Source of the DNA: Desulforamulus putei DSM 12395
GTDB taxonomy: Bacteria > Bacillota > Desulfotomaculia > Desulfotomaculales > Desulfotomaculaceae
NCBI RefSeq assembly: GCF_900129195.1
Contig: NZ_FQUY01000001.1
Coordinates: 1 to 64,000 of the forward strand
DNA: 64,000 nucleotides
Direction: 5' to 3'
Part shown: in pieces, positions 1 through 64,000 of the stretch
How positions within the stretch are numbered: position 1 is the stretch's first letter
How the letters are laid out: the number at the start of each line of letters is the position of its first letter
Notes under the pieces: generated by a model
Told to the model about the DNA's origin: nothing
The model's input: the letters and a program-made list of their open reading frames with translations, nothing else
Databases searched by the model: none
Translations under genes and position numbers: made by a program

Positions 1-105
1 GGTACCGGTGAAGACGGCACCACTGGTGACGATACCACTGGAGACGATACCGCCGGTGACGGTACCACTGGAGACGATACCGCCGGTGACGATACTAAGC
101 CTTTC
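1..105 (+). repeat. Short in-frame 15-bp repeats (Gly-Asp-Thr coding)
   Basis: Near-identical copies of ggtgacgatacc and variants recur every 15 bp or multiples of it, encoding a five-residue G-D-x-T-x repeat. The array runs off the left edge, so its full length is unknown. It is a likely site of slippage and of assembly breakage. Confidence 0.75.
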
Positions 106-420
106 TCAATCACTGCTAAAGGTGACCTTGACAGATCAAGCGGTATTAAAGCGACTGTCAATGTAGACCGTATTTCTGCTGCTTCGGATCATGACGGTAA
201 TGAAGTAGTTATTTTCCAACTAATGAAAGGCAATGAACCGGTAAGTATCGTTGCTCTGGAAAAGGATATTCAGTCCCCGGAAGGATTAACAGCCCACTTT
301 AATGTGGATGGCTCGGACAATAATTATTGGGTAAAAGTATTTGTTTTTGATGAATTTAACAGCGACACAAACAGCGTACAAACCAACCTGGCTCAAGCAC
401 TTGAATTAGGCAAAAATTAG
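1..420 (+). CDS. C-terminal part of a Gly/Asp/Thr-repeat surface protein (5' end outside window)
   Basis: The frame is open from base 1 to a TAG at 418-420. The first 35 or so codons encode pentapeptide-like repeats of Gly, Asp and Thr (GDDTT, GDDTA, GDGTT), written as 15-bp DNA repeats. A globular stretch of about 100 residues rich in beta-type sequence follows, with no Cys. The acidic repeat suggests an extracellular, possibly Ca-binding linker. The next gene encodes an SLH-anchored surface protein, which fits an exported protein, but the signal peptide would lie outside the window. I do not recognise the C-terminal domain. Confidence 0.7.
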   Translation, partial: GTGEDGTTGDDTTGDDTAGDGTTGDDTAGDDTKPFSITAKGDLDRSSGIKATVNVDRISAASDHDGNEVVIFQLMKGNEPVSIVALEKDIQSPEGLTAHFNVDGSDNNYWVKVFVFDEFNSDTNSVQTNLAQALELGKN

Positions 421-437
421 GCAAATAATTCTAAACA

Positions 438-484
438 GATATAATCGAATCTGGGTTGACCCCTAGGTTCGATTATATCCTTTG
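438..484 (+). terminator. Inverted repeat after the surface-protein gene
   Basis: A perfect 12-bp arm (438-449, gatataatcgaa) pairs with 468-479. The loop contains a GGG/CCC pair, and only a short T tract follows. It lies between two surface-protein genes, directly before the RBS of the next one. It may terminate the upstream gene or act as a leader hairpin for the downstream one. Confidence 0.5.
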
Positions 485-502
485 AAAGTGAGGATTGATA
501 AA

Positions 503-2722
503 GTGAAGAACCGCATACTGAGTGTCTTAACAATTGTAGCGCTTTTACTTACACTGGTCCCCTTTTCTGCCTTTGCAGATCAATCGGTAACCCTTAATAC
601 TATTTCTGCGAAGACACCCGGCAGTGAGGTTACAATAGCCGGAACAACGTCATTAACTGAAGTTAGCATAAAAGTTATTCGACCCAACAACACTGTTTTA
701 TATGTAGATGTTGCAGATGTTAGCAATGGTTCATTTACAAAAACCTTTAAATTGGCCAGTGATGCAGCTACAGGAACATACACTGTCGTTGCAGGTCAGG
801 GTAACGTTGTTGCTACAACAACATTTACAGTACAAACAGGACAAACCGGTGGCGGAGGAGAACAACCCAGCAACAACGCTAACCTGAGTAGTTTAACTAT
901 TAGCTCCGGCAAATTAGACCCTGCCTTTAACTCCAATACCATAAGATACAAAACTACCGTTAGCAGTACTACCGGTAGCGTTACTGTTACTCCCATAACA
1001 GCAGAAAGTCATGCCACTGTAAAAGTTAACGGCAGTATAGTAAACAGCGGAAGTGCCTCACAGGCCATTATTCTAAATGAAGGCAGAAACGACATAAACA
1101 TTCTGGTAACCGCCCAGGACGGTACTACCACCAAAACCTATACCATTACAGTAATTAAGCTGCCGGAACCTACTACGGTAGCTTCCGGCCAAACTGTGTC
1201 TGTAAGTGATACCACTACTCCGATTGCGGTTACCGTACCCGCCGGGGTAACCGAAGCAAAAATAAAAGTTACAACTCAAAGCACAGCACAAGGCAAAGAG
1301 GCAACTATGCCGCTGGTAGTTGTCCAGGCCCAGACCACCCTGGGAACTGTTGCAGTTGAAATTCCTGACGGCACCACAGTAACTGGCCCGGCCGGCTGGG
1401 ATGGCACCATTAAGCTACCTACTGTCCAGGCTAATAACAGTGTTAGTGTAAGCAATGGTAATGTAAGTGCGGTGGTTGAAGTAGGTTTGCCCGATATGGA
1501 ACTGAAATTCAGTCATGCAGTCAGACTGCTCATTCCAGGACAGGCCGGAAAATCAGCTGCCTTTGCCAGAGGTAACGGCACTCCTACTGTTATAACAAGA
1601 GTTCTCAGTGCCGACTCCCAGTCTGTAGCTGACAGTGAAATACCGGACTATGGAGATGCCAAAATTAACGTGGAATCAGACCTGGTCATCTGGACCAAGC
1701 ACTTCACCAAGTTCATAGCCTACACACCCATCAGCAGCAGTGGCGGCGGTGGAGGTGGCGGTTCTGTATCGTCAAATGAAACCACCGTTTCAGCAAAGGA
1801 TGGTGGTAAGGTAACCGCTGCGGGTGTCACCATTGTAATCCCTGCCAATGCCTTGGCCAGCGATATTAAGGTTAAAGTAGAAAAGGTAACCAGCACATCC
1901 GGCCTGCCTTTGCCTGCTAAGAGCAAGCTGATTAGTGATGTATTTGAGATTACCAAAGATAAATCCGGTGATTTCAAAAGGCCCGTAACTATTACTTTAA
2001 CCTTTGAAAAGTCAAAGGTTGATGCCGATAAATATGATGTAGGTATTTACTGGTTTAATGAAGAAACTAAGACCTGGGTTAAATTGGATAACGTAACCGT
2101 AGACCTGGCAGCAGGCAAAGTAAGCGGTGAAGTTGACCACTTTACCAAGTTTGCAGTGCTGGCCACTGAAAAGGCAACTGAGAAACCCGCTGAAACATCC
2201 ACTTCTACATTGCGGGATATTACAGGCCATTGGGCAGAAAATACCATTAAGCAAATGGTAGAACGTGGTATTGCCAAGGGATATCCCGACGGAACCTTCA
2301 AGCCGAACAATAACATTACCAGGGCCGAATTTGCTGTCATGCTGGTACGTGCCTTCAACCTGGCCCCACAAAACGGCAAAGTCTTTGCGGATACCGCTGA
2401 TCACTGGGCCAAGAATGACATAGCCACAGCTGCAGCCTACGGCATTGTCAATGGTTTTGATGCCAATACCTTTGGCCCCAACAACTTAATTACACGTGAG
2501 CAAATGGCTGCCATGATTGTAAAAGCCGCCAAGCTTACCGTGGTTAACGACGATACAACCTTTGCTGACAGTGCAAGCATTTCCAGTTGGGCTAAGAGTT
2601 CCGTTGCCACTGCAGTTAAAAACGGTATCATGAAGGGCTATCCCGACAACACTGTTAAACCCAAAGGTAATGCCACCAGGGCAGAGGCAGTTACCGTAAT
2701 CTTTAATGCTCTAAAACTTTAA
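503..2722 (+). CDS. Secreted surface protein with cadherin-like domain and three C-terminal SLH domains
   Basis: This 739-aa protein would be exported and held on the cell wall by its SLH domains, which bind pyruvylated secondary wall polymer in other Firmicutes. A signal peptide ends near FSAFADQ (about residue 26). A cadherin-like beta-sandwich (PF12733 type, starting NLSSLTISSG) follows near residues 125-220. Then come beta-rich regions and a Ser/Gly linker (SSSGGGGGGG). Three SLH repeats fill the end, each opening with DITGHWA, DTADHWA or a related motif and carrying the TRAE/TREQ signature. I place the start at GTG 503, which has gtgagg about 10 bases upstream; an in-frame TTG at 482 has no RBS. 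A strong terminator follows. The ligand or enzymatic role is unknown. Confidence 0.88.
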   Translation: MKNRILSVLTIVALLLTLVPFSAFADQSVTLNTISAKTPGSEVTIAGTTSLTEVSIKVIRPNNTVLYVDVADVSNGSFTKTFKLASDAATGTYTVVAGQGNVVATTTFTVQTGQTGGGGEQPSNNANLSSLTISSGKLDPAFNSNTIRYKTTVSSTTGSVTVTPITAESHATVKVNGSIVNSGSASQAIILNEGRNDINILVTAQDGTTTKTYTITVIKLPEPTTVASGQTVSVSDTTTPIAVTVPAGVTEAKIKVTTQSTAQGKEATMPLVVVQAQTTLGTVAVEIPDGTTVTGPAGWDGTIKLPTVQANNSVSVSNGNVSAVVEVGLPDMELKFSHAVRLLIPGQAGKSAAFARGNGTPTVITRVLSADSQSVADSEIPDYGDAKINVESDLVIWTKHFTKFIAYTPISSSGGGGGGGSVSSNETTVSAKDGGKVTAAGVTIVIPANALASDIKVKVEKVTSTSGLPLPAKSKLISDVFEITKDKSGDFKRPVTITLTFEKSKVDADKYDVGIYWFNEETKTWVKLDNVTVDLAAGKVSGEVDHFTKFAVLATEKATEKPAETSTSTLRDITGHWAENTIKQMVERGIAKGYPDGTFKPNNNITRAEFAVMLVRAFNLAPQNGKVFADTADHWAKNDIATAAAYGIVNGFDANTFGPNNLITREQMAAMIVKAAKLTVVNDDTTFADSASISSWAKSSVATAVKNGIMKGYPDNTVKPKGNATRAEAVTVIFNALKL

Positions 2723-2738
2723 ACAAATAATAAAAATG

Positions 2739-2777
2739 ATACCCCTTAAGAGTTTTCCCTCTTGAGGGGTATTTTTT
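2739..2777 (+). terminator. Rho-independent terminator of the SLH-protein gene
   Basis: The stem ataccccttaaga pairs with tcttgaggggtat around a short loop, with one G.U pair, followed by TTTTTT. It starts 16 bases after the stop codon. Confidence 0.9.
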
Positions 2778-2945
2778 GTGCAGAAGTAAACCACCTCTGC
2801 ATATAAATATACCAGGAAGTGGCAGCACTGATAAAAAATTCCTGCCCCGAGGAAGGAGTGGTATCCCGGCCCACTCCCAGAATAATGATCCCATTGGGTT
2901 CCAGAGATTTCGGATAGAGTACGGATTCCTTAAAGCAAAGAACAT
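2778..2945. other. Gene-free spacer between convergent units
   Basis: Two convergent transcription units end on either side. Short open frames exist on both strands, but they have no RBS and no recognisable product. I see no regulatory structure. Confidence 0.5.
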
Positions 2946-2987
2946 AAAAAGAAAGAGGAGCAGTCCTGGACGCTGCTCCTCTTTCTT
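2946..2987 (-). terminator. Terminator of the minus-strand glycosyltransferase operon
   Basis: A 15-bp stem (aagaaagaggagcag at 2949-2963 with its complement at 2973-2987) is followed on the minus strand by a T run at 2946-2950. The stem overlaps the stop codon of the last gene. Confidence 0.9.
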
Positions 2988-4128
2988 ACGTTTGGTATAA
3001 GGTTGATAACATGGTTTCTATCATTTTATTAAAGACTTCTTCAAAAGGTGTCTTTTTTAGTTGGTTAAAAGCTATATTAAGGACTGTAAAAGCCTGGGAG
3101 GATTTGCCCTGAGCAAAGTACTCCGCTCCCTGGCGAAGTAATTTCTCTGTCATGTCTTTGATGAAGGCCTTTGGTTTTTCATCCGCAATGCCGTGGGTTG
3201 AGAAAAGCCGGATGGGTGGCGAACCCATGGCTATGCATTGGTTCATACAGGCCAGGGCCTGGGGGATTTTTTCCTGTGCTGCGTACAGGGTTCCTTTTAA
3301 AAACACCAGGTCAGTATAATCTGGATAGGCTTTTAGATAGTGATCAATGAAGTCTATGCCTTCCTGGTATTGTTTCAGGTTTAACATGCAGTACACCATG
3401 CTGCGAATTAAGGCTGGTGCATAGGATTCCGTCAAAGAAGTTTTTTGCAGGGATATCCGGTAATATTCCAGGGCCTTCCGGTATTCCCCCAGTTTCTGGT
3501 GTTCAACCGCAATATAAAAAGGAATAAACCCTGTGTAACCGTAATCCTTCATAGCCTTGTGAAGGATTCTTAAATTTCGCTCAATTTTGGTTTTATGCGT
3601 AGCTTTGTCATTCTCATAACCATAATGATAAATGGTGATATTGGACTGGCCTATTTTTTCCGGTGACGAGTTGCGGATCACCGAGGGTAGTATTTGCTCG
3701 TGAATGGGTATTTCAAAGCGGTGCCGGGGGCTGTTGCGAAACAATCGAAAACCCACGAAACTGGTGCTGGGCTGGTTGTTATAGAAATTTACAATATTTA
3801 CCCAATAGCCCTGATAGTGGTCATCCTGGATCACTTCCCTCAATAAAGGAGCTGTTGCCGGCTCCAGCGCTTCGTCACAGTCCAAAAAGATAATCCAGTC
3901 CCCGATGGCGTGTTCCAGGGATTGGTTGCGGGCTAAGGCAAAGTCATCCTGCCAAATATGATGATACACTTCTGCTCCCAACTCTTCAGCGATTTCCACC
4001 GTAAAATCGGTGGACCCGGTGTCAACCACCACAATTTGATCCACATAGGGCTTGGCGCTGTTAATACAACGGGCGATATGTTTCTCTTCGTTTTTGGCGA
4101 TCATACATAGGCTAACGGTTTTTGACAT
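2986..4128 (-). CDS. Family-2 glycosyltransferase with TPR-type C-terminal region
   Basis: This 380-aa protein probably transfers a sugar from a nucleotide-sugar to a protein or glycan acceptor in the cytoplasm. The GT-A/GT2 domain covers roughly residues 1-110: SLCMIAKNEE at the start, VVDTGSTD near 35-41 for nucleotide binding, and a metal-site motif FLDCDEAL near 81-88. A conserved RLFRN...IHEQI block follows, with helical TPR-like repeats to the end. Its ATG lies directly beside the stop of the upstream GT2 gene, so the two are one operon. The upstream gene has a sigma-K-like promoter. The acceptor cannot be read from sequence; the neighbouring spore-surface-like proteins are the obvious candidates. 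Confidence 0.85.
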   Translation of the reverse strand: MSKTVSLCMIAKNEEKHIARCINSAKPYVDQIVVVDTGSTDFTVEIAEELGAEVYHHIWQDDFALARNQSLEHAIGDWIIFLDCDEALEPATAPLLREVIQDDHYQGYWVNIVNFYNNQPSTSFVGFRLFRNSPRHRFEIPIHEQILPSVIRNSSPEKIGQSNITIYHYGYENDKATHKTKIERNLRILHKAMKDYGYTGFIPFYIAVEHQKLGEYRKALEYYRISLQKTSLTESYAPALIRSMVYCMLNLKQYQEGIDFIDHYLKAYPDYTDLVFLKGTLYAAQEKIPQALACMNQCIAMGSPPIRLFSTHGIADEKPKAFIKDMTEKLLRQGAEYFAQGKSSQAFTVLNIAFNQLKKTPFEEVFNKMIETMLSTLYQT

Positions 4129-6099
4129 TTAATGAACCCCCTTCAACCGGGTATCTTTCTTAAATGTTTGATGCAACTCAATCAACCACCGGTTAAATTT
4201 AGGGTTATCCGGGTAATGACGCAGGGCCGCCAGCACCATCTTTAGGGTTTGCCTGCTATAGATGTTTTTTAACAGCTCTTGATAGTTGTTGGCGTCAGGC
4301 GCCATGTGGAGGGCCCGCTGAAGGATGGATTGGGCAGAATCCAACTGGTCATTATTATAAAAATACTTGCTCAAGGCAAAAAGACAGTCTGGTTGAACGG
4401 TACCCTTCTTCATTTCCAGCAACGCCAGTCGGCCGGCCATTTCTACCCTGTGGGCATTGGAATCGTCTTCCATTAAATAGCCTATTTTTTGCTCCGCCGA
4501 CGCCAGCCCGCAGTGGGTAAAAATTGTGTCGACCACGGTAAAACCTTTTTTAGCCAGGATTTTATTAATGATATTGCCAAAGTAATAATTGTACACACTG
4601 ATTTCTGCAACGGGCGGCCGTCCTAATAAGATTTCGTTGATACTTTTCAAGATTTGGCAGTACTCCTGGTCCAGAACAGTATCTTGCTCCAGGTAGGGAA
4701 GAGTATCCATTGGGGGAGTCGAAGTCCACTGAGCGATCAGTAATTCTTCAATAACCTTTTCATATAAATGAGGTTCCCGGATTTGCTTCAGATTTTGTAA
4801 TGCCTCGTCAAAGCGTCCAGTCCTCATGCAGGCCATGGCCTTGTAATAAGCAACTTCCTTTTTTTTCGCCGGCAGTTCGCTGAATAACGTAGCTGCCAGA
4901 TCATATTCTTCAATCTCATAGAGCATACGAGCCAGCATCATGCGTTCCGTGACTTTATCTTTATGTTTGACATTGGCCTTTAGAGTTTCATAAACCAGTT
5001 GACCGCTGCCAAGGGATTTTTTCAAAATTTGGGCCAATGTTATATATTGGTTCATATCGCTGTTTTTTCGTTTTAGTCCTTCAATTTGGTATTGAAGGGC
5101 TTTCTTTAGATCACCTTCATCTCTGTAAATCTCAGCCAGTTTAAAGTTCGGGAGAAAACTCCCTACCCCGGTACGGGATGTGTATTTGCCTGTTAGTTGC
5201 TCCCCAAGTTGGAGGCACTTTTCAAAGCAGGGGATGGCCCGACTGATATGTCCCAACTGGTGGTAAAACTCCCCTTCAACAAAATGAATATCCACATAGT
5301 CCGGGTAGTTTGCTTTGCATTGCTCCATATATTCCACCGCTTCAGCAAGTCGTCCCGTTTTCAAGAGGCAGGATATGAGGGATATAAAGATGCTGGGGGC
5401 ATACATGGCCCGCAGATTTACGTGTTGCAGGGCTTTGCGGTAATGGGCGATGGCGCCCTCGAGGTCGTTTAAGTTAACACAGGACCCCCCCAGGCTGTAC
5501 AGGTAAAAGGGATTGTTGGGATCGTCGTCCACCAAGCGCCGGTTGATACGATGATTCCGAACCGCCTTGTTCTTGGCCAGGAATTCTGAAGCAAGGTAGC
5601 CGTAGTGGATAATACAAATCCCGGAGTTAACCACCGGCTGTTGACTGCCTTTGGCTGTGATGGAACTGATAATTTGCTCGTGAAGTTTCCCTTCAAAGCG
5701 GTATTCCGGCTTGTTACGAAACATCCGTACATTAATATGTTTCAGAGGATCATTGCCGTCTGTCAGATTAATAATTTGGAAGAAGTATGCTTCATATAGG
5801 GAGGTTCTAGCCAGGGCCCTTAAACGTTCACAACAGTTGGGTTCCAGTTCTTCATCGGCGTCCAGATATAGGATCCAGTCCCCGGTTGCTTTGTCCAGGC
5901 TGTAATTACGAGCAGCGGCAAAGTCCTCATTCCATTGGTAATGAAAAATCTTGGCGCCAAATTGTTCGGCAATTTTTACAGTATTATCATTTGAACCGGT
6001 ATCCACAATAACAATCTCATCAACACAGTCTTTTACGCTGTTTAGGCACCTAGGCAGGTTGCGTTCCTCATTTTTGACGATCATGCATAATGAAATCAT
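4129..6099 (-). CDS. Family-2 glycosyltransferase with long TPR region
   Basis: This 656-aa protein has an N-terminal GT2 domain: SLCMIVKNEERN at residues 3-14, VDTGSNDNT near 32-40, and LYLDADEEL near 77-85 as the DXD-type metal site. RMFRNKPEYRFEGKLHEQI-type sequence (quoted in parts) and an IIHYGY motif follow. The remaining 450 residues are helical repeats with a TPR character. The ATG start has the strong RBS ggaggaaa. It is the first gene of a two-gene unit with the next GT2 gene, under an AC-N17-CATATACTG element. The pattern matches GT2-TPR proteins found beside glycosylated surface proteins in clostridia. The sugar donor is unknown. Confidence 0.87.
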   Translation of the reverse strand: MISLCMIVKNEERNLPRCLNSVKDCVDEIVIVDTGSNDNTVKIAEQFGAKIFHYQWNEDFAAARNYSLDKATGDWILYLDADEELEPNCCERLRALARTSLYEAYFFQIINLTDGNDPLKHINVRMFRNKPEYRFEGKLHEQIISSITAKGSQQPVVNSGICIIHYGYLASEFLAKNKAVRNHRINRRLVDDDPNNPFYLYSLGGSCVNLNDLEGAIAHYRKALQHVNLRAMYAPSIFISLISCLLKTGRLAEAVEYMEQCKANYPDYVDIHFVEGEFYHQLGHISRAIPCFEKCLQLGEQLTGKYTSRTGVGSFLPNFKLAEIYRDEGDLKKALQYQIEGLKRKNSDMNQYITLAQILKKSLGSGQLVYETLKANVKHKDKVTERMMLARMLYEIEEYDLAATLFSELPAKKKEVAYYKAMACMRTGRFDEALQNLKQIREPHLYEKVIEELLIAQWTSTPPMDTLPYLEQDTVLDQEYCQILKSINEILLGRPPVAEISVYNYYFGNIINKILAKKGFTVVDTIFTHCGLASAEQKIGYLMEDDSNAHRVEMAGRLALLEMKKGTVQPDCLFALSKYFYNNDQLDSAQSILQRALHMAPDANNYQELLKNIYSRQTLKMVLAALRHYPDNPKFNRWLIELHQTFKKDTRLKGVH

Positions 6100-6126
6100 G
6101 TCTTTCCTCCATGTGCTTTTCTAAGC

Positions 6127-6154
6127 CAGTATATGCCGAATGTCGGGTTGCTGT
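6127..6154 (-). promoter_or_regulatory. Sigma-K-like promoter for the GT2 operon 6099-2986
   Basis: On the minus strand the -35 dinucleotide AC (6153-6154) is separated by 17 bases from CATATACTG (6127-6135). The sigma-K consensus is AC-N16/17-CATANNNTA. The element lies 27 bases upstream of the ATG at 6099. Confidence 0.6.
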
Positions 6155-6156
6155 GA

Positions 6157-6188
6157 AAATAAAAGAGTCGGCAACCGGAGTTACCGAC
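6157..6188 (-). terminator. Terminator of the FGL-EIK repeat gene
   Basis: Arms gtcggcaac (6167-6175) and gttaccgac (6180-6188) pair with one mismatch. On the minus strand they are followed by ctcttttatttt. It overlaps the region between the stop at 6195 and the next unit's promoter. Confidence 0.75.
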
Positions 6189-6194
6189 CGGGGT

Positions 6195-7097
6195 TTAGGT
6201 ACAGAAGGTGGCGACGGGTATCCACTCTGCATGTTTAAATTCATTAACTTTGCTCCCCATACTGAAAGGTGCGCCGGTCTTGGTGGCCAGGTAAACCAGG
6301 ACGCCGGTGGCAGAACTGCGTATAGCTCTGACCTCGAGATTTCTTTGCCCGGTACCGGGGATCGCTACTTCTGTATCCTCGCTGCAGCACGCCGGTATTG
6401 TGACCACTACCTCAGTTGAATCAACACTTGGGCAGTCTGTCAGGTTACGTATAATGAAAGTAACACTCTGGACCGTATCTGTGTTATTCAAAGCCTTCAG
6501 TAGGATGGTCAGTTCATCACAGTCTACAAAGAAAGAACCGGTGGTCAAGAAGGGGCTGGCGCCCTGGTTGGCCAGGATCTGGCTGATTTCTGACTTAATC
6601 TCCTGCAGACCGAAGGTCGTGCTGAAGATCGCGGTTTCAATATTGGAGACCTCTGCTTTAATTTCACTGATGCCGAAGACCGGGTTCAGCACAATATCGG
6701 TAACGATGGTTAATATATCGGATACTTCAGCTTTGATTTCTTCCAATCCAAAGGTAGGATTGTCAATCATATCCATGATGCCGCCAACAATGGTTTGTAC
6801 CGTCGAAACCTCGGATTTGATTTCCGGCAGTCCAAAGGTGGGGCTGAATACACCCCGTTCAATATTGCGTACTTCACGCTTGATTTCTTTTAGACCAAAC
6901 TTTGGATTGCAAAGAATTTCTTCACACTTTGCTATCTCCCGCTTGAGAATGCACAGGGCTTTAATAATTTTGTGCAGCAGGATAGAATCCTGGTCAAAGT
7001 CAAATCCATCATCATACGGGTCGCTGCCACAAGTGTTATCATGATCGCATTTTTTACCCCACTTGCCCCAGGGGTTGTCGTCGTCCCAGTTGTTCAC
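6195..7097 (-). CDS. Putative spore-surface protein with five 22-25-residue FGL-EIK repeats
   Basis: I do not recognise the family. The 300-aa protein has an acidic, Trp/Asp/Cys-rich N-terminus (about 35 residues). A helical region follows, then five consecutive repeats of the form P-x-F-G-L-x-E-I-K-x-E-V plus a hydrophobic helix, ending near residue 180. A beta-rich C-terminal domain of about 115 residues starts LTTGSFF and contains a conserved PACC pair. The repeats look like short amphipathic helices separated by FGL turns. I chose GTG 7097 because AAGGAGG lies 8 bases upstream; a TTG at 7115 overlaps that RBS. The next gene upstream is a paralogue. A sigma-K-like promoter precedes it. A structural spore-coat or exosporium role is inferred. 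Confidence 0.7.
   Translation of the reverse strand: MNNWDDDNPWGKWGKKCDHDNTCGSDPYDDGFDFDQDSILLHKIIKALCILKREIAKCEEILCNPKFGLKEIKREVRNIERGVFSPTFGLPEIKSEVSTVQTIVGGIMDMIDNPTFGLEEIKAEVSDILTIVTDIVLNPVFGISEIKAEVSNIETAIFSTTFGLQEIKSEISQILANQGASPFLTTGSFFVDCDELTILLKALNNTDTVQSVTFIIRNLTDCPSVDSTEVVVTIPACCSEDTEVAIPGTGQRNLEVRAIRSSATGVLVYLATKTGAPFSMGSKVNEFKHAEWIPVATFCT
6564..6905 (-). repeat. Tandem FGL-EIK coding repeats (five units)
   Basis: Diverged in-frame units of about 66-84 bp each encode PxFGLxEIKxEV followed by a variable helix. The paralogous gene at 7241-8338 has four such units, so repeat number varies between copies. Confidence 0.8.
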
Positions 7098-7128
7098 AGG
7101 ATAGACCTCCTTCAAACATTTTCTTTTA

Positions 7129-7155
7129 CATAATATGACAAAGTATGATGATTGT
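7129..7155 (-). promoter_or_regulatory. Sigma-K-like promoter for the five-repeat FGL-EIK gene
   Basis: Minus strand: AC (7154-7155), a 16-base spacer, then CATATTATG (7129-7137). It is 31 bases from the GTG start. Confidence 0.6.
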
Positions 7156-7190
7156 TACTGAACTGCCAGAGAAAGATAAGATTTACCCCT

Positions 7191-7225
7191 GGAAAAAAGG
7201 AGAGCCGGTAACGGTTGTTACCGGC
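7191..7225 (-). terminator. Terminator of the four-repeat FGL-EIK gene
   Basis: A perfect 9-bp stem (gccggtaac 7204-7212, gttaccggc 7217-7225) is followed on the minus strand by ctcctttttt. Confidence 0.8.
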
Positions 7226-7240
7226 GCGGGAGACGATGGG

Positions 7241-8338
7241 TTATACGCAGATGGTACCCAGGGGCAGGAAGTCTGCGGAGAAGAATTCGGTTACTTTTGG
7301 TCCAGTTGCTGTTGCCCTGGATGCAGCATAGAGGAAGATGCCAAAGGAAGCGCTGGCTTCAGCGTTAATAATGACATTAATATCGGTTAATAGTAAATTG
7401 TTCAGAGTAAGCAAGGCGAAGGAACCGCAGCAAGGGGTAATATTTAGGAAAGCCACAGAGTCAATAAGCGAGAGTGGACAAGTGCCGATTTCAAATATCT
7501 CGAACGTTACGCTTTGGAATGTTGCGGTGGCGTTAAATGCTTTTACTTCAGCTACCGTCTCGCCCGCAGTTGCCAGGAAAGGTCCGGTGGTTAGGTTCTG
7601 GGCCGGGCCCTGGGCAGCCAGGAACTGCTCAAATTCAAACAGGAGTGTTGATACCTCGGACTTGATCTCCTGGAGACCGAAGGTTTCACTAAATATAGCG
7701 GATTCAATGGCAGATACTTCAGACTTAATTTCCGGCAATCCGAAGGTAGGACTAAAAATACCGCATTCAATACGCCTGATTTCCTTTTTAATCTCCTTTA
7801 AACCAAAGGTCGGGTTGAAGATCGCCTTTTCAATAAGTTCAATTTCCCTCTTAATCTCCCTCAACCCAAACTTACCATTTTTAAGTAAGCAAAGAATAAG
7901 CTTTAGCTTTAAACAGGTGAAGATAAAGCATTTCAGCCACTTGTCATCATTGAAATGTTTTTTGAATTTGGGTTTGTGGGAGGGCTTTTTAGGATGGCAG
8001 GGGTTTTCCCAATCACAGGGATCACTGAAACCACAACTGTCACTACTGCCGTAGCCATCGGCATCCTTCATACCGGCCCAATCAGTCAGTTCTCCCCACT
8101 CGTGGATGTTTCCCCAGTCATCTCCAAAACCATAGGTTGCTTCCAGCTTTTCCAGGGCATTGGATAGTTCTTCAATCAATTCTTCAGGAATGTCTTCGGA
8201 GGGATCTTCCTGGAAATCATCTGAAAAATAATCTTCAGATAAATCTGCCGTCGGATCAAATTCATTATAACCCGGCACTTTTTCCAGCATGGAATGAACC
8301 ATAGCCTGGAGGTATTGTTTAAATTCTTTCTTATTCAT
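7241..8338 (-). CDS. Putative spore-surface protein with four FGL-EIK repeats (paralogue of 6195-7097)
   Basis: This 365-aa protein shares its layout with the gene at 6195. The N-terminal region here is longer and acidic (Asp/Glu-rich, about residues 25-100), followed by a Cys/Pro/Lys segment and a hydrophobic helix. Four FGLxEIKxEV repeats span about residues 155-243. The C-terminal beta-rich domain starts LTTGPFL and has TPCCGS at the position of PACCS in the paralogue. ATG 8338 is the best start, with AAGGAGG 7 bases upstream; an in-frame TTG six bases earlier abuts that RBS. It has its own promoter-like element and terminator, so the paralogues are separate units. Function is unknown. Confidence 0.72.
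   Translation of the reverse strand: MNKKEFKQYLQAMVHSMLEKVPGYNEFDPTADLSEDYFSDDFQEDPSEDIPEELIEELSNALEKLEATYGFGDDWGNIHEWGELTDWAGMKDADGYGSSDSCGFSDPCDWENPCHPKKPSHKPKFKKHFNDDKWLKCFIFTCLKLKLILCLLKNGKFGLREIKREIELIEKAIFNPTFGLKEIKKEIRRIECGIFSPTFGLPEIKSEVSAIESAIFSETFGLQEIKSEVSTLLFEFEQFLAAQGPAQNLTTGPFLATAGETVAEVKAFNATATFQSVTFEIFEIGTCPLSLIDSVAFLNITPCCGSFALLTLNNLLLTDINVIINAEASASFGIFLYAASRATATGPKVTEFFSADFLPLGTICV
7610..7876 (-). repeat. Tandem FGL-EIK coding repeats (four units, about 66 bp)
   Basis: The units encode FGLREIKREI, FGLKEIKKEI, FGLPEIKSEV and FGLQEIKSEV with 22-residue spacing, the same repeat as in the neighbouring paralogue. Confidence 0.82.
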
Positions 8339-8366
8339 AGGCAACCTCCTTGCATGTATTTGTTGT

Positions 8367-8394
8367 TAATTTATTCCTCTTTATGGTATTAGGT
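8367..8394 (-). promoter_or_regulatory. Sigma-K-like promoter for the four-repeat FGL-EIK gene
   Basis: Minus strand: AC (8393-8394), a 17-base spacer, then AATAAATTA (8367-8375), which differs from CATANNNTA only at the first base. It lies 28 bases before the ATG. Confidence 0.6.
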
Positions 8395-8410
8395 GACATT
8401 TTTCAACAAG

Positions 8411-8445
8411 AAAAAACACTCGAAACAAGATTTCGAGTGTTTTCT
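8411..8445 (-). terminator. Terminator of the first SPOCS-like gene
   Basis: A 13-bp stem (aaaacactcgaaa 8413-8425, with its complement 8431-8443) and a T run on the minus strand lie just after the stop at 8458. Confidence 0.9.
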
Positions 8446-8457
8446 AAATCTAACCTA

Positions 8458-9222
8458 TTAGACTCCGTTCGCGGGGATCACAACCTGCTGGTTCTGGAGA
8501 ATCTTAAGGGTAAGGAAGAGAACCATTTTTTCTTCCAATTGCCGGAATTCTTTCTCTTCAAAGGGTAGAACAGCGGTTTTGGGGCGCCTGCGGTTAAGAT
8601 ACTCATCGAACTCCACGATCCTGGCGCTGATTAATTCGCAGAAAGGAAGCTCATTGAAGAATTCCTGACTGATCTGGTTAAACTCAGAGATGTCTCCTGA
8701 CAACAGTCGATCCTTTTCTGCGAAACCGGGGCCTTTCAGGGGTTGGCTGCGGAAGAATTCAAACTCCTCCGAAGTGTTCAGCAACAGGGATGCCGGTGTA
8801 GCGCCGTTAAAGATGACGGGCGCCATACAGCTAAAGGGTACGTCAACGGTGCAGTGACGAATATCCCCGCAAACCCCTTCGGTATTGGAGCAAAGACGAG
8901 TGGAATAATCGATGTTCTTACGGACGAAACCTTTAATAGAGAGCGTGGCGGGTCCGGCTGGCATCATAGGATCTTGCAACAGCAGGCATTGTGTTACTTT
9001 CACCCGTTTTTTAATATCTTTGATCTCCAATGCCGGTTCCGGCAGTGTGATGGTGGAGTTAATATTCACCTGAAGAGTCAATTCTGCCAGTACAACCGGT
9101 ATTTTTACTGTAGCCCCGGTTGCAAGCCCTATAATAGGTACTGTAACACTGGAGCATTCAGGTTGAACGCCGCCGGTGACGACTTTACCCTTTGGTTTCG
9201 GGGGTGGGAAGCATCCTGACAT
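8458..9222 (-). CDS. SPOCS (DUF3794)-like protein, paralogue 1
   Basis: This 254-aa protein has a Pro/Lys-rich N-terminus, then a core shared with two neighbours: KIPVVLAEL, LPEPALEIKDIKKRVK, KGFVRKNIDY, and VCGDIRHCTVDVPFSC with its conserved Cys pair. Its charged C-terminal half ends EEKMVLFLTLKILQNQQV. The KGFV...H-TVDVPF pattern is what SPOCS/DUF3794 domains show in SipL and the Csx exosporium proteins of clostridia, so a spore-surface or spore-assembly role is likely. The assignment is by eye. There is no signal peptide, as expected for a mother-cell protein deposited on the forespore. The ATG has AAGGAGG upstream. Confidence 0.68.
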   Translation of the reverse strand: MSGCFPPPKPKGKVVTGGVQPECSSVTVPIIGLATGATVKIPVVLAELTLQVNINSTITLPEPALEIKDIKKRVKVTQCLLLQDPMMPAGPATLSIKGFVRKNIDYSTRLCSNTEGVCGDIRHCTVDVPFSCMAPVIFNGATPASLLLNTSEEFEFFRSQPLKGPGFAEKDRLLSGDISEFNQISQEFFNELPFCELISARIVEFDEYLNRRRPKTAVLPFEEKEFRQLEEKMVLFLTLKILQNQQVVIPANGV

Positions 9223-9252
9223 TGTAGCAATCCTCCTTTAAATATTTTACTG

Positions 9253-9280
9253 CATGTTATTCAGCTCCAACATTTTGTGT
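9253..9280 (-). promoter_or_regulatory. Sigma-K-like promoter for SPOCS-like paralogue 1
   Basis: Minus strand: GTAAC with AC at 9279-9280, 17 bases, then AATAACATG (9253-9261). The same GTAAC-to-GAATA layout recurs before the two paralogues. Confidence 0.55.
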
Positions 9281-9454
9281 TACTTTTTATGGAAAAAAAA
9301 CCATATAGAAGAATGGGCGATTTTACTTTCCTGAATTACCAATCTTGTAAAAATATTATCAAAATTTTCCTGCAGGGGTAGCAAATTACAGATGAATGGA
9401 ATAGGATAAAAGTAAAATATGGAAATTATTGGAGATTATGCAACGCTATGGGCT

Positions 9455-9505
9455 GAAATAAAAGAAGGAAGTAATGCTACAGCCCCAGGGCGTGTAGTTA
9501 CTTCC
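9455..9505 (-). terminator. Terminator of SPOCS-like paralogue 2
   Basis: Arms ggaagtaa and ctaca (9467-9481, with a two-base bulge) pair with 9493-9505. On the minus strand ttcttttattt follows. It is about 100 bases beyond the stop at 9604. The rest of the 9281-9603 gap shows no gene. Confidence 0.7.
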
Positions 9506-9603
9506 CCAAATTCTATAAACAAAAGGATTTTCCCTGAAAACTTGTAAATTCAATTTCCCGGAGAATATCGGTGAAATGTAAAAACCTAAAACAGGTCATA
9601 TTT

Positions 9604-10386
9604 TTAGTCTTGCGAAGGAATGGTAACCTGCTGATTTTGTAAAATCTTCAGAGTGATAAAGAGAACCATTTTTTCTTCCACTTGTCTGAACTCTCTTTCT
9701 TCAAAGGGCAGGTTGGCGTGGTGCGGGCGTACACGATTGATTAACTCATCGAACTCAACGATTCTGGCGCTGATCAATTCACAGAAAGGAAGTTCATTGA
9801 AGAATTCCTGGCTAACCTGGTTAAATTCAGAGAAATCACCGGAAAGCAAGAAGTCTTTTTCTGCAAATTCACGGTCGGACAGATCCTGTCTGCGGAAGAA
9901 CTCAAATTCATCCCGAGTATTTAGACTCAGAGTGGCAGGTGTAGCCCCGTTAAAGGTAATGGGTGTTGAGCAGCTAAAGGGAACATCCACGGTGCAATGA
10001 CGAATGTCACCGCAAACACCTTCAAGATTTGAACAGCCACGGGTAGCATATTCAATGTTTTTACGGACAAAGCCTTTAAGGAAAAGCACATTGGTGTCCT
10101 GCAGCAGCAAGCATTGGGTCACTTTCAGGCGCTTCTTGATCCTCTTAATTTCCAATGCAGGCTCAGGTAAGGTAATCATGGAGTCCATGTTCACCTGTAC
10201 GGTAAGTTCAGCCAGGACCACAGGTATTTTTACAGTTACCGGGCCGGTAATAGCCGTTAGGGGAACAGTTGTGCTTACACAGTCCGGTTGGGTTCCGCCG
10301 GTTACGTTAACGCAGGTTGCTGTTGCGTGGCTCTTGCTTTTTCCCCATTCGCCTTGGGGCTGATCGGGCAAGTCGTTTTTGGACAT
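9604..10386 (-). CDS. SPOCS (DUF3794)-like protein, paralogue 2
   Basis: This 260-aa protein is closely related to its neighbours over nearly the whole length: KIPVVLAELTVQVN, LPEPALEIKRIKKRLK, KGFVRKNIEYATRGC, VCGDIRHCTVDVPFSC, and LPFCELISARIVEFDE. The N-terminus differs (DLPDQPQGEWGKSKS), as expected for paralogues that keep a core and vary the tail. The ATG start has AAAGGGGG upstream. It has its own promoter-like element and terminator. It is probably a spore-surface protein. Confidence 0.7.
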   Translation of the reverse strand: MSKNDLPDQPQGEWGKSKSHATATCVNVTGGTQPDCVSTTVPLTAITGPVTVKIPVVLAELTVQVNMDSMITLPEPALEIKRIKKRLKVTQCLLLQDTNVLFLKGFVRKNIEYATRGCSNLEGVCGDIRHCTVDVPFSCSTPITFNGATPATLSLNTRDEFEFFRRQDLSDREFAEKDFLLSGDFSEFNQVSQEFFNELPFCELISARIVEFDELINRVRPHHANLPFEEREFRQVEEKMVLFITLKILQNQQVTIPSQD

Positions 10387-10417
10387 TTAGTTAATCCCCC
10401 TTTATAATTTTATAGTG

Positions 10418-10445
10418 CATGATATTCATTTAGCCTGATACCGGT
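10418..10445 (-). promoter_or_regulatory. Sigma-K-like promoter for SPOCS-like paralogue 2
   Basis: Minus strand: GTAAC with AC at 10444-10445, 17 bases, then AATATCATG (10418-10426). It is 31 bases from the ATG. Confidence 0.55.
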
Positions 10446-10495
10446 TACATTTTTTGGACTAAAACCTAGTTTTTGCAGTTTCTTATTTAATCCAA

Positions 10496-12052
10496 TCAAT
10501 TAGATGTGCGTTTAAACGGACAGGTTATTGTGGGTGGGTCAAAGAATTTAGGTTGATGTTCTTCGTTTGAAGTGTCCGGTTGCAAAAAAGCCTCGGAATC
10601 TTCCTGGGCCGAGTTGGAAGTATCCTCAATGGAGGGTTCCGGTTCAGTGGTGTCCGGTTGCAAAAGATCCTGGAAACCTTCCGGGGGCGAATTGGAAGTA
10701 TCCTCAATGGAGGGTTCCGGTTCAGTGGTGTCTGATAGCAAAAGATCCTCGGGGTTTTCCAGGGTTGAATCGGAAGTTTCCTCATGGTAGGATTCTAGTT
10801 CGGTGGTGTTCGGTTGCCAAAGGGGCAGAGTATCATTGGGGAATTCCTCGGCAGTCTCCTCTTTAGCCATGTCTGACCGTGACCACTCCAGGTCTTGAAC
10901 AGGTAGATCAGACTCCTGCAATTCCGTTTGGACAATCTCATCTTTTTCACAACCAAAATCTTCTTCAGCCCGCACGTTGGTTGCTATATCTTCCAAGGGT
11001 TTGTAGAACGGATTTTCTTTGTTGACCTCCAGTACCTGATCTCTTTGCAATAGTGCATTCATAAAAGGCGGAATGCTAACCTGTTGTTTTTGCAAAACCT
11101 TTATTGTTAGGTAAATAACCATTTTGTCCTCTATTTGCGAAAACTCTTTTTCTTCAAAGGGCAAGTCGTTACCTGGTCGGGTACGGTTAATAAATTCATC
11201 GTACTCAATAATCCTGCTGCTGACTAGCTCACAATAGGGAAGCTCATTGTAGAATTCATATGTTACCTGGTTAATTTCGGAGAAGTCGCCGGAAAGTAGC
11301 TCATCTTTTTCAGCAAAATACCGGTTGAATAAAGGCTGCCTTTTAAAATATTCAAACTCATTCTCTGTGTTAATAACCGGTATTATCGGATCAGCACCAT
11401 TGAATTCTACTTGTGTTGTGCAGGTAAAAGGAACATCTACAGTACAATGCCGTATATCGCCGCATACTCCCTGACTATTGGCACAACCCCTTGCGGCATA
11501 AGAAATATTGTTACGGACAAAACCTTTGAGAAAGAGCACCGGTGGAATTTGCTCTTCGGGGTCTTGCAATAGCAAGCACTGAGTGAGCTTTACCCGTTTT
11601 TTAATTTCTTTTATTTCCAATGCCCGCTCGGGTAACGTAATCGTTGAATGCATGTTTACCTGCACTGCCAGTTCCGCCAGAACCACCGGTATTTTAGCTA
11701 TAACACCACTTGTAAGTCCGATTATAAATACGGGGGTGTTGGAACAGTCTTGTACCACTCCTTCGTTGAGGGTATCAATGCATACTTTGCCAGGGTGGTA
11801 AAAAACGTGAACACCAGAAACTTTTGACTGATCTCTTACTAATTCATTATCATTTTCCGACTCTTTTAAAAGGTCAGCATCTGGCTGATCTGGCTCTGGT
11901 ATAGACATATTTTCATTATTTACTTCAGGCACAACAGGTTCTGAAAGGATTGTTTCGTATTCTTGAGGTTCCGGTTGTTGGTCTACTTGTTCTTTTTGTT
12001 CTATTGGTACAACTCTTCGTATATCGAAGAAATCCGTTTTAAACTGAAACAA
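10496..12052 (-). CDS. SPOCS (DUF3794)-like protein, paralogue 3, with acidic repeat tail
   Basis: At 518 aa this is twice the size of its two paralogues. About 90 acidic N-terminal residues come first. The shared core covers roughly residues 105-350, with KIPVVLAELAVQVN, KGFVRNNISYAARGC, VCGDIRHCTVDVPF and ELVSSRIIEYDEF. A C-terminal tail of about 160 residues is rich in Glu, Asp, Pro, Ser and Thr and contains a 26-residue repeat (DTTEPEPSIEDTSNS). The Ser/Thr-rich tail would suit O-glycosylation by the neighbouring GT2 enzymes; that is inference. The TTG start at 12052 has AAGGAGG 8 bases upstream. A sigma-K-like element precedes it. Confidence 0.7.
   Translation of the reverse strand: MFQFKTDFFDIRRVVPIEQKEQVDQQPEPQEYETILSEPVVPEVNNENMSIPEPDQPDADLLKESENDNELVRDQSKVSGVHVFYHPGKVCIDTLNEGVVQDCSNTPVFIIGLTSGVIAKIPVVLAELAVQVNMHSTITLPERALEIKEIKKRVKLTQCLLLQDPEEQIPPVLFLKGFVRNNISYAARGCANSQGVCGDIRHCTVDVPFTCTTQVEFNGADPIIPVINTENEFEYFKRQPLFNRYFAEKDELLSGDFSEINQVTYEFYNELPYCELVSSRIIEYDEFINRTRPGNDLPFEEKEFSQIEDKMVIYLTIKVLQKQQVSIPPFMNALLQRDQVLEVNKENPFYKPLEDIATNVRAEEDFGCEKDEIVQTELQESDLPVQDLEWSRSDMAKEETAEEFPNDTLPLWQPNTTELESYHEETSDSTLENPEDLLLSDTTEPEPSIEDTSNSPPEGFQDLLQPDTTEPEPSIEDTSNSAQEDSEAFLQPDTSNEEHQPKFFDPPTITCPFKRTSN
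10570..10790 (-). repeat. 78-bp in-frame tandem repeat (26 residues)
   Basis: The block starting ttggaagtatcctcaatgg at 10614 recurs at 10692, exactly 78 bp away, with near identity over about 40 bp. A third, decayed copy follows near 10770. Each encodes the acidic DTTEPEPSIEDTSNS unit. Confidence 0.85.
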
Positions 12053-12084
12053 GACTCATCCCTCCTTAAAAAATTTTTTTACTA

Positions 12085-12112
12085 CATGCTATTCAATACA
12101 AGTTAATACGGT
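12085..12112 (-). promoter_or_regulatory. Sigma-K-like promoter for SPOCS-like paralogue 3
   Basis: Minus strand: AC (12111-12112) within ATAACC, 17 bases, then AATAGCATG (12085-12093). It is 32 bases from the TTG start. Confidence 0.55.
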
Positions 12113-12224
12113 TATCAATTCAAGGGTAAAAATGCAAATTTATGTTTTTTCTTTGGGCAACAGAGAAATACGTCTTCTTATGGAGGGATTGCTTATAGGA
12201 TGATGGAAAGTTGTATTGTTCTAC

Positions 12225-14609
12225 TTACTTAAAAAATTCCCGGATGTTTTGTAATTGCTCATCTCCTGGATTATGTTGAATTGCTTCGGCGTAAATATAA
12301 GATAAGGTTTGGAACATGGCGGCGGCTATTGCTGGGTACTGTTCATAATCCTTTGTTGTGATTAACTTTTCTATAGCCATTTGCCAGAGTTCTAAACTTG
12401 CCAGCAGGCATTTCTTTTTATTGGCCACAACGGCTGCCGTACAAAGGTTACGGACGTTATCCAGGTTATTTTCTTTAAGAAATTCTAGCAACCGTTCGGG
12501 TTGAAATTGAGATAAAAATATATTTGTGAGAGGGGGGATGGCCATGTCTGCTCCGCCAATGATTTGCACGGCAGAGCGGTAATGTTCTAGGCTCTTATCA
12601 ATATTGCCTTGTTGCAAGTGTATTTCTGCCAGCCGGCAGTGGGGCAGGAAACTACCCACCCCGGAACAAGTATCATACTTTTCCCAGGGAGCATCGCCAA
12701 GTTGTAGACATTTTTCAAAACATTCTCTGGCGGAGCGTAGAAAACCTAATTTTAAGAAGGAAAAACCATGGTAATAGTGGAGATCTGTGTAGTCCGGGTA
12801 TAAGTCTATAGCTTTGTTTGCCAGAGGTAATATTTCATTGTATTTTTTTAATTTAAATAAGCATTTTATAATTCCGCAGAATAGGTTGGCCGGTATGTTT
12901 GTACCATATAAATTGTGGGCCGCCTGAAACTGTACTAAGGCGGCTTTATATTTTCCACTGTTATAAAATTGGAATCCCATTTCCTGTTGTAGCACGGGAT
13001 TTTTACCGCGCTCCCTGACATCTTTAGCCAATAAAAATACATTTCTGCGAAATACTTCTTGTTTTAATTCTGATTTTACGTGGGGGCCATAATGGAAAAC
13101 GGTAACAGGCAAGTAAGAAAGCGACATGTCCCCGTGCTTCTCAACAATTGAATGGTCAATATCTTCCATAATCCTGGATTTATAGCACAGGTCCTGTTCA
13201 TTACGGATTAATCTGCATACAGCCTGATCCCGATAGTTGTCCCGGTTAACTGCGTCGTAAAAAGTTCTTTGCCGGATCTTGTATCCAATGAAAGTGGAGT
13301 TATTTAAACCTTCTACCAACGCAGCCAGATCAGCCGAATTTATTTCTTCATCCCCGTTTAAAAATAATACCCAATCCCCGGAGGCATTTCTTAAGGCAAA
13401 GTTTCTAAGTTTAGCAAAACTGTCTGACCAATTCAGACGGTAAAGGTTGGCCCCCATTTGATAGGCGATGTTTAGGGTGTTATCCGAGCATTCAGTAACG
13501 ATCAGCAGAATTTTATCCGCTATCTCACCAACGCTGCGCAGGCACCTGGCAATGTTCTTTTCCTCATTTTTTGCCAAAATACAAACGCTCAGTTGAAATT
13601 GTTTTGCTTTTTGTAAAAGGAAAGGCTTTATTTGTGTTAATAATTGTTTGGGAGATTGGCTAAAGATTTTTCCTTCCACAGGGTATCTTGGATTACGGTC
13701 TGGCGTTTTTAAGAATTTTTCAATGCTATCGGCAGCCAGAGAAAAACGGCCACATCGAATATGACAGGCGGCTTGTAAAAGAAATAAATCACTGTAGTCC
13801 GGATAAACGCTTTGGAAATAGGCCAGTTGTTCTAAAGCATCCCGGTACCGGCCAAGCTCAATCAAGCAAACTAATAATTTATTGACTAACGGTGGAGCAT
13901 AGCCGGAATTAGGATTGGTTACTTTTAATGCCTCAATAAAGTTTTCCAGCGCCTTTTGATATTGTCCTTGCCTGATGTATTCAATTCCTACATTATAAAG
14001 ATAAAAGCCGTCCTGGCAGTTCTGATCTTTCCGAGATTCTTCCAGTAAACCTACGTTTCGTACGATTTTTGAGGGAATATTTACCCTTTCCGGGTTATAA
14101 CCGTGGTGCAGCAGGGTCACATTAAGCCTGCCGATTCTACCGGATCCCGAATGTGTAAAAATAGAATCAGAAATCTGCTCGTGGATTTTCCCCTTAAACC
14201 GGAATTGAGGCAGGTTACGGAATAACCTGATAGATTGAAAGGTTACCTCGTGGTCCCCACCTAGAAGATTTCTGACATCGAGATAATAGGCATCGTAGTC
14301 CTTTGATTGAACTGCCTCTAACAAATGATGCCCCAGATTTGGGTCGATTTCCTCATCACAATCCAAAAAAAGAATCCAATCCCCCGTTGCCTTTTCCAGG
14401 GAATGATTACGGGCAGCGCTGAAATCATTGTTCCAGTTGTAAAAATAGACTTCAGCACCCAGGTTTCGGGCTATCTCCGGGGTTTGGTCTGTTGAACCGG
14501 TGTCCACAACAATGATTTGGTTTACATAGGGCAAGGCGCTTTTAAGACAGTTGCCTATAAAATCACTTTCGTTCTTAGCGATCATACACAGACTTATGTT
14601 TACTGGCAA
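12225..14609 (-). CDS. Double family-2 glycosyltransferase/TPR protein with a degenerate second GT domain
   Basis: This 794-aa protein has two GT2 modules, each followed by TPR-like helices. The first (SLCMIAKNESDF at residue 6, VVDTGSTDQT, FLDCDEEI) looks complete. The second starts near residue 341 (QLSVCILAKNEEKN), but VVDTGSTD is replaced by IVTECSDNT and the metal site reads FLNGDEEI, so its activity is doubtful. TPR-type repeats fill about 540-770. It starts at TTG 14609 and overlaps the end of the upstream GT2 gene by 10 bases, so both come from one message. It probably modifies the same surface targets. No clear terminator follows in 12120-12224. Confidence 0.84.
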   Translation of the reverse strand: MPVNISLCMIAKNESDFIGNCLKSALPYVNQIIVVDTGSTDQTPEIARNLGAEVYFYNWNNDFSAARNHSLEKATGDWILFLDCDEEIDPNLGHHLLEAVQSKDYDAYYLDVRNLLGGDHEVTFQSIRLFRNLPQFRFKGKIHEQISDSIFTHSGSGRIGRLNVTLLHHGYNPERVNIPSKIVRNVGLLEESRKDQNCQDGFYLYNVGIEYIRQGQYQKALENFIEALKVTNPNSGYAPPLVNKLLVCLIELGRYRDALEQLAYFQSVYPDYSDLFLLQAACHIRCGRFSLAADSIEKFLKTPDRNPRYPVEGKIFSQSPKQLLTQIKPFLLQKAKQFQLSVCILAKNEEKNIARCLRSVGEIADKILLIVTECSDNTLNIAYQMGANLYRLNWSDSFAKLRNFALRNASGDWVLFLNGDEEINSADLAALVEGLNNSTFIGYKIRQRTFYDAVNRDNYRDQAVCRLIRNEQDLCYKSRIMEDIDHSIVEKHGDMSLSYLPVTVFHYGPHVKSELKQEVFRRNVFLLAKDVRERGKNPVLQQEMGFQFYNSGKYKAALVQFQAAHNLYGTNIPANLFCGIIKCLFKLKKYNEILPLANKAIDLYPDYTDLHYYHGFSFLKLGFLRSARECFEKCLQLGDAPWEKYDTCSGVGSFLPHCRLAEIHLQQGNIDKSLEHYRSAVQIIGGADMAIPPLTNIFLSQFQPERLLEFLKENNLDNVRNLCTAAVVANKKKCLLASLELWQMAIEKLITTKDYEQYPAIAAAMFQTLSYIYAEAIQHNPGDEQLQNIREFFK

Positions 14610-16549
14610 AGTATTTCTTCCTTTCCGGTCAATTTCTTCTTAAAACGGGCTAACCCTGACAGGTGTTGATGTACTGTCGAAATATGAGGACAATTTACAA
14701 CAAGATGTCTTAAGGATTGCTGGAAAAAATCAGTTAAAGCAGTTAATAAAGAAATATAGTTTTGGCTGTCCTTTTCCAAATTACAGGAATGCCGGATAAA
14801 CCTTATCCCCTCTAATATATCGCCTGTAAAGATATTGATTAGACCAAACCACTTGTAGTTGATCACTTTCTTTTGATGGATCAGGGAAAGTGAAAAGAGT
14901 CTTTCCGCCAGGTTGTAGTTGTTACGGGTGAAGGCTTGCTGTCCCAGTTGGCTGTAAAGAAAGGACAAGTGTGAAGGATTAATGATAGTTTCTAAATACT
15001 TTACACTTTTAGACTCATCAAAGGTAACCAATTGGTAAGCAAAATTAAACAAAGACGGAGTAATAGGATCGTCTCCTGATAGGATTTCTTCCTGATTAAT
15101 TAATTGTGCTAAGAACCGGTCTGACTGATCCATATGACAATATCCTGTTTGACCTATATCATTACTTAGTACCCGGCATATAGACGCCAGGATAGCGATT
15201 TCTTCGTTTGAAGGAGGAATTTGTGAAAGAAAATTCCTGGCCAATTGCCATTTTTTTAAATAAATAGCAGATTTAGCAGCAATAATATAGTTTTCAGGCG
15301 TCGGTTGCGGTAGATCGTTTATTTCTCGTAAAACAAGGTGATACTCACCCATGTCGAACAGCAATTTAATACGTTCCTCCGGACTAAGCTGAGGTAAGTG
15401 TAACTGCAAAAAGTTTATCGTGTCTTCCGGATTGTTATAATATTGTTTTGCCAGTAATCCCAATCGAAGGAATGAAGTATAGGAAGTACCCCCGGTTTGC
15501 ACAGCCTTAACTTGATGTTGCAAGGCTTCCTCCCAGTCTTGCAGACGCATATAGATATCTGCCATCTGTTCATAAGCTAAAAAACTCTGTACACCTTCCA
15601 TAGAGATATAATTCGGGTTAATCTTGTTATATTTCAGACACTGCCTAAAACGTTCCAGCGCAAGCTCAAAAAGCATGATTGCTGAATAAATTTGCCCCTG
15701 CAGATAGTAGAGGTCAGGGTAATCGGGAAAAAAAGACAATCCCTCTTGAGATAGTTTTAGAGCCTCCTCATACTCTCCAAGATCCACCAGGCAGACTGTA
15801 AAATTGCGATACAATCCCGGCAGGTAGTGGGAGTTTTTGCTCGCATACTGTTTGGCTAGATGGAAATGGTGCTTTGCATTTTCTAACTGGCCGCTCACGT
15901 AAAAACTAACCCCCAGATTATAATGAGTAAAGTCATCCTTGGGGTTTTCTGCCAGCATGCATTCCAGTATGGTGATGTTGCGCTGATTTTTTTGTGTTCG
16001 TTTCGGATGATCAAGGGAGTAACCATAGTGCAGTATTTCTAAACCCGAATATACAATGGAAGCGGAAGGATTGTTACGTAGAATGCTGGGTGCTATCTGT
16101 TCATGCAAGGCGCCCTCAAAGCAATATTTTGGGTTATTTTTAAACATTCGTATGTTTAAGCCACGACATTTTTGTACATTCGCAGCAGAAGTGTAATTAA
16201 TAATGCTGAAGGTTAAGGCTTCAGCCTTGGTATGTTGAGCCAACTGCCGCAGCGACCGTCCGGTTTCCGGGGGCACTTCTTCATCTGCGTCCAGGTAAAA
16301 AATCCATTCCCCGCGGGCATGTTGCTTAATTTTATTTCTCGCCTTGGCAAAGTTATTTTCCCACCGGCCAAAGAAGACTCTGGCCCCTTGTTCTTGGGCC
16401 AGAACTGGTGTCCTGTCACTGGAACCGGTGTCCAAGATCAAAATTTCATCTACGTAATCCTTTACACTAGTTAGACAGCGAAGGATATTGGATTCTTCAT
16501 TTTTCACAATCATACAGAGACTGATCAAAGGATGTTTTGTCCCTTTCAT
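14600..16549 (-). CDS. Family-2 glycosyltransferase with TPR region
   Basis: This 649-aa protein has an N-terminal GT2 domain (SLCMIVKNEESN at 10, LDTGSSDRT near 39-47, FYLDADEEV near 84-92). The conserved RMFKNNPKY...LHEQI block and HYGYSLD motif follow, then long TPR-like repeats. The ATG has ggaggt upstream. It is the first gene of a two-gene operon with the double-GT gene. Its upstream element is the best sigma-K match in the window (AC-N17-CATAAGGTA). Donor and acceptor are unknown. Confidence 0.87.
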   Translation of the reverse strand: MKGTKHPLISLCMIVKNEESNILRCLTSVKDYVDEILILDTGSSDRTPVLAQEQGARVFFGRWENNFAKARNKIKQHARGEWIFYLDADEEVPPETGRSLRQLAQHTKAEALTFSIINYTSAANVQKCRGLNIRMFKNNPKYCFEGALHEQIAPSILRNNPSASIVYSGLEILHYGYSLDHPKRTQKNQRNITILECMLAENPKDDFTHYNLGVSFYVSGQLENAKHHFHLAKQYASKNSHYLPGLYRNFTVCLVDLGEYEEALKLSQEGLSFFPDYPDLYYLQGQIYSAIMLFELALERFRQCLKYNKINPNYISMEGVQSFLAYEQMADIYMRLQDWEEALQHQVKAVQTGGTSYTSFLRLGLLAKQYYNNPEDTINFLQLHLPQLSPEERIKLLFDMGEYHLVLREINDLPQPTPENYIIAAKSAIYLKKWQLARNFLSQIPPSNEEIAILASICRVLSNDIGQTGYCHMDQSDRFLAQLINQEEILSGDDPITPSLFNFAYQLVTFDESKSVKYLETIINPSHLSFLYSQLGQQAFTRNNYNLAERLFSLSLIHQKKVINYKWFGLINIFTGDILEGIRFIRHSCNLEKDSQNYISLLTALTDFFQQSLRHLVVNCPHISTVHQHLSGLARFKKKLTGKEEILCQ

Positions 16550-16580
16550 AATAAAGACCTCCGGTTTTAGCCTTTGTCTT

Positions 16581-16608
16581 TACCTTATGCGAAAAAAAGT
16601 GCTTTGGT
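16581..16608 (-). promoter_or_regulatory. Sigma-K-type promoter for the GT2 operon 16549-12225
   Basis: Minus strand: AC (16607-16608), 17 bases, then CATAAGGTA (16581-16589), a full match to AC-N16/17-CATANNNTA. It lies 31 bases before the ATG. Confidence 0.7.
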
Positions 16609-16675
16609 GCGGTTTCTGTAAGTTGGTCAATACATGGAAAACCAAGTAACAATAGAAAAAATCACACTAACTGTA

Positions 16676-16702
16676 ACAAATGTAAACACTTAGAATATAA
16701 TA
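16676..16702 (+). promoter_or_regulatory. Sigma-K-like promoter for the 153-aa protein gene
   Basis: Plus strand: GTAAC with AC at 16676-16677, 16 bases, then AATATAATA (16694-16702). It lies 30 bases before the ATG. The core TATAAT could also serve sigma-A, so the assignment rests on similarity to the other elements of the island. Confidence 0.5.
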
Positions 16703-16732
16703 CAGTAACTTATAATTAAGGGAGGTCTTTCT

Positions 16733-17194
16733 ATGACTGTCAGAAAAATCTGTGTTCAGGAAATTACTACCTTGAACCGAACAGAAACCTTTACGGTTAC
16801 CTGTACAACTCCTTCATATACACCAGTTGGTTTAGGTAGCCCGTCGGAGGCCAACGCAGTTCTCTACAATGTAGCGTTTACCATTAATCCGGTTCCGACA
16901 ATTTCTTTCTCCTATGATGTTCAGTTAAAGTATGCTTTCTCACATAACGGCGGAACCTTTGAAGAGTTTTGTGATGTATTAGGTAATTCCGGTGCACTAA
17001 CATTTAATTCCGGTGTAACGTCCTGCGATTGTCAAGATGCGTTTTCCATTACTTCGTCTATCACTACCGATCCTGCGGCAATAACTACCACCCAGAGTCC
17101 TAATACTGTTGCTGGTCCCGTAACCGTCAGTTTTACTCTGAACAATCTGTGTGCCCAAACTATTATCTGCGTAGAAGACACTACCTGTGTATAA
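16733..17194 (+). CDS. Small beta-rich protein of unknown function (spore-surface candidate)
   Basis: I do not recognise this 153-aa protein. It is rich in Thr, Ser, Val and Asn with alternating hydrophobic residues, so it is probably all beta. Cys residues cluster in CDCQDAF near residue 100 and in the C-terminal CAQTIICVEDTTC segment. There is no signal peptide or membrane segment. The start is ATG 16733 with aagggaggt upstream. It is a single-gene unit with its own promoter and terminator, between two glycosyltransferase blocks. Thr/Ser richness makes it a possible glycosylation target. Confidence 0.65.
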   Translation: MTVRKICVQEITTLNRTETFTVTCTTPSYTPVGLGSPSEANAVLYNVAFTINPVPTISFSYDVQLKYAFSHNGGTFEEFCDVLGNSGALTFNSGVTSCDCQDAFSITSSITTDPAAITTTQSPNTVAGPVTVSFTLNNLCAQTIICVEDTTCV

Positions 17195-17246
17195 GAAAAG
17201 AAAAAGCACAATTATATCCAGTCATTTGACAAATAAAGAAAAGTAT

Positions 17247-17280
17247 AAAACCTGCAGCGTACATTCACTGCAGGTTTTTC
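17247..17280 (+). terminator. Terminator of the 153-aa protein gene
   Basis: A perfect 11-bp stem (aaaacctgcag 17247-17257, with its complement 17268-17278) ends in a T tract. Confidence 0.9.
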
Positions 17281-17322
17281 CAAAATAAATGAAAACATTA
17301 GCTTTCCAAAGGAGTTAGAGAA

Positions 17323-17580
17323 ATGTCAGAGAAAAAGCTTATCCTGAACAGGGGCGTAACAATCTGGTTAACGGGACTGTCCGGAGCAGGTAAAACTACC
17401 ATCGGCCACTTGCTCAAGGAAAAGCTCAGAAAATGGGGGATTAAAGTTGAGGTCCTGGATGGTGATAAAATCCGCCAGCATTTAACTGCTGATTTGGGTT
17501 TTTCCAAACAGGACCGTGAAAAGATGCAAGTAAAAACAGATATATATTGTAGGATTCCCGTATCAGCAAATTTTTTATGA
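17323..17580 (+). pseudogene. cysC: Truncated adenylylsulfate (APS) kinase, N-terminal fragment
   Basis: Intact CysC (about 200 aa) phosphorylates APS to PAPS. This 85-aa frame keeps the N-terminal third: GVTIWLTGLSGAGKTT with the Walker A motif, then VEVLDGDKIRQHLTADLGFS and QDREK. After that point the family sequence (normally a NI-R-G-F helix) is replaced by 18 unrelated residues and a stop. The RBS (aaaggagt) and ATG look functional. Half of the kinase, including the rest of the APS site, is missing, so it cannot be an active APS kinase. I read it as the remnant of a deletion whose right-hand junction lies before the methyltransferase gene at 17603. Confidence 0.75.
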
Positions 17581-17602
17581 AGTTTTTTAAAGGAGAATTA
17601 TT

Positions 17603-18253
17603 ATGGGAAAATATGATTCAAGGTTCTTTGTTTACAGTGACCCCAAAGTGGACTTTATGATTTATGAACTTCCTCCAACCTGGTGGAGCAGGTACTATGA
17701 GTATGCATGGGCCAGTAAATTTACAGGCGCTGGGGATGTTGTTTTAGATGCAGGTTGTGGGATTTGTCATCCTTTTAAATTTTATCTATCAGATGTTTGT
17801 AAGGAAGTTCATGCCTGCGATCTGGATAAAAGAATACTGTCAACGGAAGAAATTGTAAATGACATACTAAATGACTGTGGGAATAAAGTTTCTATACCAG
17901 CTTTACTTGAATATTGTCAAAAGATTCACTTTAAACAATGCAATCTTACGTCACTTCCCTATGATGATAAAAAGTTTGATAAGATATTTTGTATATCTGT
18001 TTTAGAGCACATGAATCTTCAAGACATAAAAATGTCCCTACAGGAGTTTAAAAGAACCTTAAAGGAAAATGGTTTTATCGTTCTCACCTTTGATTATCCC
18101 AATATTAGCCTGGAGCAATTTATGGATACTGTCAATGAAATTGGACTTAATTTTGCCGGAAGGGTTTCTTTTAATATCCCCAAAGCTGCGGTTACATCCA
18201 ATCTGTGGGGTAAACTTTACTGTTACAGAACGGTACTAAAGAAACGCCTGTAA
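17603..18253 (+). CDS. Class I SAM-dependent methyltransferase
   Basis: This 216-aa protein has the SAM-binding motif I VVLDAGCGICHPF near residues 48-60, an acidic motif II (HACDLDK) and the post-motif FDKIFCISVLEHM typical of type-11 methyltransferases. An ATG with aaaggaga upstream starts it, 22 bases after the truncated APS-kinase frame, so the two are probably cotranscribed. Its base composition is more A/T-rich than the housekeeping genes in this window. In this setting a sugar or surface-polymer methylation role is possible, but the substrate cannot be predicted. Confidence 0.8.
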   Translation: MGKYDSRFFVYSDPKVDFMIYELPPTWWSRYYEYAWASKFTGAGDVVLDAGCGICHPFKFYLSDVCKEVHACDLDKRILSTEEIVNDILNDCGNKVSIPALLEYCQKIHFKQCNLTSLPYDDKKFDKIFCISVLEHMNLQDIKMSLQEFKRTLKENGFIVLTFDYPNISLEQFMDTVNEIGLNFAGRVSFNIPKAAVTSNLWGKLYCYRTVLKKRL

Positions 18254-18380
18254 ACCCCAAAGAGGGGTAAAGAAGCCTTCTTTTCTAACCAGTTCATTTT
18301 TAGGAAATCAAAGAGAACTATATTTTGGCAGCGGTGAAAACCCCAATATCTGGATTACCAATATGACACCAGCTTTATAA
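18254..18380. other. Spacer between convergent units
   Basis: A small hairpin (acccc-aaag-aggggt at 18253-18267) could weakly terminate the methyltransferase message. Nothing else is recognisable. Confidence 0.35.
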
Positions 18381-18409
18381 AATATAACGGGATGACACCA
18401 GTCATCCCG
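18381..18409 (-). terminator. Terminator of the 129-bp-repeat gene
   Basis: A 9-bp stem (cgggatgac 18388-18396, gtcatcccg 18401-18409) has a 4-base loop and is followed on the minus strand by tatatttt. Confidence 0.8.
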
Positions 18410-18421
18410 CTATCATTTTCG

Positions 18422-19318
18422 TTAAGAGGTTTGACCCTGGAAGAAGATGTTCAGCGTTACGGCACTGGCGGCGTTAACAGCAGCATAGTATAACCTGGCG
18501 TACTTTAAGAATGTGGTGGCCACAAAGGTTGCCATAGAATTCTGGTTAATAGTTGTGTTACTGACTTCATCTATCCAGTTTATGCCGTCCGGGCTCAGTT
18601 GCAGCTTAACCAGCGCCTGTGCGTTGGCATCCAGGGAGTTGTTAACCACACCAAAGGTCCAGGTTGCAACACCCAAGACAGTGTAGGTTGTGTCGGGTGA
18701 ACCAGCTGTATTGGTAACGCTTGCCCTTGTGGCGGATACATCTGTGGTTGCCAGTGTGTTGGCCAGCGTACCTGTAATCAGTAATCCGTTGGTGGGCGGT
18801 GTAATGGATAAACCGCCGGCCGGTGCAGTGATGGACAGGCCGGTTGAAGTAATGGTTAACCCGCCGGTGGGCGGTGTAATGGACAAACCGCTGGCCGGTG
18901 CCGTCACCGTCAGCCCGTTGGCCGGTGCGGTAATGGACAGGCCAGTTGAAGTGATGGTTAACCCGTTGGTTGGCGGCGTAATGGATAATCCGCCGGTGGG
19001 TGGGGTGATTGACAAACCGCTGGCCGGTGCCGTCACCGTCAGCCCGTTGGCCGGTGCGGTAATGGACAGGCCAGTTGAAGTGATGGTTAACCCGTTGGTT
19101 GGCGGCGTAATGGATAACCCGCCGGTGGGTGGGGTGATGGATAAACCGCTGGCAGGAGCCGTCACTGTCAGACCGTTGGCAGGAGCAGTAATGGCAAGAC
19201 CGGTTGAAGTAATGGCCAGGTTACCGGAGGTGTCTGTGTTGAAAGCAACGTTGTTACTTCCATAGATTTTGATCCTCGCGTAATCTGGATTGTCTTGGAA
19301 AATTTTGAAGTTAGGCAT
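18422..19318 (-). CDS. Repeat protein with DUF6385-like C-terminal domain (spore-surface candidate)
   Basis: This 298-aa protein has a short N-terminal segment (about 30 residues). Residues 33-183 are a highly regular array of 9-residue beta-type units such as GLSITPPTG and GLTVTAPAS, organised in a 43-residue super-repeat. The C-terminal 110 residues (from TLATTDVSATRAS to FFQGQTS) resemble DUF6385, with LQLSPDGINWIDE and FLKYARLYY as landmarks. The protein at 26128-26994 ends in a related domain. Thr/Pro/Ser-rich arrays of this kind are plausible glycan carriers. The ATG has gggaggt upstream. The gene is divergent from the four-GT operon at 19443. Confidence 0.75.
   Translation of the reverse strand: MPNFKIFQDNPDYARIKIYGSNNVAFNTDTSGNLAITSTGLAITAPANGLTVTAPASGLSITPPTGGLSITPPTNGLTITSTGLSITAPANGLTVTAPASGLSITPPTGGLSITPPTNGLTITSTGLSITAPANGLTVTAPASGLSITPPTGGLTITSTGLSITAPAGGLSITPPTNGLLITGTLANTLATTDVSATRASVTNTAGSPDTTYTVLGVATWTFGVVNNSLDANAQALVKLQLSPDGINWIDEVSNTTINQNSMATFVATTFLKYARLYYAAVNAASAVTLNIFFQGQTS
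18770..19222 (-). repeat. Tandem 129-bp super-repeat built from 27-bp units
   Basis: The block near 18922-19050 recurs almost unchanged at 19051-19179, an offset of 129 bp (43 residues). Partial copies flank it. Each holds four 9-residue units plus a 7-residue STGLSIT unit. The near identity of the DNA points to recent unequal exchange. Confidence 0.88.
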
Positions 19319-19363
19319 AAGATTAACCTCCCGTGTAATTTATTAGCAATATATGCCTTTATA

Positions 19364-19391
19364 TAGAATATTTTCAATTAGTGTGGAAAGT
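19364..19391 (-). promoter_or_regulatory. Sigma-K-like promoter for the DUF6385-like repeat gene
   Basis: Minus strand: GTAAC with AC at 19390-19391, 17 bases, then AATATTCTA (19364-19372). It is 45 bases from the ATG, further than the others. A second -10-like CATATATTG (19347-19355) lies nearer but has no AC upstream. Confidence 0.5.
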
Positions 19392-19404
19392 TACAGCTTT
19401 AATG

Positions 19405-19413
19405 CATAGTTTA
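19405..19413 (+). promoter_or_regulatory. Possible sigma-K -10 element for the four-GT operon
   Basis: CATAGTTTA matches CATANNNTA and lies 29 bases before ATG 19443, the same distance as in the other units. I see no AC at the expected -35 position. TATAAT follows closely and could be a sigma-A -10 instead. Confidence 0.35.
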
Positions 19414-19442
19414 TAATAAAAAATGTTACAAGGAGATCACCT

Positions 19443-21407
19443 ATGGGCAACCGGATTAGTTTATGTATGATTGTCAAAAACGAGGAAGGGAATATACGCA
19501 GATGCCTGCAAAGTGTAGCCGGTGTGGTTGACGAAATCATTGTGGTTGACACCGGTTCCACTGATGCTACACCTGAAATCGCACGGGAGATGGGCGCCAG
19601 GGTCTACTCCTTTGACTGGAATGATAATTTTAGTGATGCTCGCAATGCCTCCATCCAGCGGGCGACGGGGGAGTGGATTTTCTTTTTGGATGCCGATGAG
19701 GAACTGGCCCGTGAGAGCAGGGATGTTTTAGCCAGGTACACCGCCGAAAAGAATGTGGAAGGCTACTTTATCAAAATCATTAATTATATTGGAGCTGACG
19801 GCTGGGTGGAAACCTGTCCGGATGTGGTTTTTCGTCTTTTTAGAAACAGGCCTGAATACAGGTTTCGTGGTGCTATCCATGAACAAATTGCAGATGTCAT
19901 TCTGGAGAAAAATAAACAGGCCTCCTACGGAATGGCCAATGAGATCGTGATTATGCACTATGGTTACTTAGATAGTCAAATAGATCAAAAGGACAAGAAA
20001 AATAGAAACCTGAAGATTATCGAAAAAGAGCTGGAAAGTCAACCCGGAAATTACCTACTGCGGTATCACTATGGTGTTGAGCTGTTTCGTCTTGAAAAGT
20101 ATGCGGAGGCAGCGCAGGTTTTTGTTGAGACGGCCAATCACACGTCTCCCCAAACCATTTATTTCCCCAAATTATTACGATATATCGTCCTTGCCTACCA
20201 TTCTGCGGGGCAGCCGGAAAAGGCCCTCGATACCATCGCCCAGGGGCTGCGGGTCTTTCCCGATTATGCAGATCTCTATTATTACGGGGGCCTTTGCCTT
20301 CTTGCTCTAAAGCAATACATGAAGGCAAGAGACCTTTTCCTGCATGCTGTTTCCTTACCGGAACAACCGCCTCAATACGCATCCTTCGGAGGAGTCAGGG
20401 GTTTCCGTGCCTTCTATTTTTTAGGTGATATTGCTGAAACGTTTTTAAATGATGAAGAAGCTTTAGACTATTACCTTAAAAGTTTACGGGATAATCCAAA
20501 TTTCCAACCCGCCCTGGAAAAGATTATTAAAATACTGGATCCCCGGGCAAATCCTGAATATACCAAGGAATGCCTGGAGAAAGTATTTGATTTAAGTACT
20601 TCCCAGGCGAAATTAGTGCTGGCCAATATTTTCTTTCAACAGGGTGCCTACCAGTTGGCTTTAGATTTTCTGGAGCAAGTGATACAAACCGGCAATGGCA
20701 CAGCTGAAATTTTATACCGGAAAGCCTTTTGTCTGATTCAGGAGAGGCGGTTTTTGGAAGCCCTCAGGATATTAAACGGCTACAGCTCAGACAGTTATCT
20801 TTATCCACTGGCAAAGCTTAATGAACTATTTTGTTTTTGGGTTCAGGGCAAAAGGAAGAAGACTCGTGAGATTGTAGAAGAAATGCGTGCAATGGGCTTA
20901 TCTGAGGAGACAGAAAACGTGTTAAAACTTCTGGTGAGGGCTCAAGAAAAACGAAAGACTGTTCGCAAAATGTTCCTGGGAGAAGAAGGGATAGCTCTTC
21001 TGTTGGATCTAATCAAAAGATTACTTAATCTAAAGGAAACCGAGAAAGTGAACGAACTGTTAAGTCGGGTGGATCCTGAGTGTTTAGCAGATCATAGGTG
21101 GGATCTCATCTTACTTTACCATGAAGCCGGATTCCGGGAAAAAAGCGTGGCATTGCTAGAAGAATATTTAACCGTCAACCGCAGTGGGGAGGCCCATTTT
21201 CTTTTAGCGGAAGCTCACCGTGAATCAGGCAATTTTAAGGAAGCCGACCTTCACTACCGGCATGCCATAGAATTGGATCCCCACCAACCAAAATATTATT
21301 TAAAACAAATAGAACTTTATAAGAACTGGCGCCAAGGGATTGAACCAGAGTTGGTGGATGAGATTCAACGGAGCGGGGATATGGCAGAGGGGGTCCGACC
21401 GGAATGA
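19443..21407 (+). CDS. Family-2 glycosyltransferase with TPR region
   Basis: This 654-aa protein has a GT2 domain at the N-terminus (SLCMIVKNEEGN at 5, VVDTGSTDAT near 34-43, FFLDADEEL near 79-87). The RLFRNRPEYRF...IHEQI block and MHYGYLD follow, then long TPR-like repeats to residue 640. The ATG has caaggaga upstream. It opens a plus-strand operon of four glycosyltransferase genes and a DNRLRE-type gene whose coding regions overlap or nearly touch. It faces away from the DUF6385-like repeat gene. A surface-glycan role is inferred from context. Confidence 0.87.
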   Translation: MGNRISLCMIVKNEEGNIRRCLQSVAGVVDEIIVVDTGSTDATPEIAREMGARVYSFDWNDNFSDARNASIQRATGEWIFFLDADEELARESRDVLARYTAEKNVEGYFIKIINYIGADGWVETCPDVVFRLFRNRPEYRFRGAIHEQIADVILEKNKQASYGMANEIVIMHYGYLDSQIDQKDKKNRNLKIIEKELESQPGNYLLRYHYGVELFRLEKYAEAAQVFVETANHTSPQTIYFPKLLRYIVLAYHSAGQPEKALDTIAQGLRVFPDYADLYYYGGLCLLALKQYMKARDLFLHAVSLPEQPPQYASFGGVRGFRAFYFLGDIAETFLNDEEALDYYLKSLRDNPNFQPALEKIIKILDPRANPEYTKECLEKVFDLSTSQAKLVLANIFFQQGAYQLALDFLEQVIQTGNGTAEILYRKAFCLIQERRFLEALRILNGYSSDSYLYPLAKLNELFCFWVQGKRKKTREIVEEMRAMGLSEETENVLKLLVRAQEKRKTVRKMFLGEEGIALLLDLIKRLLNLKETEKVNELLSRVDPECLADHRWDLILLYHEAGFREKSVALLEEYLTVNRSGEAHFLLAEAHRESGNFKEADLHYRHAIELDPHQPKYYLKQIELYKNWRQGIEPELVDEIQRSGDMAEGVRPE

Positions 21408-23158
21408 ACAACACTATTACTCTGGCTATGATTGTAAAGAACGAGGCTGCTAATTTGGCTGCCTGCCTGGAAAGTGCCAAAGACCAGGTGGATGAAGTCG
21501 TCATTGTGGATACGGGTTCCACAGACAACACTCTGGAAATTGCAGGCAGGTATACCGACAAAATATATACTTACCCCTGGCAGGGAGATTTCAGCGCCGC
21601 CCGTAACTATGCCCTGGCCAGGTCCAGTGGGCAGTGGATTTTATCCCTTGACGCAGATGAGCGGTTGTTTTGTGAACCGGGTCAATTGAGGAAGACGGTT
21701 GAAAAAGATGAACAAATTGAAGCCTATCTGCTGCCCCTGGACTATCCTGTAAACGAATCAACCGGAGAATATAATCGTTTTATGGTACTGCGGTTGTTTA
21801 AAAACACAAAGGATCATTATTTTGCAGGCCGTATACACGAGCAGGTTATTATCCATAAAAATGAGGCTGTTGGATTTGCCGAGGACATTATTATAAAACA
21901 TCAGACAGTTTCACAGAAGGAGCGAAATCGCAAAAGAGGCCGCAATTTAAAGGCACTAAAGGAAGCATGTGCGGCAGACCCGCAGAACTTTTTTCTTCAA
22001 TACTACTTGGGGGTTGAATGGCTTGGTTTGGGTAAACCTGCCCGAGCCCAGCCGTACCTGGAAAGTGCTTACCGGAACCTAACCGACAACCATTTGCATT
22101 TCCGCATGCCGGCCCTGCGCTACCTTTCTACCTGTTTAAATGCCTTGGGAAAATTTGATGAAGCCATTTGTCTGGGCCAGGAGGCAGCCCTTCGGTATCC
22201 CGACTACACAGATATCTATTACCTGACCGGGATTGCCCTGGAAGAGAAAGCGGAGTATAAATTGGCTGTCAAATGGTTTGAAGAGGCTGTCAAATGTGGC
22301 GTTCCCCCGGTCTTATACACACATATGCAGGGGGCAGGCAGCTTTCTTGCTTATTTTCACATGGGATATTGTTGGGAAAACATGGGCCGACCGGACATCG
22401 CAAAGGCTTGCTATGAGCAGGCCTTAGATGCAAATAACAGGTACTATTATCCGGTGACCAGTTTATTTTTATTGATGCTGGCCCATCATGGCCCCCGGTC
22501 CGCCTTTGCTTATTTTGAGAAGAAAGGTTATTTAAGCGATAGCCCCCTTGCTTTATGTATTGCAGAGTTATTTTTTACCTACGGCTATCCTGGTTTGGCA
22601 AAAAAGTGTTTGACGGGTTCCGAAGTTAGTCGGCATGTGACGGACGAAATTTTATACCACCTGGGACGTTACCGTATTTACGCCGGGGATTTCCAGGAAG
22701 GGTTAATTTCTTTAGAACGTATCCCCCCGGACAGTCAATTCTCAAACATGGCGGTAACCCACAGGTCCATGGCTCTCCTGTTAACGGGTTGTGTAAAGGA
22801 GTGCCGGAACCTGGCCCTTGCCATGTGGAAAAATAAGCAATTAAGGCCCACTGCCAGGGCACTGTTAAGGATATGTCGTTTCATGCTGCAAAACGGCGTG
22901 ACAGCTTCGGGTAGGCAGGGGAGCCAGGAAGAAATGGTACAATGCTTTCTGGATCTGCTTAACTTGTGCCATCACTATCTACCGGATCGACCCGGTGATG
23001 AGGTCAAAAATCTAAAACAGGTGACTTCGATTTTGGAAAGGATCCTGAGTACATCTTCAAAAGGGATTCAAAAATTGGACCGATTTTATCAGGATAAAGT
23101 GAATCTTGTAGAGGAGTTGTTCAAATACAAATTCGGGGCCGGTGGAGTCGGCGTATGA
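21404..23158 (+). CDS. Family-2 glycosyltransferase with TPR region
   Basis: This 584-aa protein starts with an ATGA overlap on the previous stop, so translation is probably coupled. GT2 motifs: TLAMIVKNEAAN at 5, VDTGSTDNT near 34-42, and LSLDADERL near 78-86. RLFKNTKDHYF...IHEQV and a long TPR-like region follow. The sequence after the metal site is more diverged than in its neighbours (LPLDYPVNESTG), suggesting a different acceptor or sugar. Confidence 0.86.
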   Translation: MNNTITLAMIVKNEAANLAACLESAKDQVDEVVIVDTGSTDNTLEIAGRYTDKIYTYPWQGDFSAARNYALARSSGQWILSLDADERLFCEPGQLRKTVEKDEQIEAYLLPLDYPVNESTGEYNRFMVLRLFKNTKDHYFAGRIHEQVIIHKNEAVGFAEDIIIKHQTVSQKERNRKRGRNLKALKEACAADPQNFFLQYYLGVEWLGLGKPARAQPYLESAYRNLTDNHLHFRMPALRYLSTCLNALGKFDEAICLGQEAALRYPDYTDIYYLTGIALEEKAEYKLAVKWFEEAVKCGVPPVLYTHMQGAGSFLAYFHMGYCWENMGRPDIAKACYEQALDANNRYYYPVTSLFLLMLAHHGPRSAFAYFEKKGYLSDSPLALCIAELFFTYGYPGLAKKCLTGSEVSRHVTDEILYHLGRYRIYAGDFQEGLISLERIPPDSQFSNMAVTHRSMALLLTGCVKECRNLALAMWKNKQLRPTARALLRICRFMLQNGVTASGRQGSQEEMVQCFLDLLNLCHHYLPDRPGDEVKNLKQVTSILERILSTSSKGIQKLDRFYQDKVNLVEELFKYKFGAGGVGV

Positions 23159-24486
23159 ATGAAAGAATGAAAGTAAGCCTGTGTTTGATTACAAAAAACG
23201 AACAGCACTGCATTTTGTCCTGTATTAATAGTGTTAAACACTTGGTCCACGAAATCGTTGTTGTGGATACGGGGTCTTCGGATAATACCGTTCCGCTTGC
23301 CCAAAAAGCAGGTGCCAGGGTCTTTCATACCGAATGGACCGGCGACTTTGCGCAGGCCAGAAATTTTGGTCTGGAGCAAGCGACTGGTAATTGGATTCTG
23401 ATCCTTGACGCTGATGAAGTTCTGTCGCCCGAAGGCACAGAGGGGTTTTATCAATTGCTCAATGATTCGGAAGTGGAAGGTTACTTTTTAACGATTAAAA
23501 ATTTTTTCGGGGACGGCCGGGAATTTACCACAGACAAAGTGCTAAGGCTGTTCCGGAATAAGCCTTCCTATCGCTTTACCGGCGCTATTCATGAGCAGGT
23601 GGCACCTTCGATTTTAAAAGCTGCGGGGGGGAAGGGGCTGGCTAGCGCGCCTTTGGTGATTTATCATTACGGTTATTTAGACACAGAGTTGGCTGGAAAG
23701 GATAAATTTAACCGAAACACTTCAATCATATACAGGGAACTGGCAAAGAAACCCGGGGACCCGTTTCTTTTATATTCCCTGGCCCTTGAACATTTCCAAA
23801 GGGGGCTAGTTGCCGAAGGTGTTCGCTGTCTGGATGAAGCTTTGTCTCAAATGAGGGGTTCGGAGGGATATTTTGAGGACGCTCTTGTCCATATGGCCGT
23901 CGGTCTATGGGGATTGGGGCATATGGAGAGACTTCTTGAATTTCTTAATAACTCACTGTCCATGTTGCCGGAACAAGGGGATTTGCTATTGATCAGGGGG
24001 ATCACATTTCTAAATCTTAAACAATATTCGGAAGCTGCCGGGGACCTGGTACATGCCTTAAAAACCGGAGGCAGCAAGTTGTTCCCTGAAGATAAAATTC
24101 TATCATTGGCTCTGATTGTATTATTGCTGCAAATCCATCATTTAATTATAAAATCAGACCCCGAATCCCAACTATTCCCTTTGACCGGGCGGCTGGTTGC
24201 CTTGGTTCAGAAACTCGAATTCCTGCCTGCCAAGAAACCGATCCATGAATACATTTCTGTTGCCGCTCGGGAAATCCACGCCTATGCTTTAATGATTGAT
24301 AATGGATACCAAGGGAAGTATTTTTGTGCCTTAGACAAGATGAAAGATCTGGTCACGCGTTTGCTTTTGCTGTTGATGAAAGAATGCCGCCCCCTGTGGG
24401 AGGTGATACCCGGGCACCGTCAATTATTCGTTCGTTGGAAAGGTGATATGGATGACAAAAAGGGTTTTGGTGGCGAGTCCTGTTAA
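23155..24486 (+). CDS. Family-2 glycosyltransferase with short TPR region
   Basis: This 443-aa protein overlaps the previous gene by 4 bases (ATGA). GT2 motifs: SLCLITKNEQH at about residue 6, VVDTGSSDNT near 36-45, and LILDADEVL near 81-89. RLFRNKPSYRF...IHEQV and YHYGYLD follow. The TPR-like part is shorter than in the neighbours and its last 120 residues are unlike theirs. It overlaps the start of the next gene by about 35 bases in another frame. Confidence 0.85.
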   Translation: MNERMKVSLCLITKNEQHCILSCINSVKHLVHEIVVVDTGSSDNTVPLAQKAGARVFHTEWTGDFAQARNFGLEQATGNWILILDADEVLSPEGTEGFYQLLNDSEVEGYFLTIKNFFGDGREFTTDKVLRLFRNKPSYRFTGAIHEQVAPSILKAAGGKGLASAPLVIYHYGYLDTELAGKDKFNRNTSIIYRELAKKPGDPFLLYSLALEHFQRGLVAEGVRCLDEALSQMRGSEGYFEDALVHMAVGLWGLGHMERLLEFLNNSLSMLPEQGDLLLIRGITFLNLKQYSEAAGDLVHALKTGGSKLFPEDKILSLALIVLLLQIHHLIIKSDPESQLFPLTGRLVALVQKLEFLPAKKPIHEYISVAAREIHAYALMIDNGYQGKYFCALDKMKDLVTRLLLLLMKECRPLWEVIPGHRQLFVRWKGDMDDKKGFGGESC

Positions 24487-26002
24487 GCAAAAAGAAGTGA
24501 TCCTGAAAGAATTTCTTGAGTCCCTGGAGAAATTAGACAAATCAGGATTGCAAATGGATTTTGTTTTTATTGATGACAATAACGAACATTCTTTGTTGGA
24601 CCATTTCGCCAGGGGAAAGAACAATGTACGGATTATTAAGATAAAGTCAGCTGATCAATATGTTTGTAACGAGCAGACCCATTACTGGCACGAGGAACTC
24701 ATTTGGAAGGTAGCTGCCTTTAAAAATAAATTTCTCGAAATGGCTTATGAAGAAGGTTACGATTATTTATTCCTTGTGGATTCTGATTTATATCTTCATC
24801 CCAAAACCATCAAGCATTTGATTTCCCTTCAGAAAGACATTGTTTCCGAAGTCTTTTGGACCAAGTGGAAGCCTGACCTACAACCCCTACCCCAGGTTTG
24901 GGCAGCTGATCAGTACCGGTTATTCCAGGCCCCAAGGGGTCAGGAACTCACTGAGGAAGATGTAGAGAAAAGGACGCGGGAGTTTTTGGATATGTTGTCA
25001 AAGCCCGGTACCTATAAGGTAGGAGGTCTGGGGGCCTGCACCTTGCTCAGTAGAAAGGCCCTGTCCAGGGGAGTTTCTTTCAGCGAGATCTATAACGTCG
25101 GATTCTGGGGAGAGGACCGGCATTTTTGTATCCGGGCCGTGGCCCTTGGACTGGAATTATATGCTGATACCCACTACCCGCCTTTTCATATGTACAGGGA
25201 ATCAGAGCTTGCTAAACTGACGGAGTATAAAAAGAAAATCCGTGCAAAGAGTAGAAAAACCGAGAATACAAAAGTCAGTGTTGGGAAGCACAAAAGAGAA
25301 GCAGGAAATAAAATAACACTGGCCATGTTAGTCAGAAATGAGGCAGGCAGATATTTGGACAGAGTTCTGGAACAGGCAAAACAATATATCGATAATGCCG
25401 TCATTCTGGATGACGCCAGTGAGGATGACACAGTAGAGGTCTGCAAAAAAGTCTTGGCAGGGTTTCCCTTAACAATAGCTATTAATGAAAACTCGTGTTT
25501 TAACAATGAAATTTTACTGAGAAAGAAACTCTGGCAAATGGCAGTTGATAGTCAACCGGATTGGATATTAATCCTGGATGCCGATGAAGTTTTTGAAGAC
25601 AATGCTCCGGAAGTGCTAAAGTCTCTGGCAAAACAAAAGGATCTGTACTGGTATGCCTTCCGGCTATTTGATATGTGGACCGAAACCCACTACCGGGAGG
25701 ACTCATACTGGTGTGCCCACAAAACCTTCCGACCGTTTATGGTCAGGTATGTTCCGGGATTTGCTTACCGCTGGCGGGAAACCCCCCTCCACTGCGGCAG
25801 GTTTCCCATAAATATTCTGCATTTGAAAGGTGAAAATCACCCTTTAAGACTTAAACACCTGGGTTGGATGAAACCGGAGGACCGGCTGTATAAATATTAT
25901 CGCTACAAAAAACTGGATCCATTGGCTCGTTATGGTATTGCCGAACAATATGAATCCATTCTGGACCCACGCCCTAATCTGGTTCCATGGAGCCCGAAAT
26001 GA
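24452..26002 (+). CDS. Two-domain glycosyltransferase (Anp1-like plus GT2)
   Basis: This 516-aa protein has two catalytic-looking modules. Residues 1-260 form a GT-A domain with FLVDSDLYLHP as the DXD motif and VGGLGACTLLSRKA plus GFWGEDRHFCIRA further on, resembling Anp1/GT62-like or GT2 enzymes. From about residue 283 a second GT2 domain begins (ITLAMLVRNEAG, ILDDASEDDT, ILDADEVFED) and runs to the C-terminus without TPRs. I chose ATG 24452, with aaggtg 6 bases upstream; a GTG at 24443 overlaps that site. It sits inside the four-GT operon and may make or extend the glycan. Confidence 0.82.
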   Translation: MTKRVLVASPVKQKEVILKEFLESLEKLDKSGLQMDFVFIDDNNEHSLLDHFARGKNNVRIIKIKSADQYVCNEQTHYWHEELIWKVAAFKNKFLEMAYEEGYDYLFLVDSDLYLHPKTIKHLISLQKDIVSEVFWTKWKPDLQPLPQVWAADQYRLFQAPRGQELTEEDVEKRTREFLDMLSKPGTYKVGGLGACTLLSRKALSRGVSFSEIYNVGFWGEDRHFCIRAVALGLELYADTHYPPFHMYRESELAKLTEYKKKIRAKSRKTENTKVSVGKHKREAGNKITLAMLVRNEAGRYLDRVLEQAKQYIDNAVILDDASEDDTVEVCKKVLAGFPLTIAINENSCFNNEILLRKKLWQMAVDSQPDWILILDADEVFEDNAPEVLKSLAKQKDLYWYAFRLFDMWTETHYREDSYWCAHKTFRPFMVRYVPGFAYRWRETPLHCGRFPINILHLKGENHPLRLKHLGWMKPEDRLYKYYRYKKLDPLARYGIAEQYESILDPRPNLVPWSPK

Positions 26003-26127
26003 GAGGGATAGTACATTTAAAGTGGGAGAAGAAGTTGTCTGTTCGGAATACGGAATACAGTCTTGGTAAAAAGTCACAGATGGTGTTTTTCAGACATATA
26101 GTACAAAAAAGACAGAGGTGCAGCCTT

Positions 26128-26994
26128 ATGACACTTTTTACCATACGGGCAACGGAAGATACCTTTGTGATAAGTGATAAGGAACGCCGACCCCAATGTC
26201 ATTCGCCCTGTTTGCCGGTGGGAAAAACAGGCCTGGGATATATGTGCTATTCTCGCTTTATTTCATATATTTTTTTTGACCTTTCCGAGATCCCAGGCCA
26301 TGCTAAAATTAGCTCGGCTAAAATAAAAATCTCCCTTTATGACCCTCCTTGTTTGGGGCAACCGCCTGATTATATAGGTATCCAGGCCTTGAAAGAACCT
26401 TTTCGAGATTGTTACACCAACTATGGGAACAGACCGGCCGTAATATCCCATTCTTTAAGAAAAATTCCTACTCACAGTGCAACTAAGTTTGCCATTGATG
26501 TTACAGATTTTGTAAAGGCCTGGCATTCCGGTAAGTACGAAAACCACGGGCTGGCGCTTGTGCCTGTACAAATGGGTACCAACGGTGTCATCCTTTTTCA
26601 TAGTTCTGACAGCTCCGATGTATCAAAGCATCCGGCGCTAAGAATCAATACCGTTGCCGACGGCACGTGCCAAAAACAATGCACAGCGAGTCAAGAAGAA
26701 ACCTATGCCGTGAAGAAAATACGGGGCTTTAGCAAACCCTATGAGATTTGGAACTATACAATTTACAGTTATATTGTGAAAAATATTGGCGAAAAAAAGA
26801 TAATGGTCCAATTACAGTTCAGCCCTAATAACGTTGATTACTTGGATGAGGAACCGAAAATTGAGCTGTTGCCAGGGCAGTCACGTATTATGATAAGCAA
26901 CTTTTTTGCCCGTTACATCAGGCTTGCATTTCATCTTGCCCCGGGTGAGACCGGGGAAGGAACTTTAAAAGTTTGGTTGCAAGCCAGACAGTAG
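26128..26994 (+). CDS. DNRLRE (CBM96-type) protein with DUF6385-like C-terminal domain
   Basis: This 288-aa protein starts with a domain of the DNRLRE type (residues 1-180): the opening ATEDTFVISDKE, the paired-strand core YIFFDLSEIPGHAKISSAKI, VTDFVKAWHSG, and the closing HSSDSSDVSKHPALRI. The last 95 residues (YSYIVKNIG, LQFSPNNVDYLDEE, FFARYIRLAF) resemble the DUF6385-like end of the protein at 18422. ATG 26128 has agaggtg upstream and begins exactly where the domain begins; an ATG at 25987 would add 47 unrelated residues. It is the last gene of the GT operon and is a candidate surface target of those enzymes. No signal peptide is seen. Confidence 0.75.
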   Translation: MTLFTIRATEDTFVISDKERRPQCHSPCLPVGKTGLGYMCYSRFISYIFFDLSEIPGHAKISSAKIKISLYDPPCLGQPPDYIGIQALKEPFRDCYTNYGNRPAVISHSLRKIPTHSATKFAIDVTDFVKAWHSGKYENHGLALVPVQMGTNGVILFHSSDSSDVSKHPALRINTVADGTCQKQCTASQEETYAVKKIRGFSKPYEIWNYTIYSYIVKNIGEKKIMVQLQFSPNNVDYLDEEPKIELLPGQSRIMISNFFARYIRLAFHLAPGETGEGTLKVWLQARQ

Positions 26995-27021
26995 AGTGTA
27001 GATACAGTAATGGATCCAATC

Positions 27022-27050
27022 GAACCGTACAGGAATACCCTGCACCGTTC
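27022..27050 (+). terminator. Hairpin after the GT operon
   Basis: Arms gaaccgtacagg (27022-27033) and cctgcaccgttc (27039-27050) pair with two mismatches and a 5-base loop. The T tract after it is weak (acttttatg), so it is a poor terminator. Confidence 0.4.
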
Positions 27051-27130
27051 ATGTACTTTTATGCAACTAAAATCCTCCTGCGGGGCAAAGAAAAATATCG
27101 GTTACGAGATAGATAAAGCTGCAGAGATTG

Positions 27131-27160
27131 AAAAAAAAGCTCCCTATTCTGGGAGCTTTG
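27131..27160 (-). terminator. Terminator of the LysM gene
   Basis: Stem aaagctccc / gggagcttt with loop tattct. A long T run (eight A on the plus strand) follows on the minus strand. Confidence 0.92.
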
Positions 27161-27164
27161 CAGG

Positions 27165-27914
27165 CTAGTTGGCAGCTGCCTGGGAAATGGCGGTATAGTG
27201 TTGCTGCACATAGCGCTCGGATATGCCGCTGCCATGGGGGCGGCTGTTATGTAAATAGAGATCAAAATGTCCCGTAACACCGTTGTCCGGAGTAGTATCA
27301 ATGCTGTGGGGCATACCGGAGAGGGAACCGGCAATATTCCTGCCGTCTTTATGGATGACAACTGGGCGGGGCGACCAGGTCCACTGACCGAATAACTCTT
27401 TTATGGTCTTTGTATCCTCTGAGGTTGCCGGTTCAATATCACAGTGATTACCGGCGCTCAAGACCTTTAAACTTAGCTTCGCCCCGGTTTTGCAATCGGT
27501 AACGGAAAAAAATTCACCACTCTTGAATAATGCTTTTCCTTCAGTAAACCAGTTGACCAGTTCAACACTTTTTGATTGTGTTTTAGTTTGTTCAGGTTCA
27601 AGTTGCTGAATATTTTGTTGGAGATTGGGGTGATCCCGGCCGGATTGGTCCACCAACCAGACATGGGCGCGTTCCCCGCCCCTTGAGGGCATTGCTAAAT
27701 TGGGAATAAGCAAGCGCTGCCCGATGGAAAGGTTATCACTTGTTAACCGGTTGACTCTTTTAAGTTCTTCCACCGTAGTGTTGTAGGTTCTGGAAATAAC
27801 CCACAGACTATCTCCCTTTTTTACAGTATAAAAGGTGCTTGCAAAGGCAGTGCCGTTAAAAAATAAAACGCTGGAAATTACCAAACTGCAAACTGTTTTT
27901 TTGTTGAAAAGCAT
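27165..27914 (-). CDS. Exported LysM-domain protein
   Basis: This 249-aa protein has a signal peptide ending near GTAFAS (about residue 25). One LysM domain follows (YTVKKGDSLWVISRTYNTTVEELKRVN in parts, residues 28-72), which binds peptidoglycan GlcNAc. The C-terminal 150 residues contain SGEFFSVTDC, LKVLSAGNHCDIEP, HKDGRNIAGSLSGMPHSIDT and FDLYLHNSRPHGSG. This matches the domain seen with LysM in Firmicute proteins related to YkuD-like or phage-like wall proteins, but I cannot name it. The ATG has aaaggaga upstream. It is a single-gene unit. Confidence 0.82.
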   Translation of the reverse strand: MLFNKKTVCSLVISSVLFFNGTAFASTFYTVKKGDSLWVISRTYNTTVEELKRVNRLTSDNLSIGQRLLIPNLAMPSRGGERAHVWLVDQSGRDHPNLQQNIQQLEPEQTKTQSKSVELVNWFTEGKALFKSGEFFSVTDCKTGAKLSLKVLSAGNHCDIEPATSEDTKTIKELFGQWTWSPRPVVIHKDGRNIAGSLSGMPHSIDTTPDNGVTGHFDLYLHNSRPHGSGISERYVQQHYTAISQAAAN

Positions 27915-28222
27915 TACAGTTCTCCTTTTTCTACTTGCAGTACCATAAAAAGCTATTTATTTTAATTGTAACGACAGTAGACAAGCATATCAATGAGAAA
28001 AATGTCTCTTTATGGTCCTAATTTAACAACTAATTGCCCATGCAACATAATATCACATAAAATGCCAAAATGTGCTAAATACAAAAATATCCCGTACAAC
28101 CATTCTCTGGATTCTAATAAAAAAATATCTGTTTTTTTACTTAAAGGGTTTTTGAAGCGCCTCTAGTGCATGACTTTTTTCTCTTTTATAATAATGAATA
28201 AAAAAACAGCAGGTGAAAAGCA
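27915..28222. other. A/T-rich divergent intergenic region
   Basis: About 300 bases separate the divergent LysM and 115-aa-protein genes. It has several A/T tracts and a TATAAT at 28187-28192 upstream of the plus-strand gene with no convincing -35. I see no RNA structure or small gene. Confidence 0.4.
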
Positions 28223-28570
28223 ATGGGCAAGATCAAAATAAGAAAAAACCTTAGTGATGAGGAGATGCTGGCTAACTATAAAGAGGAGATTACCTTTGAA
28301 AATGCCTGGGATGATGCCGCCGTTACCAGACCTGCCCCCAAACCGGTCAAGAAGGATTCGGAAAAGGAAGGGATTCATTCATTCTTTACTCCTGAGTTGC
28401 AGGAACAGGTAGGGAAAGCCCTGTTGGAGTTAAAAATTCAGTTATATAAGGAAGGCATCATTGACTATAGAATAGAGGTAAGCAGGGAAGGCCGCCAGGT
28501 AATTTTGACGGCAGTAAATGCTGTAGGAAAGAAAAAAACCGCTGAGAAGACAACCGGGAAGAAAAAGTAA
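28223..28570 (+). CDS. Small charged protein of unknown function
   Basis: This 115-aa protein is Lys/Glu-rich. Its central part (FFTPELQEQVGKALLELK) looks helical, and a short beta-type stretch (YRIEVSREGRQVILTAV) follows. The tail is very basic (KKKTAEKTTGKKK), which suggests nucleic-acid or polyanion binding. It has no signal peptide or membrane segment. The ATG has caggtga upstream. I do not recognise a family. Confidence 0.6.
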   Translation: MGKIKIRKNLSDEEMLANYKEEITFENAWDDAAVTRPAPKPVKKDSEKEGIHSFFTPELQEQVGKALLELKIQLYKEGIIDYRIEVSREGRQVILTAVNAVGKKKTAEKTTGKKK

Positions 28571-28680
28571 GAAAGTAAAATACCGAAAATAGGGAAAACA
28601 AAAGACAAAGAAAGGACAAAATCAGTTCTCCGTGGTTGTTATAATAGAGTCCGGAATTGACCATATGGGAGGAATGGAAC

Positions 28681-29568
28681 TTGAAAGGAATTTTCGGGGG
28701 AGCCCTTTATTTATCACTGGCCTCCAGTATTTGGGGCGGTATGTATGTTGTGAGCAAATATGCTCTGGATACCATTCCCCCTTTTACGTTGCTGTTTTTA
28801 CGATATTTGATCGCCTCTTTCCTGCTGGGATGGATCTGCTGGTTGAAAAAAGAGGAACTGGTCCCCACCCGGGAGAGAGGGCTGATCTTCCAGGTTGGTT
28901 TTGTGGGCTATTTTCTTTCCATCGCTGCCCAGTTCGTCGGAACCAAGCTGTCCTCCGCTCACATGGGTGCCGTCATCACCACGCTATCACCGGTTTTTCT
29001 ATCTGCTTTTGCCGTCTTTATCTTAAAGGAGAAAATTACGGTAAGACAGGTGGCTTCCATCGCCATCGCCCTGGCCGGTGTGCTGGTGGTGGTGGGAATG
29101 CCCGGCCTGCAGGGTGAAAAGTCGGCCCTGGCAGGGAACTTGTTTTTATTGGTCGCCGCCCTTTTCTGGGGCTATTACTCGGTAATCTCCAGAAAGGTTT
29201 CGGCTGTTTACTCACCGCTACAGATTACCACCTGGGGCATTGTTATTGCCACAGTGCTTACCTTTCCCTGCATTTTCTTTGAGCTGTCGGAGTGGTCCGC
29301 CGGGGATTTGTTTACGTTGCCCATCCTCCTGAGTGTCCTTTATATTGGCATCATATCCACTGCCCTGGCATTTTTCAGTTGGAACAAGGGGTTGGCCCTG
29401 GTGCCCTCTCACCAAGCCGGACTTTTCTTCTTTTTGCAGCCGGTGGTGGGGACGCTGCTGGGCTGGTTTTTCTTACATGAACATCTTAGCCGGTCTTTTT
29501 TCATCGGCAGTTTATTAATCATTGCCGGGGTCTACTACAATATGAAACAAACCGCTACAAATGAATAA
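28681..29568 (+). CDS. EamA/DMT-family transporter
   Basis: This membrane protein of about 295 aa has ten predicted hydrophobic segments in two EamA halves, starting LYLSLASSIWGGMYVVSKYAL and LLVAALFWGYYSVISRKV (in parts). Typical landmarks include LLFLRYLIASFLLG, GAVITTLSPVFLSAFAV, and the C-terminal STALAFFSWNKGL and PVVGTLLGWFFLHE. Such proteins export amino acids or other metabolites; the substrate is not predictable. I chose TTG 28681 because gggagga lies 7 bases upstream; the TTG at 28657 has none. Confidence 0.85.
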   Translation: MKGIFGGALYLSLASSIWGGMYVVSKYALDTIPPFTLLFLRYLIASFLLGWICWLKKEELVPTRERGLIFQVGFVGYFLSIAAQFVGTKLSSAHMGAVITTLSPVFLSAFAVFILKEKITVRQVASIAIALAGVLVVVGMPGLQGEKSALAGNLFLLVAALFWGYYSVISRKVSAVYSPLQITTWGIVIATVLTFPCIFFELSEWSAGDLFTLPILLSVLYIGIISTALAFFSWNKGLALVPSHQAGLFFFLQPVVGTLLGWFFLHEHLSRSFFIGSLLIIAGVYYNMKQTATNE

Positions 29569-29580
29569 ACCAATTTAATA

Positions 29581-29607
29581 AAGCCCGGAGAATTTCTCCG
29601 GGCTTTT
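29581..29607 (+). terminator. Terminator of the EamA gene
   Basis: Stem aagcccggag / ctccgggctt around aattt, then TTTT. Confidence 0.92.
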
Positions 29608-29682
29608 CAACGCGGTTGTAAAGGGGTTTATTCCAGGAAAAGCGAATTTTAAACAGGGAGTCTCGGCAAAGGAGGGAACAAT

Positions 29683-32600
29683 GTGAGCCTTCGATTTATT
29701 ATCGGCAGGGCAGGCAGCGGAAAAAGCCATACTTGCCTGGAGGAGATCCGCTGTGAACTGCGGCGCCGTCAGGACGGCCCCCCCATCATACTGCTGGTGC
29801 CGGAACAGGCCACATTTCAATATGAATATATGCTGGTGTCCACGCCGGGCCTGCAGGGCATTATGCGGGCCCAGGTATTAAGCTTCCGCCGCCTGGCCTG
29901 GCGGGTGCTGCAGGAAGTGGGAGGGGCGGCCAGGGCCCATATCGGGGAACTGGGCAAGCGTATGATACTGCGGCGTATCCTGGAACAGAAGAAGTCCGAG
30001 CTAAAGGTTTTTCACCGTGCGGCCAGGCAGCCCGGCTTTGCAGACAGCCTGGCCGGCGCCTTGACCGAGCTGAAATTGTACCGGATTAAACCTGGGGATT
30101 TGATCAAGGGTATGCAGCGGATGCGGCAGGACAGTGACAGCGCCATACTGGACAAGCTGCAGGATTTAAGCCTGCTGTATTCTCAACTGGAAGAGATGCT
30201 GGCCGGCAGGTTTACCGATCCGGACGATTACCTCAACCTGCTGGCGGAGCGATTGGGAAGCGCTCCGTCGGTGCAAGGAGCGGATATTTACATAGACGGC
30301 TTTACGGGGTTTACCCCCCAGGAGTTCGGGGTCATTGAGCAACTGTTTATGGCGGCTAGCAGAGTCAATATAGCCCTGTGTTTTGACCCCATTTACATAG
30401 AGGAACCATGCCATGAACCGGATGCCTTTTATCCCACCGTGGAAACCTATCATACCCTGCGGGAAATGGCGGGAACATTAAGAATTGCTATAGAACCGCC
30501 CGTATTATTGCAGGACGAAATACCGGCCCGTTTTCAACACAGTCCGGGCATCGCTTATCTGGAGAAAAACTATTTCCGCTACACGGCTGTGCCCGGCGAA
30601 CAAACAGCAGGGGTGAGGCTTACGGCCTGTGCCAACCGCCGGGCGGAAGTGGAGGCCGCAGCCAGGGAAATCCTCCGGCTGAGCCGGGAAGAAGGGCTGC
30701 GCTGGCGGGAAATCGTGGTTATTTTACGGGATCTGGCCAATTACAGCCATTTAATCAGTACCGTTTTTGCAGACCATGGCATACCGCATTTTATTGACCA
30801 GAAAAGAACCGTCCTGCACCATCCTCTGGTGGAGCTTATTCGCAGCGCCCTGGAAGTGGTGACCCAGCAGTGGGCCTACGCTCCGGTCTTTCGTTATCTG
30901 AAAACCGATCTGGTACCGGTGCAGCGGGATGAAGTGGATAAGCTGGAAAACTATGTGCTGGCCCACGGTATCCGTGGGTCCCGCTGGACCGACGGCCGGG
31001 ATTGGACCTACCGCAGGCGCTACACTCTGGGCGAAGAAGCGGAGTGCAATGAGTGGGAGGCCAGGGAACTGGCCTTGATCAACCGGGTGCGTTACTCGTC
31101 TACCCAACCGTTAATAAACTTTAGCCGGAGGGTCCATGAGGCCCGCAATGTACGGGAGATCACCGCCGCCCTGTTTGAACTGCTGGAATCCCTGGAGGTG
31201 GCGGCGCAACTGGAAACCTGGGCGAAAGAGGCGGAGCGGCAGGGGCGTTTGGTGGAAGCCAGGGAGCATGCCCAACTGTGGCAAAACATCATATTGCTGC
31301 TGGATGAAATTGTGGAGGCCATGGGGGAAGAGAATCTTTCCCTGGAGGAATATGCCCGGGTACTGGAGTCCGGTCTGGAAGGCTTGAAACTGGGCTTGAT
31401 CCCGCCGGGACTGGACCAGGTGGTGGTGGGGACACTGGAGCGTTCCCGCAACCCCGATGTGAAAGCGGCGCTGGTACTGGGCATCAGCGACGGGGTGCTA
31501 CCGGCGCGGCCCGGCGAAGAGGGCCTGTTCAGCGATTTTGAACGGCAGGCCTTACGGGAAGCGGGAATTTCCCTGGCCCCCGGTTCCCGCAGAAAAGTAT
31601 TTGACGAACAGTACCTGGTCTACGTGGCGCTGACCAGGGCCAGCCAAATCCTGTGGTTAAGTTATCCCCAGGCCGACGATGAGGGGAAGGCGCTGGTTGC
31701 TTCCCAGGTCATTTCCAGGATCAAGGAACTGCTGCCCCGTCTGGAAGAACGGGTGGTTCCCGTGGAACCGCCCTGCCCTGATGGGGATCTGGAGTTTATC
31801 GCCTGCCCAGGACGCAGCCTGTCCTACCTGGCCGCCATGTTGAGGGAAGTCAAAGCGGGACGCAGGGTAGACCCGGTCTGGCAGGATGTCTACTCCTGGT
31901 TTGTGCAGCAGCCCGCGTATAAGGAAGCCTGCGGGCGGGTGCTGGCCGGGTTGTTCCATGTCAATCAGGAAACCTCCCTGCCCCCGGGGCTGGGGCGACG
32001 GCTTTACGGCAGCCGGCTGAAGGCCAGCGTGTCCAGGTTGGAACGGTTTACCGCCTGTCCCTTTGCCCATTTTTTGTCCCACGGCTTAAAGCTGAAGGAG
32101 CGCGGGCAGTTTAAACTGGCGGCCCCGGATCTGGGACAATTTTTCCATGCTGCTCTGAAAGAATTTGCGGATCGCATCAAAGAACAGGGAACCGATTGGG
32201 GACAATTGACCAGGATCCAGGCAGGAACCCTGGTGGGAGAGATTGTAGATGAACTGGCCCCCAAGTTGCAAAATGAAATTCTTCTCAGCACTGCCCGTCA
32301 CCGTTATCTCATTGGCAAACTGAAGAGGACGCTGGAAAGGGCGGTGCTGACCTTAACGGAGCATGCCAGAAGGGGCGCCTTCCGTCCGGTGGCGGTGGAA
32401 ATCGGCTTTGGCGAACAGGGGGAGCTGCCGCCCGTATACTTTGACCTAGGGGACCGGTGCGTTATGGAAATGGCCGGTCGCATTGACCGCATCGACTGTG
32501 CCATGGAAGGGGGCCGGCCGTATTTGACCGTTATCGATTACAAGTCCGGCCAAGCGGAACTGAAACTGGCGGATATTGTACACGGCCTGAAGCTGCAACT

Positions 32601-33150
32601 TCTTACCTATTTGGATGTGGCCCTGCGGTATGCGGGTCAACTGGTTCATCAGCCGGCCCTGCCGGCGGGTATGCTGTACTTCAGCGTCAAGGACCCCTTT
32701 GTCACCAGTACAGGTCCGCTGACTGCGGAAGAAGCGGAAAAAGGGCTGCTGAAGCAACTGAAAATGAAAGGCCTGCTGCTGGCAGACCCCCTTGTGATTG
32801 CCCAAATGGACAATCAACTAAACGGTCAGTCGGAGCTATTGCCGGTGGGACTGAAAAAAAACGGGGAATTTTACAGCAATTCCCGAGTGATCAGCGAAGA
32901 GCAGTTTAACCTGCTGAGAAGCTATCTGGAGGAAATCATGAAGTCTACCGGCAGGCGGATCATTAGCGGAGAAATCCAAATCAGTCCTTACCGGCGAGGA
33001 AAGGACAAAGCCTGTGGCTTTTGTATTTTTAAAGCGGTATGCCAGTTCGACCCCCTGCTGGAGGACAACCTGTATCGCCTGCTGTTTGACCGGGAGGAGC
33101 CGGTACTCTGGTTGTTGATCAAGGAAAGTCTGGGTGATAACCATGCGTGA
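29683..33150 (+). CDS. addB: ATP-dependent helicase/nuclease AddB subunit
   Basis: AddB pairs with AddA to resect double-strand breaks to Chi and load RecA. The 1155-aa product has Walker A GRAGSGKS at residues 8-15. Its C-terminal RecB-like nuclease domain includes LTVIDYKSGQAEL. Four Cys, C792 and C1111, C1114, C1120 (KACGFCIFKAVCQFD), form the iron-sulfur staple with the same spacing as in Bacillus subtilis AddB. The GTG start has ggaggg upstream. Its stop overlaps the addA start by 8 bases, so expression is coupled. Length and motifs are normal, so it should be functional. Confidence 0.96.
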   Translation: MSLRFIIGRAGSGKSHTCLEEIRCELRRRQDGPPIILLVPEQATFQYEYMLVSTPGLQGIMRAQVLSFRRLAWRVLQEVGGAARAHIGELGKRMILRRILEQKKSELKVFHRAARQPGFADSLAGALTELKLYRIKPGDLIKGMQRMRQDSDSAILDKLQDLSLLYSQLEEMLAGRFTDPDDYLNLLAERLGSAPSVQGADIYIDGFTGFTPQEFGVIEQLFMAASRVNIALCFDPIYIEEPCHEPDAFYPTVETYHTLREMAGTLRIAIEPPVLLQDEIPARFQHSPGIAYLEKNYFRYTAVPGEQTAGVRLTACANRRAEVEAAAREILRLSREEGLRWREIVVILRDLANYSHLISTVFADHGIPHFIDQKRTVLHHPLVELIRSALEVVTQQWAYAPVFRYLKTDLVPVQRDEVDKLENYVLAHGIRGSRWTDGRDWTYRRRYTLGEEAECNEWEARELALINRVRYSSTQPLINFSRRVHEARNVREITAALFELLESLEVAAQLETWAKEAERQGRLVEAREHAQLWQNIILLLDEIVEAMGEENLSLEEYARVLESGLEGLKLGLIPPGLDQVVVGTLERSRNPDVKAALVLGISDGVLPARPGEEGLFSDFERQALREAGISLAPGSRRKVFDEQYLVYVALTRASQILWLSYPQADDEGKALVASQVISRIKELLPRLEERVVPVEPPCPDGDLEFIACPGRSLSYLAAMLREVKAGRRVDPVWQDVYSWFVQQPAYKEACGRVLAGLFHVNQETSLPPGLGRRLYGSRLKASVSRLERFTACPFAHFLSHGLKLKERGQFKLAAPDLGQFFHAALKEFADRIKEQGTDWGQLTRIQAGTLVGEIVDELAPKLQNEILLSTARHRYLIGKLKRTLERAVLTLTEHARRGAFRPVAVEIGFGEQGELPPVYFDLGDRCVMEMAGRIDRIDCAMEGGRPYLTVIDYKSGQAELKLADIVHGLKLQLLTYLDVALRYAGQLVHQPALPAGMLYFSVKDPFVTSTGPLTAEEAEKGLLKQLKMKGLLLADPLVIAQMDNQLNGQSELLPVGLKKNGEFYSNSRVISEEQFNLLRSYLEEIMKSTGRRIISGEIQISPYRRGKDKACGFCIFKAVCQFDPLLEDNLYRLLFDREEPVLWLLIKESLGDNHA

Positions 33151-36100
33151 TAAAAAATGGACCGATGAACAATGGGCCGCCATTACCACCAGGGATAAAG
33201 CTCTGCTGGTGGCAGCTGCGGCCGGGGCCGGGAAAACAGCGGTGCTGGTGGAGAGGATCATTCGGCTGATTACCGACCCCACCCGGCCGGTGGATGTGGA
33301 CCGGCTGCTGATTGTTACCTTCACCAATGCCGCCGCAGCAGAAATGAGGGAGCGTATCGCAGCCGCCTTAAGCAATGCTTTAAAGGAAAACCCCCATTCC
33401 AGGCGGTTGGCCAGGCAACTGACCATGCTAAACCGGGCCTCCATTACCACCCTGCATTCCTTTTGCCTTGACCTGCTGCGGCGTTATTATTACCTGCTGG
33501 ATTTGGACCCGGGCTTCCGGGTGGCCGATGAGATGGAAGCGGAATTGCTGCGGCTGGAGGTGCTGGAAGAACTTTTTGAGGAACGCTACAACCGTCAGGA
33601 CAATGAAACCTTTGCCCATTTGGTGGATGCCTACGGTGGTCAGCGGGATGACAGCAAGCTCCAGAACCTGGTCCTGGCCCTTTATCGCTTTTCCGGCAGT
33701 CACCCGTGGCCACGGTTCTGGCTGGCGGAAATGGCAGAAAACTTTGCCCTTTCAGAGGGTCAATCCCTGGATGAACTGCCCTGGATTTACCAGGTTAAAG
33801 AAGAGATCGGTCAGGAAATGCAGTCTGTGCTACGCCTGTTGAAACAAGCTGCCTGGTGGGCCAGGCAGCCGGGTGGGCCGGAGCCTTACTGCAAGAATCT
33901 GGCCGAGGATATCCTTCTTCTGGAACCCCTGGTTCACTGCGGGGAAATGAGCTGGGACAAGTTATACCGGTCCTTTGCCAACATCAAATGGAGCAAGTTA
34001 AGTCCCTGCCGGGGGGAGGTGGACGACGGTCTCAAGAACAGGGTGCAGACCCTCAGAAATAAGGCCAAAGACAAAGTAAAAGAAGTTACCGGCACCTATT
34101 TCTGTGCGGAACCAGGGGTGCTGTTGCAGGACCTGCGATCACTCCATCCCCTGATGAAGGAATTGGCTGCCCTGACCGCGGAGTTTATGGACCGTTATCA
34201 AAAGAAGAAGCAAGCCAAGGGTCTGGTTGATTTCGGAGATCTGGAGCATTACTGCCTGTCAATCCTGCTGGACAAAGAAAGCAAGCCCGGGGAAATGGTT
34301 CCTTCCGCTGTGGCACTGGAACTAAAAAAACAGTTCGCTGAGGTGCTGGTAGACGAATACCAGGACATTAACGAGGTGCAGGAGACCATCTTGCAGCTGG
34401 TGTCCCGGGAGGACAACCGCTTTATGGTGGGGGACGTCAAACAAAGCATCTACCGCTTCCGCCTGGCGGAACCCGGTCTTTTCCTGGGGAAATACCGGCA
34501 GTACGGGGTACCGGGCAACGCTGCCGGCTGCCGCATCGACCTGAGTAAGAACTTTCGCAGCCGGTTGGGTGTGGTCAATGGGGTTAACTTTATTTTCCGG
34601 CAGATCATGACCAGAACCGCCGGGGAAATCGATTACGACGAGGCGTCAGAACTCCGGTGCGGGGCTGAGTTTCCCGCACCGGAGGGGGTTACCACAGCCG
34701 AGGGCCCGGTGGAACTGCACTTGATCGACTGCAAGGATATGCAATCTGACGGTGTGGAACCTTCTGAAGCCGGTGAAGAGGATGTACTGCCCGACCGGGA
34801 TGAGGAACCGGAGGAACTTGACGCCGATCAGGCCGAGGCCAGGCTGGTGGGGCGCCGTATTCTGGAGATGGTCAAGGGCTCGGAGTTGTCAACGGGACCG
34901 GAGTTTATGGTCTGGGACAAAGAGTTGGCCCAATACCGCCCGGTGACCTATCGCGATATTGTCATTTTGCTGCGGGCAACCACCGGCCGGGCCAATACCT
35001 TTTTGGAAGAACTGCGGGCCAGGGGGATTCCCGCCTATGCGGAGCTGGGTACAGGCTATTTTGCGGCGGTGGAGGTTGAAATCTTTTTATCCCTGCTAAA
35101 AATCATCGATAACCCCCGTCAGGATGTCCCCCTGGCCGGTGTCCTGCGGTCTCCCATCGTGGGGCTGAAGGGTGAGGAACTGGCAGAAATCCGGCTGTGC
35201 AACAGGGACGGAGACTTCTATGATGCGGTGATGTCCGCCGCCCGGTCAGATTTGGGAGATGTTTCCCGAAAACTAACCGGTTTTCTGACCAAACTGGACC
35301 GGTGGCGTTCCCTGGCCAGGCGGGGTCCCCTGGCAGATTTGATCTGGATGCTGTACCGGGAAACCGGGTATTACGATTATGTCGGCGGCATGACGGGCGG
35401 CACCCAGCGCCAGGCCAACCTGCGGGTCCTCTATCACCGGGCCAAACAGTTTGAGGCCACCTCCTTCCGGGGGTTGTTCAGCTTCTTGCGTTTTGTGGAA
35501 CGCATGAAGGATGCCGGCAACGACTTCGGTTCAGCCAGGGCGCTCGGTGAAAGTGAAAATGTGGTGCGCATTATGAGCATTCACAAAAGCAAAGGGCTGG
35601 AATTTCCGGTGGTCTTTGTGGCGGGTCTGGGCAAAAAGTTTAACCTGCTGGATTTAAATAAAGATCTGCTAATGCACAAGAGGCTGGGTTTGGGCCCCCA
35701 GGTGATCAATCTGGCCACCCGGGTCTCCTATCCCAGCTTACCGAAACTGCTGATCCGGCAGCAGATTAAACGGGAAGCGGTGGCGGAAGAAATGAGGGTT
35801 CTCTATGTGGCCTTGACCCGGGCCAGGGAAAAGCTAATTCTGGTGGGCTCGGTGCGGGATTTAAGCAAATCCCTGGAGAAGTGGTGCGCCTCCGCCCACC
35901 AGTCCGGCTGGCCGCTGCCGGATGCCGAACTGATGGCTGCCAGGACCTACCTGGATTGGCTTTGTCCCGCCATTGCCCGTCACCGGGACGGACAGGCTCT
36001 TCTCCAAAGGGCAGGGTCCGAAGCACAGCCCTCATCCGATGTGGCAATGGATGCTTCAACCTGGAAGACGGTCTTTTACGATATGAATCAGGTGCAAAAC

Positions 36101-36898
36101 CAGCTTGTGGACAACCGACATCAGGTGACGGAACTGCTGGAAAAGATAAAGCGATTGGCGCCCCTGGAAGATATGGGACAGGCGGCAGAGGTTGATCGGC
36201 GGCTCCGTTGGACCTATCCCCTGGCAGAAGTGACGGCAAAACCGGCCAAGGCAGCGGTTACCGAAATCAAAGGCCGGTTTGATGAACTGACCCGGCCGGA
36301 GGAAGATGTTCTGCCTTACCGCCCGCAAATCACCGGGCGGCCCAGGTTTTTACAACAAGACAAGGGCCTTACCCCGGCGGAAAGGGGTTCTGTCATCCAC
36401 CTGGTGATGCAGCACATCAACCTGCAAAAGGCCCCGGATGAGGGGGACATTTACGCGTTGCTGGATCGTCTTGTGGCCCGGGAAATTTTGCTGCCGGAAC
36501 AGGCCGCCGTGATTGACCCTGCTCAAATTACCGGCTTCTTTGCCGGCCCTCTGGGACGGCGGGTGCTGAAGGCCGTCAAGGTCCAACGGGAGCTGCCCTT
36601 CAGCCTGGCCCTGCCGGCAACAGAGGTTTATCCGGAACTATCCCGGGCCGGCGCCGGTGAGATTGTCCTGGTGCAGGGGGTCATTGACTGCCTGGCGGAC
36701 GAAGGAGACGGGCTGCTGCTGATCGACTATAAGTCTGATGAGGTGCGGCCCGGACAAACCTCCGTGGCGGAACGTTACCGGGGGCAAATCAATCTCTATA
36801 CCCGGGCGGTACAGGACATTCTGGGTAGACCGGTTAAAGAAAGGGCCATCTACCTGTTTGACAGCGGGGAGACCCTTTATTTCGGCCCTGGCAGTTAA
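33143..36898 (+). CDS. addA: ATP-dependent helicase/nuclease AddA subunit
   Basis: This UvrD/Rep-type helicase with a C-terminal nuclease domain is about 1251 aa. Motifs in order: Q motif TDEQWAAI, Walker A AAAGAGKT near 25-32, LIVTFTNAAAAEMRERI (Ia), LVDEYQDINEVQ (II), FMVGDVKQSIYRFR (III), IMSIHKSKGLEFPVVFV (V) and MRVLYVALTRAREKL (VI). The nuclease motif LLLIDYKSDEV lies near 1193-1203. ATG 33143 with gggtg 6 bases upstream fits better than GTG 33134. It overlaps addB. No residue known to be essential is missing. Confidence 0.96.
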   Translation: MRDKKWTDEQWAAITTRDKALLVAAAAGAGKTAVLVERIIRLITDPTRPVDVDRLLIVTFTNAAAAEMRERIAAALSNALKENPHSRRLARQLTMLNRASITTLHSFCLDLLRRYYYLLDLDPGFRVADEMEAELLRLEVLEELFEERYNRQDNETFAHLVDAYGGQRDDSKLQNLVLALYRFSGSHPWPRFWLAEMAENFALSEGQSLDELPWIYQVKEEIGQEMQSVLRLLKQAAWWARQPGGPEPYCKNLAEDILLLEPLVHCGEMSWDKLYRSFANIKWSKLSPCRGEVDDGLKNRVQTLRNKAKDKVKEVTGTYFCAEPGVLLQDLRSLHPLMKELAALTAEFMDRYQKKKQAKGLVDFGDLEHYCLSILLDKESKPGEMVPSAVALELKKQFAEVLVDEYQDINEVQETILQLVSREDNRFMVGDVKQSIYRFRLAEPGLFLGKYRQYGVPGNAAGCRIDLSKNFRSRLGVVNGVNFIFRQIMTRTAGEIDYDEASELRCGAEFPAPEGVTTAEGPVELHLIDCKDMQSDGVEPSEAGEEDVLPDRDEEPEELDADQAEARLVGRRILEMVKGSELSTGPEFMVWDKELAQYRPVTYRDIVILLRATTGRANTFLEELRARGIPAYAELGTGYFAAVEVEIFLSLLKIIDNPRQDVPLAGVLRSPIVGLKGEELAEIRLCNRDGDFYDAVMSAARSDLGDVSRKLTGFLTKLDRWRSLARRGPLADLIWMLYRETGYYDYVGGMTGGTQRQANLRVLYHRAKQFEATSFRGLFSFLRFVERMKDAGNDFGSARALGESENVVRIMSIHKSKGLEFPVVFVAGLGKKFNLLDLNKDLLMHKRLGLGPQVINLATRVSYPSLPKLLIRQQIKREAVAEEMRVLYVALTRAREKLILVGSVRDLSKSLEKWCASAHQSGWPLPDAELMAARTYLDWLCPAIARHRDGQALLQRAGSEAQPSSDVAMDASTWKTVFYDMNQVQNQLVDNRHQVTELLEKIKRLAPLEDMGQAAEVDRRLRWTYPLAEVTAKPAKAAVTEIKGRFDELTRPEEDVLPYRPQITGRPRFLQQDKGLTPAERGSVIHLVMQHINLQKAPDEGDIYALLDRLVAREILLPEQAAVIDPAQITGFFAGPLGRRVLKAVKVQRELPFSLALPATEVYPELSRAGAGEIVLVQGVIDCLADEGDGLLLIDYKSDEVRPGQTSVAERYRGQINLYTRAVQDILGRPVKERAIYLFDSGETLYFGPGS

Positions 36899-36969
36899 AC
36901 AGGCATTGTGCCGGTTGTTGAATTCAATAACCGGCAACCAAATAATAAATGGGAAAACAGGACGGTATT

Positions 36970-37551
36970 ATGGACAAAAGGTTGTTACTAAAGGCCGCAT
37001 TTCTTTCTCAAGCAGTCATTTTATTGACCGGGCTGGCGGCGCTGTGGTTCTTTTATGTGCGGCAGGGCGTCAACTGGGCAAGTGTATTTAGATTGGACAA
37101 TGCAGGTTTGGTGTTTGGTTGCGGCACGTTGCTGGCAGCCGGTCTGGTGATGATGCAGATCCTGCTGGTTACCTTCGTGCCCCATGAGAAACTGCGGGAT
37201 GACGGCACCAACAAAATCTTTTACACCTACTCTTATCCAATCCTCGCCCTGTTAATGAGTTTTGGGGCCTTTGCGGAAGAACTGTTGTTTCGGGCGGCCA
37301 TCCAACCCGGTTTAGGCATTGTACTGACCAGTGCATTGTTTGCCGTCATCCATGTCCGGTATTTAAAAAAATGGATCCTGTTGCTGGGGACCTTTGTCAT
37401 GAGTTTGGCCCTGGGCTGGCTTTATGAAGTGACGCAAATGATTTGGGCGCCCGTTTGGGCACATTTTCTGGTGAATTTCGTGATGATCTGCTTTGGGAAA
37501 AACGGGTTGTTTGTGCCAAAGGATGAACCAGAAGCAGGTGAAAAACAATAA
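36970..37551 (+). CDS. CPBP-family intramembrane metalloprotease
   Basis: This membrane protein of about 193 aa has hydrophobic segments throughout. It carries the CPBP (Abi) signature: AEELLFRAAIQP (EExxR motif 1), ALFAVIHVRYL (motif 2 with His) and APVWAHFLVNFVM (motif 3, His and Asn). These form the Glu/His metal site of type-II CAAX-prenyl-protease-like enzymes. I place the start at ATG 36970 (MDKRLLL), although its RBS is weak; ATG 36949 is in frame but has none. It follows addA at 70 bases and is probably cotranscribed. Substrate unknown. Confidence 0.82.
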   Translation: MDKRLLLKAAFLSQAVILLTGLAALWFFYVRQGVNWASVFRLDNAGLVFGCGTLLAAGLVMMQILLVTFVPHEKLRDDGTNKIFYTYSYPILALLMSFGAFAEELLFRAAIQPGLGIVLTSALFAVIHVRYLKKWILLLGTFVMSLALGWLYEVTQMIWAPVWAHFLVNFVMICFGKNGLFVPKDEPEAGEKQ

Positions 37552-37703
37552 GGTCACAGGGGGAATAAATGGAGAACCGGAACAAAAGATTCCGGCCATA
37601 GGAAAGGAACAGGGGAAGGTTCCGCTGCCGGAAAACTTATAAAACTGTCACCTCCGCGACAGGAATTTGTGCAAATTTGCAGAATATATATACAGAACTT
37701 TTC
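37552..37703. other. Gene-free region with a conserved-looking AGGAATTTGTGC element
   Basis: No coding frame with an RBS is visible. At 37655-37695 lies a stretch beginning gacaggaatttgtgcaaat and continuing ttgcagaatatatat. I recall similar stretches near other clostridial surface-protein genes but cannot confirm it here. Confidence 0.3.
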
Positions 37704-37755
37704 CGGTGTTGCCAGTCCTGTGTGAATGCCAAAACAGGGGCTGGCTTTTTTTTTA
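37704..37755 (+). terminator. Terminator after the CPBP gene
   Basis: gccagtcctgt (from 37709) pairs with acaggggctggc (to 37746) with one G.U pair and a bulge. Nine T follow. It lies about 160 bases past the CPBP stop. Confidence 0.8.
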
Positions 37756-37802
37756 ATTTGAATTAAGACGATAGAACTATAGTAATAAAAAAACAAAAAT
37801 GG

Positions 37803-37808
37803 TATAAT
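37803..37808 (+). promoter_or_regulatory. Possible -10 box (TATAAT) before the stalk-domain gene
   Basis: A consensus TATAAT lies 92 bases before ATG 37900. I find no good -35 at 16-18 bases. If used, the message would begin just upstream of the hairpin at 37825-37865. Confidence 0.35.
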
Positions 37809-37824
37809 CTACATTAGTTAAGCA

Positions 37825-37865
37825 GCATAAAAAACCCGGATCCTTTGGCATCCGGGTTTTTATGC
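37825..37865 (+). terminator. Terminator-like hairpin in the leader of the stalk-domain gene
   Basis: gcataaaaaacccggat pairs with atccgggtttttatgc around cctttggc, a very strong stem with a T run in the 3' arm. It ends 35 bases before the next ATG and downstream of a TATAAT, so it is either a second terminator for the CPBP unit or a leader attenuator. Confidence 0.75.
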
Positions 37866-37899
37866 CCTGACATAAATCTTGACTAAAGGGGACAGCGGG

Positions 37900-39093
37900 A
37901 TGAAAATTAAAGTTCTGGCATTTTTATCAATTCTAACTGTCTTTTTTACCTTCTCCAAGCCGGCCACAGCAGCCCAGGTTGTTATCGACGGGAAGCCGAT
38001 GGAAGCCCCGGTGATGCTGGAAAATGGCACAACTCTGGTACCCTTAAGGGCAATTTTTGAAACCCTGAATGCCATTGTCCGCTGGGAGCCGGCTGACAAA
38101 ACCATCACAGCGGTAAAGGACGACGTAACCATTGTGCTGCAGATTGGTTCCACCAGCGCTTACCGCAACGGCGAGCGGGTTTCTCTGCAGGTCCCGGGCA
38201 AGATTGTCAATAACACCACCATGGTTCCCCTGCGCTTTGTATCAGAATCCTTGGGAGCCGAGGTTCATTGGATTGATTCCACCCAAACGGTGGTGATTAA
38301 CTCAGCGCCGGCGCAGCAGGAGACAGCCCTCATTATCCATGACAGTTATAAGGTGTTGGAGAACAGCGACCCTCTGTATAACCAAATTTTGAAGGGCCTT
38401 AGGGAAGCTGAAGAAAAGGTGGAATTTACGTCAACCGATCAAGGGAAGTACGGCGATACAGAGAAAATATTGTCTGTGGTACAGCAGGTCCTGCAGGACC
38501 ATCCTTTTCTCAATTACATCGAGTCCCTGGAAGTGAAGGTCCGCAGCGGCAGCGTCGTTTTTGTCGAAATCCGTTTTCAATATTATTTCCCTGCCCGGGA
38601 AGTTAAAGAAATGATCCAGGCCGTTGAGCAAAAATCTGTGGAGATTATTAAAAAGGTCATTAAACCGGGCATGACCGATCTGGAAAAGGAAAAGGCCCTG
38701 CACGACTATATCGTGCTGAATACACGGTATGATTACGAAAATTATCAAAAGGATAAGATCCCCAAGGAATCCTATACCGCCTACGGGGTGCTGGTGAAAG
38801 GCGTAGGCGTCTGCCAGGGCTATGCCTCGGCAATGTCCAAGCTGCTGAACATGGTGGGTATTGAAAATCATTTTATCATTGGAACCGGCCGGGGTAGCCG
38901 GGGCACCGAAGCACACGGCTGGAACAAGGTTAAAATAGACGGCCGGTGGTATCACCTGGACACCACATGGGACGACCCGGCGCCAGATCAACCGGGGAGG
39001 ATCAGTTATAAATATTTTAACCTCACAGACGATCAAATCAAGAAGGACCACAGCTGGGACGAATCAGAGCAGGGACTGTTTAATATAAAATAA
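37900..39093 (+). CDS. Exported protein with stalk (copper-amine-oxidase-N) and transglutaminase-like domains
   Basis: This 397-aa protein has a signal peptide ending near ATAAQ (about residue 26). Next is a copper-amine-oxidase N-terminal-like (stalk) domain (VVIDGKPM, TTLVPLRAIFETL, TTMVPLRFVSESL), residues about 27-140. After a linker comes a transglutaminase-like domain with the Cys-His-Asp triad in VGVCQGYASAMSKLL, TEAHGWNKVKIDGRWYHLD and DTTWDDP. It probably acts in the cell wall as a protease or crosslinking-type enzyme, as in many clostridia. ATG 37900 has aaagggga upstream; TTG 37879 lacks an RBS. A strong hairpin lies in the leader. Confidence 0.87.
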   Translation: MKIKVLAFLSILTVFFTFSKPATAAQVVIDGKPMEAPVMLENGTTLVPLRAIFETLNAIVRWEPADKTITAVKDDVTIVLQIGSTSAYRNGERVSLQVPGKIVNNTTMVPLRFVSESLGAEVHWIDSTQTVVINSAPAQQETALIIHDSYKVLENSDPLYNQILKGLREAEEKVEFTSTDQGKYGDTEKILSVVQQVLQDHPFLNYIESLEVKVRSGSVVFVEIRFQYYFPAREVKEMIQAVEQKSVEIIKKVIKPGMTDLEKEKALHDYIVLNTRYDYENYQKDKIPKESYTAYGVLVKGVGVCQGYASAMSKLLNMVGIENHFIIGTGRGSRGTEAHGWNKVKIDGRWYHLDTTWDDPAPDQPGRISYKYFNLTDDQIKKDHSWDESEQGLFNIK

Positions 39094-39108
39094 TGGTTAG
39101 GTCTGCAC

Positions 39109-39141
39109 CCCACAGTCACGAGCTGTGGGATGCTATTTTTT
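39109..39141 (+). terminator. Terminator of the stalk/transglutaminase gene
   Basis: cccacag (39109-39115) pairs with ctgtggg (39123-39129); a TTTTTT run follows a few bases later. Confidence 0.75.
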
Positions 39142-39148
39142 GAAAAAA

Positions 39149-40462
39149 TCAATTCCTTTTTCCAGTGCAGGTGGCCGCAGCGATGGCGGCGCCGATGCCG
39201 GAACCGTTCTTGGTAAGGGCTAGAGAGATCCGGTCTGCTTTGTCTTGATAAATCTCCTGCAGGACTTCCCGGACCTTTGTCCTGTAGCCCGGCATTTTCT
39301 CAAACAAGGAACCGTCCACTCCAATAACATGCTGTTGGGTAAGCTCCGGGTCCACATGCTGCAGGATACCGACGTAAGTGGCCCCAATCAGCCGGGCAGA
39401 CCTGGTGGTAACCAGTGAGGCAATGGTTTTTAAAGCCTGTCTCTCTTCCGGTGTTGAAGTTATCATGTTTCCGTTTATTTTTAGCCAGTGGGAGATATGA
39501 ATCAAATCCGGCGTATCATCTGCCAGCATCAGTGCCAGATCACCGGCGGAGATGCCATTTGCTGTGCTAACAAAACCAGGTTTTTTCTCTTGAAAAAGAA
39601 GCCCCTGCCGGGCCATGTCCTGCAGGATGAAACGAGCAATTTCACCGATATAACGGCCTGACACAGCCTTTTCCAGAAGTTGTTCCCCTGGTTTTTCACT
39701 GGCACGATCCAGGGACCGGTCATAAACCGTCAGGGGAAATTTATTAAAATTGCCCGATTCCATGTTAATGATCATGGGAGGTTCATTTGGTTCAAGATAG
39801 CAGGTATTATGACCGGTGCCGCAAATGGAGCCAATATCCGCGCAGGGGTTACAATAGGCAGCGGTGAGCAGTGTTCCTGTGGTGTCATTGATGATTGCCA
39901 CAGGGTTGACATTGTGTAAGCCTTTCTTTGCCAGGGCTTTTTCCAAAAGACCGGTAATTTCCTGCCCTTCCACACCGGATGTTTTAAATCCCTTGGTCCA
40001 GTTTAATAATACAGCCCTGTTGGCTTCTATTTGCCGGCAGGGAAAGGAAAAGGTAAGCCCCAGGGGACAGGCGGCAGCATGCTCCAGTAAATTGGCAATT
40101 TGCTTAGCGATAAAATCAAACAGTACCTCGGCAGTGGCGTCCTGAGACGTATAATCATAAGCTCCGCTGGGGTCTTTCAGTAAGAAGGATTGCTGCTTTC
40201 TAATTGCAAAACGTCCTTGCCCAATAAGTTCCACCAACTGTAAACGAATGTTGGTCCCACCAAAATCAATGGCCAGGAAAGTTCCTGTTTCCCCGCCGTC
40301 AGGGGCTTGCAGAAAAGTGGGAAGCATTTTAAGAGAACTCTTTCCGGACAAACCCTCGGATATTTCTTTTTTAAACTTCATGGCGATATCCCAAATATCG
40401 GAAGCCGACAACCAAAAAACTTCTTCGATGCCTCGCAGTTTCTCCGCTAAAACTTTCGTCAT
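39149..40462 (-). CDS. Hexokinase of the eukaryotic type
   Basis: This 437-aa protein phosphorylates hexoses with ATP. It has the two-lobed hexokinase fold: ATP phosphate-1 motif LAIDFGGTNIRLQLVEL near 84-100, sugar-site LNWTKGFKTSGVEGQEI, VAIINDTTGTLL with the catalytic Asp, ICGTGHNTCYLE, and INMESGNFNKFPLTVYDRSLDR. These blocks follow eukaryotic hexokinase (PF00349/PF03727), not the bacterial Glk or ROK families. The length matches a 50-kDa enzyme. The ATG start has aggggga upstream. It is a single-gene unit. Substrate (glucose or another hexose) is not settled by sequence. Confidence 0.88.
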   Translation of the reverse strand: MTKVLAEKLRGIEEVFWLSASDIWDIAMKFKKEISEGLSGKSSLKMLPTFLQAPDGGETGTFLAIDFGGTNIRLQLVELIGQGRFAIRKQQSFLLKDPSGAYDYTSQDATAEVLFDFIAKQIANLLEHAAACPLGLTFSFPCRQIEANRAVLLNWTKGFKTSGVEGQEITGLLEKALAKKGLHNVNPVAIINDTTGTLLTAAYCNPCADIGSICGTGHNTCYLEPNEPPMIINMESGNFNKFPLTVYDRSLDRASEKPGEQLLEKAVSGRYIGEIARFILQDMARQGLLFQEKKPGFVSTANGISAGDLALMLADDTPDLIHISHWLKINGNMITSTPEERQALKTIASLVTTRSARLIGATYVGILQHVDPELTQQHVIGVDGSLFEKMPGYRTKVREVLQEIYQDKADRISLALTKNGSGIGAAIAAATCTGKRN

Positions 40463-40502
40463 TGTAAAGTCCCCCTATGGCATACCCTGGGTAAAAGACT
40501 TC

Positions 40503-40536
40503 AAAAAAGAGCAGGAAGGTAGGTCCTTCGCTGCTC
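40503..40536 (-). terminator. Terminator of the 147-aa unknown gene
   Basis: gagca (40509) pairs with tgctc (40536), and gaagg with ccttc, with a small internal loop. A run of six T follows on the minus strand. Confidence 0.7.
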
Positions 40537-40553
40537 CGGAATCTTTATGAAAT

Positions 40554-40997
40554 TTACTCGGGCCAGGCAGCTTGCGGGGATTTGCTGAATTTTACATCCC
40601 ACAACACATGCATTCGCAGGCTGTCATCCTGTTCAATATCACCGGATATTTTTTTGTTAGAGATCATGATGTCAAAAGGGTTTTTGACATAGTCGTCGAA
40701 CAGCAGTTTCCCGGCTTCTTCCTTCCGAAAGGCAATGGGCAGTCGTACCCCGTTCTGCCACTTCACCAGCAGCAGATACATATCTGACTCAGGGTCATAG
40801 GCCCAGCTGGGAGGGGAGTATTCTCCAGCGGCCTTTTCCAGAGGTTCTGTCCAGGCAGGATTTACCAATACCATGGTGGTGCGGGAAAATTCCTTACCGT
40901 TTTCTTCATAATTGAGATCTGCCCAGGCGCCGAAATCCGGGCTAAAGGCAGTGCTGCCATACTCCTGAATTACATCAAACTTTGGTTCTTGTGCCAT
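40554..40997 (-). CDS. Soluble protein of unknown function, 147 aa
   Basis: I do not recognise the family. The protein is acidic, with several Trp and Tyr (YGSTAFSPDFGAWADLNYEE, VLVNPAWTEPL, LLVKWQNGVRLP) and no signal peptide, Cys or membrane segment. The alternating pattern suggests mixed alpha/beta. The ATG has taggagga upstream. A second unknown gene (41060) lies just upstream on the same strand with a gap of about 60 bases, so the two may form an operon. Confidence 0.65.
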   Translation of the reverse strand: MAQEPKFDVIQEYGSTAFSPDFGAWADLNYEENGKEFSRTTMVLVNPAWTEPLEKAAGEYSPPSWAYDPESDMYLLLVKWQNGVRLPIAFRKEEAGKLLFDDYVKNPFDIMISNKKISGDIEQDDSLRMHVLWDVKFSKSPQAAWPE

Positions 40998-41059
40998 CTC
41001 CGTATTCCTCCTAAATTGAAACTTTGCTTATATTGGTCCTGTTGGACATTATTCCCTTC

Positions 41060-41383
41060 TCAAAAGAATTCAATCTGTTCCTGCTTATTTTTTACCATTT
41101 CATCCAGCAAGTTCTTGAGATCAGGACAACCTTCCTGAACCCATAACTTATAGCCTTGGGACTGCAGGACAGTCTCCGGGCGCTTTCCTGCCGTCATACC
41201 CACAAAGGTTCCGTCCAACTGCCAGATATACAAATATACTTTATCCGATGAAGGGCTGATTTGAACCTTGGCCACACACCACCGGCCTTTGTGTTTCCAA
41301 TAGATGTATTGTTGATCGATGAATTTGATATCCACAATAGATCCCCCGTAATTGCCGATCCTATACCACAATTCGCCGTTCAA
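41060..41383 (-). CDS. Small protein of unknown function, 107 aa
   Basis: The 107-aa product is Trp/Tyr-rich in its first half (LWYRIGNYGG, YIYWKHKGRWCVAKV, YLYIWQLDG) and helical at the end (LKNLLDEMVKNKQEQ). I do not recognise a family. It starts at TTG 41383 with aggat upstream, which is weak, so the start is uncertain. Its only evident partner is the 147-aa gene downstream. Confidence 0.55.
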   Translation of the reverse strand: MNGELWYRIGNYGGSIVDIKFIDQQYIYWKHKGRWCVAKVQISPSSDKVYLYIWQLDGTFVGMTAGKRPETVLQSQGYKLWVQEGCPDLKNLLDEMVKNKQEQIEFF

Positions 41384-41522
41384 ATGGAAAATCCTGTTTT
41401 GTGATGGACTGATCTTTTAAAATGGCTATGACCCATTATTTCTTGCATTTTTCTAACAGAAAAGGGTATGTATAATACTTTGTAGAAGTAACATTAAATT
41501 ACAACAATATGGAGGTTTCGTC

Positions 41523-42362
41523 ATGACCATAAAACAGGCAGTTCGGCAAGATAATTGGGGTGTTAATGTTGAAAGTCTGCCGGATTTTTGGGTAGACCCG
41601 GAGAAATTATCGGTGATACAGGACTTAATGTTTTCCGGCATTAATGTCATGCTCACCGGCGATCCCGGTACAGGGAAAACAGAACTGACCAAACGACTGG
41701 CCCGGGCCCATAACCTGCCCTTCCACCGGGTCAACGTGGGCGCCATCCGGACCCCCAGGGATTGGTTCGGCCACTGGGAATTTATCGGGGGCCAAACCGT
41801 CTTTATCCAATCCGAGTTTGTGGCAGCCATTCAGCGCCCGGGTATTGTGGCCTTGGATGAATTCAACCGGGTGACGCCGGATATTCATAACTCCATCTAC
41901 ACCATCCTGGACCACAACCGGGAAGTATATATTGAAGAAACCAAACAATACATCGCCGTCCATCCCCGCTGCATCTTCATTGCCACGGAAAACCGCGGCC
42001 GCAGCCATACAGGCACCTTTATGGAAGATACCGCAGTGGAAGACCGTTTTGAAACCATTGAGCTAACGCTGCCACCCGTAGAAGTGATGGCCGACCTGCT
42101 GGAAAAAGTCTACGGGGCCACCCCGGACCACGCCCTGCTGCTGGCCAGGATCACCCATAAACTAAACAGCCTGTACCACGAAGAAAGCCTGAGCCGTCCC
42201 ACCGGCTTCCGCCCCGCCATTTCCGCCGCCGCGCTGGTAAAAAGGGGACAACCCCTGAATACCGCCCTCAAATACACCTTTGTAAACCGCTTCTCCCCCG
42301 AAGGCGGCGTAGACAGCGAGCAGACCACGGTACTGCAGGTGATACAGGCGTATTTAAAGTAA
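41523..42362 (+). CDS. MoxR-family AAA+ ATPase
   Basis: This 279-aa chaperone-like ATPase has Walker A GDPGTGKT (46-53), Walker B IVALDEFNR (108-116), sensor-1 IFIATENRG and an arginine-finger-type segment (VEDRFETIEL). MoxR/NorQ/CbbQ ATPases usually remodel or insert cofactors into a partner together with a VWA protein, which is encoded next (42486). ATG 41523 has atggaggt upstream. The 123-base gap to the VWA gene contains a hairpin. The client enzyme is not in this window. Confidence 0.88.
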   Translation: MTIKQAVRQDNWGVNVESLPDFWVDPEKLSVIQDLMFSGINVMLTGDPGTGKTELTKRLARAHNLPFHRVNVGAIRTPRDWFGHWEFIGGQTVFIQSEFVAAIQRPGIVALDEFNRVTPDIHNSIYTILDHNREVYIEETKQYIAVHPRCIFIATENRGRSHTGTFMEDTAVEDRFETIELTLPPVEVMADLLEKVYGATPDHALLLARITHKLNSLYHEESLSRPTGFRPAISAAALVKRGQPLNTALKYTFVNRFSPEGGVDSEQTTVLQVIQAYLK

Positions 42363-42396
42363 CACTGAAGGAAGTGGAATCGGCAAGAGTTACGAA

Positions 42397-42425
42397 GCCT
42401 GGCACACCCGTAAGGTATGCCAGGC
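42397..42425 (+). other. Perfect hairpin between the MoxR and VWA genes
   Basis: gcctggca (42397-42404) and tgccaggc (42418-42425) pair around a 13-base loop. No T run follows, so it is not an intrinsic terminator. It may stabilise or process the bicistronic message. Confidence 0.5.
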
Positions 42426-42485
42426 TGGATAACCTTACAGACTCACACCAATAAAAACAAACCTCAGTATCGGAGGTGAAACTCA

Positions 42486-44285
42486 ATGGCCCTGCCAACC
42501 CAAGCAGAGTCCTGGAAAAACAAAAGCCTGTCCGACTTTTGGCTCACCGGCCGGGGTCTCGACAATAACAAAAACGGCAACGGGCAGCCATATGCCCTCT
42601 TCAGCCATAAACTCCTCGCCTCCGAAGACACCGACGCCCAGGCCATGGCCCTGACTGCCATTCTGGGGGCTGTCTCCCGGGTGGTGGACATCGTACACGG
42701 ACGCAACAAATTCACCGTCAATTTCAGCTCCAAAGAAACCCGAACCGACTTTGTCGCCAAACAAATCGCCCTCAGTGCGGAACCTTTGTTTAACCCGCCT
42801 AGGGGTTACTTAATGCCGGACATCGTGGATGTGCTGACCGGCATGGCCCTGCATGAGGCCGCCCATGCCCAGTACAGCTCCCCGGAATACTACACCGAAA
42901 TGCCCGGCAACCCCTTTATGGCGGTGATCCGCAACGTGGTGGAAGACACCTATGTGGAACACCTGACCACCCTGTACTACCCGGGTTACGCAGGCTATTT
43001 TTGGAAGTACCGTCGCTATGAGTTTGACCTGGACCCTGACAAATGGGCCCATAAACCCCGCAAAAACCTGATGGAAAACGAGCTTAATTTACGTGCCACA
43101 GACTTTCTGCTGGTGATGCGATCCACCAGGGACTATGTTTCCCGGGTGGCCAGAGTAAACCATGTGGCGGATATGCTCAAAAAAATGATCTACATTGATA
43201 ACCCGGTCCGGTTGGAGAAACTGAACACCCGAACGGTGTCCAGAAGAATTTACGATGAACTCTTCGGCAACCTGGTGCAGCATGATATTGCCTATTCACT
43301 GCCCAGTTCCTTGCTTGATTACAACAACCGGGGCAAACACCAGGGGGAGCCCGGCAGCGCCGGCGCCAACAATAAAACCAATATTCCCAGTGACTTGCAA
43401 AACCTCATTCAAAACATGCGCCAGGAACAGCTGCAAGTTGCCAATATGAGCGAATTAATGGAAGCGGGTCTCGACCCCGATTACCCGCCGCCCCCGCCGC
43501 CCATGGTGGTTTTCCGCAGGCCGTTAACAGACGAAGGGGCTGCTGAAAGGTATGAACAGGCCCGCAGCGTGGTAAAACCCTTTGTTATTCGGTTGAGAAA
43601 CCGTTTGAGCTGGGCCAACACCCGGCAGGTCATCAACCGGTATCACCTCCCCAGCGGCGAATTGGACGAAGATTCTCTTTACCAGGCCAGGTTTTCCAAC
43701 AAGATATTTCGCCGTACGGAAATTATCGAAACCCGTACCCGCAAGTTGGACATCGGCCTGCTGGTGGACACCAGCGCTTCCATGGTTTACCCCGCAGGGG
43801 AAGGCATCTCCAGAGTTCAGTTGGCCCGCAACCTGGCAGCCCTGTTTGTGGAGGCTCTGGAGCCGGTTGATTCGGTGCAAACCTGGGTGTTTGGTTTTAA
43901 CCTGAAGGGCGCAGTGAATATGTACGAGTTATACTCACCCGGATTAACAAACAAAGCCCGTATCGGCATGACCGGGGCGGAAGGAACTACGCCGGAGGGA
44001 ACCGCTTTAAAATATGCCGCACTCCGGTTAATGTCGGAAGGCCGCCCCTTTGTGCAAAAGGTTTTAATTGTCATCGCGGACGGCAAACCCAATCCCGGTC
44101 CGGAGACCAGGATGGTGAAAGAACAAGTAAGGCGTTTGAAGGCCCTGGGTTGCAAGACCATTAATATTCTGGTAGGAGACCGCCCCCAGGAATATGGTTA
44201 CGAATACGTCATCCCGTGGACTGATTATTATACTGTCACCACCGAATTTGGCCGGCTGCTGAAGAAACTGGTTGAGGAAGAATAG
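42486..44285 (+). CDS. VWA-domain protein with HEAAH motif, MoxR partner
   Basis: This 599-aa protein has a C-terminal VWA domain whose MIDAS motif DTSAS is at 428-432. It fits the CobT/CoxE/NorD class, which works with MoxR ATPases. The N-terminal half contains LTGMALHEAAHAQY (HEAAH at 123-127), followed by VIRNVVEDTYVEHL with downstream acidic residues. That looks like a zincin site, as in other VWA proteins with a metallopeptidase-like N-half. A Pro-rich linker (PDYPPPPPPM) and a charged helix separate the halves. The ATG has cggaggtga upstream. Whether it cleaves protein or only holds metal is unknown. Confidence 0.85.
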   Translation: MALPTQAESWKNKSLSDFWLTGRGLDNNKNGNGQPYALFSHKLLASEDTDAQAMALTAILGAVSRVVDIVHGRNKFTVNFSSKETRTDFVAKQIALSAEPLFNPPRGYLMPDIVDVLTGMALHEAAHAQYSSPEYYTEMPGNPFMAVIRNVVEDTYVEHLTTLYYPGYAGYFWKYRRYEFDLDPDKWAHKPRKNLMENELNLRATDFLLVMRSTRDYVSRVARVNHVADMLKKMIYIDNPVRLEKLNTRTVSRRIYDELFGNLVQHDIAYSLPSSLLDYNNRGKHQGEPGSAGANNKTNIPSDLQNLIQNMRQEQLQVANMSELMEAGLDPDYPPPPPPMVVFRRPLTDEGAAERYEQARSVVKPFVIRLRNRLSWANTRQVINRYHLPSGELDEDSLYQARFSNKIFRRTEIIETRTRKLDIGLLVDTSASMVYPAGEGISRVQLARNLAALFVEALEPVDSVQTWVFGFNLKGAVNMYELYSPGLTNKARIGMTGAEGTTPEGTALKYAALRLMSEGRPFVQKVLIVIADGKPNPGPETRMVKEQVRRLKALGCKTINILVGDRPQEYGYEYVIPWTDYYTVTTEFGRLLKKLVEEE

Positions 44286-44305
44286 GATTTTAAATAAGAA
44301 ATAAC

Positions 44306-44357
44306 AAAACCTGCAGGTAGGAATAAATTTTGATTCCTATTCTGCAGGTTTTCTTTT
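44306..44357 (+). terminator. Terminator of the MoxR-VWA operon
   Basis: aaaacctgcag (44306-44316) pairs with ctgcaggtttt (44342-44352), extended by gtaggaat / attcctat inside. It ends in TTTTCTTTT. Confidence 0.9.
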
Positions 44358-44648
44358 CAAGGACAATGATTGGCTATCAAAATACAGATTGACAGGTAAG
44401 AATAAGATAAAATATTTTGTCAAGTCCTTCGCGAAAAATTTTTCTAAAATAAAAAAGCAATTTGTTCATAAGAAAAAATTCGATAATGGTAAGGGGTTTT
44501 TACTACATAAAAGTATATCTTTTTATACCGAAAGAGGTAATGACAAAAATATATTGTCACTGCATAAATAATCCGCATTTACGGCCAAACTTGTAATGAT
44601 AAAGCGCAGATAAAGAAAAAGATTTTTTGTTTCAGTGTAAAAAAGTAC
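44358..44648. other. A/T-rich leader region of transposase-like unit 1
   Basis: About 290 bases with no credible gene; the 60-codon frame at 44389-44571 has no RBS and a low-complexity product. It contains TTTTGTCAA at 44415-44423, a motif shared with the other intergenic regions of this locus. Confidence 0.45.
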
Positions 44649-44677
44649 TTGAAATCAAAAAAACCTTTTGATAGCAT
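44649..44677 (+). promoter_or_regulatory. Sigma-A-type promoter of transposase-like unit 1
   Basis: TTGAAA (44649-44654), a 17-base spacer, then TAGCAT (44672-44677). The block including AAAAAAGTACTTG just upstream recurs before unit 2 with the same geometry. Confidence 0.7.
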
Positions 44678-44839
44678 AACCGCAAATGGAAGATGACAAA
44701 GAATGTCTCCCCGATAAAAATTTATAGTGATTGCAATAATTTATTTATATACAATTGTCATAAAAAAACTGTTTTCTGTGAAAGCCGAGTCGTCAATCAA
44801 TTGGATTATATTTAGCACTGGGTCTGGGGGGTGAAGGTT

Positions 44840-46231
44840 GTGTTTTTTCGCAAGATAACCACCAAGAAAAACGGCAAAGAGTATGTCTATGTGAAATTGA
44901 TTGAGAACTACCGTCAAGACGGGAAGGTCAAACAACGGGTTATTGCCAATTTTGGCAGTGTGGAAAACCTGTCCGCCGAACGGATTAATTACTTGATTGC
45001 CAGTTTGAGAAAACTACACAATGAAATTGAAACCCAGGCAAAGGATCCCGGGACTTCTGTGAACGTCACTTCACAGGCCAATGAAATCAGAAGGTATTTA
45101 AATAACTCCCCACTTAAGCGGGCTATGGTTCAACTGTTTGGAGAGCAAGCCTACGGCGTAGCAGAGGCGCTAACCATTAAATCTTTGACAGCGGGAGAAA
45201 TCAACAAGCCTGTGCAAGAGGTTTGTAAAAACATGGGACTCATTGAAGCAACCAGCCTGCAGTTCTATAACGTGATGAAAGTATTGGGCCAGGACAAAGC
45301 AAAGGACATTTTGCTGGAGAGCAGGCTTCCTGCTGCCGGTGGTAATGATAACATTCACAAAGTCGGCATCATCCATATTTTTAAAAGTATATTTGAAGGA
45401 AATTCCTTTGACGTTGATATGACGGGGAATATTTTTATGCCGCAGAGTTACCGGAAAGAAATTTTTCTGCTGGTGGCCTGCGACTGCCAGGGCGTTCCCG
45501 TTGATTTTGAATATGCGGAGGAGTCACGGGACGTCCCGGGGCAGTTGAATGTTCTGGTTAAAAGGTTGAAAAATCAATTGTCTGAAATCATGATTGTTTT
45601 GGATGAAGAAAATCTGCTCAACAACACCGTCTTACCGGTGGCAAAACCCGTACCGGTGGTACCCGGGGAAATCCTGGCATCACTGAAGGAGGGTAGTGTG
45701 CTGAAGGATAACAACTTATTCTTTCAGGTTGTCAGGTACAGTCAGCTAAGTGAAGGAAAGATCAAGGAGATCAAAGCAAAACTGGCCAGGGTCTCTGCCG
45801 GATTGGAGACCATCAAAGCAGATGTTTTACTGGGGAAATTAACCAAGGAGTCCAATGTGCGCAAGAAAGCTGACAGTGTTATTAAATCCAACCAGTGTGA
45901 GGGTTTGGTTACCTATAGCTTTAATGAGAGTGACCAGTCCTTCAGTTACAGCATTAATGAAGAAAACCTGAACCAAAAGAAGCAAGCCAAGTTTGTTACC
46001 ACCTGGGTCATTTCCGACGCCGGTGTTGCGGAACTGCAGTTTGACAATGGGCTGCATGTCAATACAGATCGGTTTCGTTTGATAACTGACCAGTTAAACA
46101 TACCGCCTATCAATTTATATGTAGACTACCATTATTCACCGGAAATCATCTCAGGCCATATACAGCTTGAGATTCTTAAAACCCAAATCCTTAACGCAAT
46201 GAACACACCGTATCAAGGGGGTGAGATATAA
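44840..46231 (+). CDS. IS1634-family transposase-derived protein, copy 1 (apparently domesticated)
   Basis: This 463-aa protein opens like IS1634-family (IS4-superfamily) transposases: FFRKITTKKNGKEYVYVKL, then YRQDGKVKQRVIANFG. The central region follows the RNase-H-like core (FDVDMTGN near the first Asp; IMIVLDEENLLNN near the second). In the C-terminal block FRLITDQLNIPPINLYVDY...GHIQLEIL, the Glu expected just before FR is replaced (NTDRFRL). I see no flanking terminal inverted repeats. GTG 44840 is chosen by alignment with copy 2 and the GGGGGTGA site. It leads a unit with a TauE-type permease and a 238-aa membrane protein. A DNA-binding regulatory role is possible. Confidence 0.75.
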   Translation: MFFRKITTKKNGKEYVYVKLIENYRQDGKVKQRVIANFGSVENLSAERINYLIASLRKLHNEIETQAKDPGTSVNVTSQANEIRRYLNNSPLKRAMVQLFGEQAYGVAEALTIKSLTAGEINKPVQEVCKNMGLIEATSLQFYNVMKVLGQDKAKDILLESRLPAAGGNDNIHKVGIIHIFKSIFEGNSFDVDMTGNIFMPQSYRKEIFLLVACDCQGVPVDFEYAEESRDVPGQLNVLVKRLKNQLSEIMIVLDEENLLNNTVLPVAKPVPVVPGEILASLKEGSVLKDNNLFFQVVRYSQLSEGKIKEIKAKLARVSAGLETIKADVLLGKLTKESNVRKKADSVIKSNQCEGLVTYSFNESDQSFSYSINEENLNQKKQAKFVTTWVISDAGVAELQFDNGLHVNTDRFRLITDQLNIPPINLYVDYHYSPEIISGHIQLEILKTQILNAMNTPYQGGEI

Positions 46232-46239
46232 AAAATCTG

Positions 46240-46260
46240 ATTTTGTCAATACAAATTGAC
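46240..46260 (+). promoter_or_regulatory. TTTTGTCAA element with 6-bp inverted repeat, unit 1
   Basis: TTTTGTCAATACAAATT at 46241-46257 is followed by GAC, giving the inverted repeat GTCAAT-acaa-ATTGAC. The same 17-base sequence recurs at 50247-50263 at the same place in unit 2. Confidence 0.55.
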
Positions 46261-46403
46261 TCTTTTTCACTTTGATTTTAGCACCTTCGCAGTGAACATT
46301 CAATACGTTGGGGCAAACAATTTAGAAAATTTTTGTCACTACTTTAAGAGAAAATTTTAACCTTAAGCGCCTTATGAAGACTTGATTAAAGGGGGTTGCC
46401 CAA

Positions 46404-47690
46404 ATGCGCGGATTGTATGAAGCCTTAATGTCCGCATCCAGGGCCCACGCCAAATGGGAACTGGAAATGTCCAATAACATTATCAGAAACAGAAAACACT
46501 TACTGATATTAGCAATTATGATGCTTCCTCTGATTATTCCGGCCATTGGTCATGCAGCAAATTTGCCTTCCTTCATCGGCGGTAAGAGCGCCTTCGGACC
46601 GTCTCACTATAACCCCACCATGTTCTACGGATCTATGGCTGTGGGTATCTGTGCCGGTCTGATTACCGGCTGCATCGGCGCCGGCGGTGGTTTTGTAATC
46701 ACTCCTGCCCTGATGAGCCTGGGTGTCAAGGGGATCCTGGCGGTGGGTACCGACCAGTTCCATATTTTTGCCAAGGCCATTATGGGTACTGTTATTCACA
46801 AAAAACTGGGCAACGTAAACGTTCCTCTGGCCATTGCCTTCCTGGTGGGTTCCGGTGTGGGTGTTACCGCCGGCGGTACCCTGAACCGGGCGCTGTTTAA
46901 CGCCAACCCTGTCTTAAGCGACTTTGTCATCAGTCTGGTTTACGTCGTTATGTTAGGTTTCCTGGGCTTTTACTCCCTGTATGATTTCTTCAAGACCAGA
47001 CACCAGACCGGCGGGGATGCCCACGGCGGTCCGGTGGGTATGACAAAGCTGGCTGTTAAATTACAAAGCATCAACCTGGCCCCCATGGTGAAGTTTGACG
47101 AAGACATCACGCCCGGCGGTCGTAAGATTTCCGGCTGGTTTGTGGCTATTTGCGGCGCCGTTGTTGGTTTTGCCGCAGCCATCATGGGCGTGGGCGGCGG
47201 CTTCCTGACCTTCCCGATGTTTGTTTACGGTTTGGGCGTATCCTCCTTCACCACCGTTGGTACCGATATTCTGCAGATTATCTTTACCGCCGGTTACAGT
47301 TCCATCGCCCAGTACGCCATCTACGGTTACATCTTCTATACCCTGGCCATGGGTATGCTGGTGGGTTCCCTGCTGGGGATTCAAATCGGCGCAGCCACCA
47401 CCAAGGTGGTTTCCGGTATCTACATCCGTGCCTTTTATGCCATTGCCATTCTGGCCGGCTTTGTGAACAGGGCCTTTGCCCTCCCGGAAAAAATGGTGCA
47501 GATGGGCTATATTCAAATGGATGCAGCTACCGGTAAACTCCTTGCGGATATTGGAGCCTGGATCTTCTTTGGTTTGGTCATTCTGTTCGCCGGCTGGATC
47601 ACCCTGAGCTTTATCAAGGGTATTCCCACCCTGAGGGCTGAAACTGCCAAAGGCGCCATGGCATCCGGCGGGAAAGGAGTGAGCCATTAA
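46404..47690 (+). CDS. TauE/SafE-type sulfite/anion permease, copy 1
   Basis: This 428-aa protein has an unusual N-terminal region (MRGLYEALMSASRAHAKWEL) before a hydrophobic segment ending at GHAANLPS. A TauE/SafE core follows with the two hallmark Gly-rich repeats: TGCIGAGGGFVITPAL and MGVGGGFLTFPMF, each with a following VGTD motif. Eight or so membrane segments follow the family plan. TauE/SafE proteins export sulfite, sulfoacetate or other sulfur anions; direction and substrate here are not known. The gene shares a leader (gggggttgccc) with copy 2 and touches the next gene (TAATG overlap). Confidence 0.85.
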   Translation: MRGLYEALMSASRAHAKWELEMSNNIIRNRKHLLILAIMMLPLIIPAIGHAANLPSFIGGKSAFGPSHYNPTMFYGSMAVGICAGLITGCIGAGGGFVITPALMSLGVKGILAVGTDQFHIFAKAIMGTVIHKKLGNVNVPLAIAFLVGSGVGVTAGGTLNRALFNANPVLSDFVISLVYVVMLGFLGFYSLYDFFKTRHQTGGDAHGGPVGMTKLAVKLQSINLAPMVKFDEDITPGGRKISGWFVAICGAVVGFAAAIMGVGGGFLTFPMFVYGLGVSSFTTVGTDILQIIFTAGYSSIAQYAIYGYIFYTLAMGMLVGSLLGIQIGAATTKVVSGIYIRAFYAIAILAGFVNRAFALPEKMVQMGYIQMDAATGKLLADIGAWIFFGLVILFAGWITLSFIKGIPTLRAETAKGAMASGGKGVSH

Positions 47691-48406
47691 TGATAAGAGA
47701 CAGCAAAGCCTTTTTTATCGGGCTCGTTATGATGGTGTCTTTCCTGGGCATTTACGCTTATATGATGAGCCCGTCCTTCGGCAACGGCAGAAACGGGTTG
47801 GAGTTTGCCGATGATATGTTCAACTCCATTTCCAAGGGTTCTGTTTATGATGTAATACAAGGTGAAGTTAAAAAGATCGATAAGTGGAACGGCACTGAAA
47901 TTGAGGTTGTTTTAAAGTGTAAAGATGAGGCGCAGGCCGACAGGTGGTCCAGGGCTTTACAAAAGGTGGAGGGTTCACAGGTCAGCGTTGATGGGCAAAA
48001 CGTTAAAGTCAAGGCCGACCTGGGCAAGTTACTGGCCAACATCTCCGAAGACTGTTCCAATATGTATGATAATAACGGCGATGCCGTACAGCAAAAATAC
48101 GGTACCGACCCCAGGGATGCCACCAACCGCTGGTACAGCATTACCAAGGCCATTGTAAAAGAATTGGAAAAGCAGGAGAGGTTTAAAGAGTCCGTTGCCA
48201 TCACCCAGTTCCAGAAAAAAGTTATTGAGCCTTCCTACAACTACTACGGGGTAGAAGCCAAGAAGGTCAGGGACAACAGCGGTGTGATGACCTTTATGAT
48301 GGTGTTCTACCTGATCTACACACTGTGGTATGGCTTCGCCATCTACTACCTGTGCCAGGGACTGGGCATTACCATGAGTAAATCCGCTAAAAAGCAAGAA
48401 GCATAA
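47690..48406 (+). CDS. 238-aa two-pass membrane protein of unknown function, copy 1
   Basis: One N-terminal (residues 8-26) and one C-terminal (about 200-222) hydrophobic segment frame a soluble domain of about 170 residues. Landmarks are MMSPSFGNGRNGLEFADDMFNSISKGS, GKLLANISEDC and DPRDATNRWYSITKAI. It starts on the stop codon of the permease gene, so coexpression is tight, and the pairing is repeated in unit 2. It is probably an accessory subunit of the permease. I do not recognise a named family. Confidence 0.75.
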   Translation: MIRDSKAFFIGLVMMVSFLGIYAYMMSPSFGNGRNGLEFADDMFNSISKGSVYDVIQGEVKKIDKWNGTEIEVVLKCKDEAQADRWSRALQKVEGSQVSVDGQNVKVKADLGKLLANISEDCSNMYDNNGDAVQQKYGTDPRDATNRWYSITKAIVKELEKQERFKESVAITQFQKKVIEPSYNYYGVEAKKVRDNSGVMTFMMVFYLIYTLWYGFAIYYLCQGLGITMSKSAKKQEA

Positions 48407-48438
48407 CAAAAAACACCCCGACCGGGGTGTTTTTTGTT
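48406..48438 (+). terminator. Terminator of unit 1
   Basis: aacaaaaaacacccc / ggggtgttttttgtt around a 4-base loop. Confidence 0.95.
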
Positions 48439-48698
48439 GGTAGTAAGCCTGATAATCTTAGATAGCATTTTCTATTTTTGTCAATGCTTTTTATGAGTCT
48501 TACACCAAATAAATAACCTGTTAACATGCGCCGGAAAGTATGGACATCTTACAGAAAGGGGTAAAAATGTCTTTTTTTAAGAAAAGACAAATGACAAATT
48601 ATATATGTCAGATCAGTAATTTTCTGGTCTGAAGCGTTTTTTTGTAGAGATAAAAATCTATATGCCTGGAATTTTTTTATTTTTGTGCAAAAAAGTAC
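48439..48698. other. Leader region of transposase-like unit 2
   Basis: A/T-rich, no gene. Contains TTTTGTCAAT at 48476-48485, the shared motif of this locus. Confidence 0.45.
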
Positions 48699-48727
48699 TT
48701 GCAATAATAAAACCTATTTGCTACTAT
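48699..48727 (+). promoter_or_regulatory. Sigma-A-type promoter of transposase-like unit 2
   Basis: TTGCAA (48699-48704), 17 bases, then TACTAT (48722-48727), preceded by the same AAAAAAGTACTTG block as in unit 1. Confidence 0.7.
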
Positions 48728-48833
48728 TTGCGCAAAGTTAAGAGACAAAAAGCAAGGAGTTTAAATATTATTACACAAAAAATATAAGCATTAAAATACA
48801 AATTATTTATTAAAAAGGATTGGGGGTGAAGGC

Positions 48834-50246
48834 GTGTTTTTTCGCAAAATCACTACCAGGAAAAACGATAAAGAATATGTCTATATCAAGCTTATAGAAA
48901 ATTACCGTGCCAACGGTAAAGTGAAACAGCGTGTAGTGGCGAACTTCGGCAGCATTGAAAACCTTTCGCCCGGCCGGATCAATGATTTGATCATCAGTTT
49001 AAAAAAGCTCTACAAAGAAATTGCAACACAGGATCATAAAAATTTGGATGGCAGTGAAATAACACCTCAGATCCCCGGGCTCAAGGATCTTTTGTATAAA
49101 ACAAGAATCATACAGGAACTGCGCAACGTAATCCACCGGCAGCAGACCTGTCAAATTATAGAAGCGCTGATTATTAAGTCAATGCTTGCTTCGGAAATGA
49201 AGATGCCAGTTCATGAGTTCTGCAGGCAAACGGGATTGGCAGAGGCCAACAGCATACAATTCTACAATGCATTAAGAAGTCTGGGAGAAGAACCAACCCG
49301 GATTCCCTTGATTAAGGCGAGACTGCCGGAGATCTCCCAGGGGGAGAACATCCACAAACCTGTCTATATTCACATGGTCAGCAGTGTTTTTCAAGGACAT
49401 TCCTATGATGTAGATATGGCCGGCAGCATTTATTCAGCACAGAATTACAGGAAATTATTTACACTTCTGCTGGCTTGTGATGAAGAAAGCAATCCTGTTG
49501 ACTTTGAGGTTGTGGAAGACGACAATCTGATGTCGGAAAAAATGAATCTGCTGATTAACCGCCTGACCGGCTATTTAACAGGAAATATTGTTGTCCTGGA
49601 CGGGAAAAACTGCCTGGACGAAAGTTCTGCTCCATATCCGGTGGCAAAGCAAGCCCGGGAGATCCCCAAAGAAGCTGACTTGTCCTTAATGTCACAAGGC
49701 CGGGCGGTTTATGAAGGTAAAATATTCTTTCATACCATCCGGTCAGAACAAAAGGATGAGGCGGAGATTAAAGAAATTAAAGCGAATCTGGCCAAGGTTT
49801 TTGCAGGGCTGGAAAATATCAGGGCAGATATTCTGCTGGGCAAATTAAATAAAGAGACACAGGTCAGAAAAAGAGCGGATGCAGTAATTAAAGCCAATCA
49901 TTGCCAGGACTTGGTGGCTTACCAATTTAATGAAGCCGGCCAAACCTTTGATTACCGGGTCAAAGAGGAAGCGCTCAAAGAAAAAACACAATCTGTGGCT
50001 AAAACAACCTGGGTCCTTCCAGGAGAAAAACTAAAACAGGGGCAGATGATTAACAACGTCAAACTAAAAACTGACCGGTTTGATGTCTTAACCGATCAGT
50101 TGAATATCCCGCCCATCAATATGTTTGCAGACTATCATTACTCACCGGAAATAATCTCAGGGCATGTTGTCCTGGAGATTATTAAAAAACAGATAGCCGT
50201 GGCAGACAAAATACCACAGCAAGGGGGTGAGATCCAAATAAATTAA
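48834..50246 (+). CDS. IS1634-family transposase-derived protein, copy 2 (apparently domesticated)
   Basis: This 470-aa paralogue of 44840-46231 shares FFRKITTRKN, KEYVYIKLIENYR, GKVKQRVVANFGSIENLS, YDVDMAG, IVVLDGKN and the C-terminal TDRFDVLTDQLNIPPIN and YHYSPEIISGH. As in copy 1, Thr-Asp-Arg replaces the segment where the third acidic catalytic residue is expected. The middle third is clearly diverged from copy 1, while the ends are well kept, so selection acts on the protein. GTG 48834 has GGGGGTGA 7 bases upstream. It again precedes a permease/membrane-protein pair. Confidence 0.75.
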   Translation: MFFRKITTRKNDKEYVYIKLIENYRANGKVKQRVVANFGSIENLSPGRINDLIISLKKLYKEIATQDHKNLDGSEITPQIPGLKDLLYKTRIIQELRNVIHRQQTCQIIEALIIKSMLASEMKMPVHEFCRQTGLAEANSIQFYNALRSLGEEPTRIPLIKARLPEISQGENIHKPVYIHMVSSVFQGHSYDVDMAGSIYSAQNYRKLFTLLLACDEESNPVDFEVVEDDNLMSEKMNLLINRLTGYLTGNIVVLDGKNCLDESSAPYPVAKQAREIPKEADLSLMSQGRAVYEGKIFFHTIRSEQKDEAEIKEIKANLAKVFAGLENIRADILLGKLNKETQVRKRADAVIKANHCQDLVAYQFNEAGQTFDYRVKEEALKEKTQSVAKTTWVLPGEKLKQGQMINNVKLKTDRFDVLTDQLNIPPINMFADYHYSPEIISGHVVLEIIKKQIAVADKIPQQGGEIQIN

Positions 50247-50263
50247 TTTTGTCAATACAAATT
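50246..50263 (+). promoter_or_regulatory. TTTTGTCAA element, unit 2
   Basis: TTTTGTCAATACAAATT (50247-50263) matches the unit 1 element exactly. It lies immediately after the transposase-like gene, about 150 bases before the permease. The right half of the inverted repeat is lost (ATTTCC). Confidence 0.55.
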
Positions 50264-50413
50264 TCCTCTTTTCAAAATTAATTTTAACATCGTATTTGGC
50301 AATAATCAATAGGCTTTGATCAGAATTTATTGATTTTTTTGTCATCACAGCAGGCTGAACGTTTAAATGTAAGCACCTTTTTTACCTAAAACAGACTGAA
50401 GGGGGTTGCCCGC

Positions 50414-51709
50414 ATGAGGGGATTGTATGAAGCTCTGATGAGCGCCTCCAGGGCCCACGCCAGATGGGAACTGGAAATGTCCAACAACATTATCAGAAGC
50501 AGAAAACATTTGCTCATTTTATTCATCATGATGCTGCCCTTGATAATCCCGGCTATCGGCCATGCCGCTGATCTGCCGTCCTTCCTGGGAGGCAAAAGCG
50601 CCTTTGGACCGTCGCACTTTACACCCTTTATGTTCTACGGTTCCATGGCCGTAGGTGTTTGCGCCGGCTTAATTACCGGTTGTATCGGTGCCGGCGGCGG
50701 TTTCGTTATCACCCCTGCTCTGATGAGCCTAGGCGTGAAAGGGATCCTGGCTGTAGGTACCGACCAGTTCCACATTTTTGCCAAGGCCATCATGGGTACC
50801 GTCATTCACAAAAAACTTGGCAACGTCAACGTATCTCTGGTCATTGCCTTCCTGATCGGTTCCGGCATCGGGGTCACCGGCGGCGGTACCCTGAACCGGG
50901 CCCTGTTTAACGCCAACCCTGTCTTAAGCGACTTTGTGATCAGTACCGTTTACGTGGTTATCTTAGGTTTCCTGGGCTTCTACTCCCTGTATGACTTTAT
51001 TACCACCAGGGGTAAAGTGGCCAAAGCAGCCAAAGGAGATGCCCACGGCGGCCCCATCGGGATGACCAAATTGGCCATCAAACTGCAGAGCATTAACCTG
51101 GCCCCCATGATTAAGTTCGACGAAGACATCACCCCCGGCGGACGTAAGATTTCCGGTTGGTTCGTAGCGCTGTGCGGCTGCGTCACCGGTTTCCTGGCCG
51201 CCATCATGGGCGTGGGCGGCGGCTTCGTAACCTTCCCGATGTTTGTCTACGGCCTGGGCGTATCCTCCTTCACCACCGTGGGTACCGATATCCTGCAGAT
51301 TATCTTCACCGCCGGTTACAGCTCCATCGCCCAGTACGCCATCTACGGCTACATCTTCTACACCCTGGCCATGGGGATGCTGGTGGGCTCCCTGCTGGGG
51401 ATCCAAATCGGCGCAGCCACCACCAAGGTGGTTCCCGGCATCTACATCAGAGCCTTTTACGCCATCGCCATCCTGGCCGGCTTCGTAAACAGAGCCTTTG
51501 CCCTGCCGGAGAAAATGGCTCAAATGGGCTATATTAAAATGACTCCCGAAACCGGCAAATTACTGGCTGATATCGGCGCCTGGATCTTCTTCGGGTTGGT
51601 CATCCTCTTCGCAGGCTGGATCATCATCAGCTTTATCCGCGGCATTCCTGCCTTGCGAGCGGAAACCGCAAATACCGTCGTAACGGAAGGGAAAGGAGTG
51701 GGCCATTAA
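50414..51709 (+). CDS. TauE/SafE-type sulfite/anion permease, copy 2
   Basis: This 431-aa protein is nearly identical to the copy at 46404 along most of its length, including the odd N-terminus MRGLYEALMSASRAHARWEL and both Gly-rich TauE motifs. It differs mainly by a short insertion after ITTRGKVAKAAKGDAHGG and in the last 30 residues. The DNA is also very similar but richer in G/C-ending codons. It overlaps the start of the partner gene. Selection for two expressed copies suggests a dosage or specialisation benefit. Confidence 0.85.
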   Translation: MRGLYEALMSASRAHARWELEMSNNIIRSRKHLLILFIMMLPLIIPAIGHAADLPSFLGGKSAFGPSHFTPFMFYGSMAVGVCAGLITGCIGAGGGFVITPALMSLGVKGILAVGTDQFHIFAKAIMGTVIHKKLGNVNVSLVIAFLIGSGIGVTGGGTLNRALFNANPVLSDFVISTVYVVILGFLGFYSLYDFITTRGKVAKAAKGDAHGGPIGMTKLAIKLQSINLAPMIKFDEDITPGGRKISGWFVALCGCVTGFLAAIMGVGGGFVTFPMFVYGLGVSSFTTVGTDILQIIFTAGYSSIAQYAIYGYIFYTLAMGMLVGSLLGIQIGAATTKVVPGIYIRAFYAIAILAGFVNRAFALPEKMAQMGYIKMTPETGKLLADIGAWIFFGLVILFAGWIIISFIRGIPALRAETANTVVTEGKGVGH

Positions 51710-52425
51710 TGATAAGAGACAGCAAAGCCTTTTGGATCGGCATCCTCATGTTGCTATCCTTCTGCGGGATCTACGTCTATATGATGAGCCCGTCCTTCGG
51801 CAACGGCAGAAACGGGCTGGAGTTTGCCGATGACATGTTTAACTCTATCTCCAAGGGTTCCGCCCAGGCCGTTGTTTTTGGTGAAATCAAAAAAGCTGAA
51901 AAATGGAACGGCACCGCCATTGAGGTGAACCTGAAGTGCAAGGACGAAGCCCAGGCCGGGAGATGGTCAGCTGCCCTGCAAAAGGTGGACGGCGCTGAAA
52001 TAATGGTGGATAAGGAGAAAATCGCCCTCAAGACCGACCTTGGCAAACTGCTGGCCAACATTTCAGAAGACTGCAAGGCCATGTATGAGAATAAAGGCGA
52101 TGTTGTGCAGGCCAAATACAACACTGATCCCAGGGATGCCACCAACCGGTGGTACAGCATCACCAAGTCCATCGCCAAGGAATTAGAAAAGAAGCAGCAG
52201 TTTAAGGAATCCATTTACCTGCAAACCTTCCAGAAGAAGGTTATCGAGCCGGCCTACAACTACTACGGTGTTGAGACTAAGTTTGTCAAAGACAATAAAG
52301 GTGTGATGACCTTCATGCTGGTCTTCTACCTGGTCTACACCATCTGGTACGGTTTCGCCATCTACTACATCTGCGTAGGTCTCGGTATCACCATGACCAA
52401 GGCGGCTAAAAAATCTGAGGCATAG
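51709..52425 (+). CDS. 238-aa two-pass membrane protein of unknown function, copy 2
   Basis: This is a paralogue of 47690-48406 with the same length and ends (MIRDSKAFWIGI, MMSPSFGNGRNGLEF, DPRDATNRWYSITK, GVMTFMLVFYLVYTIWYGFAIYY). The central domain is more diverged (about two thirds identical by eye) than the permease. It is read directly after the permease with a TAATG overlap. Confidence 0.75.
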   Translation: MIRDSKAFWIGILMLLSFCGIYVYMMSPSFGNGRNGLEFADDMFNSISKGSAQAVVFGEIKKAEKWNGTAIEVNLKCKDEAQAGRWSAALQKVDGAEIMVDKEKIALKTDLGKLLANISEDCKAMYENKGDVVQAKYNTDPRDATNRWYSITKSIAKELEKKQQFKESIYLQTFQKKVIEPAYNYYGVETKFVKDNKGVMTFMLVFYLVYTIWYGFAIYYICVGLGITMTKAAKKSEA

Positions 52426-52435
52426 CGCCTTTCAC

Positions 52436-52468
52436 AAAAAACACCCCTCTCTGCCGGGGTGTTTTTTT
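52436..52468. terminator. Bidirectional terminator between unit 2 and the ACR3-like gene
   Basis: aaaaaacacccc / ggggtgttttttt around 8 bases. A/T runs flank both sides, so it can end both the plus-strand unit and the minus-strand gene at 52518. Confidence 0.9.
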
Positions 52469-52517
52469 GCCTTTTCAAGGATGTAAGATGACAGGTTAAA
52501 ATTGAATACAATACGTT

Positions 52518-53519
52518 TTAATTTGCTTGTTTATAGGGCAGGCCGGACCAAAGGATCTGGATCCGGTGCGATAGCTTGTAATAAGTGGCCATAAAGATGA
52601 CCTGCACCAGGGGCATGATGGCCACCACCACCACTGTAAGGGGAGAGAAGAACAGCACCGCAATGGCCAGCGAGATGGCCAGGTTTTTCCCGGCAATGCT
52701 GAAGGAGACGGCTGCCATGTCCTGGTAACCCAGGTTCAGCAGGCGCGACAGCCCGGCTGAAAGGGCGAAAAGTGTCGGGTAAAAGAATAAAGCCGGTACA
52801 ATCAGTTTTAAGAGATAATCGGGGTGCTGTACCAGTTGGCGTGATTGGGCGGATAACGAAATAAAAAATAACACGTACATACCAAGGGAAGAAACCGCCG
52901 GGAAATTCGGTTTGATCTGTAGAAAGAATTCCCGGCCATATTTTTTTAATATAATAGAACGGGTTATTGTCCCCAGCAGCATGGGGATCACAATAATGGA
53001 AACCACCGTTTTCATCATCCCCAACGGGTCGATAGGCACGTATTTCCCTGCCAGCAGCGTCATCCAGAATGGGATCAAAAAAATCCCCGTCAGGTAACTT
53101 AAGGTCGTTACCAGCAGAGCCACCGGAACGCTGCCCCGGGACATGCCGGTCCAGGTTACCACCATACCGGCACAGGGAACCGTACCGATTAAAATGAGTC
53201 CCACGGCAAATTCAGGGTAGGAAGACAAAAAGGTATTGGCCAGCAGAAAAGCCAGCAGGGGGGAGATGGTAAAGTTAACCCCAATGGCCAAGGCAATGAC
53301 TTTAAAGCGTGTCAAAGCCTGTTTTAGTTCGGCGAACTCCAGGCCAATCATCATCGGGTAAAGCATAACGAACAGGCAGGCCGGGGAGAAGGGCTGCAGC
53401 ACACGCCCCACACCGGGATAAAGGTAACCAAACAAGGTGGAAAAACAGATTACACTAACTAAAACCCTTATTACATTACGATTGATAAAATGAGTAAATG
53501 TAAAAAAAAGATTTGACAT
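52518..53519 (-). CDS. ACR3/bile-acid-symporter-type transporter (arsenite efflux candidate)
   Basis: This 333-aa membrane protein has about ten hydrophobic segments. It carries the BASS/ACR3 pattern: MLYPMMIGLEFAELKQAL, LIGTVPCAGMVVTWTGMSRG (with the Cys of ACR3 transporters) and SFSIAGKNLAISLAIAVLFF. ACR3 proteins export arsenite; related BASS members carry organic anions, so the arsenite call is provisional. No arsR or arsC is adjacent. Confidence 0.75.
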   Translation of the reverse strand: MSNLFFTFTHFINRNVIRVLVSVICFSTLFGYLYPGVGRVLQPFSPACLFVMLYPMMIGLEFAELKQALTRFKVIALAIGVNFTISPLLAFLLANTFLSSYPEFAVGLILIGTVPCAGMVVTWTGMSRGSVPVALLVTTLSYLTGIFLIPFWMTLLAGKYVPIDPLGMMKTVVSIIVIPMLLGTITRSIILKKYGREFFLQIKPNFPAVSSLGMYVLFFISLSAQSRQLVQHPDYLLKLIVPALFFYPTLFALSAGLSRLLNLGYQDMAAVSFSIAGKNLAISLAIAVLFFSPLTVVVVAIMPLVQVIFMATYYKLSHRIQILWSGLPYKQAN

Positions 53520-53713
53520 ATCCTCACCGGCTTATATTTTTAGTATTCTAAACTTTATTGTACGATACATAATCAGCCTTGTGTAGTCAAATAATGGCAC
53601 TTGGTACCTGAGTTATTAAGTTATTGAAGCGGAGGGTTAAAAATTTACAGCGCAGACGGTATTTGATAAGATGGAACTGTAGTTTCTATATATATTGTTT
53701 TTGAGGTGAATGT

Positions 53714-55036
53714 ATGGATTTATTCAGTTCATCCAGAATGAGCTTGCAGGCGGCGCCCCTGGCTGAAAGGATGCGCCCACGGAACCTGGATGACTTTATC
53801 GGGCAGGAACATATCGTGGGCAAGGGCAAATTGCTGCGCCGGGCCATTGAAGCGGACAAGTTGGGATCCATCATACTCTACGGCCCGCCGGGGACCGGCA
53901 AAACCACACTGGCTACCATTATATCAGAAATGACCGCTGCCAATTTTGTTAAAATTAATGCCGTATCGGCTGGGGTCGCTGAAATCAGGACCGAGATTCA
54001 AAGGGCCAGAGATAACTTGAACTACTATGGCAAAAGGACCATCTTTTTTATAGATGAAATTCATTCTTTAAAACGAGGGGCCCAGCAGGACTGTTTGTTG
54101 GAAGCGGTGGAGAAGGGAGAAGTCATCCTGATCGGGGCCACCACAGAAAACCCCTATTTTGAGCTGAACGGTGCGCTGTTAAGCCGGTCGCGCATTTTCC
54201 GGTTGACAGAGCATCGTGAAGAGGACTTGCGCCGACTTATTCAGCGTGCCCTGGCAGACGAAGAAAAGGGTTTAGGGATGTACAAAGTAAAGCTGGATGA
54301 GGAAGCCGTACAGCACTTCATCAATATTTCCGGCGGGGACGCCCGAAATGTTTTAAATGCTTTGGAGCTTGCTGTTTTATCAACCGCCCCGGCCCAAGAC
54401 GGTTTCCGGCACATTACCCTGGAGGTGGCGGAGGACTCCACCCAGCAAAGATACATCCGCTATGATAAATCAGGCGACAACCATTATGATGTAATATCCG
54501 CTTTTATAAAGAGTATCCGGGGCTCAGACCCGGACGCGGCGCTCCATTATTACGCCCGCATGACAGCGGCGGGAGAAGATCAGCGTTTTATTGTTCGCCG
54601 GTTAATTGTTCATGCATCCGAAGATATCGGTATGGCCGATCCCCAGGCCATGCTGATGGCCCATGCGGCATGGAACGCCCTGGAAACCGTCGGCATGCCC
54701 GAAGCCCGCATCCCCATTGCCCAGTGTATTATTTATCTGGCCACTGCCCCCAAAAGTAACAGTGTTATCTGTGCCATTGATAAAGCCCTGGAGGACATTA
54801 AAAAGAAGCCCATCGGCAGCGTGCCGCCTCACCTAAGAGACACCCATTACCGGGGCGCCAGGGAATTGGGGCATACCGGCTACAAATATCCCCATGACTA
54901 CCCGGGTCATTATGTGGAACAGCAATATATGCCCGATGAACTGCAGGGCGTGATCTACTACAGGCCCGGCGACCAGGGAAAGGAAAAATGTATAAAAAAT
55001 AATCTCCCTAAAAATGTCAAAGGAATAACGGGTTAA
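53714..55036 (+). CDS. rarA: Replication-associated recombination ATPase RarA (MgsA)
   Basis: This 440-aa AAA+ clamp-loader-like ATPase acts at stalled forks. It has [16 protein letters not shown], Walker [11 protein letters not shown] (about 54-63), Walker [11 protein letters not shown], sensor-1 [14 protein letters not shown], and an MgsA C-terminal domain ([20 protein letters not shown] onwards, ending YRPGDQGKE). The ATG has gaggtga upstream. Length and motifs are normal. Confidence 0.94.
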
Positions 55037-55086
55037 ATGGAGAATTATTGCCATATAACCTATTACAACCTGAAGGGGGATGCGGG

Positions 55087-55842
55087 TTGAGCGAATTGGC
55101 GAACCAGGCAATTAAGCTGGCCAAACGGCAGGCCCAACTGGCCTATTTGGATATCACGGAGCGAGAAGTGCAGATTATGGTCGCTCATAAGGACCTGTTC
55201 ACCAGGGAAGCGGACCGGACGGTGGATAACTTTTATAGACATGTGCTGAATTTCCCCTACCTGAAGGAACTGATTGCCAAATACAGCACCGTGGACCGTT
55301 TAAAAGAGACGCAGAAGCAATATTTTATTTCCCTGTGCGATCCCATTGACGAAGAGTACATTGCAAGAAGGCTGGCCATCGGCAAGAAACACCAGCAAAT
55401 CGGACTGTATCCCAAATGGTATTTGGGGTCCTATCAAATTTATAACGCAGAAATCCAGCGTATCCTGGCTAACCATCACGGCAGCTGTGCCGAAGCCTAC
55501 GCCGAGGCCTTGGTGGCCTTTTTAAAAAGGCTGAACCTGGATATGCAGCTGGCCATTGAAAACTATATTCTGGATCAACTGCAGCAATTAATCTCCTTCC
55601 AGCAGGACATTGGTTCGGTGGCTGAGATCATTGACGACATTGCCGAGCAGACCAACATGCTGTCCCTGAACGCCTCTATTGAGGCGGCCAGGGCAGGGGA
55701 CCATGGCCGCACCTTTGCGGTGGTGGCTCAGGAAGTAAGAAAACTGGCCGAGAGGTCTTCCCAGTCTGCCAAAGATATCGCACAAATGGTCATTTCCAAC
55801 CAGCAGGCCATTGAGAAAATGAAAAAATCAGCCGAAGAATAA
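55087..55842 (+). CDS. Short soluble globin-coupled sensor (HemAT-like) with reduced MCP signalling domain
   Basis: This 251-aa protein has a protoglobin/HemAT-type sensor domain (residues 20-170). The proximal His is H102 in [20 protein letters not shown], so it should bind haem and sense O2 or another gas. The C-terminal 80 residues are only the tip of a methyl-accepting signalling domain ([34 protein letters not shown]). HemAT proteins are usually about 430 aa, so the long coiled coil and methylation region are missing. No membrane segment. TTG 55087 has aaggggga 7 bases upstream; TTG 55048 has none. Confidence 0.82.
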
Positions 55843-55870
55843 CGCTTGCTTTGTCAATCGGTTTGGTGTA

Positions 55871-55902
55871 AAAGGGACAGACCACGGACCTGTCCCTTTT
55901 TG
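55871..55902 (+). terminator. Terminator of the globin-sensor gene
   Basis: aaagggacag pairs with ctgtcccttt around 9 bases, followed by TT. Confidence 0.88.
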
Positions 55903-55915
55903 GATCTGTTTTTCA

Positions 55916-56545
55916 TCATGCCTCTTCCGTCAAATGTACCCACTCTTCCAGATAATGATCCAGATCGGCTTTCCTTTGATTTAATTCCTCACTCAGTTTT
56001 AAATAAGCGGTATAGTCCCGTGAAATTTCCGGTTTAGCCAGTTCTCCTTCTATAGAAAGGATATCCTCTTCGCGGCTGATGAGGCTCTCCAGTTCTTCTA
56101 TTCTCTTTTGCCGCTTTCTTTCCTGCCTTTGCTGCTCTTTGCTCGCAAGATAATGCTGTTTCCCCGGTTGGGGTTTGAGCGGCGCCTTTTTCTCCCGGTC
56201 TTCTTCCGTTGATGTCAAAGGAAAAATGGATCTGTTTTTGTTTGGGCGCCGGAGCTTCCACTGATTCCATTTTCTCCAGCGCCTTCAGACGGCTCCGGGC
56301 ACTTTTGGCGGTGGCAGCCCGAACCATATTGCGTTGAATAAAATCCTGGGCCCGGTCTATTTCTTCCTGCTGCTTGTTTAAGCAGGGCTTCCTGCTGCCG
56401 GGCCTTGAGGTCGATAAAGCCGGAATAATTGGTTTTATAGGTTTTGGCAGTACCAAACTCCAGTTCTATAATTTTGCCGGCAACTTTATCTAAAAAGTAG
56501 CGGTCGTGGGAAACCACCAGGACCGCCCCGGGATAGGACTGCAGA
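55916..56545 (-). pseudogene. Decayed ABC-F ATPase gene, C-terminal remnant with two frameshifts
   Basis: Read on the minus strand from about 56545, the sequence gives LQSYPGAVLVVSHDRYFLD (the ABC H-loop) and ELEFGTAKTYKTNYSGF. Near 56390 the frame shifts and continues KQQEEIDRAQDFIQRNMV to QKQIHFSFD. Near 56215 it shifts again and ends with a Lys/Glu coiled-coil tail (EELESLISREEDIL). This is the C-terminal third of an ABC-F ribosome-associated ATPase. The Walker motifs and N-terminal two thirds are absent upstream of 56545. It is not expected to be functional. Confidence 0.85.
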
Positions 56546-56779
56546 TTATTACCTTAGGAGTACGAGCTATGGCACAGAAAAATCATTTTTGAATATCAAC
56601 GCTATGTTGCCGGCCATTTTTCCTGGCGGAAAAAGGGCGGCGTTTTTTATTATAATATGACGTGGATGTTGATTGCCATTAAAAAATAATCATGTTGTAT
56701 AATAATAATGTTACAAAGTATAAACCACAAGCGGGGTTTCTATCCAATACGTTGACGGAAAACCAGAGCCGCTAGCATT
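56546..56779. other. Spacer containing the deletion boundary of the ABC-F remnant
   Basis: No credible gene. An A/T-rich region with TATAAT-like boxes (for example at 56650-56670) precedes the methyltransferase gene. The abrupt loss of ABC-F homology near 56545 marks an old deletion or insertion edge. Confidence 0.45.
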
Positions 56780-56824
56780 TTGCCAGCTGTTCCGGTTTTA
56801 GAAAACAATAAAGGCGGTGAACCT

Positions 56825-57400
56825 GTGACACATGTATTTGATGCCAAGAAAATGGCAAAATTAGACAACCCGCGCAGAAAGGAAATTATTCCTCCCGATA
56901 AAATCATTGAACTCTTACAGCTAAAGGAAGGGGAAGTGGTTCTGGATTTAGGCTGCGGCATTGGTTACCTCACTTTACCGGCGGCCCAAAAAGTAGGTCC
57001 CCGTGGATTTGTTTTTGGGCTGGATATTCAGGAGGCCATGCTGGTGGAGGCTTTAGCCCGGAGCAGGCAAAACAACCTGCATCATATCGCCTGGGTTCTG
57101 ACCCCTCCCGACCACATCAGTTTACCGGCAGAAAGTGTGGACTGTGTAACCATGGTCATGGTAGCCCATGAAATACCCGACCTGGGGGCCATGCTGAAGG
57201 AATGCCGGCGAGTCCTGCGCCGGGGCGCGGGAATTGGCATTGTCGAATGGAACAACACCTTCACGGAGATGGGGCCGCCTTTGGAGCATCGGTTAAAAGC
57301 TGAGGCATTGATGCAAGTAATGCAACAGCAAGGCTTCACCTGCTTGGAAATCGTGGAACTTAGTGAGGCTGCCTATTTGTTCAAGGCAGTAAAAGGGTAA
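56825..57400 (+). CDS. Class I SAM-dependent methyltransferase (UbiE-like)
   Basis: This 191-aa protein has motif I VVLDLGCGIGYLTLPAA, motif II VFGLDIQEAML and the downstream VDCVTMVMVAHEIPDL and ECRRVLRRGAGIGIVEWN, matching type-11/25 methyltransferases. GTG 56825 has ggcggtga upstream; a TTG at 56780 has no RBS. The substrate is unknown. Confidence 0.82.
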   Translation: MTHVFDAKKMAKLDNPRRKEIIPPDKIIELLQLKEGEVVLDLGCGIGYLTLPAAQKVGPRGFVFGLDIQEAMLVEALARSRQNNLHHIAWVLTPPDHISLPAESVDCVTMVMVAHEIPDLGAMLKECRRVLRRGAGIGIVEWNNTFTEMGPPLEHRLKAEALMQVMQQQGFTCLEIVELSEAAYLFKAVKG

Positions 57401-57446
57401 GGGATGGGAATAAAAACAAATCATAAAAGACATAAATTTTTCAGTA

Positions 57447-57468
57447 GAGCCGCCCGGCAGGGCGGCTC
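57447..57468. terminator. G/C-rich hairpin between convergent genes
   Basis: gagccgccc / gggcggctc around 4 bases. Neither strand has a clear T run, so termination is uncertain. Confidence 0.45.
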
Positions 57469-57472
57469 ATGT

Positions 57473-57751
57473 TTAGGGTTCAAAACTTTGCGTCAATTGC
57501 AGTTTGCGAGCCCTGGTCATTCCTTTGATTACCTTCTCCCGGGACAGGGCCTGGCCCTTTGTATACCCTGCCTCGAAATAGACCAGCTTTACCGGCAACC
57601 TGCCACGGGTAAATTTGCTGGCCTTTCCCTGCCGGTGCATTGCCAACCGGCGCTTTAAATCATTGGTGATACCGGTATAAAGACATCCGTCGGAACATTC
57701 AAGCATATATACCATATATTCCTGACCTGGATTTGTATTGCACTCACCCAA
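57473..57751 (-). CDS. GIY-YIG nuclease-family protein (YhbQ/YazA-like)
   Basis: This 92-aa single-domain protein has YMVYMLECSDGCLYTGITND (GIY-YIG variant YMV...YTG), RRLAMHRQGKASKFTRGR and LVYFEAGYTKGQALSREKVIKGM, the arrangement of UPF0213 proteins. In other bacteria such proteins are linked to DNA end processing, without a settled role. The length is normal. Confidence 0.88.
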   Translation of the reverse strand: MGECNTNPGQEYMVYMLECSDGCLYTGITNDLKRRLAMHRQGKASKFTRGRLPVKLVYFEAGYTKGQALSREKVIKGMTRARKLQLTQSFEP

Positions 57752-57878
57752 ATAAAATCACTTCTTTCTAAAAACTTGCCGTCAATTGATTTTACCAGAT
57801 CACCAAATCACTGTGTTACATTTTATAATACGCCTGTTATAAAAAAACATGAAGCGATAAAAGACAAAACAAACAAAA
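57752..57878. other. Spacer upstream of the GIY-YIG gene
   Basis: A/T-rich, with no gene or clear structure. Confidence 0.35.
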
Positions 57879-57920
57879 CCAAGGCCGGAGTTGTGTGTGC
57901 CGTCGGCCCTGGTTTTTTAT
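57879..57920 (-). terminator. Terminator of the 56-aa Cys-rich gene
   Basis: aaaaccaaggccgg pairs with cggccctggtttt with small mismatches and a loop rich in GT. On the minus strand gtttgtttt follows. Confidence 0.75.
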
Positions 57921-57945
57921 AAGTCCTTTTTAAAATTTAATATCG

Positions 57946-58116
57946 TTATTTTTTATCTTTAATCAGGTGTTCCTGTTGAGGACAGGCGCCTTTACATTTT
58001 CTGTAAAAGTTGTAACAGGTGAAGAATAACCATCCGACTTGTTTTTGCCCGGTCTCATAGTCCATTTTAGGTTCAATGGTAATTTCTTCGTTGATTTTTT
58101 CACAGAATTTTTCCAT
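57946..58116 (-). CDS. 56-aa Cys-rich small protein
   Basis: The ATG at 58116 has a near-perfect RBS (aaggaggtgacataa directly before it) and the frame runs 57 codons to TAA. The product is MEKFCEKINEE at the start, then WLFFTCYNFYRKCKGACPQQEH and KDKK (quoted in parts). Cys at 5, 34, 41 and 45 include C-x6-C-x3-C, compatible with metal or disulfide binding. The gene has its own terminator. I do not recognise a family, and it is short, but the RBS, frame and terminator together make it credible. Confidence 0.72.
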   Translation of the reverse strand: MEKFCEKINEEITIEPKMDYETGQKQVGWLFFTCYNFYRKCKGACPQQEHLIKDKK

Positions 58117-58403
58117 TTATGTCACCTCCTTAATTAACTAACTATATATGAATTATATTCCAAAAACAGTTATAGCACAACATGGTTGTCAAATAGTTCT
58201 AAATAATCATATTAATTAAGGAAAAAATAATAGAACAGGCCATGATCCGGTTTGTAGGAGTGACAGGTTTTTCAAGTTTACAGATTTAGCAGGAACAAAC
58301 CAGGGAGTCTAGAAAAACTATACTATTATTCATCCAGCAGAGAATTGTATTTGGTAGTTTTGTGTAAAATTATGGTAGATAACGGTGGAAAGGAATTGGC
58401 AGC
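58117..58403. other. A/T-rich region between divergent genes
   Basis: About 290 bases separate the 56-aa gene and the FAD-dehydrogenase gene. No second gene or RNA structure was seen. Confidence 0.4.
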
Positions 58404-60017
58404 ATGATTAGAGTCTCAGGAATCAAATTAACCCTGGATCAGGACGAGTCAGACATTAAGAAGGGTCTGCTGGCTAAACTGAAAATAAAGGAAAAGGATT
58501 TAATTGAATATAACATTTTCAAACGGTCTGTTGATGCCAGAAAGAAAGACATGATCTACTTTGTTTACACGGTGGATGCCTTGGTGGTGAATGAAAATAA
58601 AATTTTAAATAAGTTTGCCGGAGACAAAGATGTTACACTGACTCCCAATCTTAAGTATGAATATGTGAAACCCGGTGCGGTATCGTTAAAAAACCGGCCC
58701 GTTATTATTGGCACGGGCCCTGCCGGTTTGTTTGCCGGTTTAATTTTAGCGACCATGGGTTACCGTCCCCTGCTGTTGGAAAGGGGGGCCGATGTGGACC
58801 GGCGAACCGAAGCAGTAAAAACCTTCTGGACCACCGGTAAGCTGGATACCGAGTGCAATGTCCAGTTTGGGGAAGGGGGCGCCGGTACCTTTTCAGATGG
58901 TAAACTGACTACATTAATTCGGGACCTCCGCTGCCGCAAGGTGCTGGAGGAAATGGTGGCGGCCGGCGCCCCGCCCGAGATCCTGTATTCCCACAAACCC
59001 CATGTGGGCACCGATATTTTACGTGACGTGGTAAAAAACATCCGGCAGCGCATCATCAGTCTCGGCGGCGAGGTTTGTTTTAATGCCAAAGTAACGGATC
59101 TTTTAGTGGAGCAGGGCGCTGTTGCCGGTGTGGTTGTTAATGACCAGGCAAAGATTGATACAGAAGCGGTGATTCTGGCCATTGGACACAGTGCCCGGGA
59201 TACTTTTGCCATGCTCTACAACAAAGGGGTTAAAATGTCTCCCAAAGCCTTTTCCATTGGCGTAAGAATCGAACATCCCCAGGAATTAATCGACCGGGTA
59301 CAGTATAAGCAGTTTGCCCGCCATCCCAAGCTGGGGCCGGCAGAATACAAATTATCCTATCACTCGCCCAACGGGCGATCCGCCTACACCTTTTGCATGT
59401 GTCCGGGCGGCGTTGTGGTGGCAGCGGCCTCCGAAGCGGGCGGGGTGGTTACCAATGGCATGAGTGAACACGCCAGGAACGCCAAAAATGCCAACAGTGC
59501 CTTGCTGGTGGGGGTGACACCGGATGACTTCGGCAGTGACCACCCGCTGGCGGGGGTGGAGTTTCAGCGGCAGTGGGAAAGGATGGCCTTTGAATTGGCC
59601 GGCAGCAATTATAACGCGCCGGCACAACTGGTGGGTGATTTCTTGCAAGACAGACCTTCCCGGGTCATAGGTCAGGTTGAGCCCTCCTATCGTAAAGCTG
59701 TTACCCTGGCAGAACTTAAACACTGTCTTCCTCACTACGTGGTGGAGACATTAAAAGAAGCCATCCTGGATTTTGATAAAAAATTAAAGGGTTTTGCCCT
59801 GCCGGATGCGGTTCTCACCGGCGTGGAAACCAGGAGTTCTTCACCGATCCGGATCGAACGAAATGAAAAGCGGGAGTCCAATATTACCGGTTTTTATCCC
59901 GCCGGTGAAGGCGCCGGTTATGCAGGGGGAATCGTCTCGGCGGCCGTCGACGGTATACGGGTGGCTGAGGCCGTGGCAGCCAAATTTAAGCCACTGGGAG
60001 ATGGCATCTATGACTAA
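58404..60017 (+). CDS. FAD-dependent dehydrogenase (COG2509 type)
   Basis: This 537-aa protein has a short N-terminal domain of about 90 residues, then a Rossmann FAD site PVIIGTGPAGLFAGLILATMG near 100-120. NVQFGEGGAGTFSDGKLTT and the C-terminal FYPAGEGAGYAGGIVSAAVDG follow, a pattern typical of the uncharacterised COG2509 dehydrogenases. Substrate unknown. The next gene (a flavoprotein) overlaps its end by 8 bases, so the two are cotranslated. Confidence 0.88.
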   Translation: MIRVSGIKLTLDQDESDIKKGLLAKLKIKEKDLIEYNIFKRSVDARKKDMIYFVYTVDALVVNENKILNKFAGDKDVTLTPNLKYEYVKPGAVSLKNRPVIIGTGPAGLFAGLILATMGYRPLLLERGADVDRRTEAVKTFWTTGKLDTECNVQFGEGGAGTFSDGKLTTLIRDLRCRKVLEEMVAAGAPPEILYSHKPHVGTDILRDVVKNIRQRIISLGGEVCFNAKVTDLLVEQGAVAGVVVNDQAKIDTEAVILAIGHSARDTFAMLYNKGVKMSPKAFSIGVRIEHPQELIDRVQYKQFARHPKLGPAEYKLSYHSPNGRSAYTFCMCPGGVVVAAASEAGGVVTNGMSEHARNAKNANSALLVGVTPDDFGSDHPLAGVEFQRQWERMAFELAGSNYNAPAQLVGDFLQDRPSRVIGQVEPSYRKAVTLAELKHCLPHYVVETLKEAILDFDKKLKGFALPDAVLTGVETRSSSPIRIERNEKRESNITGFYPAGEGAGYAGGIVSAAVDGIRVAEAVAAKFKPLGDGIYD

Positions 60018-61281
60018 AGCAATAAGACCAAAGGTTATTGTAGTAGGTGGCGGGGCAGCGGGATTATTGGCAGCCATTGTGGCCGGCCGGCACGGGGCAA
60101 ATGTTACTGTCCTGGAGAAGAACCAGAGGGTGGGGAAAAAGATTCTGACCACCGGTAACGGCAGATGTAATCTCACAAATATTGATATGCATATTTCACA
60201 CTTTCATGGCAGCAATCCCAAATTTGCCTTCGCTGCTTTAAACAGGTTTAACAATATGCAAACCATTGAATTTTTTGAGCAGTTAGGCATCTCCCATAAG
60301 GTCGAAGACAAAGGAAAGGTTTTTCCCTTTTCTAACCAGGCCTCCAGTGTGTTAGACGTACTAAGGTACGAGCTGGAGGAACTGGGAGTGGATACTGTGG
60401 TTGAGGCAGAGGTTAAAGACATCAAAAAGATAAAAAACGGTTTTGAAGTACTGGTAAAGGGCGGGCGGCGGTATTTTGGCCACAGAATTATCCTGGCCAC
60501 CGGGGGAAAAGCCGCTCCCAACCTTGGTTCCACAGGCAGTGGTTATCAACTGGCTGAAAAACTGGGTCATCGCATTGTTGAGCCCTTTCCGTCCCTTGTT
60601 CAGTTGAAGCTGGCAGAGCCCTTTCTCAAACAAATTAAAGGCATTAAATTTGACGGGGGGGCAGAGATCATTGTCAACAATAAAGTGATGGCCCGAGCCC
60701 GGGGAGAGATTCTCTTTACCGAGTACGGCATCTCCGGCCCGCCAATCTTTGATCTCAGCCGCACCGCAGCCCGGTGGTTACAGAAAAATCAAAGGGTTTG
60801 GCTTAAGGTGAGCATCATCAATCACTTATCCAGGGATGAATTGGCAGAGTATATCAAGAAGCGTTTTCAGGCGAACCCTACCAAAACCCTGGCCTTTAGT
60901 TTCGTAGGCTTTATTAACAAACAACTGGCCCCGGTCCTGTTAAAACAGGCAGGTATCCAGGATGTTCATAAAAAAGTGGCGGAGGTTACTGCTACGGAAC
61001 GGGAAAAAATCGTTGAGATCCTGCAGGACTGGCGTTTTGAGGTGACAGGCACCAATACCTGGACCGCTGCCCAGGTCACTGCCGGCGGCATTGATGTAAG
61101 GGATATTAATCCCCGGACCATGGAATCCAAAATTGTACCGGGATTGTTTTTTGCAGGTGAAATCATGGACATTGACGGGGACTGCGGTGGCTACAACCTG
61201 CAATGGGCCTGGTCATCCGGTTACGTGGCAGGGGAGAGTGCGGCAACAGTGGGGTTACACCCCGGTGAAAGTGGTCTATAA
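60010..61281 (+). CDS. HI0933/YhiN-family flavoprotein
   Basis: This 423-aa protein has the FAD site VIVVGGGAAGLLAAIVAG, the family signature GKKILTTGNGRCNLTN, and the closing block PGLFFAGEIMDIDGDCGGYNLQWAWSSG (in parts) of HI0933-like oxidoreductases (BaiN/YhiN). Function in general bacteria is uncertain; a role in bile-acid chemistry is known for one clostridial member only. ATG 60010 overlaps the upstream stop; a long in-frame extension back to 59794 is a shadow of the upstream gene. Confidence 0.9.
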   Translation: MTKAIRPKVIVVGGGAAGLLAAIVAGRHGANVTVLEKNQRVGKKILTTGNGRCNLTNIDMHISHFHGSNPKFAFAALNRFNNMQTIEFFEQLGISHKVEDKGKVFPFSNQASSVLDVLRYELEELGVDTVVEAEVKDIKKIKNGFEVLVKGGRRYFGHRIILATGGKAAPNLGSTGSGYQLAEKLGHRIVEPFPSLVQLKLAEPFLKQIKGIKFDGGAEIIVNNKVMARARGEILFTEYGISGPPIFDLSRTAARWLQKNQRVWLKVSIINHLSRDELAEYIKKRFQANPTKTLAFSFVGFINKQLAPVLLKQAGIQDVHKKVAEVTATEREKIVEILQDWRFEVTGTNTWTAAQVTAGGIDVRDINPRTMESKIVPGLFFAGEIMDIDGDCGGYNLQWAWSSGYVAGESAATVGLHPGESGL

Positions 61282-61293
61282 AAGGAGATAAGG

Positions 61294-62439
61294 ATGGCAA
61301 GGCTGAAGAGATTAAGATTAAAGATGCCCTTTGGGGCCAGGATGATTAAGACGGCCATAGCTGTATCGCTGTCTTTCTATTTGGCCCATAGATTCAACCT
61401 GAATGCCGTGGTGGCGGCGGTAACCGCCATTATTAATGTACAGCCCTCCCTGAGCAGATCCCTGAGAAATGCCATTGAACAAATCAACGTGCATATTTTG
61501 GGGCTTGCTGTTGGGCTAATTCTGGGTTATCTCTGGGCGCCGGGTCCGCTGGCTATGGGAGTGGCAACTCCTCTGGTGATCTGGTTGACACTAAAACTGG
61601 GCTTTGGTGACGTAGTAATGGCCCTGGTTCCGATGGTAATTATCTTAAGTTCACCGGAGGAAGCGTTCCTCTCCGAAGCCCTTTACCGGAGTTTGGTGAT
61701 TTTTATAGGATTGGGTGTTGGGATGGTGGTCAACGGGCTGGTTGCGCCACCGCATTACCGGGACCGTTTGATCCACAGTTTACAGAAGTTAAATGATGTT
61801 ACAGCGGAGTTTTTCTGCACGCTGGTAGAAGGATTTATACAACTGAAATTAATGCCCGATGAAGAGTATCGGCAAAAACGGCAGGAAGTGAAAAACCTCC
61901 TCAACGAAAGCCGCTTGTACCTCGAACTATGGAAAGAACAATTGGGCCAGGATAAGACGCCCTATCCCTGGCAGGACCAGCTGATTGAAAAATACATTGA
62001 TTTTAATGCCAACCTTTACCACAAGAGCAAGGATATTTATGACACTACAATGGATCGTATTGCCTGGCGTCAACAAATGGGAAACCCTGAGATCAGCCCT
62101 GAATTTGAGGCCATTCTGGCCATGCTGCAGCATGGTAACAGGGATTTTGCCAGGTTAAATGTGGAACTGCGAAAGGCCTTGTTTGATGGGGAGCCTGCCA
62201 AATGTTACCCTGTGGATGATGCTTTCTGGCAGGAAATGAGCGACTTTGTGGATAAATGGCATGAGAAACTCACCGGCGCTTACTATATGCATGCCCTGTT
62301 GTTTCTTGCTGTAGTGGCCAACAACCTCAAGTTTGCCAATCGAACAGCCAAGGAGTACCTGAACATTATTCATGAAAACCAGGGCTTAACCGGTTGTGAA
62401 TGGAGGGAAAAATTAGATACAGGACTGTACAATCATTAG
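61294..62439 (+). CDS. Aromatic acid exporter-like (FUSC/DUF939) membrane protein
   Basis: This 381-aa protein has about six hydrophobic segments in residues 15-150 (TAIAVSLSFYLA, AVTAIINVQPSLSRSL, LGLAVGLILGYLWAPG, MVVNGLVAPPH), then a soluble helical domain of about 200 residues. This is the ArAE_1/DUF939 layout. It follows the flavoprotein gene after 12 bases with aaaggaga, so it may share the operon. Substrate unknown. Confidence 0.82.
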   Translation: MARLKRLRLKMPFGARMIKTAIAVSLSFYLAHRFNLNAVVAAVTAIINVQPSLSRSLRNAIEQINVHILGLAVGLILGYLWAPGPLAMGVATPLVIWLTLKLGFGDVVMALVPMVIILSSPEEAFLSEALYRSLVIFIGLGVGMVVNGLVAPPHYRDRLIHSLQKLNDVTAEFFCTLVEGFIQLKLMPDEEYRQKRQEVKNLLNESRLYLELWKEQLGQDKTPYPWQDQLIEKYIDFNANLYHKSKDIYDTTMDRIAWRQQMGNPEISPEFEAILAMLQHGNRDFARLNVELRKALFDGEPAKCYPVDDAFWQEMSDFVDKWHEKLTGAYYMHALLFLAVVANNLKFANRTAKEYLNIIHENQGLTGCEWREKLDTGLYNH

Positions 62440-62466
62440 AATATATATCCGGTTGCCGTGGTTCTG

Positions 62467-62475
62467 TGCTATAAT
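62467..62475 (+). promoter_or_regulatory. Possible extended -10 promoter for the small membrane-protein gene
   Basis: TGCTATAAT (TGN-TATAAT) at 62467-62475 lies 37 bases before TTG 62512. No clear -35, as is usual for extended -10 sites. Confidence 0.45.
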
Positions 62476-62511
62476 GGAAGAATAATCCGGTAGGTTGGAG
62501 TGAGTTTTACC

Positions 62512-62925
62512 TTGAACAGTCTGGCCAGGGAGATCAGAAACAAACGATTAACCTTTACGGTTATTTTTATTATTCTTACTTTATTATTTGGCCTGGTTCA
62601 GTGGCAGTGGGAACAGGGCAATATATCTGAAGATGAACTAAAATGGATTCTCCTGGCCTGGCGGTTGTCCATAGGGGCTTTATGCCTGTGGTTTGGCTAT
62701 GCCATTGGTCTGCACAAACAAACCACCTGGTTCATGACCATGCTGGCGGTACTTCACCAGGTGACCTCGTGGATGGCCCTGTTATATTTCTTATACAAGA
62801 GTGGCGTTATGCTGATTAATGCCAAAAAAGGAATAACAGTTCAAGGGGAGTCAAAAAGAAAGGACTCAACTGAAATGGGGTCCGGCAGTAAGTCCAAGAA
62901 AGCAAACCGAAAGGCAAAAAAGTAA
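62512..62925 (+). CDS. Small membrane protein of unknown function
   Basis: This protein of about 137 aa has three hydrophobic segments (FTVIFIILTLLFGLVQW, WRLSIGALCLWFGYAIGL, MLAVLHQVTSWMALLYFLY) and a basic tail (KSKKANRKAKK). TTG 62512 with ggagtga 7 bases upstream is preferred; GTG 62500 is in frame but sits on that RBS. No family recognised. Confidence 0.6.
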   Translation: MNSLAREIRNKRLTFTVIFIILTLLFGLVQWQWEQGNISEDELKWILLAWRLSIGALCLWFGYAIGLHKQTTWFMTMLAVLHQVTSWMALLYFLYKSGVMLINAKKGITVQGESKRKDSTEMGSGSKSKKANRKAKK

Positions 62926-62933
62926 CAGTTAAG

Positions 62934-62961
62934 CGAAGGGTGGCCAAGGCCGCCCTTTCTT
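62934..62961 (+). terminator. Terminator of the small membrane-protein gene
   Basis: aagggtggcc pairs with ggccgccctt (one G.U pair) around aa, then TCTTT. Confidence 0.82.
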
Positions 62962-63103
62962 TCACACTGGTGGATTCACTCTGCATTTGTTCCACCAGTT
63001 TTGGTCGGAGGTTAAATAATACTTTAAGGGCCTTTGAATGTTTCGTCATAGTCCTTTGCTTTAAGTGGCAAAATAGTTGAAAATAGTTTATTGGGAGGAA
63101 ACA

Positions 63104-64000
63104 GTGGTAAAATTAACGTACGATCAGATTTTTAAAGACCTGGTAAAATCCGCCTATGAAGGTAAGTTGGATGAAGGCATTGAGAAACTGAAAAAACAGG
63201 GAAACGGGGATGTGGAGCAATACATCCATTATGCCACCGGCGGCGGTGATCCGGGGAAGGTTGTTTTTAAAGTTAAGGAATGCAGTTGCGGCTGCGAGGA
63301 GGAGGGCTGCCAGGTTTCCTGCCTGATGGAGGCCATTGAGAGGGATGAAAACGGCAATGTGATTATTAAAGGCAGTCTCTGTTCAGATTGCGGGCAATGC
63401 GTGGGAGTTTGTAAACACGATTGCCTGGTAGACAAAAAGGAATTCATCCCCCTGGTGGAAGTGTTAAAAAACCGCAAAGTGCCCGTGTATGCTATCATAG
63501 CGCCGTCTTTTATCGGGCAGTTTGGGCCGGCAGTGACACCCGGCCAGGTGAGGGCGGCTCTCAAAAGGCTGGGGTTTTATGGCATGGTGGAAGTGGCCCT
63601 GTTTGCGGATATTTTAACCTTTCGGGAAGCCCTGGAGTTTGATGCCCATGTACAGAAGGAAGGGGACTTTGTGCTGACCAGCATGTGCTGTCCCATGTGG
63701 GTGTCTATGGTGAAAAAGGTATATACCAAGCTGGCGCCTCATATCACTCCATCGGTTTCTCCTATGGTTGCTTGCGGCCGCGCTGTAAAAAAATTACATC
63801 CTGATGCCAAGGTGGTCTTTATCGGGCCCTGCATCGCCAAAAAAGCCGAGGCCAAGGAACCGGATGTGCGAGACGCTGTGGACGTGGTGATTACCTTTAA
63901 GGAATTGAAGCAGATATTTGAGGCCGTGGGCATTAACCCGGCGGAGATGGAGGCAGATGAAAAGGAGCATTCCTCCACCGGCGGCCGAATTTATGCCAGG
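63104..64000 (+). CDS. [FeFe]-hydrogenase-like iron-sulfur protein, N-terminal 299 residues (3' end outside window)
   Basis: The frame runs from GTG 63104 (gggagga upstream) to the window end. An N-terminal helical part and a Cys-rich stretch (CSCGCEEEGC) lead to a ferredoxin-type cluster CSDCGQCVGVCKHDC. The hydrogenase H-cluster domain follows, with L1 TSMCCPMW and L2 FIGPCIAKKAEA. L3, if present, begins at STGGRIYAR on the window edge. L1 has an extra residue compared with the catalytic TSCCPxW. Such proteins in clostridia are often sensory hydrogenases coupled to PAS or phosphatase domains, so a regulatory role is possible. The C-terminus must be seen to decide. Confidence 0.82.
   Translation, partial: MVKLTYDQIFKDLVKSAYEGKLDEGIEKLKKQGNGDVEQYIHYATGGGDPGKVVFKVKECSCGCEEEGCQVSCLMEAIERDENGNVIIKGSLCSDCGQCVGVCKHDCLVDKKEFIPLVEVLKNRKVPVYAIIAPSFIGQFGPAVTPGQVRAALKRLGFYGMVEVALFADILTFREALEFDAHVQKEGDFVLTSMCCPMWVSMVKKVYTKLAPHITPSVSPMVACGRAVKKLHPDAKVVFIGPCIAKKAEAKEPDVRDAVDVVITFKELKQIFEAVGINPAEMEADEKEHSSTGGRIYAR

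Follow-up and report, generated by a model that had tools for sequence, protein, structure and literature searches.

The question raised by this locus is what a transposase-like gene does upstream of a permease gene, and why the arrangement is found twice in succession. In the window, i.e. the whole stretch of 64,000 nucleotides of Desulforamulus putei DSM 12395 DNA that was analysed, an A-B-C unit is present at 44840-48406 and again at 48834-52425. The reading we favour, and regard as probable rather than certain, is that A is a domesticated, transposition-dead IS1634 transposase that now regulates sulfur-anion transport genes.

The tandem unit and its proteins

The repeated three-gene order had been recognized in a sequence-only reading, and all six genes were confirmed on the forward strand. 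Transposase-derived proteins with GTG starts are encoded by A1 (44840-46231, 463 aa; transposition-dead and of IS1634 type) and A2 (48834-50246, 470 aa). B1 (46404-47690, 428 aa) and B2 (50414-51709, 431 aa) encode TauE/SafE-family permeases that match PF01925 at 8.4e-36 and 1e-34, scoring 124 and 120 bits against a cut-off of 32.6. The B and C reading frames overlap (TAATG). C1 (47690-48406) and C2 (51709-52425) encode proteins of 238 aa; C1 has predicted end helices, likely transmembrane, with a soluble middle domain between them, and C2 is a membrane protein. For C, no Pfam or NCBIfam family was found, and no PDB fold matched it significantly. Terminator-like hairpins with T-runs, recognized by sequence and by alignment of the units, lie 3' of unit 1 (48408-48436) and unit 2 (52435-52468). 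Promoter-like pairs, supported by sequence and genus alignment, precede A1 (TTGAAA-N17-TAGCAT, 44649-44677) and A2 (TTGCAA-N17-TACTAT, 48699-48727); hairpins and pairs are likewise on the forward strand. The earlier impression of like promoters, permease-leader gaps and terminators was borne out: the A promoter region, the A-B gap and the post-C terminator match between the units. A search of 40000-56000 against Rfam at gathering score returned no family.

Profile-profile comparison upheld the suggestion that A is transposase-derived: against IS1634 elements from related genomes, hhalign gave a probability of 100 and an E-value of 8e-58, and the homology to IS1634 transposases runs along the whole length of A. 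NF033559 (IS1634), which the compared IS elements themselves match, was matched by 26 of 43 A-family proteins (best 4.6e-80); A2 of the window did not match it, and neither window copy had a significant Pfam or NCBIfam match. The 44 A-family genes form a single clade (SH-aLRT 100). At the catalytic D-D-E positions, each conserved in 16/16 IS transposases, the first Asp was found in 0/44 members of the A family, the second in 17/44 and the Glu in 2/44; A1 has H at the position of the first Asp and T at that of the Glu. Judged by these alignments, A is a transposase derivative whose catalytic triad has been lost. Its RNase H-like body is retained and folds confidently in AF2 (pLDDT 85.7 for the A2 model), and the N-terminal domain is modelled as three strands and a helix. 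All near-invariant columns of the family fall within residues 2-56, and dN/dS is 0.016-0.029 for residues 1-62 against 0.12-0.14 for the remainder. Loss of catalysis and purifying selection on the N-terminal, presumed DNA-binding domain are thus both found in the A family. A defence role was also considered but gained no support: PADLOC gave no match to the A or C proteins of the window, nor to the long A.

A candidate operator and its neighbourhood

The partnership of A with TauE and C, as proposed from the sequence, stood as far as linkage is concerned: in a neighbourhood survey A was fixed near TauE permeases throughout the class. The set of partners proved wider, including DASS, CitMHS, CBS, CoA-transferase and hdr/qmo (apr, sat) genes. 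TauE, DASS, CitMHS or CBS genes are neighbours of A in many families, and in several families A is close to hdr/qmo (apr, sat) genes. In one genome (G087) A adjoins HdrBC-HdrA-like-AprAB-Sat, and in another (G014) it lies about 10 kb from a cluster of this type. This genomic context, in which families other than that of the window have A-family loci linked to hdr/qmo, apr and sat genes, suggests a sulfur anion as the cargo of B.

In the window, an inverted repeat TGACA-N9-TGTCA, conserved genus-wide and proposed as an operator, lies 5' of A1 (44541-44559) and of A2 (48592-48610); the palindrome is absent from a third, diverged A copy in one genome (L040 of G008) and from the A of another (G009). 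Candidate half-sites on the forward strand are TGACAAAG just 3' of the A1 -10 (44694-44701, kept in most genus copies), TTTGTCAATA (46242-46251) and the class-wide element form TTTGTCACTA (46332-46341) in the A1-B1 gap, and TTTGTCAATA (50248-50257) and TTTGTCATCA (50338-50347) in the A2-B2 gap. On the same strand, a leader element precedes B1 (AAGCGCCTT, 46365-46373, with the form AAGCACCTT elsewhere) and B2 (AAGCACCTT, 50371-50379). The B leader element is present also in A-lacking genomes.

Across genomes, the element TTGTCACTAC is concentrated 5' of A, TauE, DASS, CBS and CitMHS genes. In gaps 5' of A, transporter and CBS genes, TAGTGACAA occurred 24 times in 22.9 kb, compared with 4 times in 39.5 kb elsewhere (p 1e-7), and in one genome (G049) four of the six genome-wide element sites are within 5 kb at A. 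The element was also found in trans: 5' of the CoA-transferase gene paired with TauE, TTGTCACTAC is present in 9/9 genomes of the genus and at 0/16 paralogues. The orthologous CoA-transferase/TauE pair was found in no A-lacking genome. Sixteen element sites precede a same-strand promoter-like pair, with a spacing of exactly 17 bp for 12, against 1 on the opposite strand. The recurrence of this exact 17-bp distance from site to -35-like box is compatible with activation by A. Several promoter-like pairs are oriented into the 3' end of A, which counts against assigning a definite sense to the regulation.

That A is a domesticated DNA-binding regulator, as the sequence-only reading had supposed, is the role that fits these observations best; its kinship to a transposase is firm, and binding of the element and regulation of transcription by A are what the distribution of the sites suggests. 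An IS1634-family DDE transposase would have been immobilised early in the class and become A, losing catalysis and keeping its N-terminal domain as a sequence-specific DNA-binding module. A would bind half-sites TTGTCA(C/T/A)TAC and inverted pairs near its own promoter, the candidate target DNA being GTAGTGACAA or TGACA-N9-TGTCA, and would also bind the promoters of TauE-C, DASS, CitMHS, TauE/CoA-transferase and CBS genes, acting as an autoregulated transcription regulator of sulfur-type anion transporters. Duplication of the entire A-TauE-C unit in the window's genus preceded the split of the species, and both copies were mostly kept.

A less probable reading, which nevertheless deserves serious weight, is that A was domesticated for another role, such as architectural DNA binding, partnership with the membrane proteins or nucleic-acid sensing, and that TTGTCACTAC is the site of another regulator. 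A CRP/FNR-like palindrome is often found beside the element, which indicates that another regulator probably acts there, and the confidently folding RNase H-like body kept by A would also suit such a role. Comparison of genomes with and without A leaves room for another binding factor: 5' of B-type TauE the element was rarer without A, at 2/8 against 23/37 (p 0.11), as was its exact form, at 0/8 against 11/37 (p 0.17), but neither difference is significant. Widening the search for B-type TauE to the phylum yielded one extra genome outside the class. On the other hand, the element is concentrated at the A gene itself and flanks A1 as an inverted pair, no other part of A is nearly as constrained as the N-terminal domain, and the element resembles IS1634 ends, TTTGTCACT differing from the IS end TTTGACACT by one mismatch, albeit over a short stretch.

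Age, selection and mobility of A

It is very improbable that A is a functionless, decaying transposase fossil. In one draft genome (G007) A is indeed in fragments, broken by stops and frameshifts. Against this, intact orthologues occur throughout the class, two copies have been retained from before most of the genus radiation, and dN/dS in four species pairs is 0.11-0.20 overall, well below 1 and indicative of purifying selection. In pairs from the genus, compared for both genes, dN/dS is 0.13-0.20 for A and 0.015-0.06 for B; A is fast-evolving yet under purifying selection, which is strongest on the N-terminal domain.

Amino acid identity between the units is 49.2% for A, 74.4% for C and 89.0% for B, in agreement with the order of divergence noticed earlier. 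This gradient had been called odd for a recent tandem duplication unless A evolved faster or were under diversifying selection, and it would favour a recent duplication of the unit followed by such selection on A, a scenario to which we give hardly any credence. Pairwise NG86 dS between copies 1 and 2 is 0.78 for B and 1.66 for C and is saturated for A, hence the duplication is not recent. In separate trees of A, B and C, a check the sequence-only reading had proposed, the first and the second copies fell into groups apart for most species, which makes the duplication older than most of the genus. The A dN/dS values speak against diversifying selection. By these sequence comparisons the A-TauE-C duplication is old and precedes most of the genus radiation, and the gradient follows from this great age together with the fast evolution of A under purifying selection. 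Both unit copies are mostly retained in the window's genus.

The class of the window's genome comprises spore-forming, largely sulfate-reducing bacteria, and among the genomes examined A is known only from this class. Mobility of A, the observation that could have undone the earlier proposal, was checked and A proved immobile: the DDE residues are lost, copy number is low among relatives, and no IS-type ends were found around A. Related genomes do carry genuine IS1634 elements, which occur in multiple copies and are distinct from A. That A is an IS1634 element still active, or active until recently, and lies beside the permease by chance, as the full-length match to IS1634 transposases might suggest, is refuted by the sequence and can be dismissed: the first Asp is missing in 44/44 and the Glu in 42/44, the window's genome has only two copies, both in the tandem unit, the neighbourhood of A is alike in many families, and the single inverted repeat around A1 is an operator-like one of 14 bp, unlike IS ends.

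Relation to known systems

With IS1634-family transposases (NF033559; Pfam DDE_Tnp_1) A shares the N-terminal block, the order of elements and full-length homology, but it is without the catalytic first Asp, mostly without the Glu, and without IS ends and the multi-copy state, and it is kept vertically beside transporter genes. TldR proteins are derived from TnpB. They are RNA-guided transcription factors (PMC13418256) and share with A, a probable regulator, the bacterial setting and the origin in a transposon protein whose nuclease activity is gone; TldR depends on a guide RNA, whereas A is related to DDE transposases and has a candidate protein domain for binding DNA. Eukaryotic transposase-derived transcription factors include FHY3/FAR1 from MULE (PMC13306707) and ZBED from hAT (PMC3606216). 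Like these, A is a transposition-dead transposase relative kept as a probable DNA-binding regulator; unlike them, it is bacterial, stems from another transposase family, is linked to small operons, and has a putative regulator role.

Part of the text of a TSUP survey reports that all the sulfate reducers it examined have TSUP genes, with function not assignable (PMC5840216). B belongs to the same PF01925 family of TSUP/TauE-SafE permeases, and that part gives no description of the long B type, its partner C or the transposase-derived gene upstream. A review of prokaryotic mobile-element recruitment leaves DDE unmentioned, and in sections of it the recruited transcription factors are HTH and RHH proteins (PMC8987985). 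The main text of the D. reducens proteome and surfaceome papers does not mention the genes as TauE, SafE, DUF81 or transposase.

We suggest, tentatively and with some doubt, that a single conversion in the class ancestor turned a bacterial DDE transposase into a regulator devoted to dissimilatory sulfur-anion transport, and that its operators perhaps came from the terminal repeats of the element itself (TTTGACACT to TTTGTCACT). Plants and animals have well-known transcription factors that derive from transposases; a class-wide DDE transposase that is catalytically dead and has a conserved candidate operator would offer a tractable bacterial case, and active relatives of A in related genomes are available for comparison. 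Automatic annotation as 'IS1634 transposase' may well have hidden A, which is probably a regulator of sulfur-anion transporters and would point to an unrecognised regulator of sulfate/sulfite transport in Gram-positive sulfate reducers.

Structure and age of the tandem unit

The window carries, on the plus strand, two head-to-tail copies of a unit encoding an IS1634 transposase-like protein (A1, 44840-46231; A2, 48834-50246), a TauE/SafE permease (PF01925; B1, 46404-47690; B2, 50414-51709) and a 238-aa membrane protein (C1, 47690-48406; C2, 51709-52425), which confirms the arrangement and coordinates proposed in the sequence-only reading. The copies are 49% (A), 89% (B) and 74% (C) identical, and the units also match in the promoter region of A, in the gap before B and around the terminator. 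No significant match to curated families was obtained with the A and C proteins of the window.

Separate trees for A, B and C were built from eight genomes of the genus and one sister genome. The pattern was alike for the three proteins: for most species the first and second copies fell into separate groups, one genome (G004) being an unclear case. Because this separation holds across most species, the duplication is older than most of the diversification of the genus. The identity gradient had been considered odd for a recent duplication unless A evolved faster or under diversifying selection. Median end branches were 0.42 for A, 0.12 for C and 0.047 for B, and, for identical pairs of genomes within the genus, dN/dS followed the same order (A, 0.13-0.20; C, 0.03-0.10; B, 0.015-0.06). 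These values argue against diversifying selection on A and indicate that the gradient reflects unequal constraint over equal time, which removes the difficulty.

In two genus members a second B-C pair without A lies beside the first unit, and a third TauE-C pair, also without A, occurs in the window's genome (locus L130, contig C12, 2845-4841), so B-C can persist without an adjacent A. At a similar place in another genome (G008, locus L040) a diverged third A is still present. The C family is conserved across the class, usually directly after a long TauE, and C is likely a partner of the permease. In its model a small alpha/beta middle is flanked by a long helix at either end; no Pfam entry and no PDB fold match were found for the family.

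Origin and distribution of A

Genuine multi-copy IS1634 elements, whose transposases match NF033559 and DDE_Tnp_1, occur in related genomes. Profile comparison aligned the A family with these transposases over 518 columns (probability 100, E 8e-58), and 26 of 43 A-family proteins matched the IS1634 model. The catalytic D, D and E were each present in 16/16 IS proteins, whereas the A family had the first D in 0/44, the second in 17/44 and the E in 2/44; the 44 A-family proteins formed one side of a tree branch with support 100. A therefore derives from a transposase and, judged by its sequence, has almost certainly lost the ability to transpose.

In the AlphaFold model of A (pLDDT 85.7) residues 2-67 fold into three strands plus one helix, and the body that follows is mixed. 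Foldseek against the PDB ranked ISCth4 first and the transposases of Mos1 and Tn5 next, at low TM-scores. Within A, dN/dS was 0.016-0.029 for residues 1-62 versus 0.12-0.14 for the rest, and all columns conserved in 90% or more of 43 A proteins fall within residues 2-56.

The window's genome has two copies of A and its genus relatives one to three. In a 72%-complete draft (G007, contig C54, locus L038) both copies are fragmented by stops or frameshifts, reflecting decay or assembly error. Three length classes were found: about 460 aa in the genus, about 490-530 aa (middle type) in several other families and about 545-580 aa (long type) in others. Long and middle queries against a 398-genome sample of the phylum gave clear family matches only within the class; two matches outside it scored like IS elements. 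The named records with long-type relatives are Desulfotruncus arcticus and D. alcoholivorax.

Across families the neighbours of A are TauE (often accompanied by C), DASS symporters of the Na/sulfate type, CitMHS transporters, proteins with CBS domains and a CoA-transferase. As genomes have only 3-13 TauE genes, the repeated A-TauE adjacency is not expected by chance. HdrB, HdrC and HdrA-like (Qmo-type) genes lie next to A/transporter loci in several families; the order in one genome (G087) is A, DASS, CBS, CitMHS, HdrB, HdrC, two HdrA-like genes, aprA, aprB and sat, and in another (G014) an HdrA-like-HdrCB-aprA cluster lies about 10 kb from A. Marietou et al. 2018 (PMC5840216) place a D. gibsoniae DASS gene near sat-aprAB and leave TSUP function open.

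A conserved element at A and transporter genes

TGACA-N9-TGTCA, a putative operator, precedes 13/13 full-length main-unit A genes of the genus (12 exact, one with one mismatch), and additional half-sites occur in the A-B gap. Allowing one mismatch, the extended palindrome occurs at only three places in the window's genome, two of them upstream of A1 and A2. Unsupervised 8-mer counts rediscovered the element in the other length classes: TTGTCACT was present in 16 of 20 long-type loci (0.7 expected) and GTCACTAC in 12 (0.5 expected). Gaps 5' of A, TauE, DASS, CBS, CitMHS or CoA-transferase genes held 24 sites in 22.9 kb, versus 4 in the remaining gaps, which total 39.5 kb; in one genome (G049) four of six genome-wide sites lie within 5 kb around A.

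The element also occurs in trans, upstream of a CoA-transferase gene in 9/9 genus genomes, mostly as a pair 55 bp apart; in the four read in detail it sits between this gene and a TauE of 340 aa. The CoA-transferase gene adjoins A in four middle-type genomes, three of which have the element at most 500 bp upstream of it. None was found upstream of 16 paralogous CoA-transferases.

Sixteen sites precede a same-strand TTGnnn-N16-18-TAnnnT pair, 12 at exactly 17 bp, versus one in the opposite direction; several are orthologous, leaving perhaps five independent contexts. Just downstream of A in six loci (L054, L056, L059, L060, L065, L067) a promoter-like pair is aimed into the A 3' end, with TAGTGACAA 15-18 bp ahead, as if a regulated antisense transcript were made there.

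A 14-bp inverted pair of the element flanks A1 (GTAATGACAAAAAT / GTAGTGACAAAAAT). The ends of real IS1634 elements in related genomes read roughly CTCAA(G/C)TTTGACACTTT, and TTTGACACT and TTTGTCACT differ by one base. Together with the concentration of constraint in residues 1-62 of A, this is suggestive, not proof, of a tie between A and the element. B-type TauE genes carried the element in 23/37 genomes with A versus 2/8 without, a non-significant difference (p 0.11).

Other sites were seen near the transporters. B-type TauE genes, including those in genomes without A, have AAGCACCTT 30-45 bp ahead of their start; in the window it precedes B1 (as AAGCGCCTT, 46365-46373) and B2 (50371-50379), and it may pair with the Shine-Dalgarno sequence or serve as the binding site of a factor. 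At these transporter promoters the TTGTCACTAC element repeatedly has a CRP/FNR-like palindrome, TTGTGnAATATTnCACAA or TGTGAN6TCAC, next to it (intergenic in L054, L055, L060, L065, L067 and L070; also L129, L131, L137 and L138).

A proposed regulatory role

To the extent that sequence can show it, the suggestion of A as a domesticated DNA-binding regulator is supported, and its scope is wider than first described. The N-terminal domain of A would bind the element, inverted pairs probably being occupied by a dimer. The fixed 17-bp spacing between site and promoter would fit an activator, although some promoter-like pairs point instead into the A 3' end; the CBS-domain protein and the nearby CRP/FNR-like site are candidates for further regulatory input. 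A would regulate its own gene and tune sulfur-anion transporter genes both in cis and in trans.
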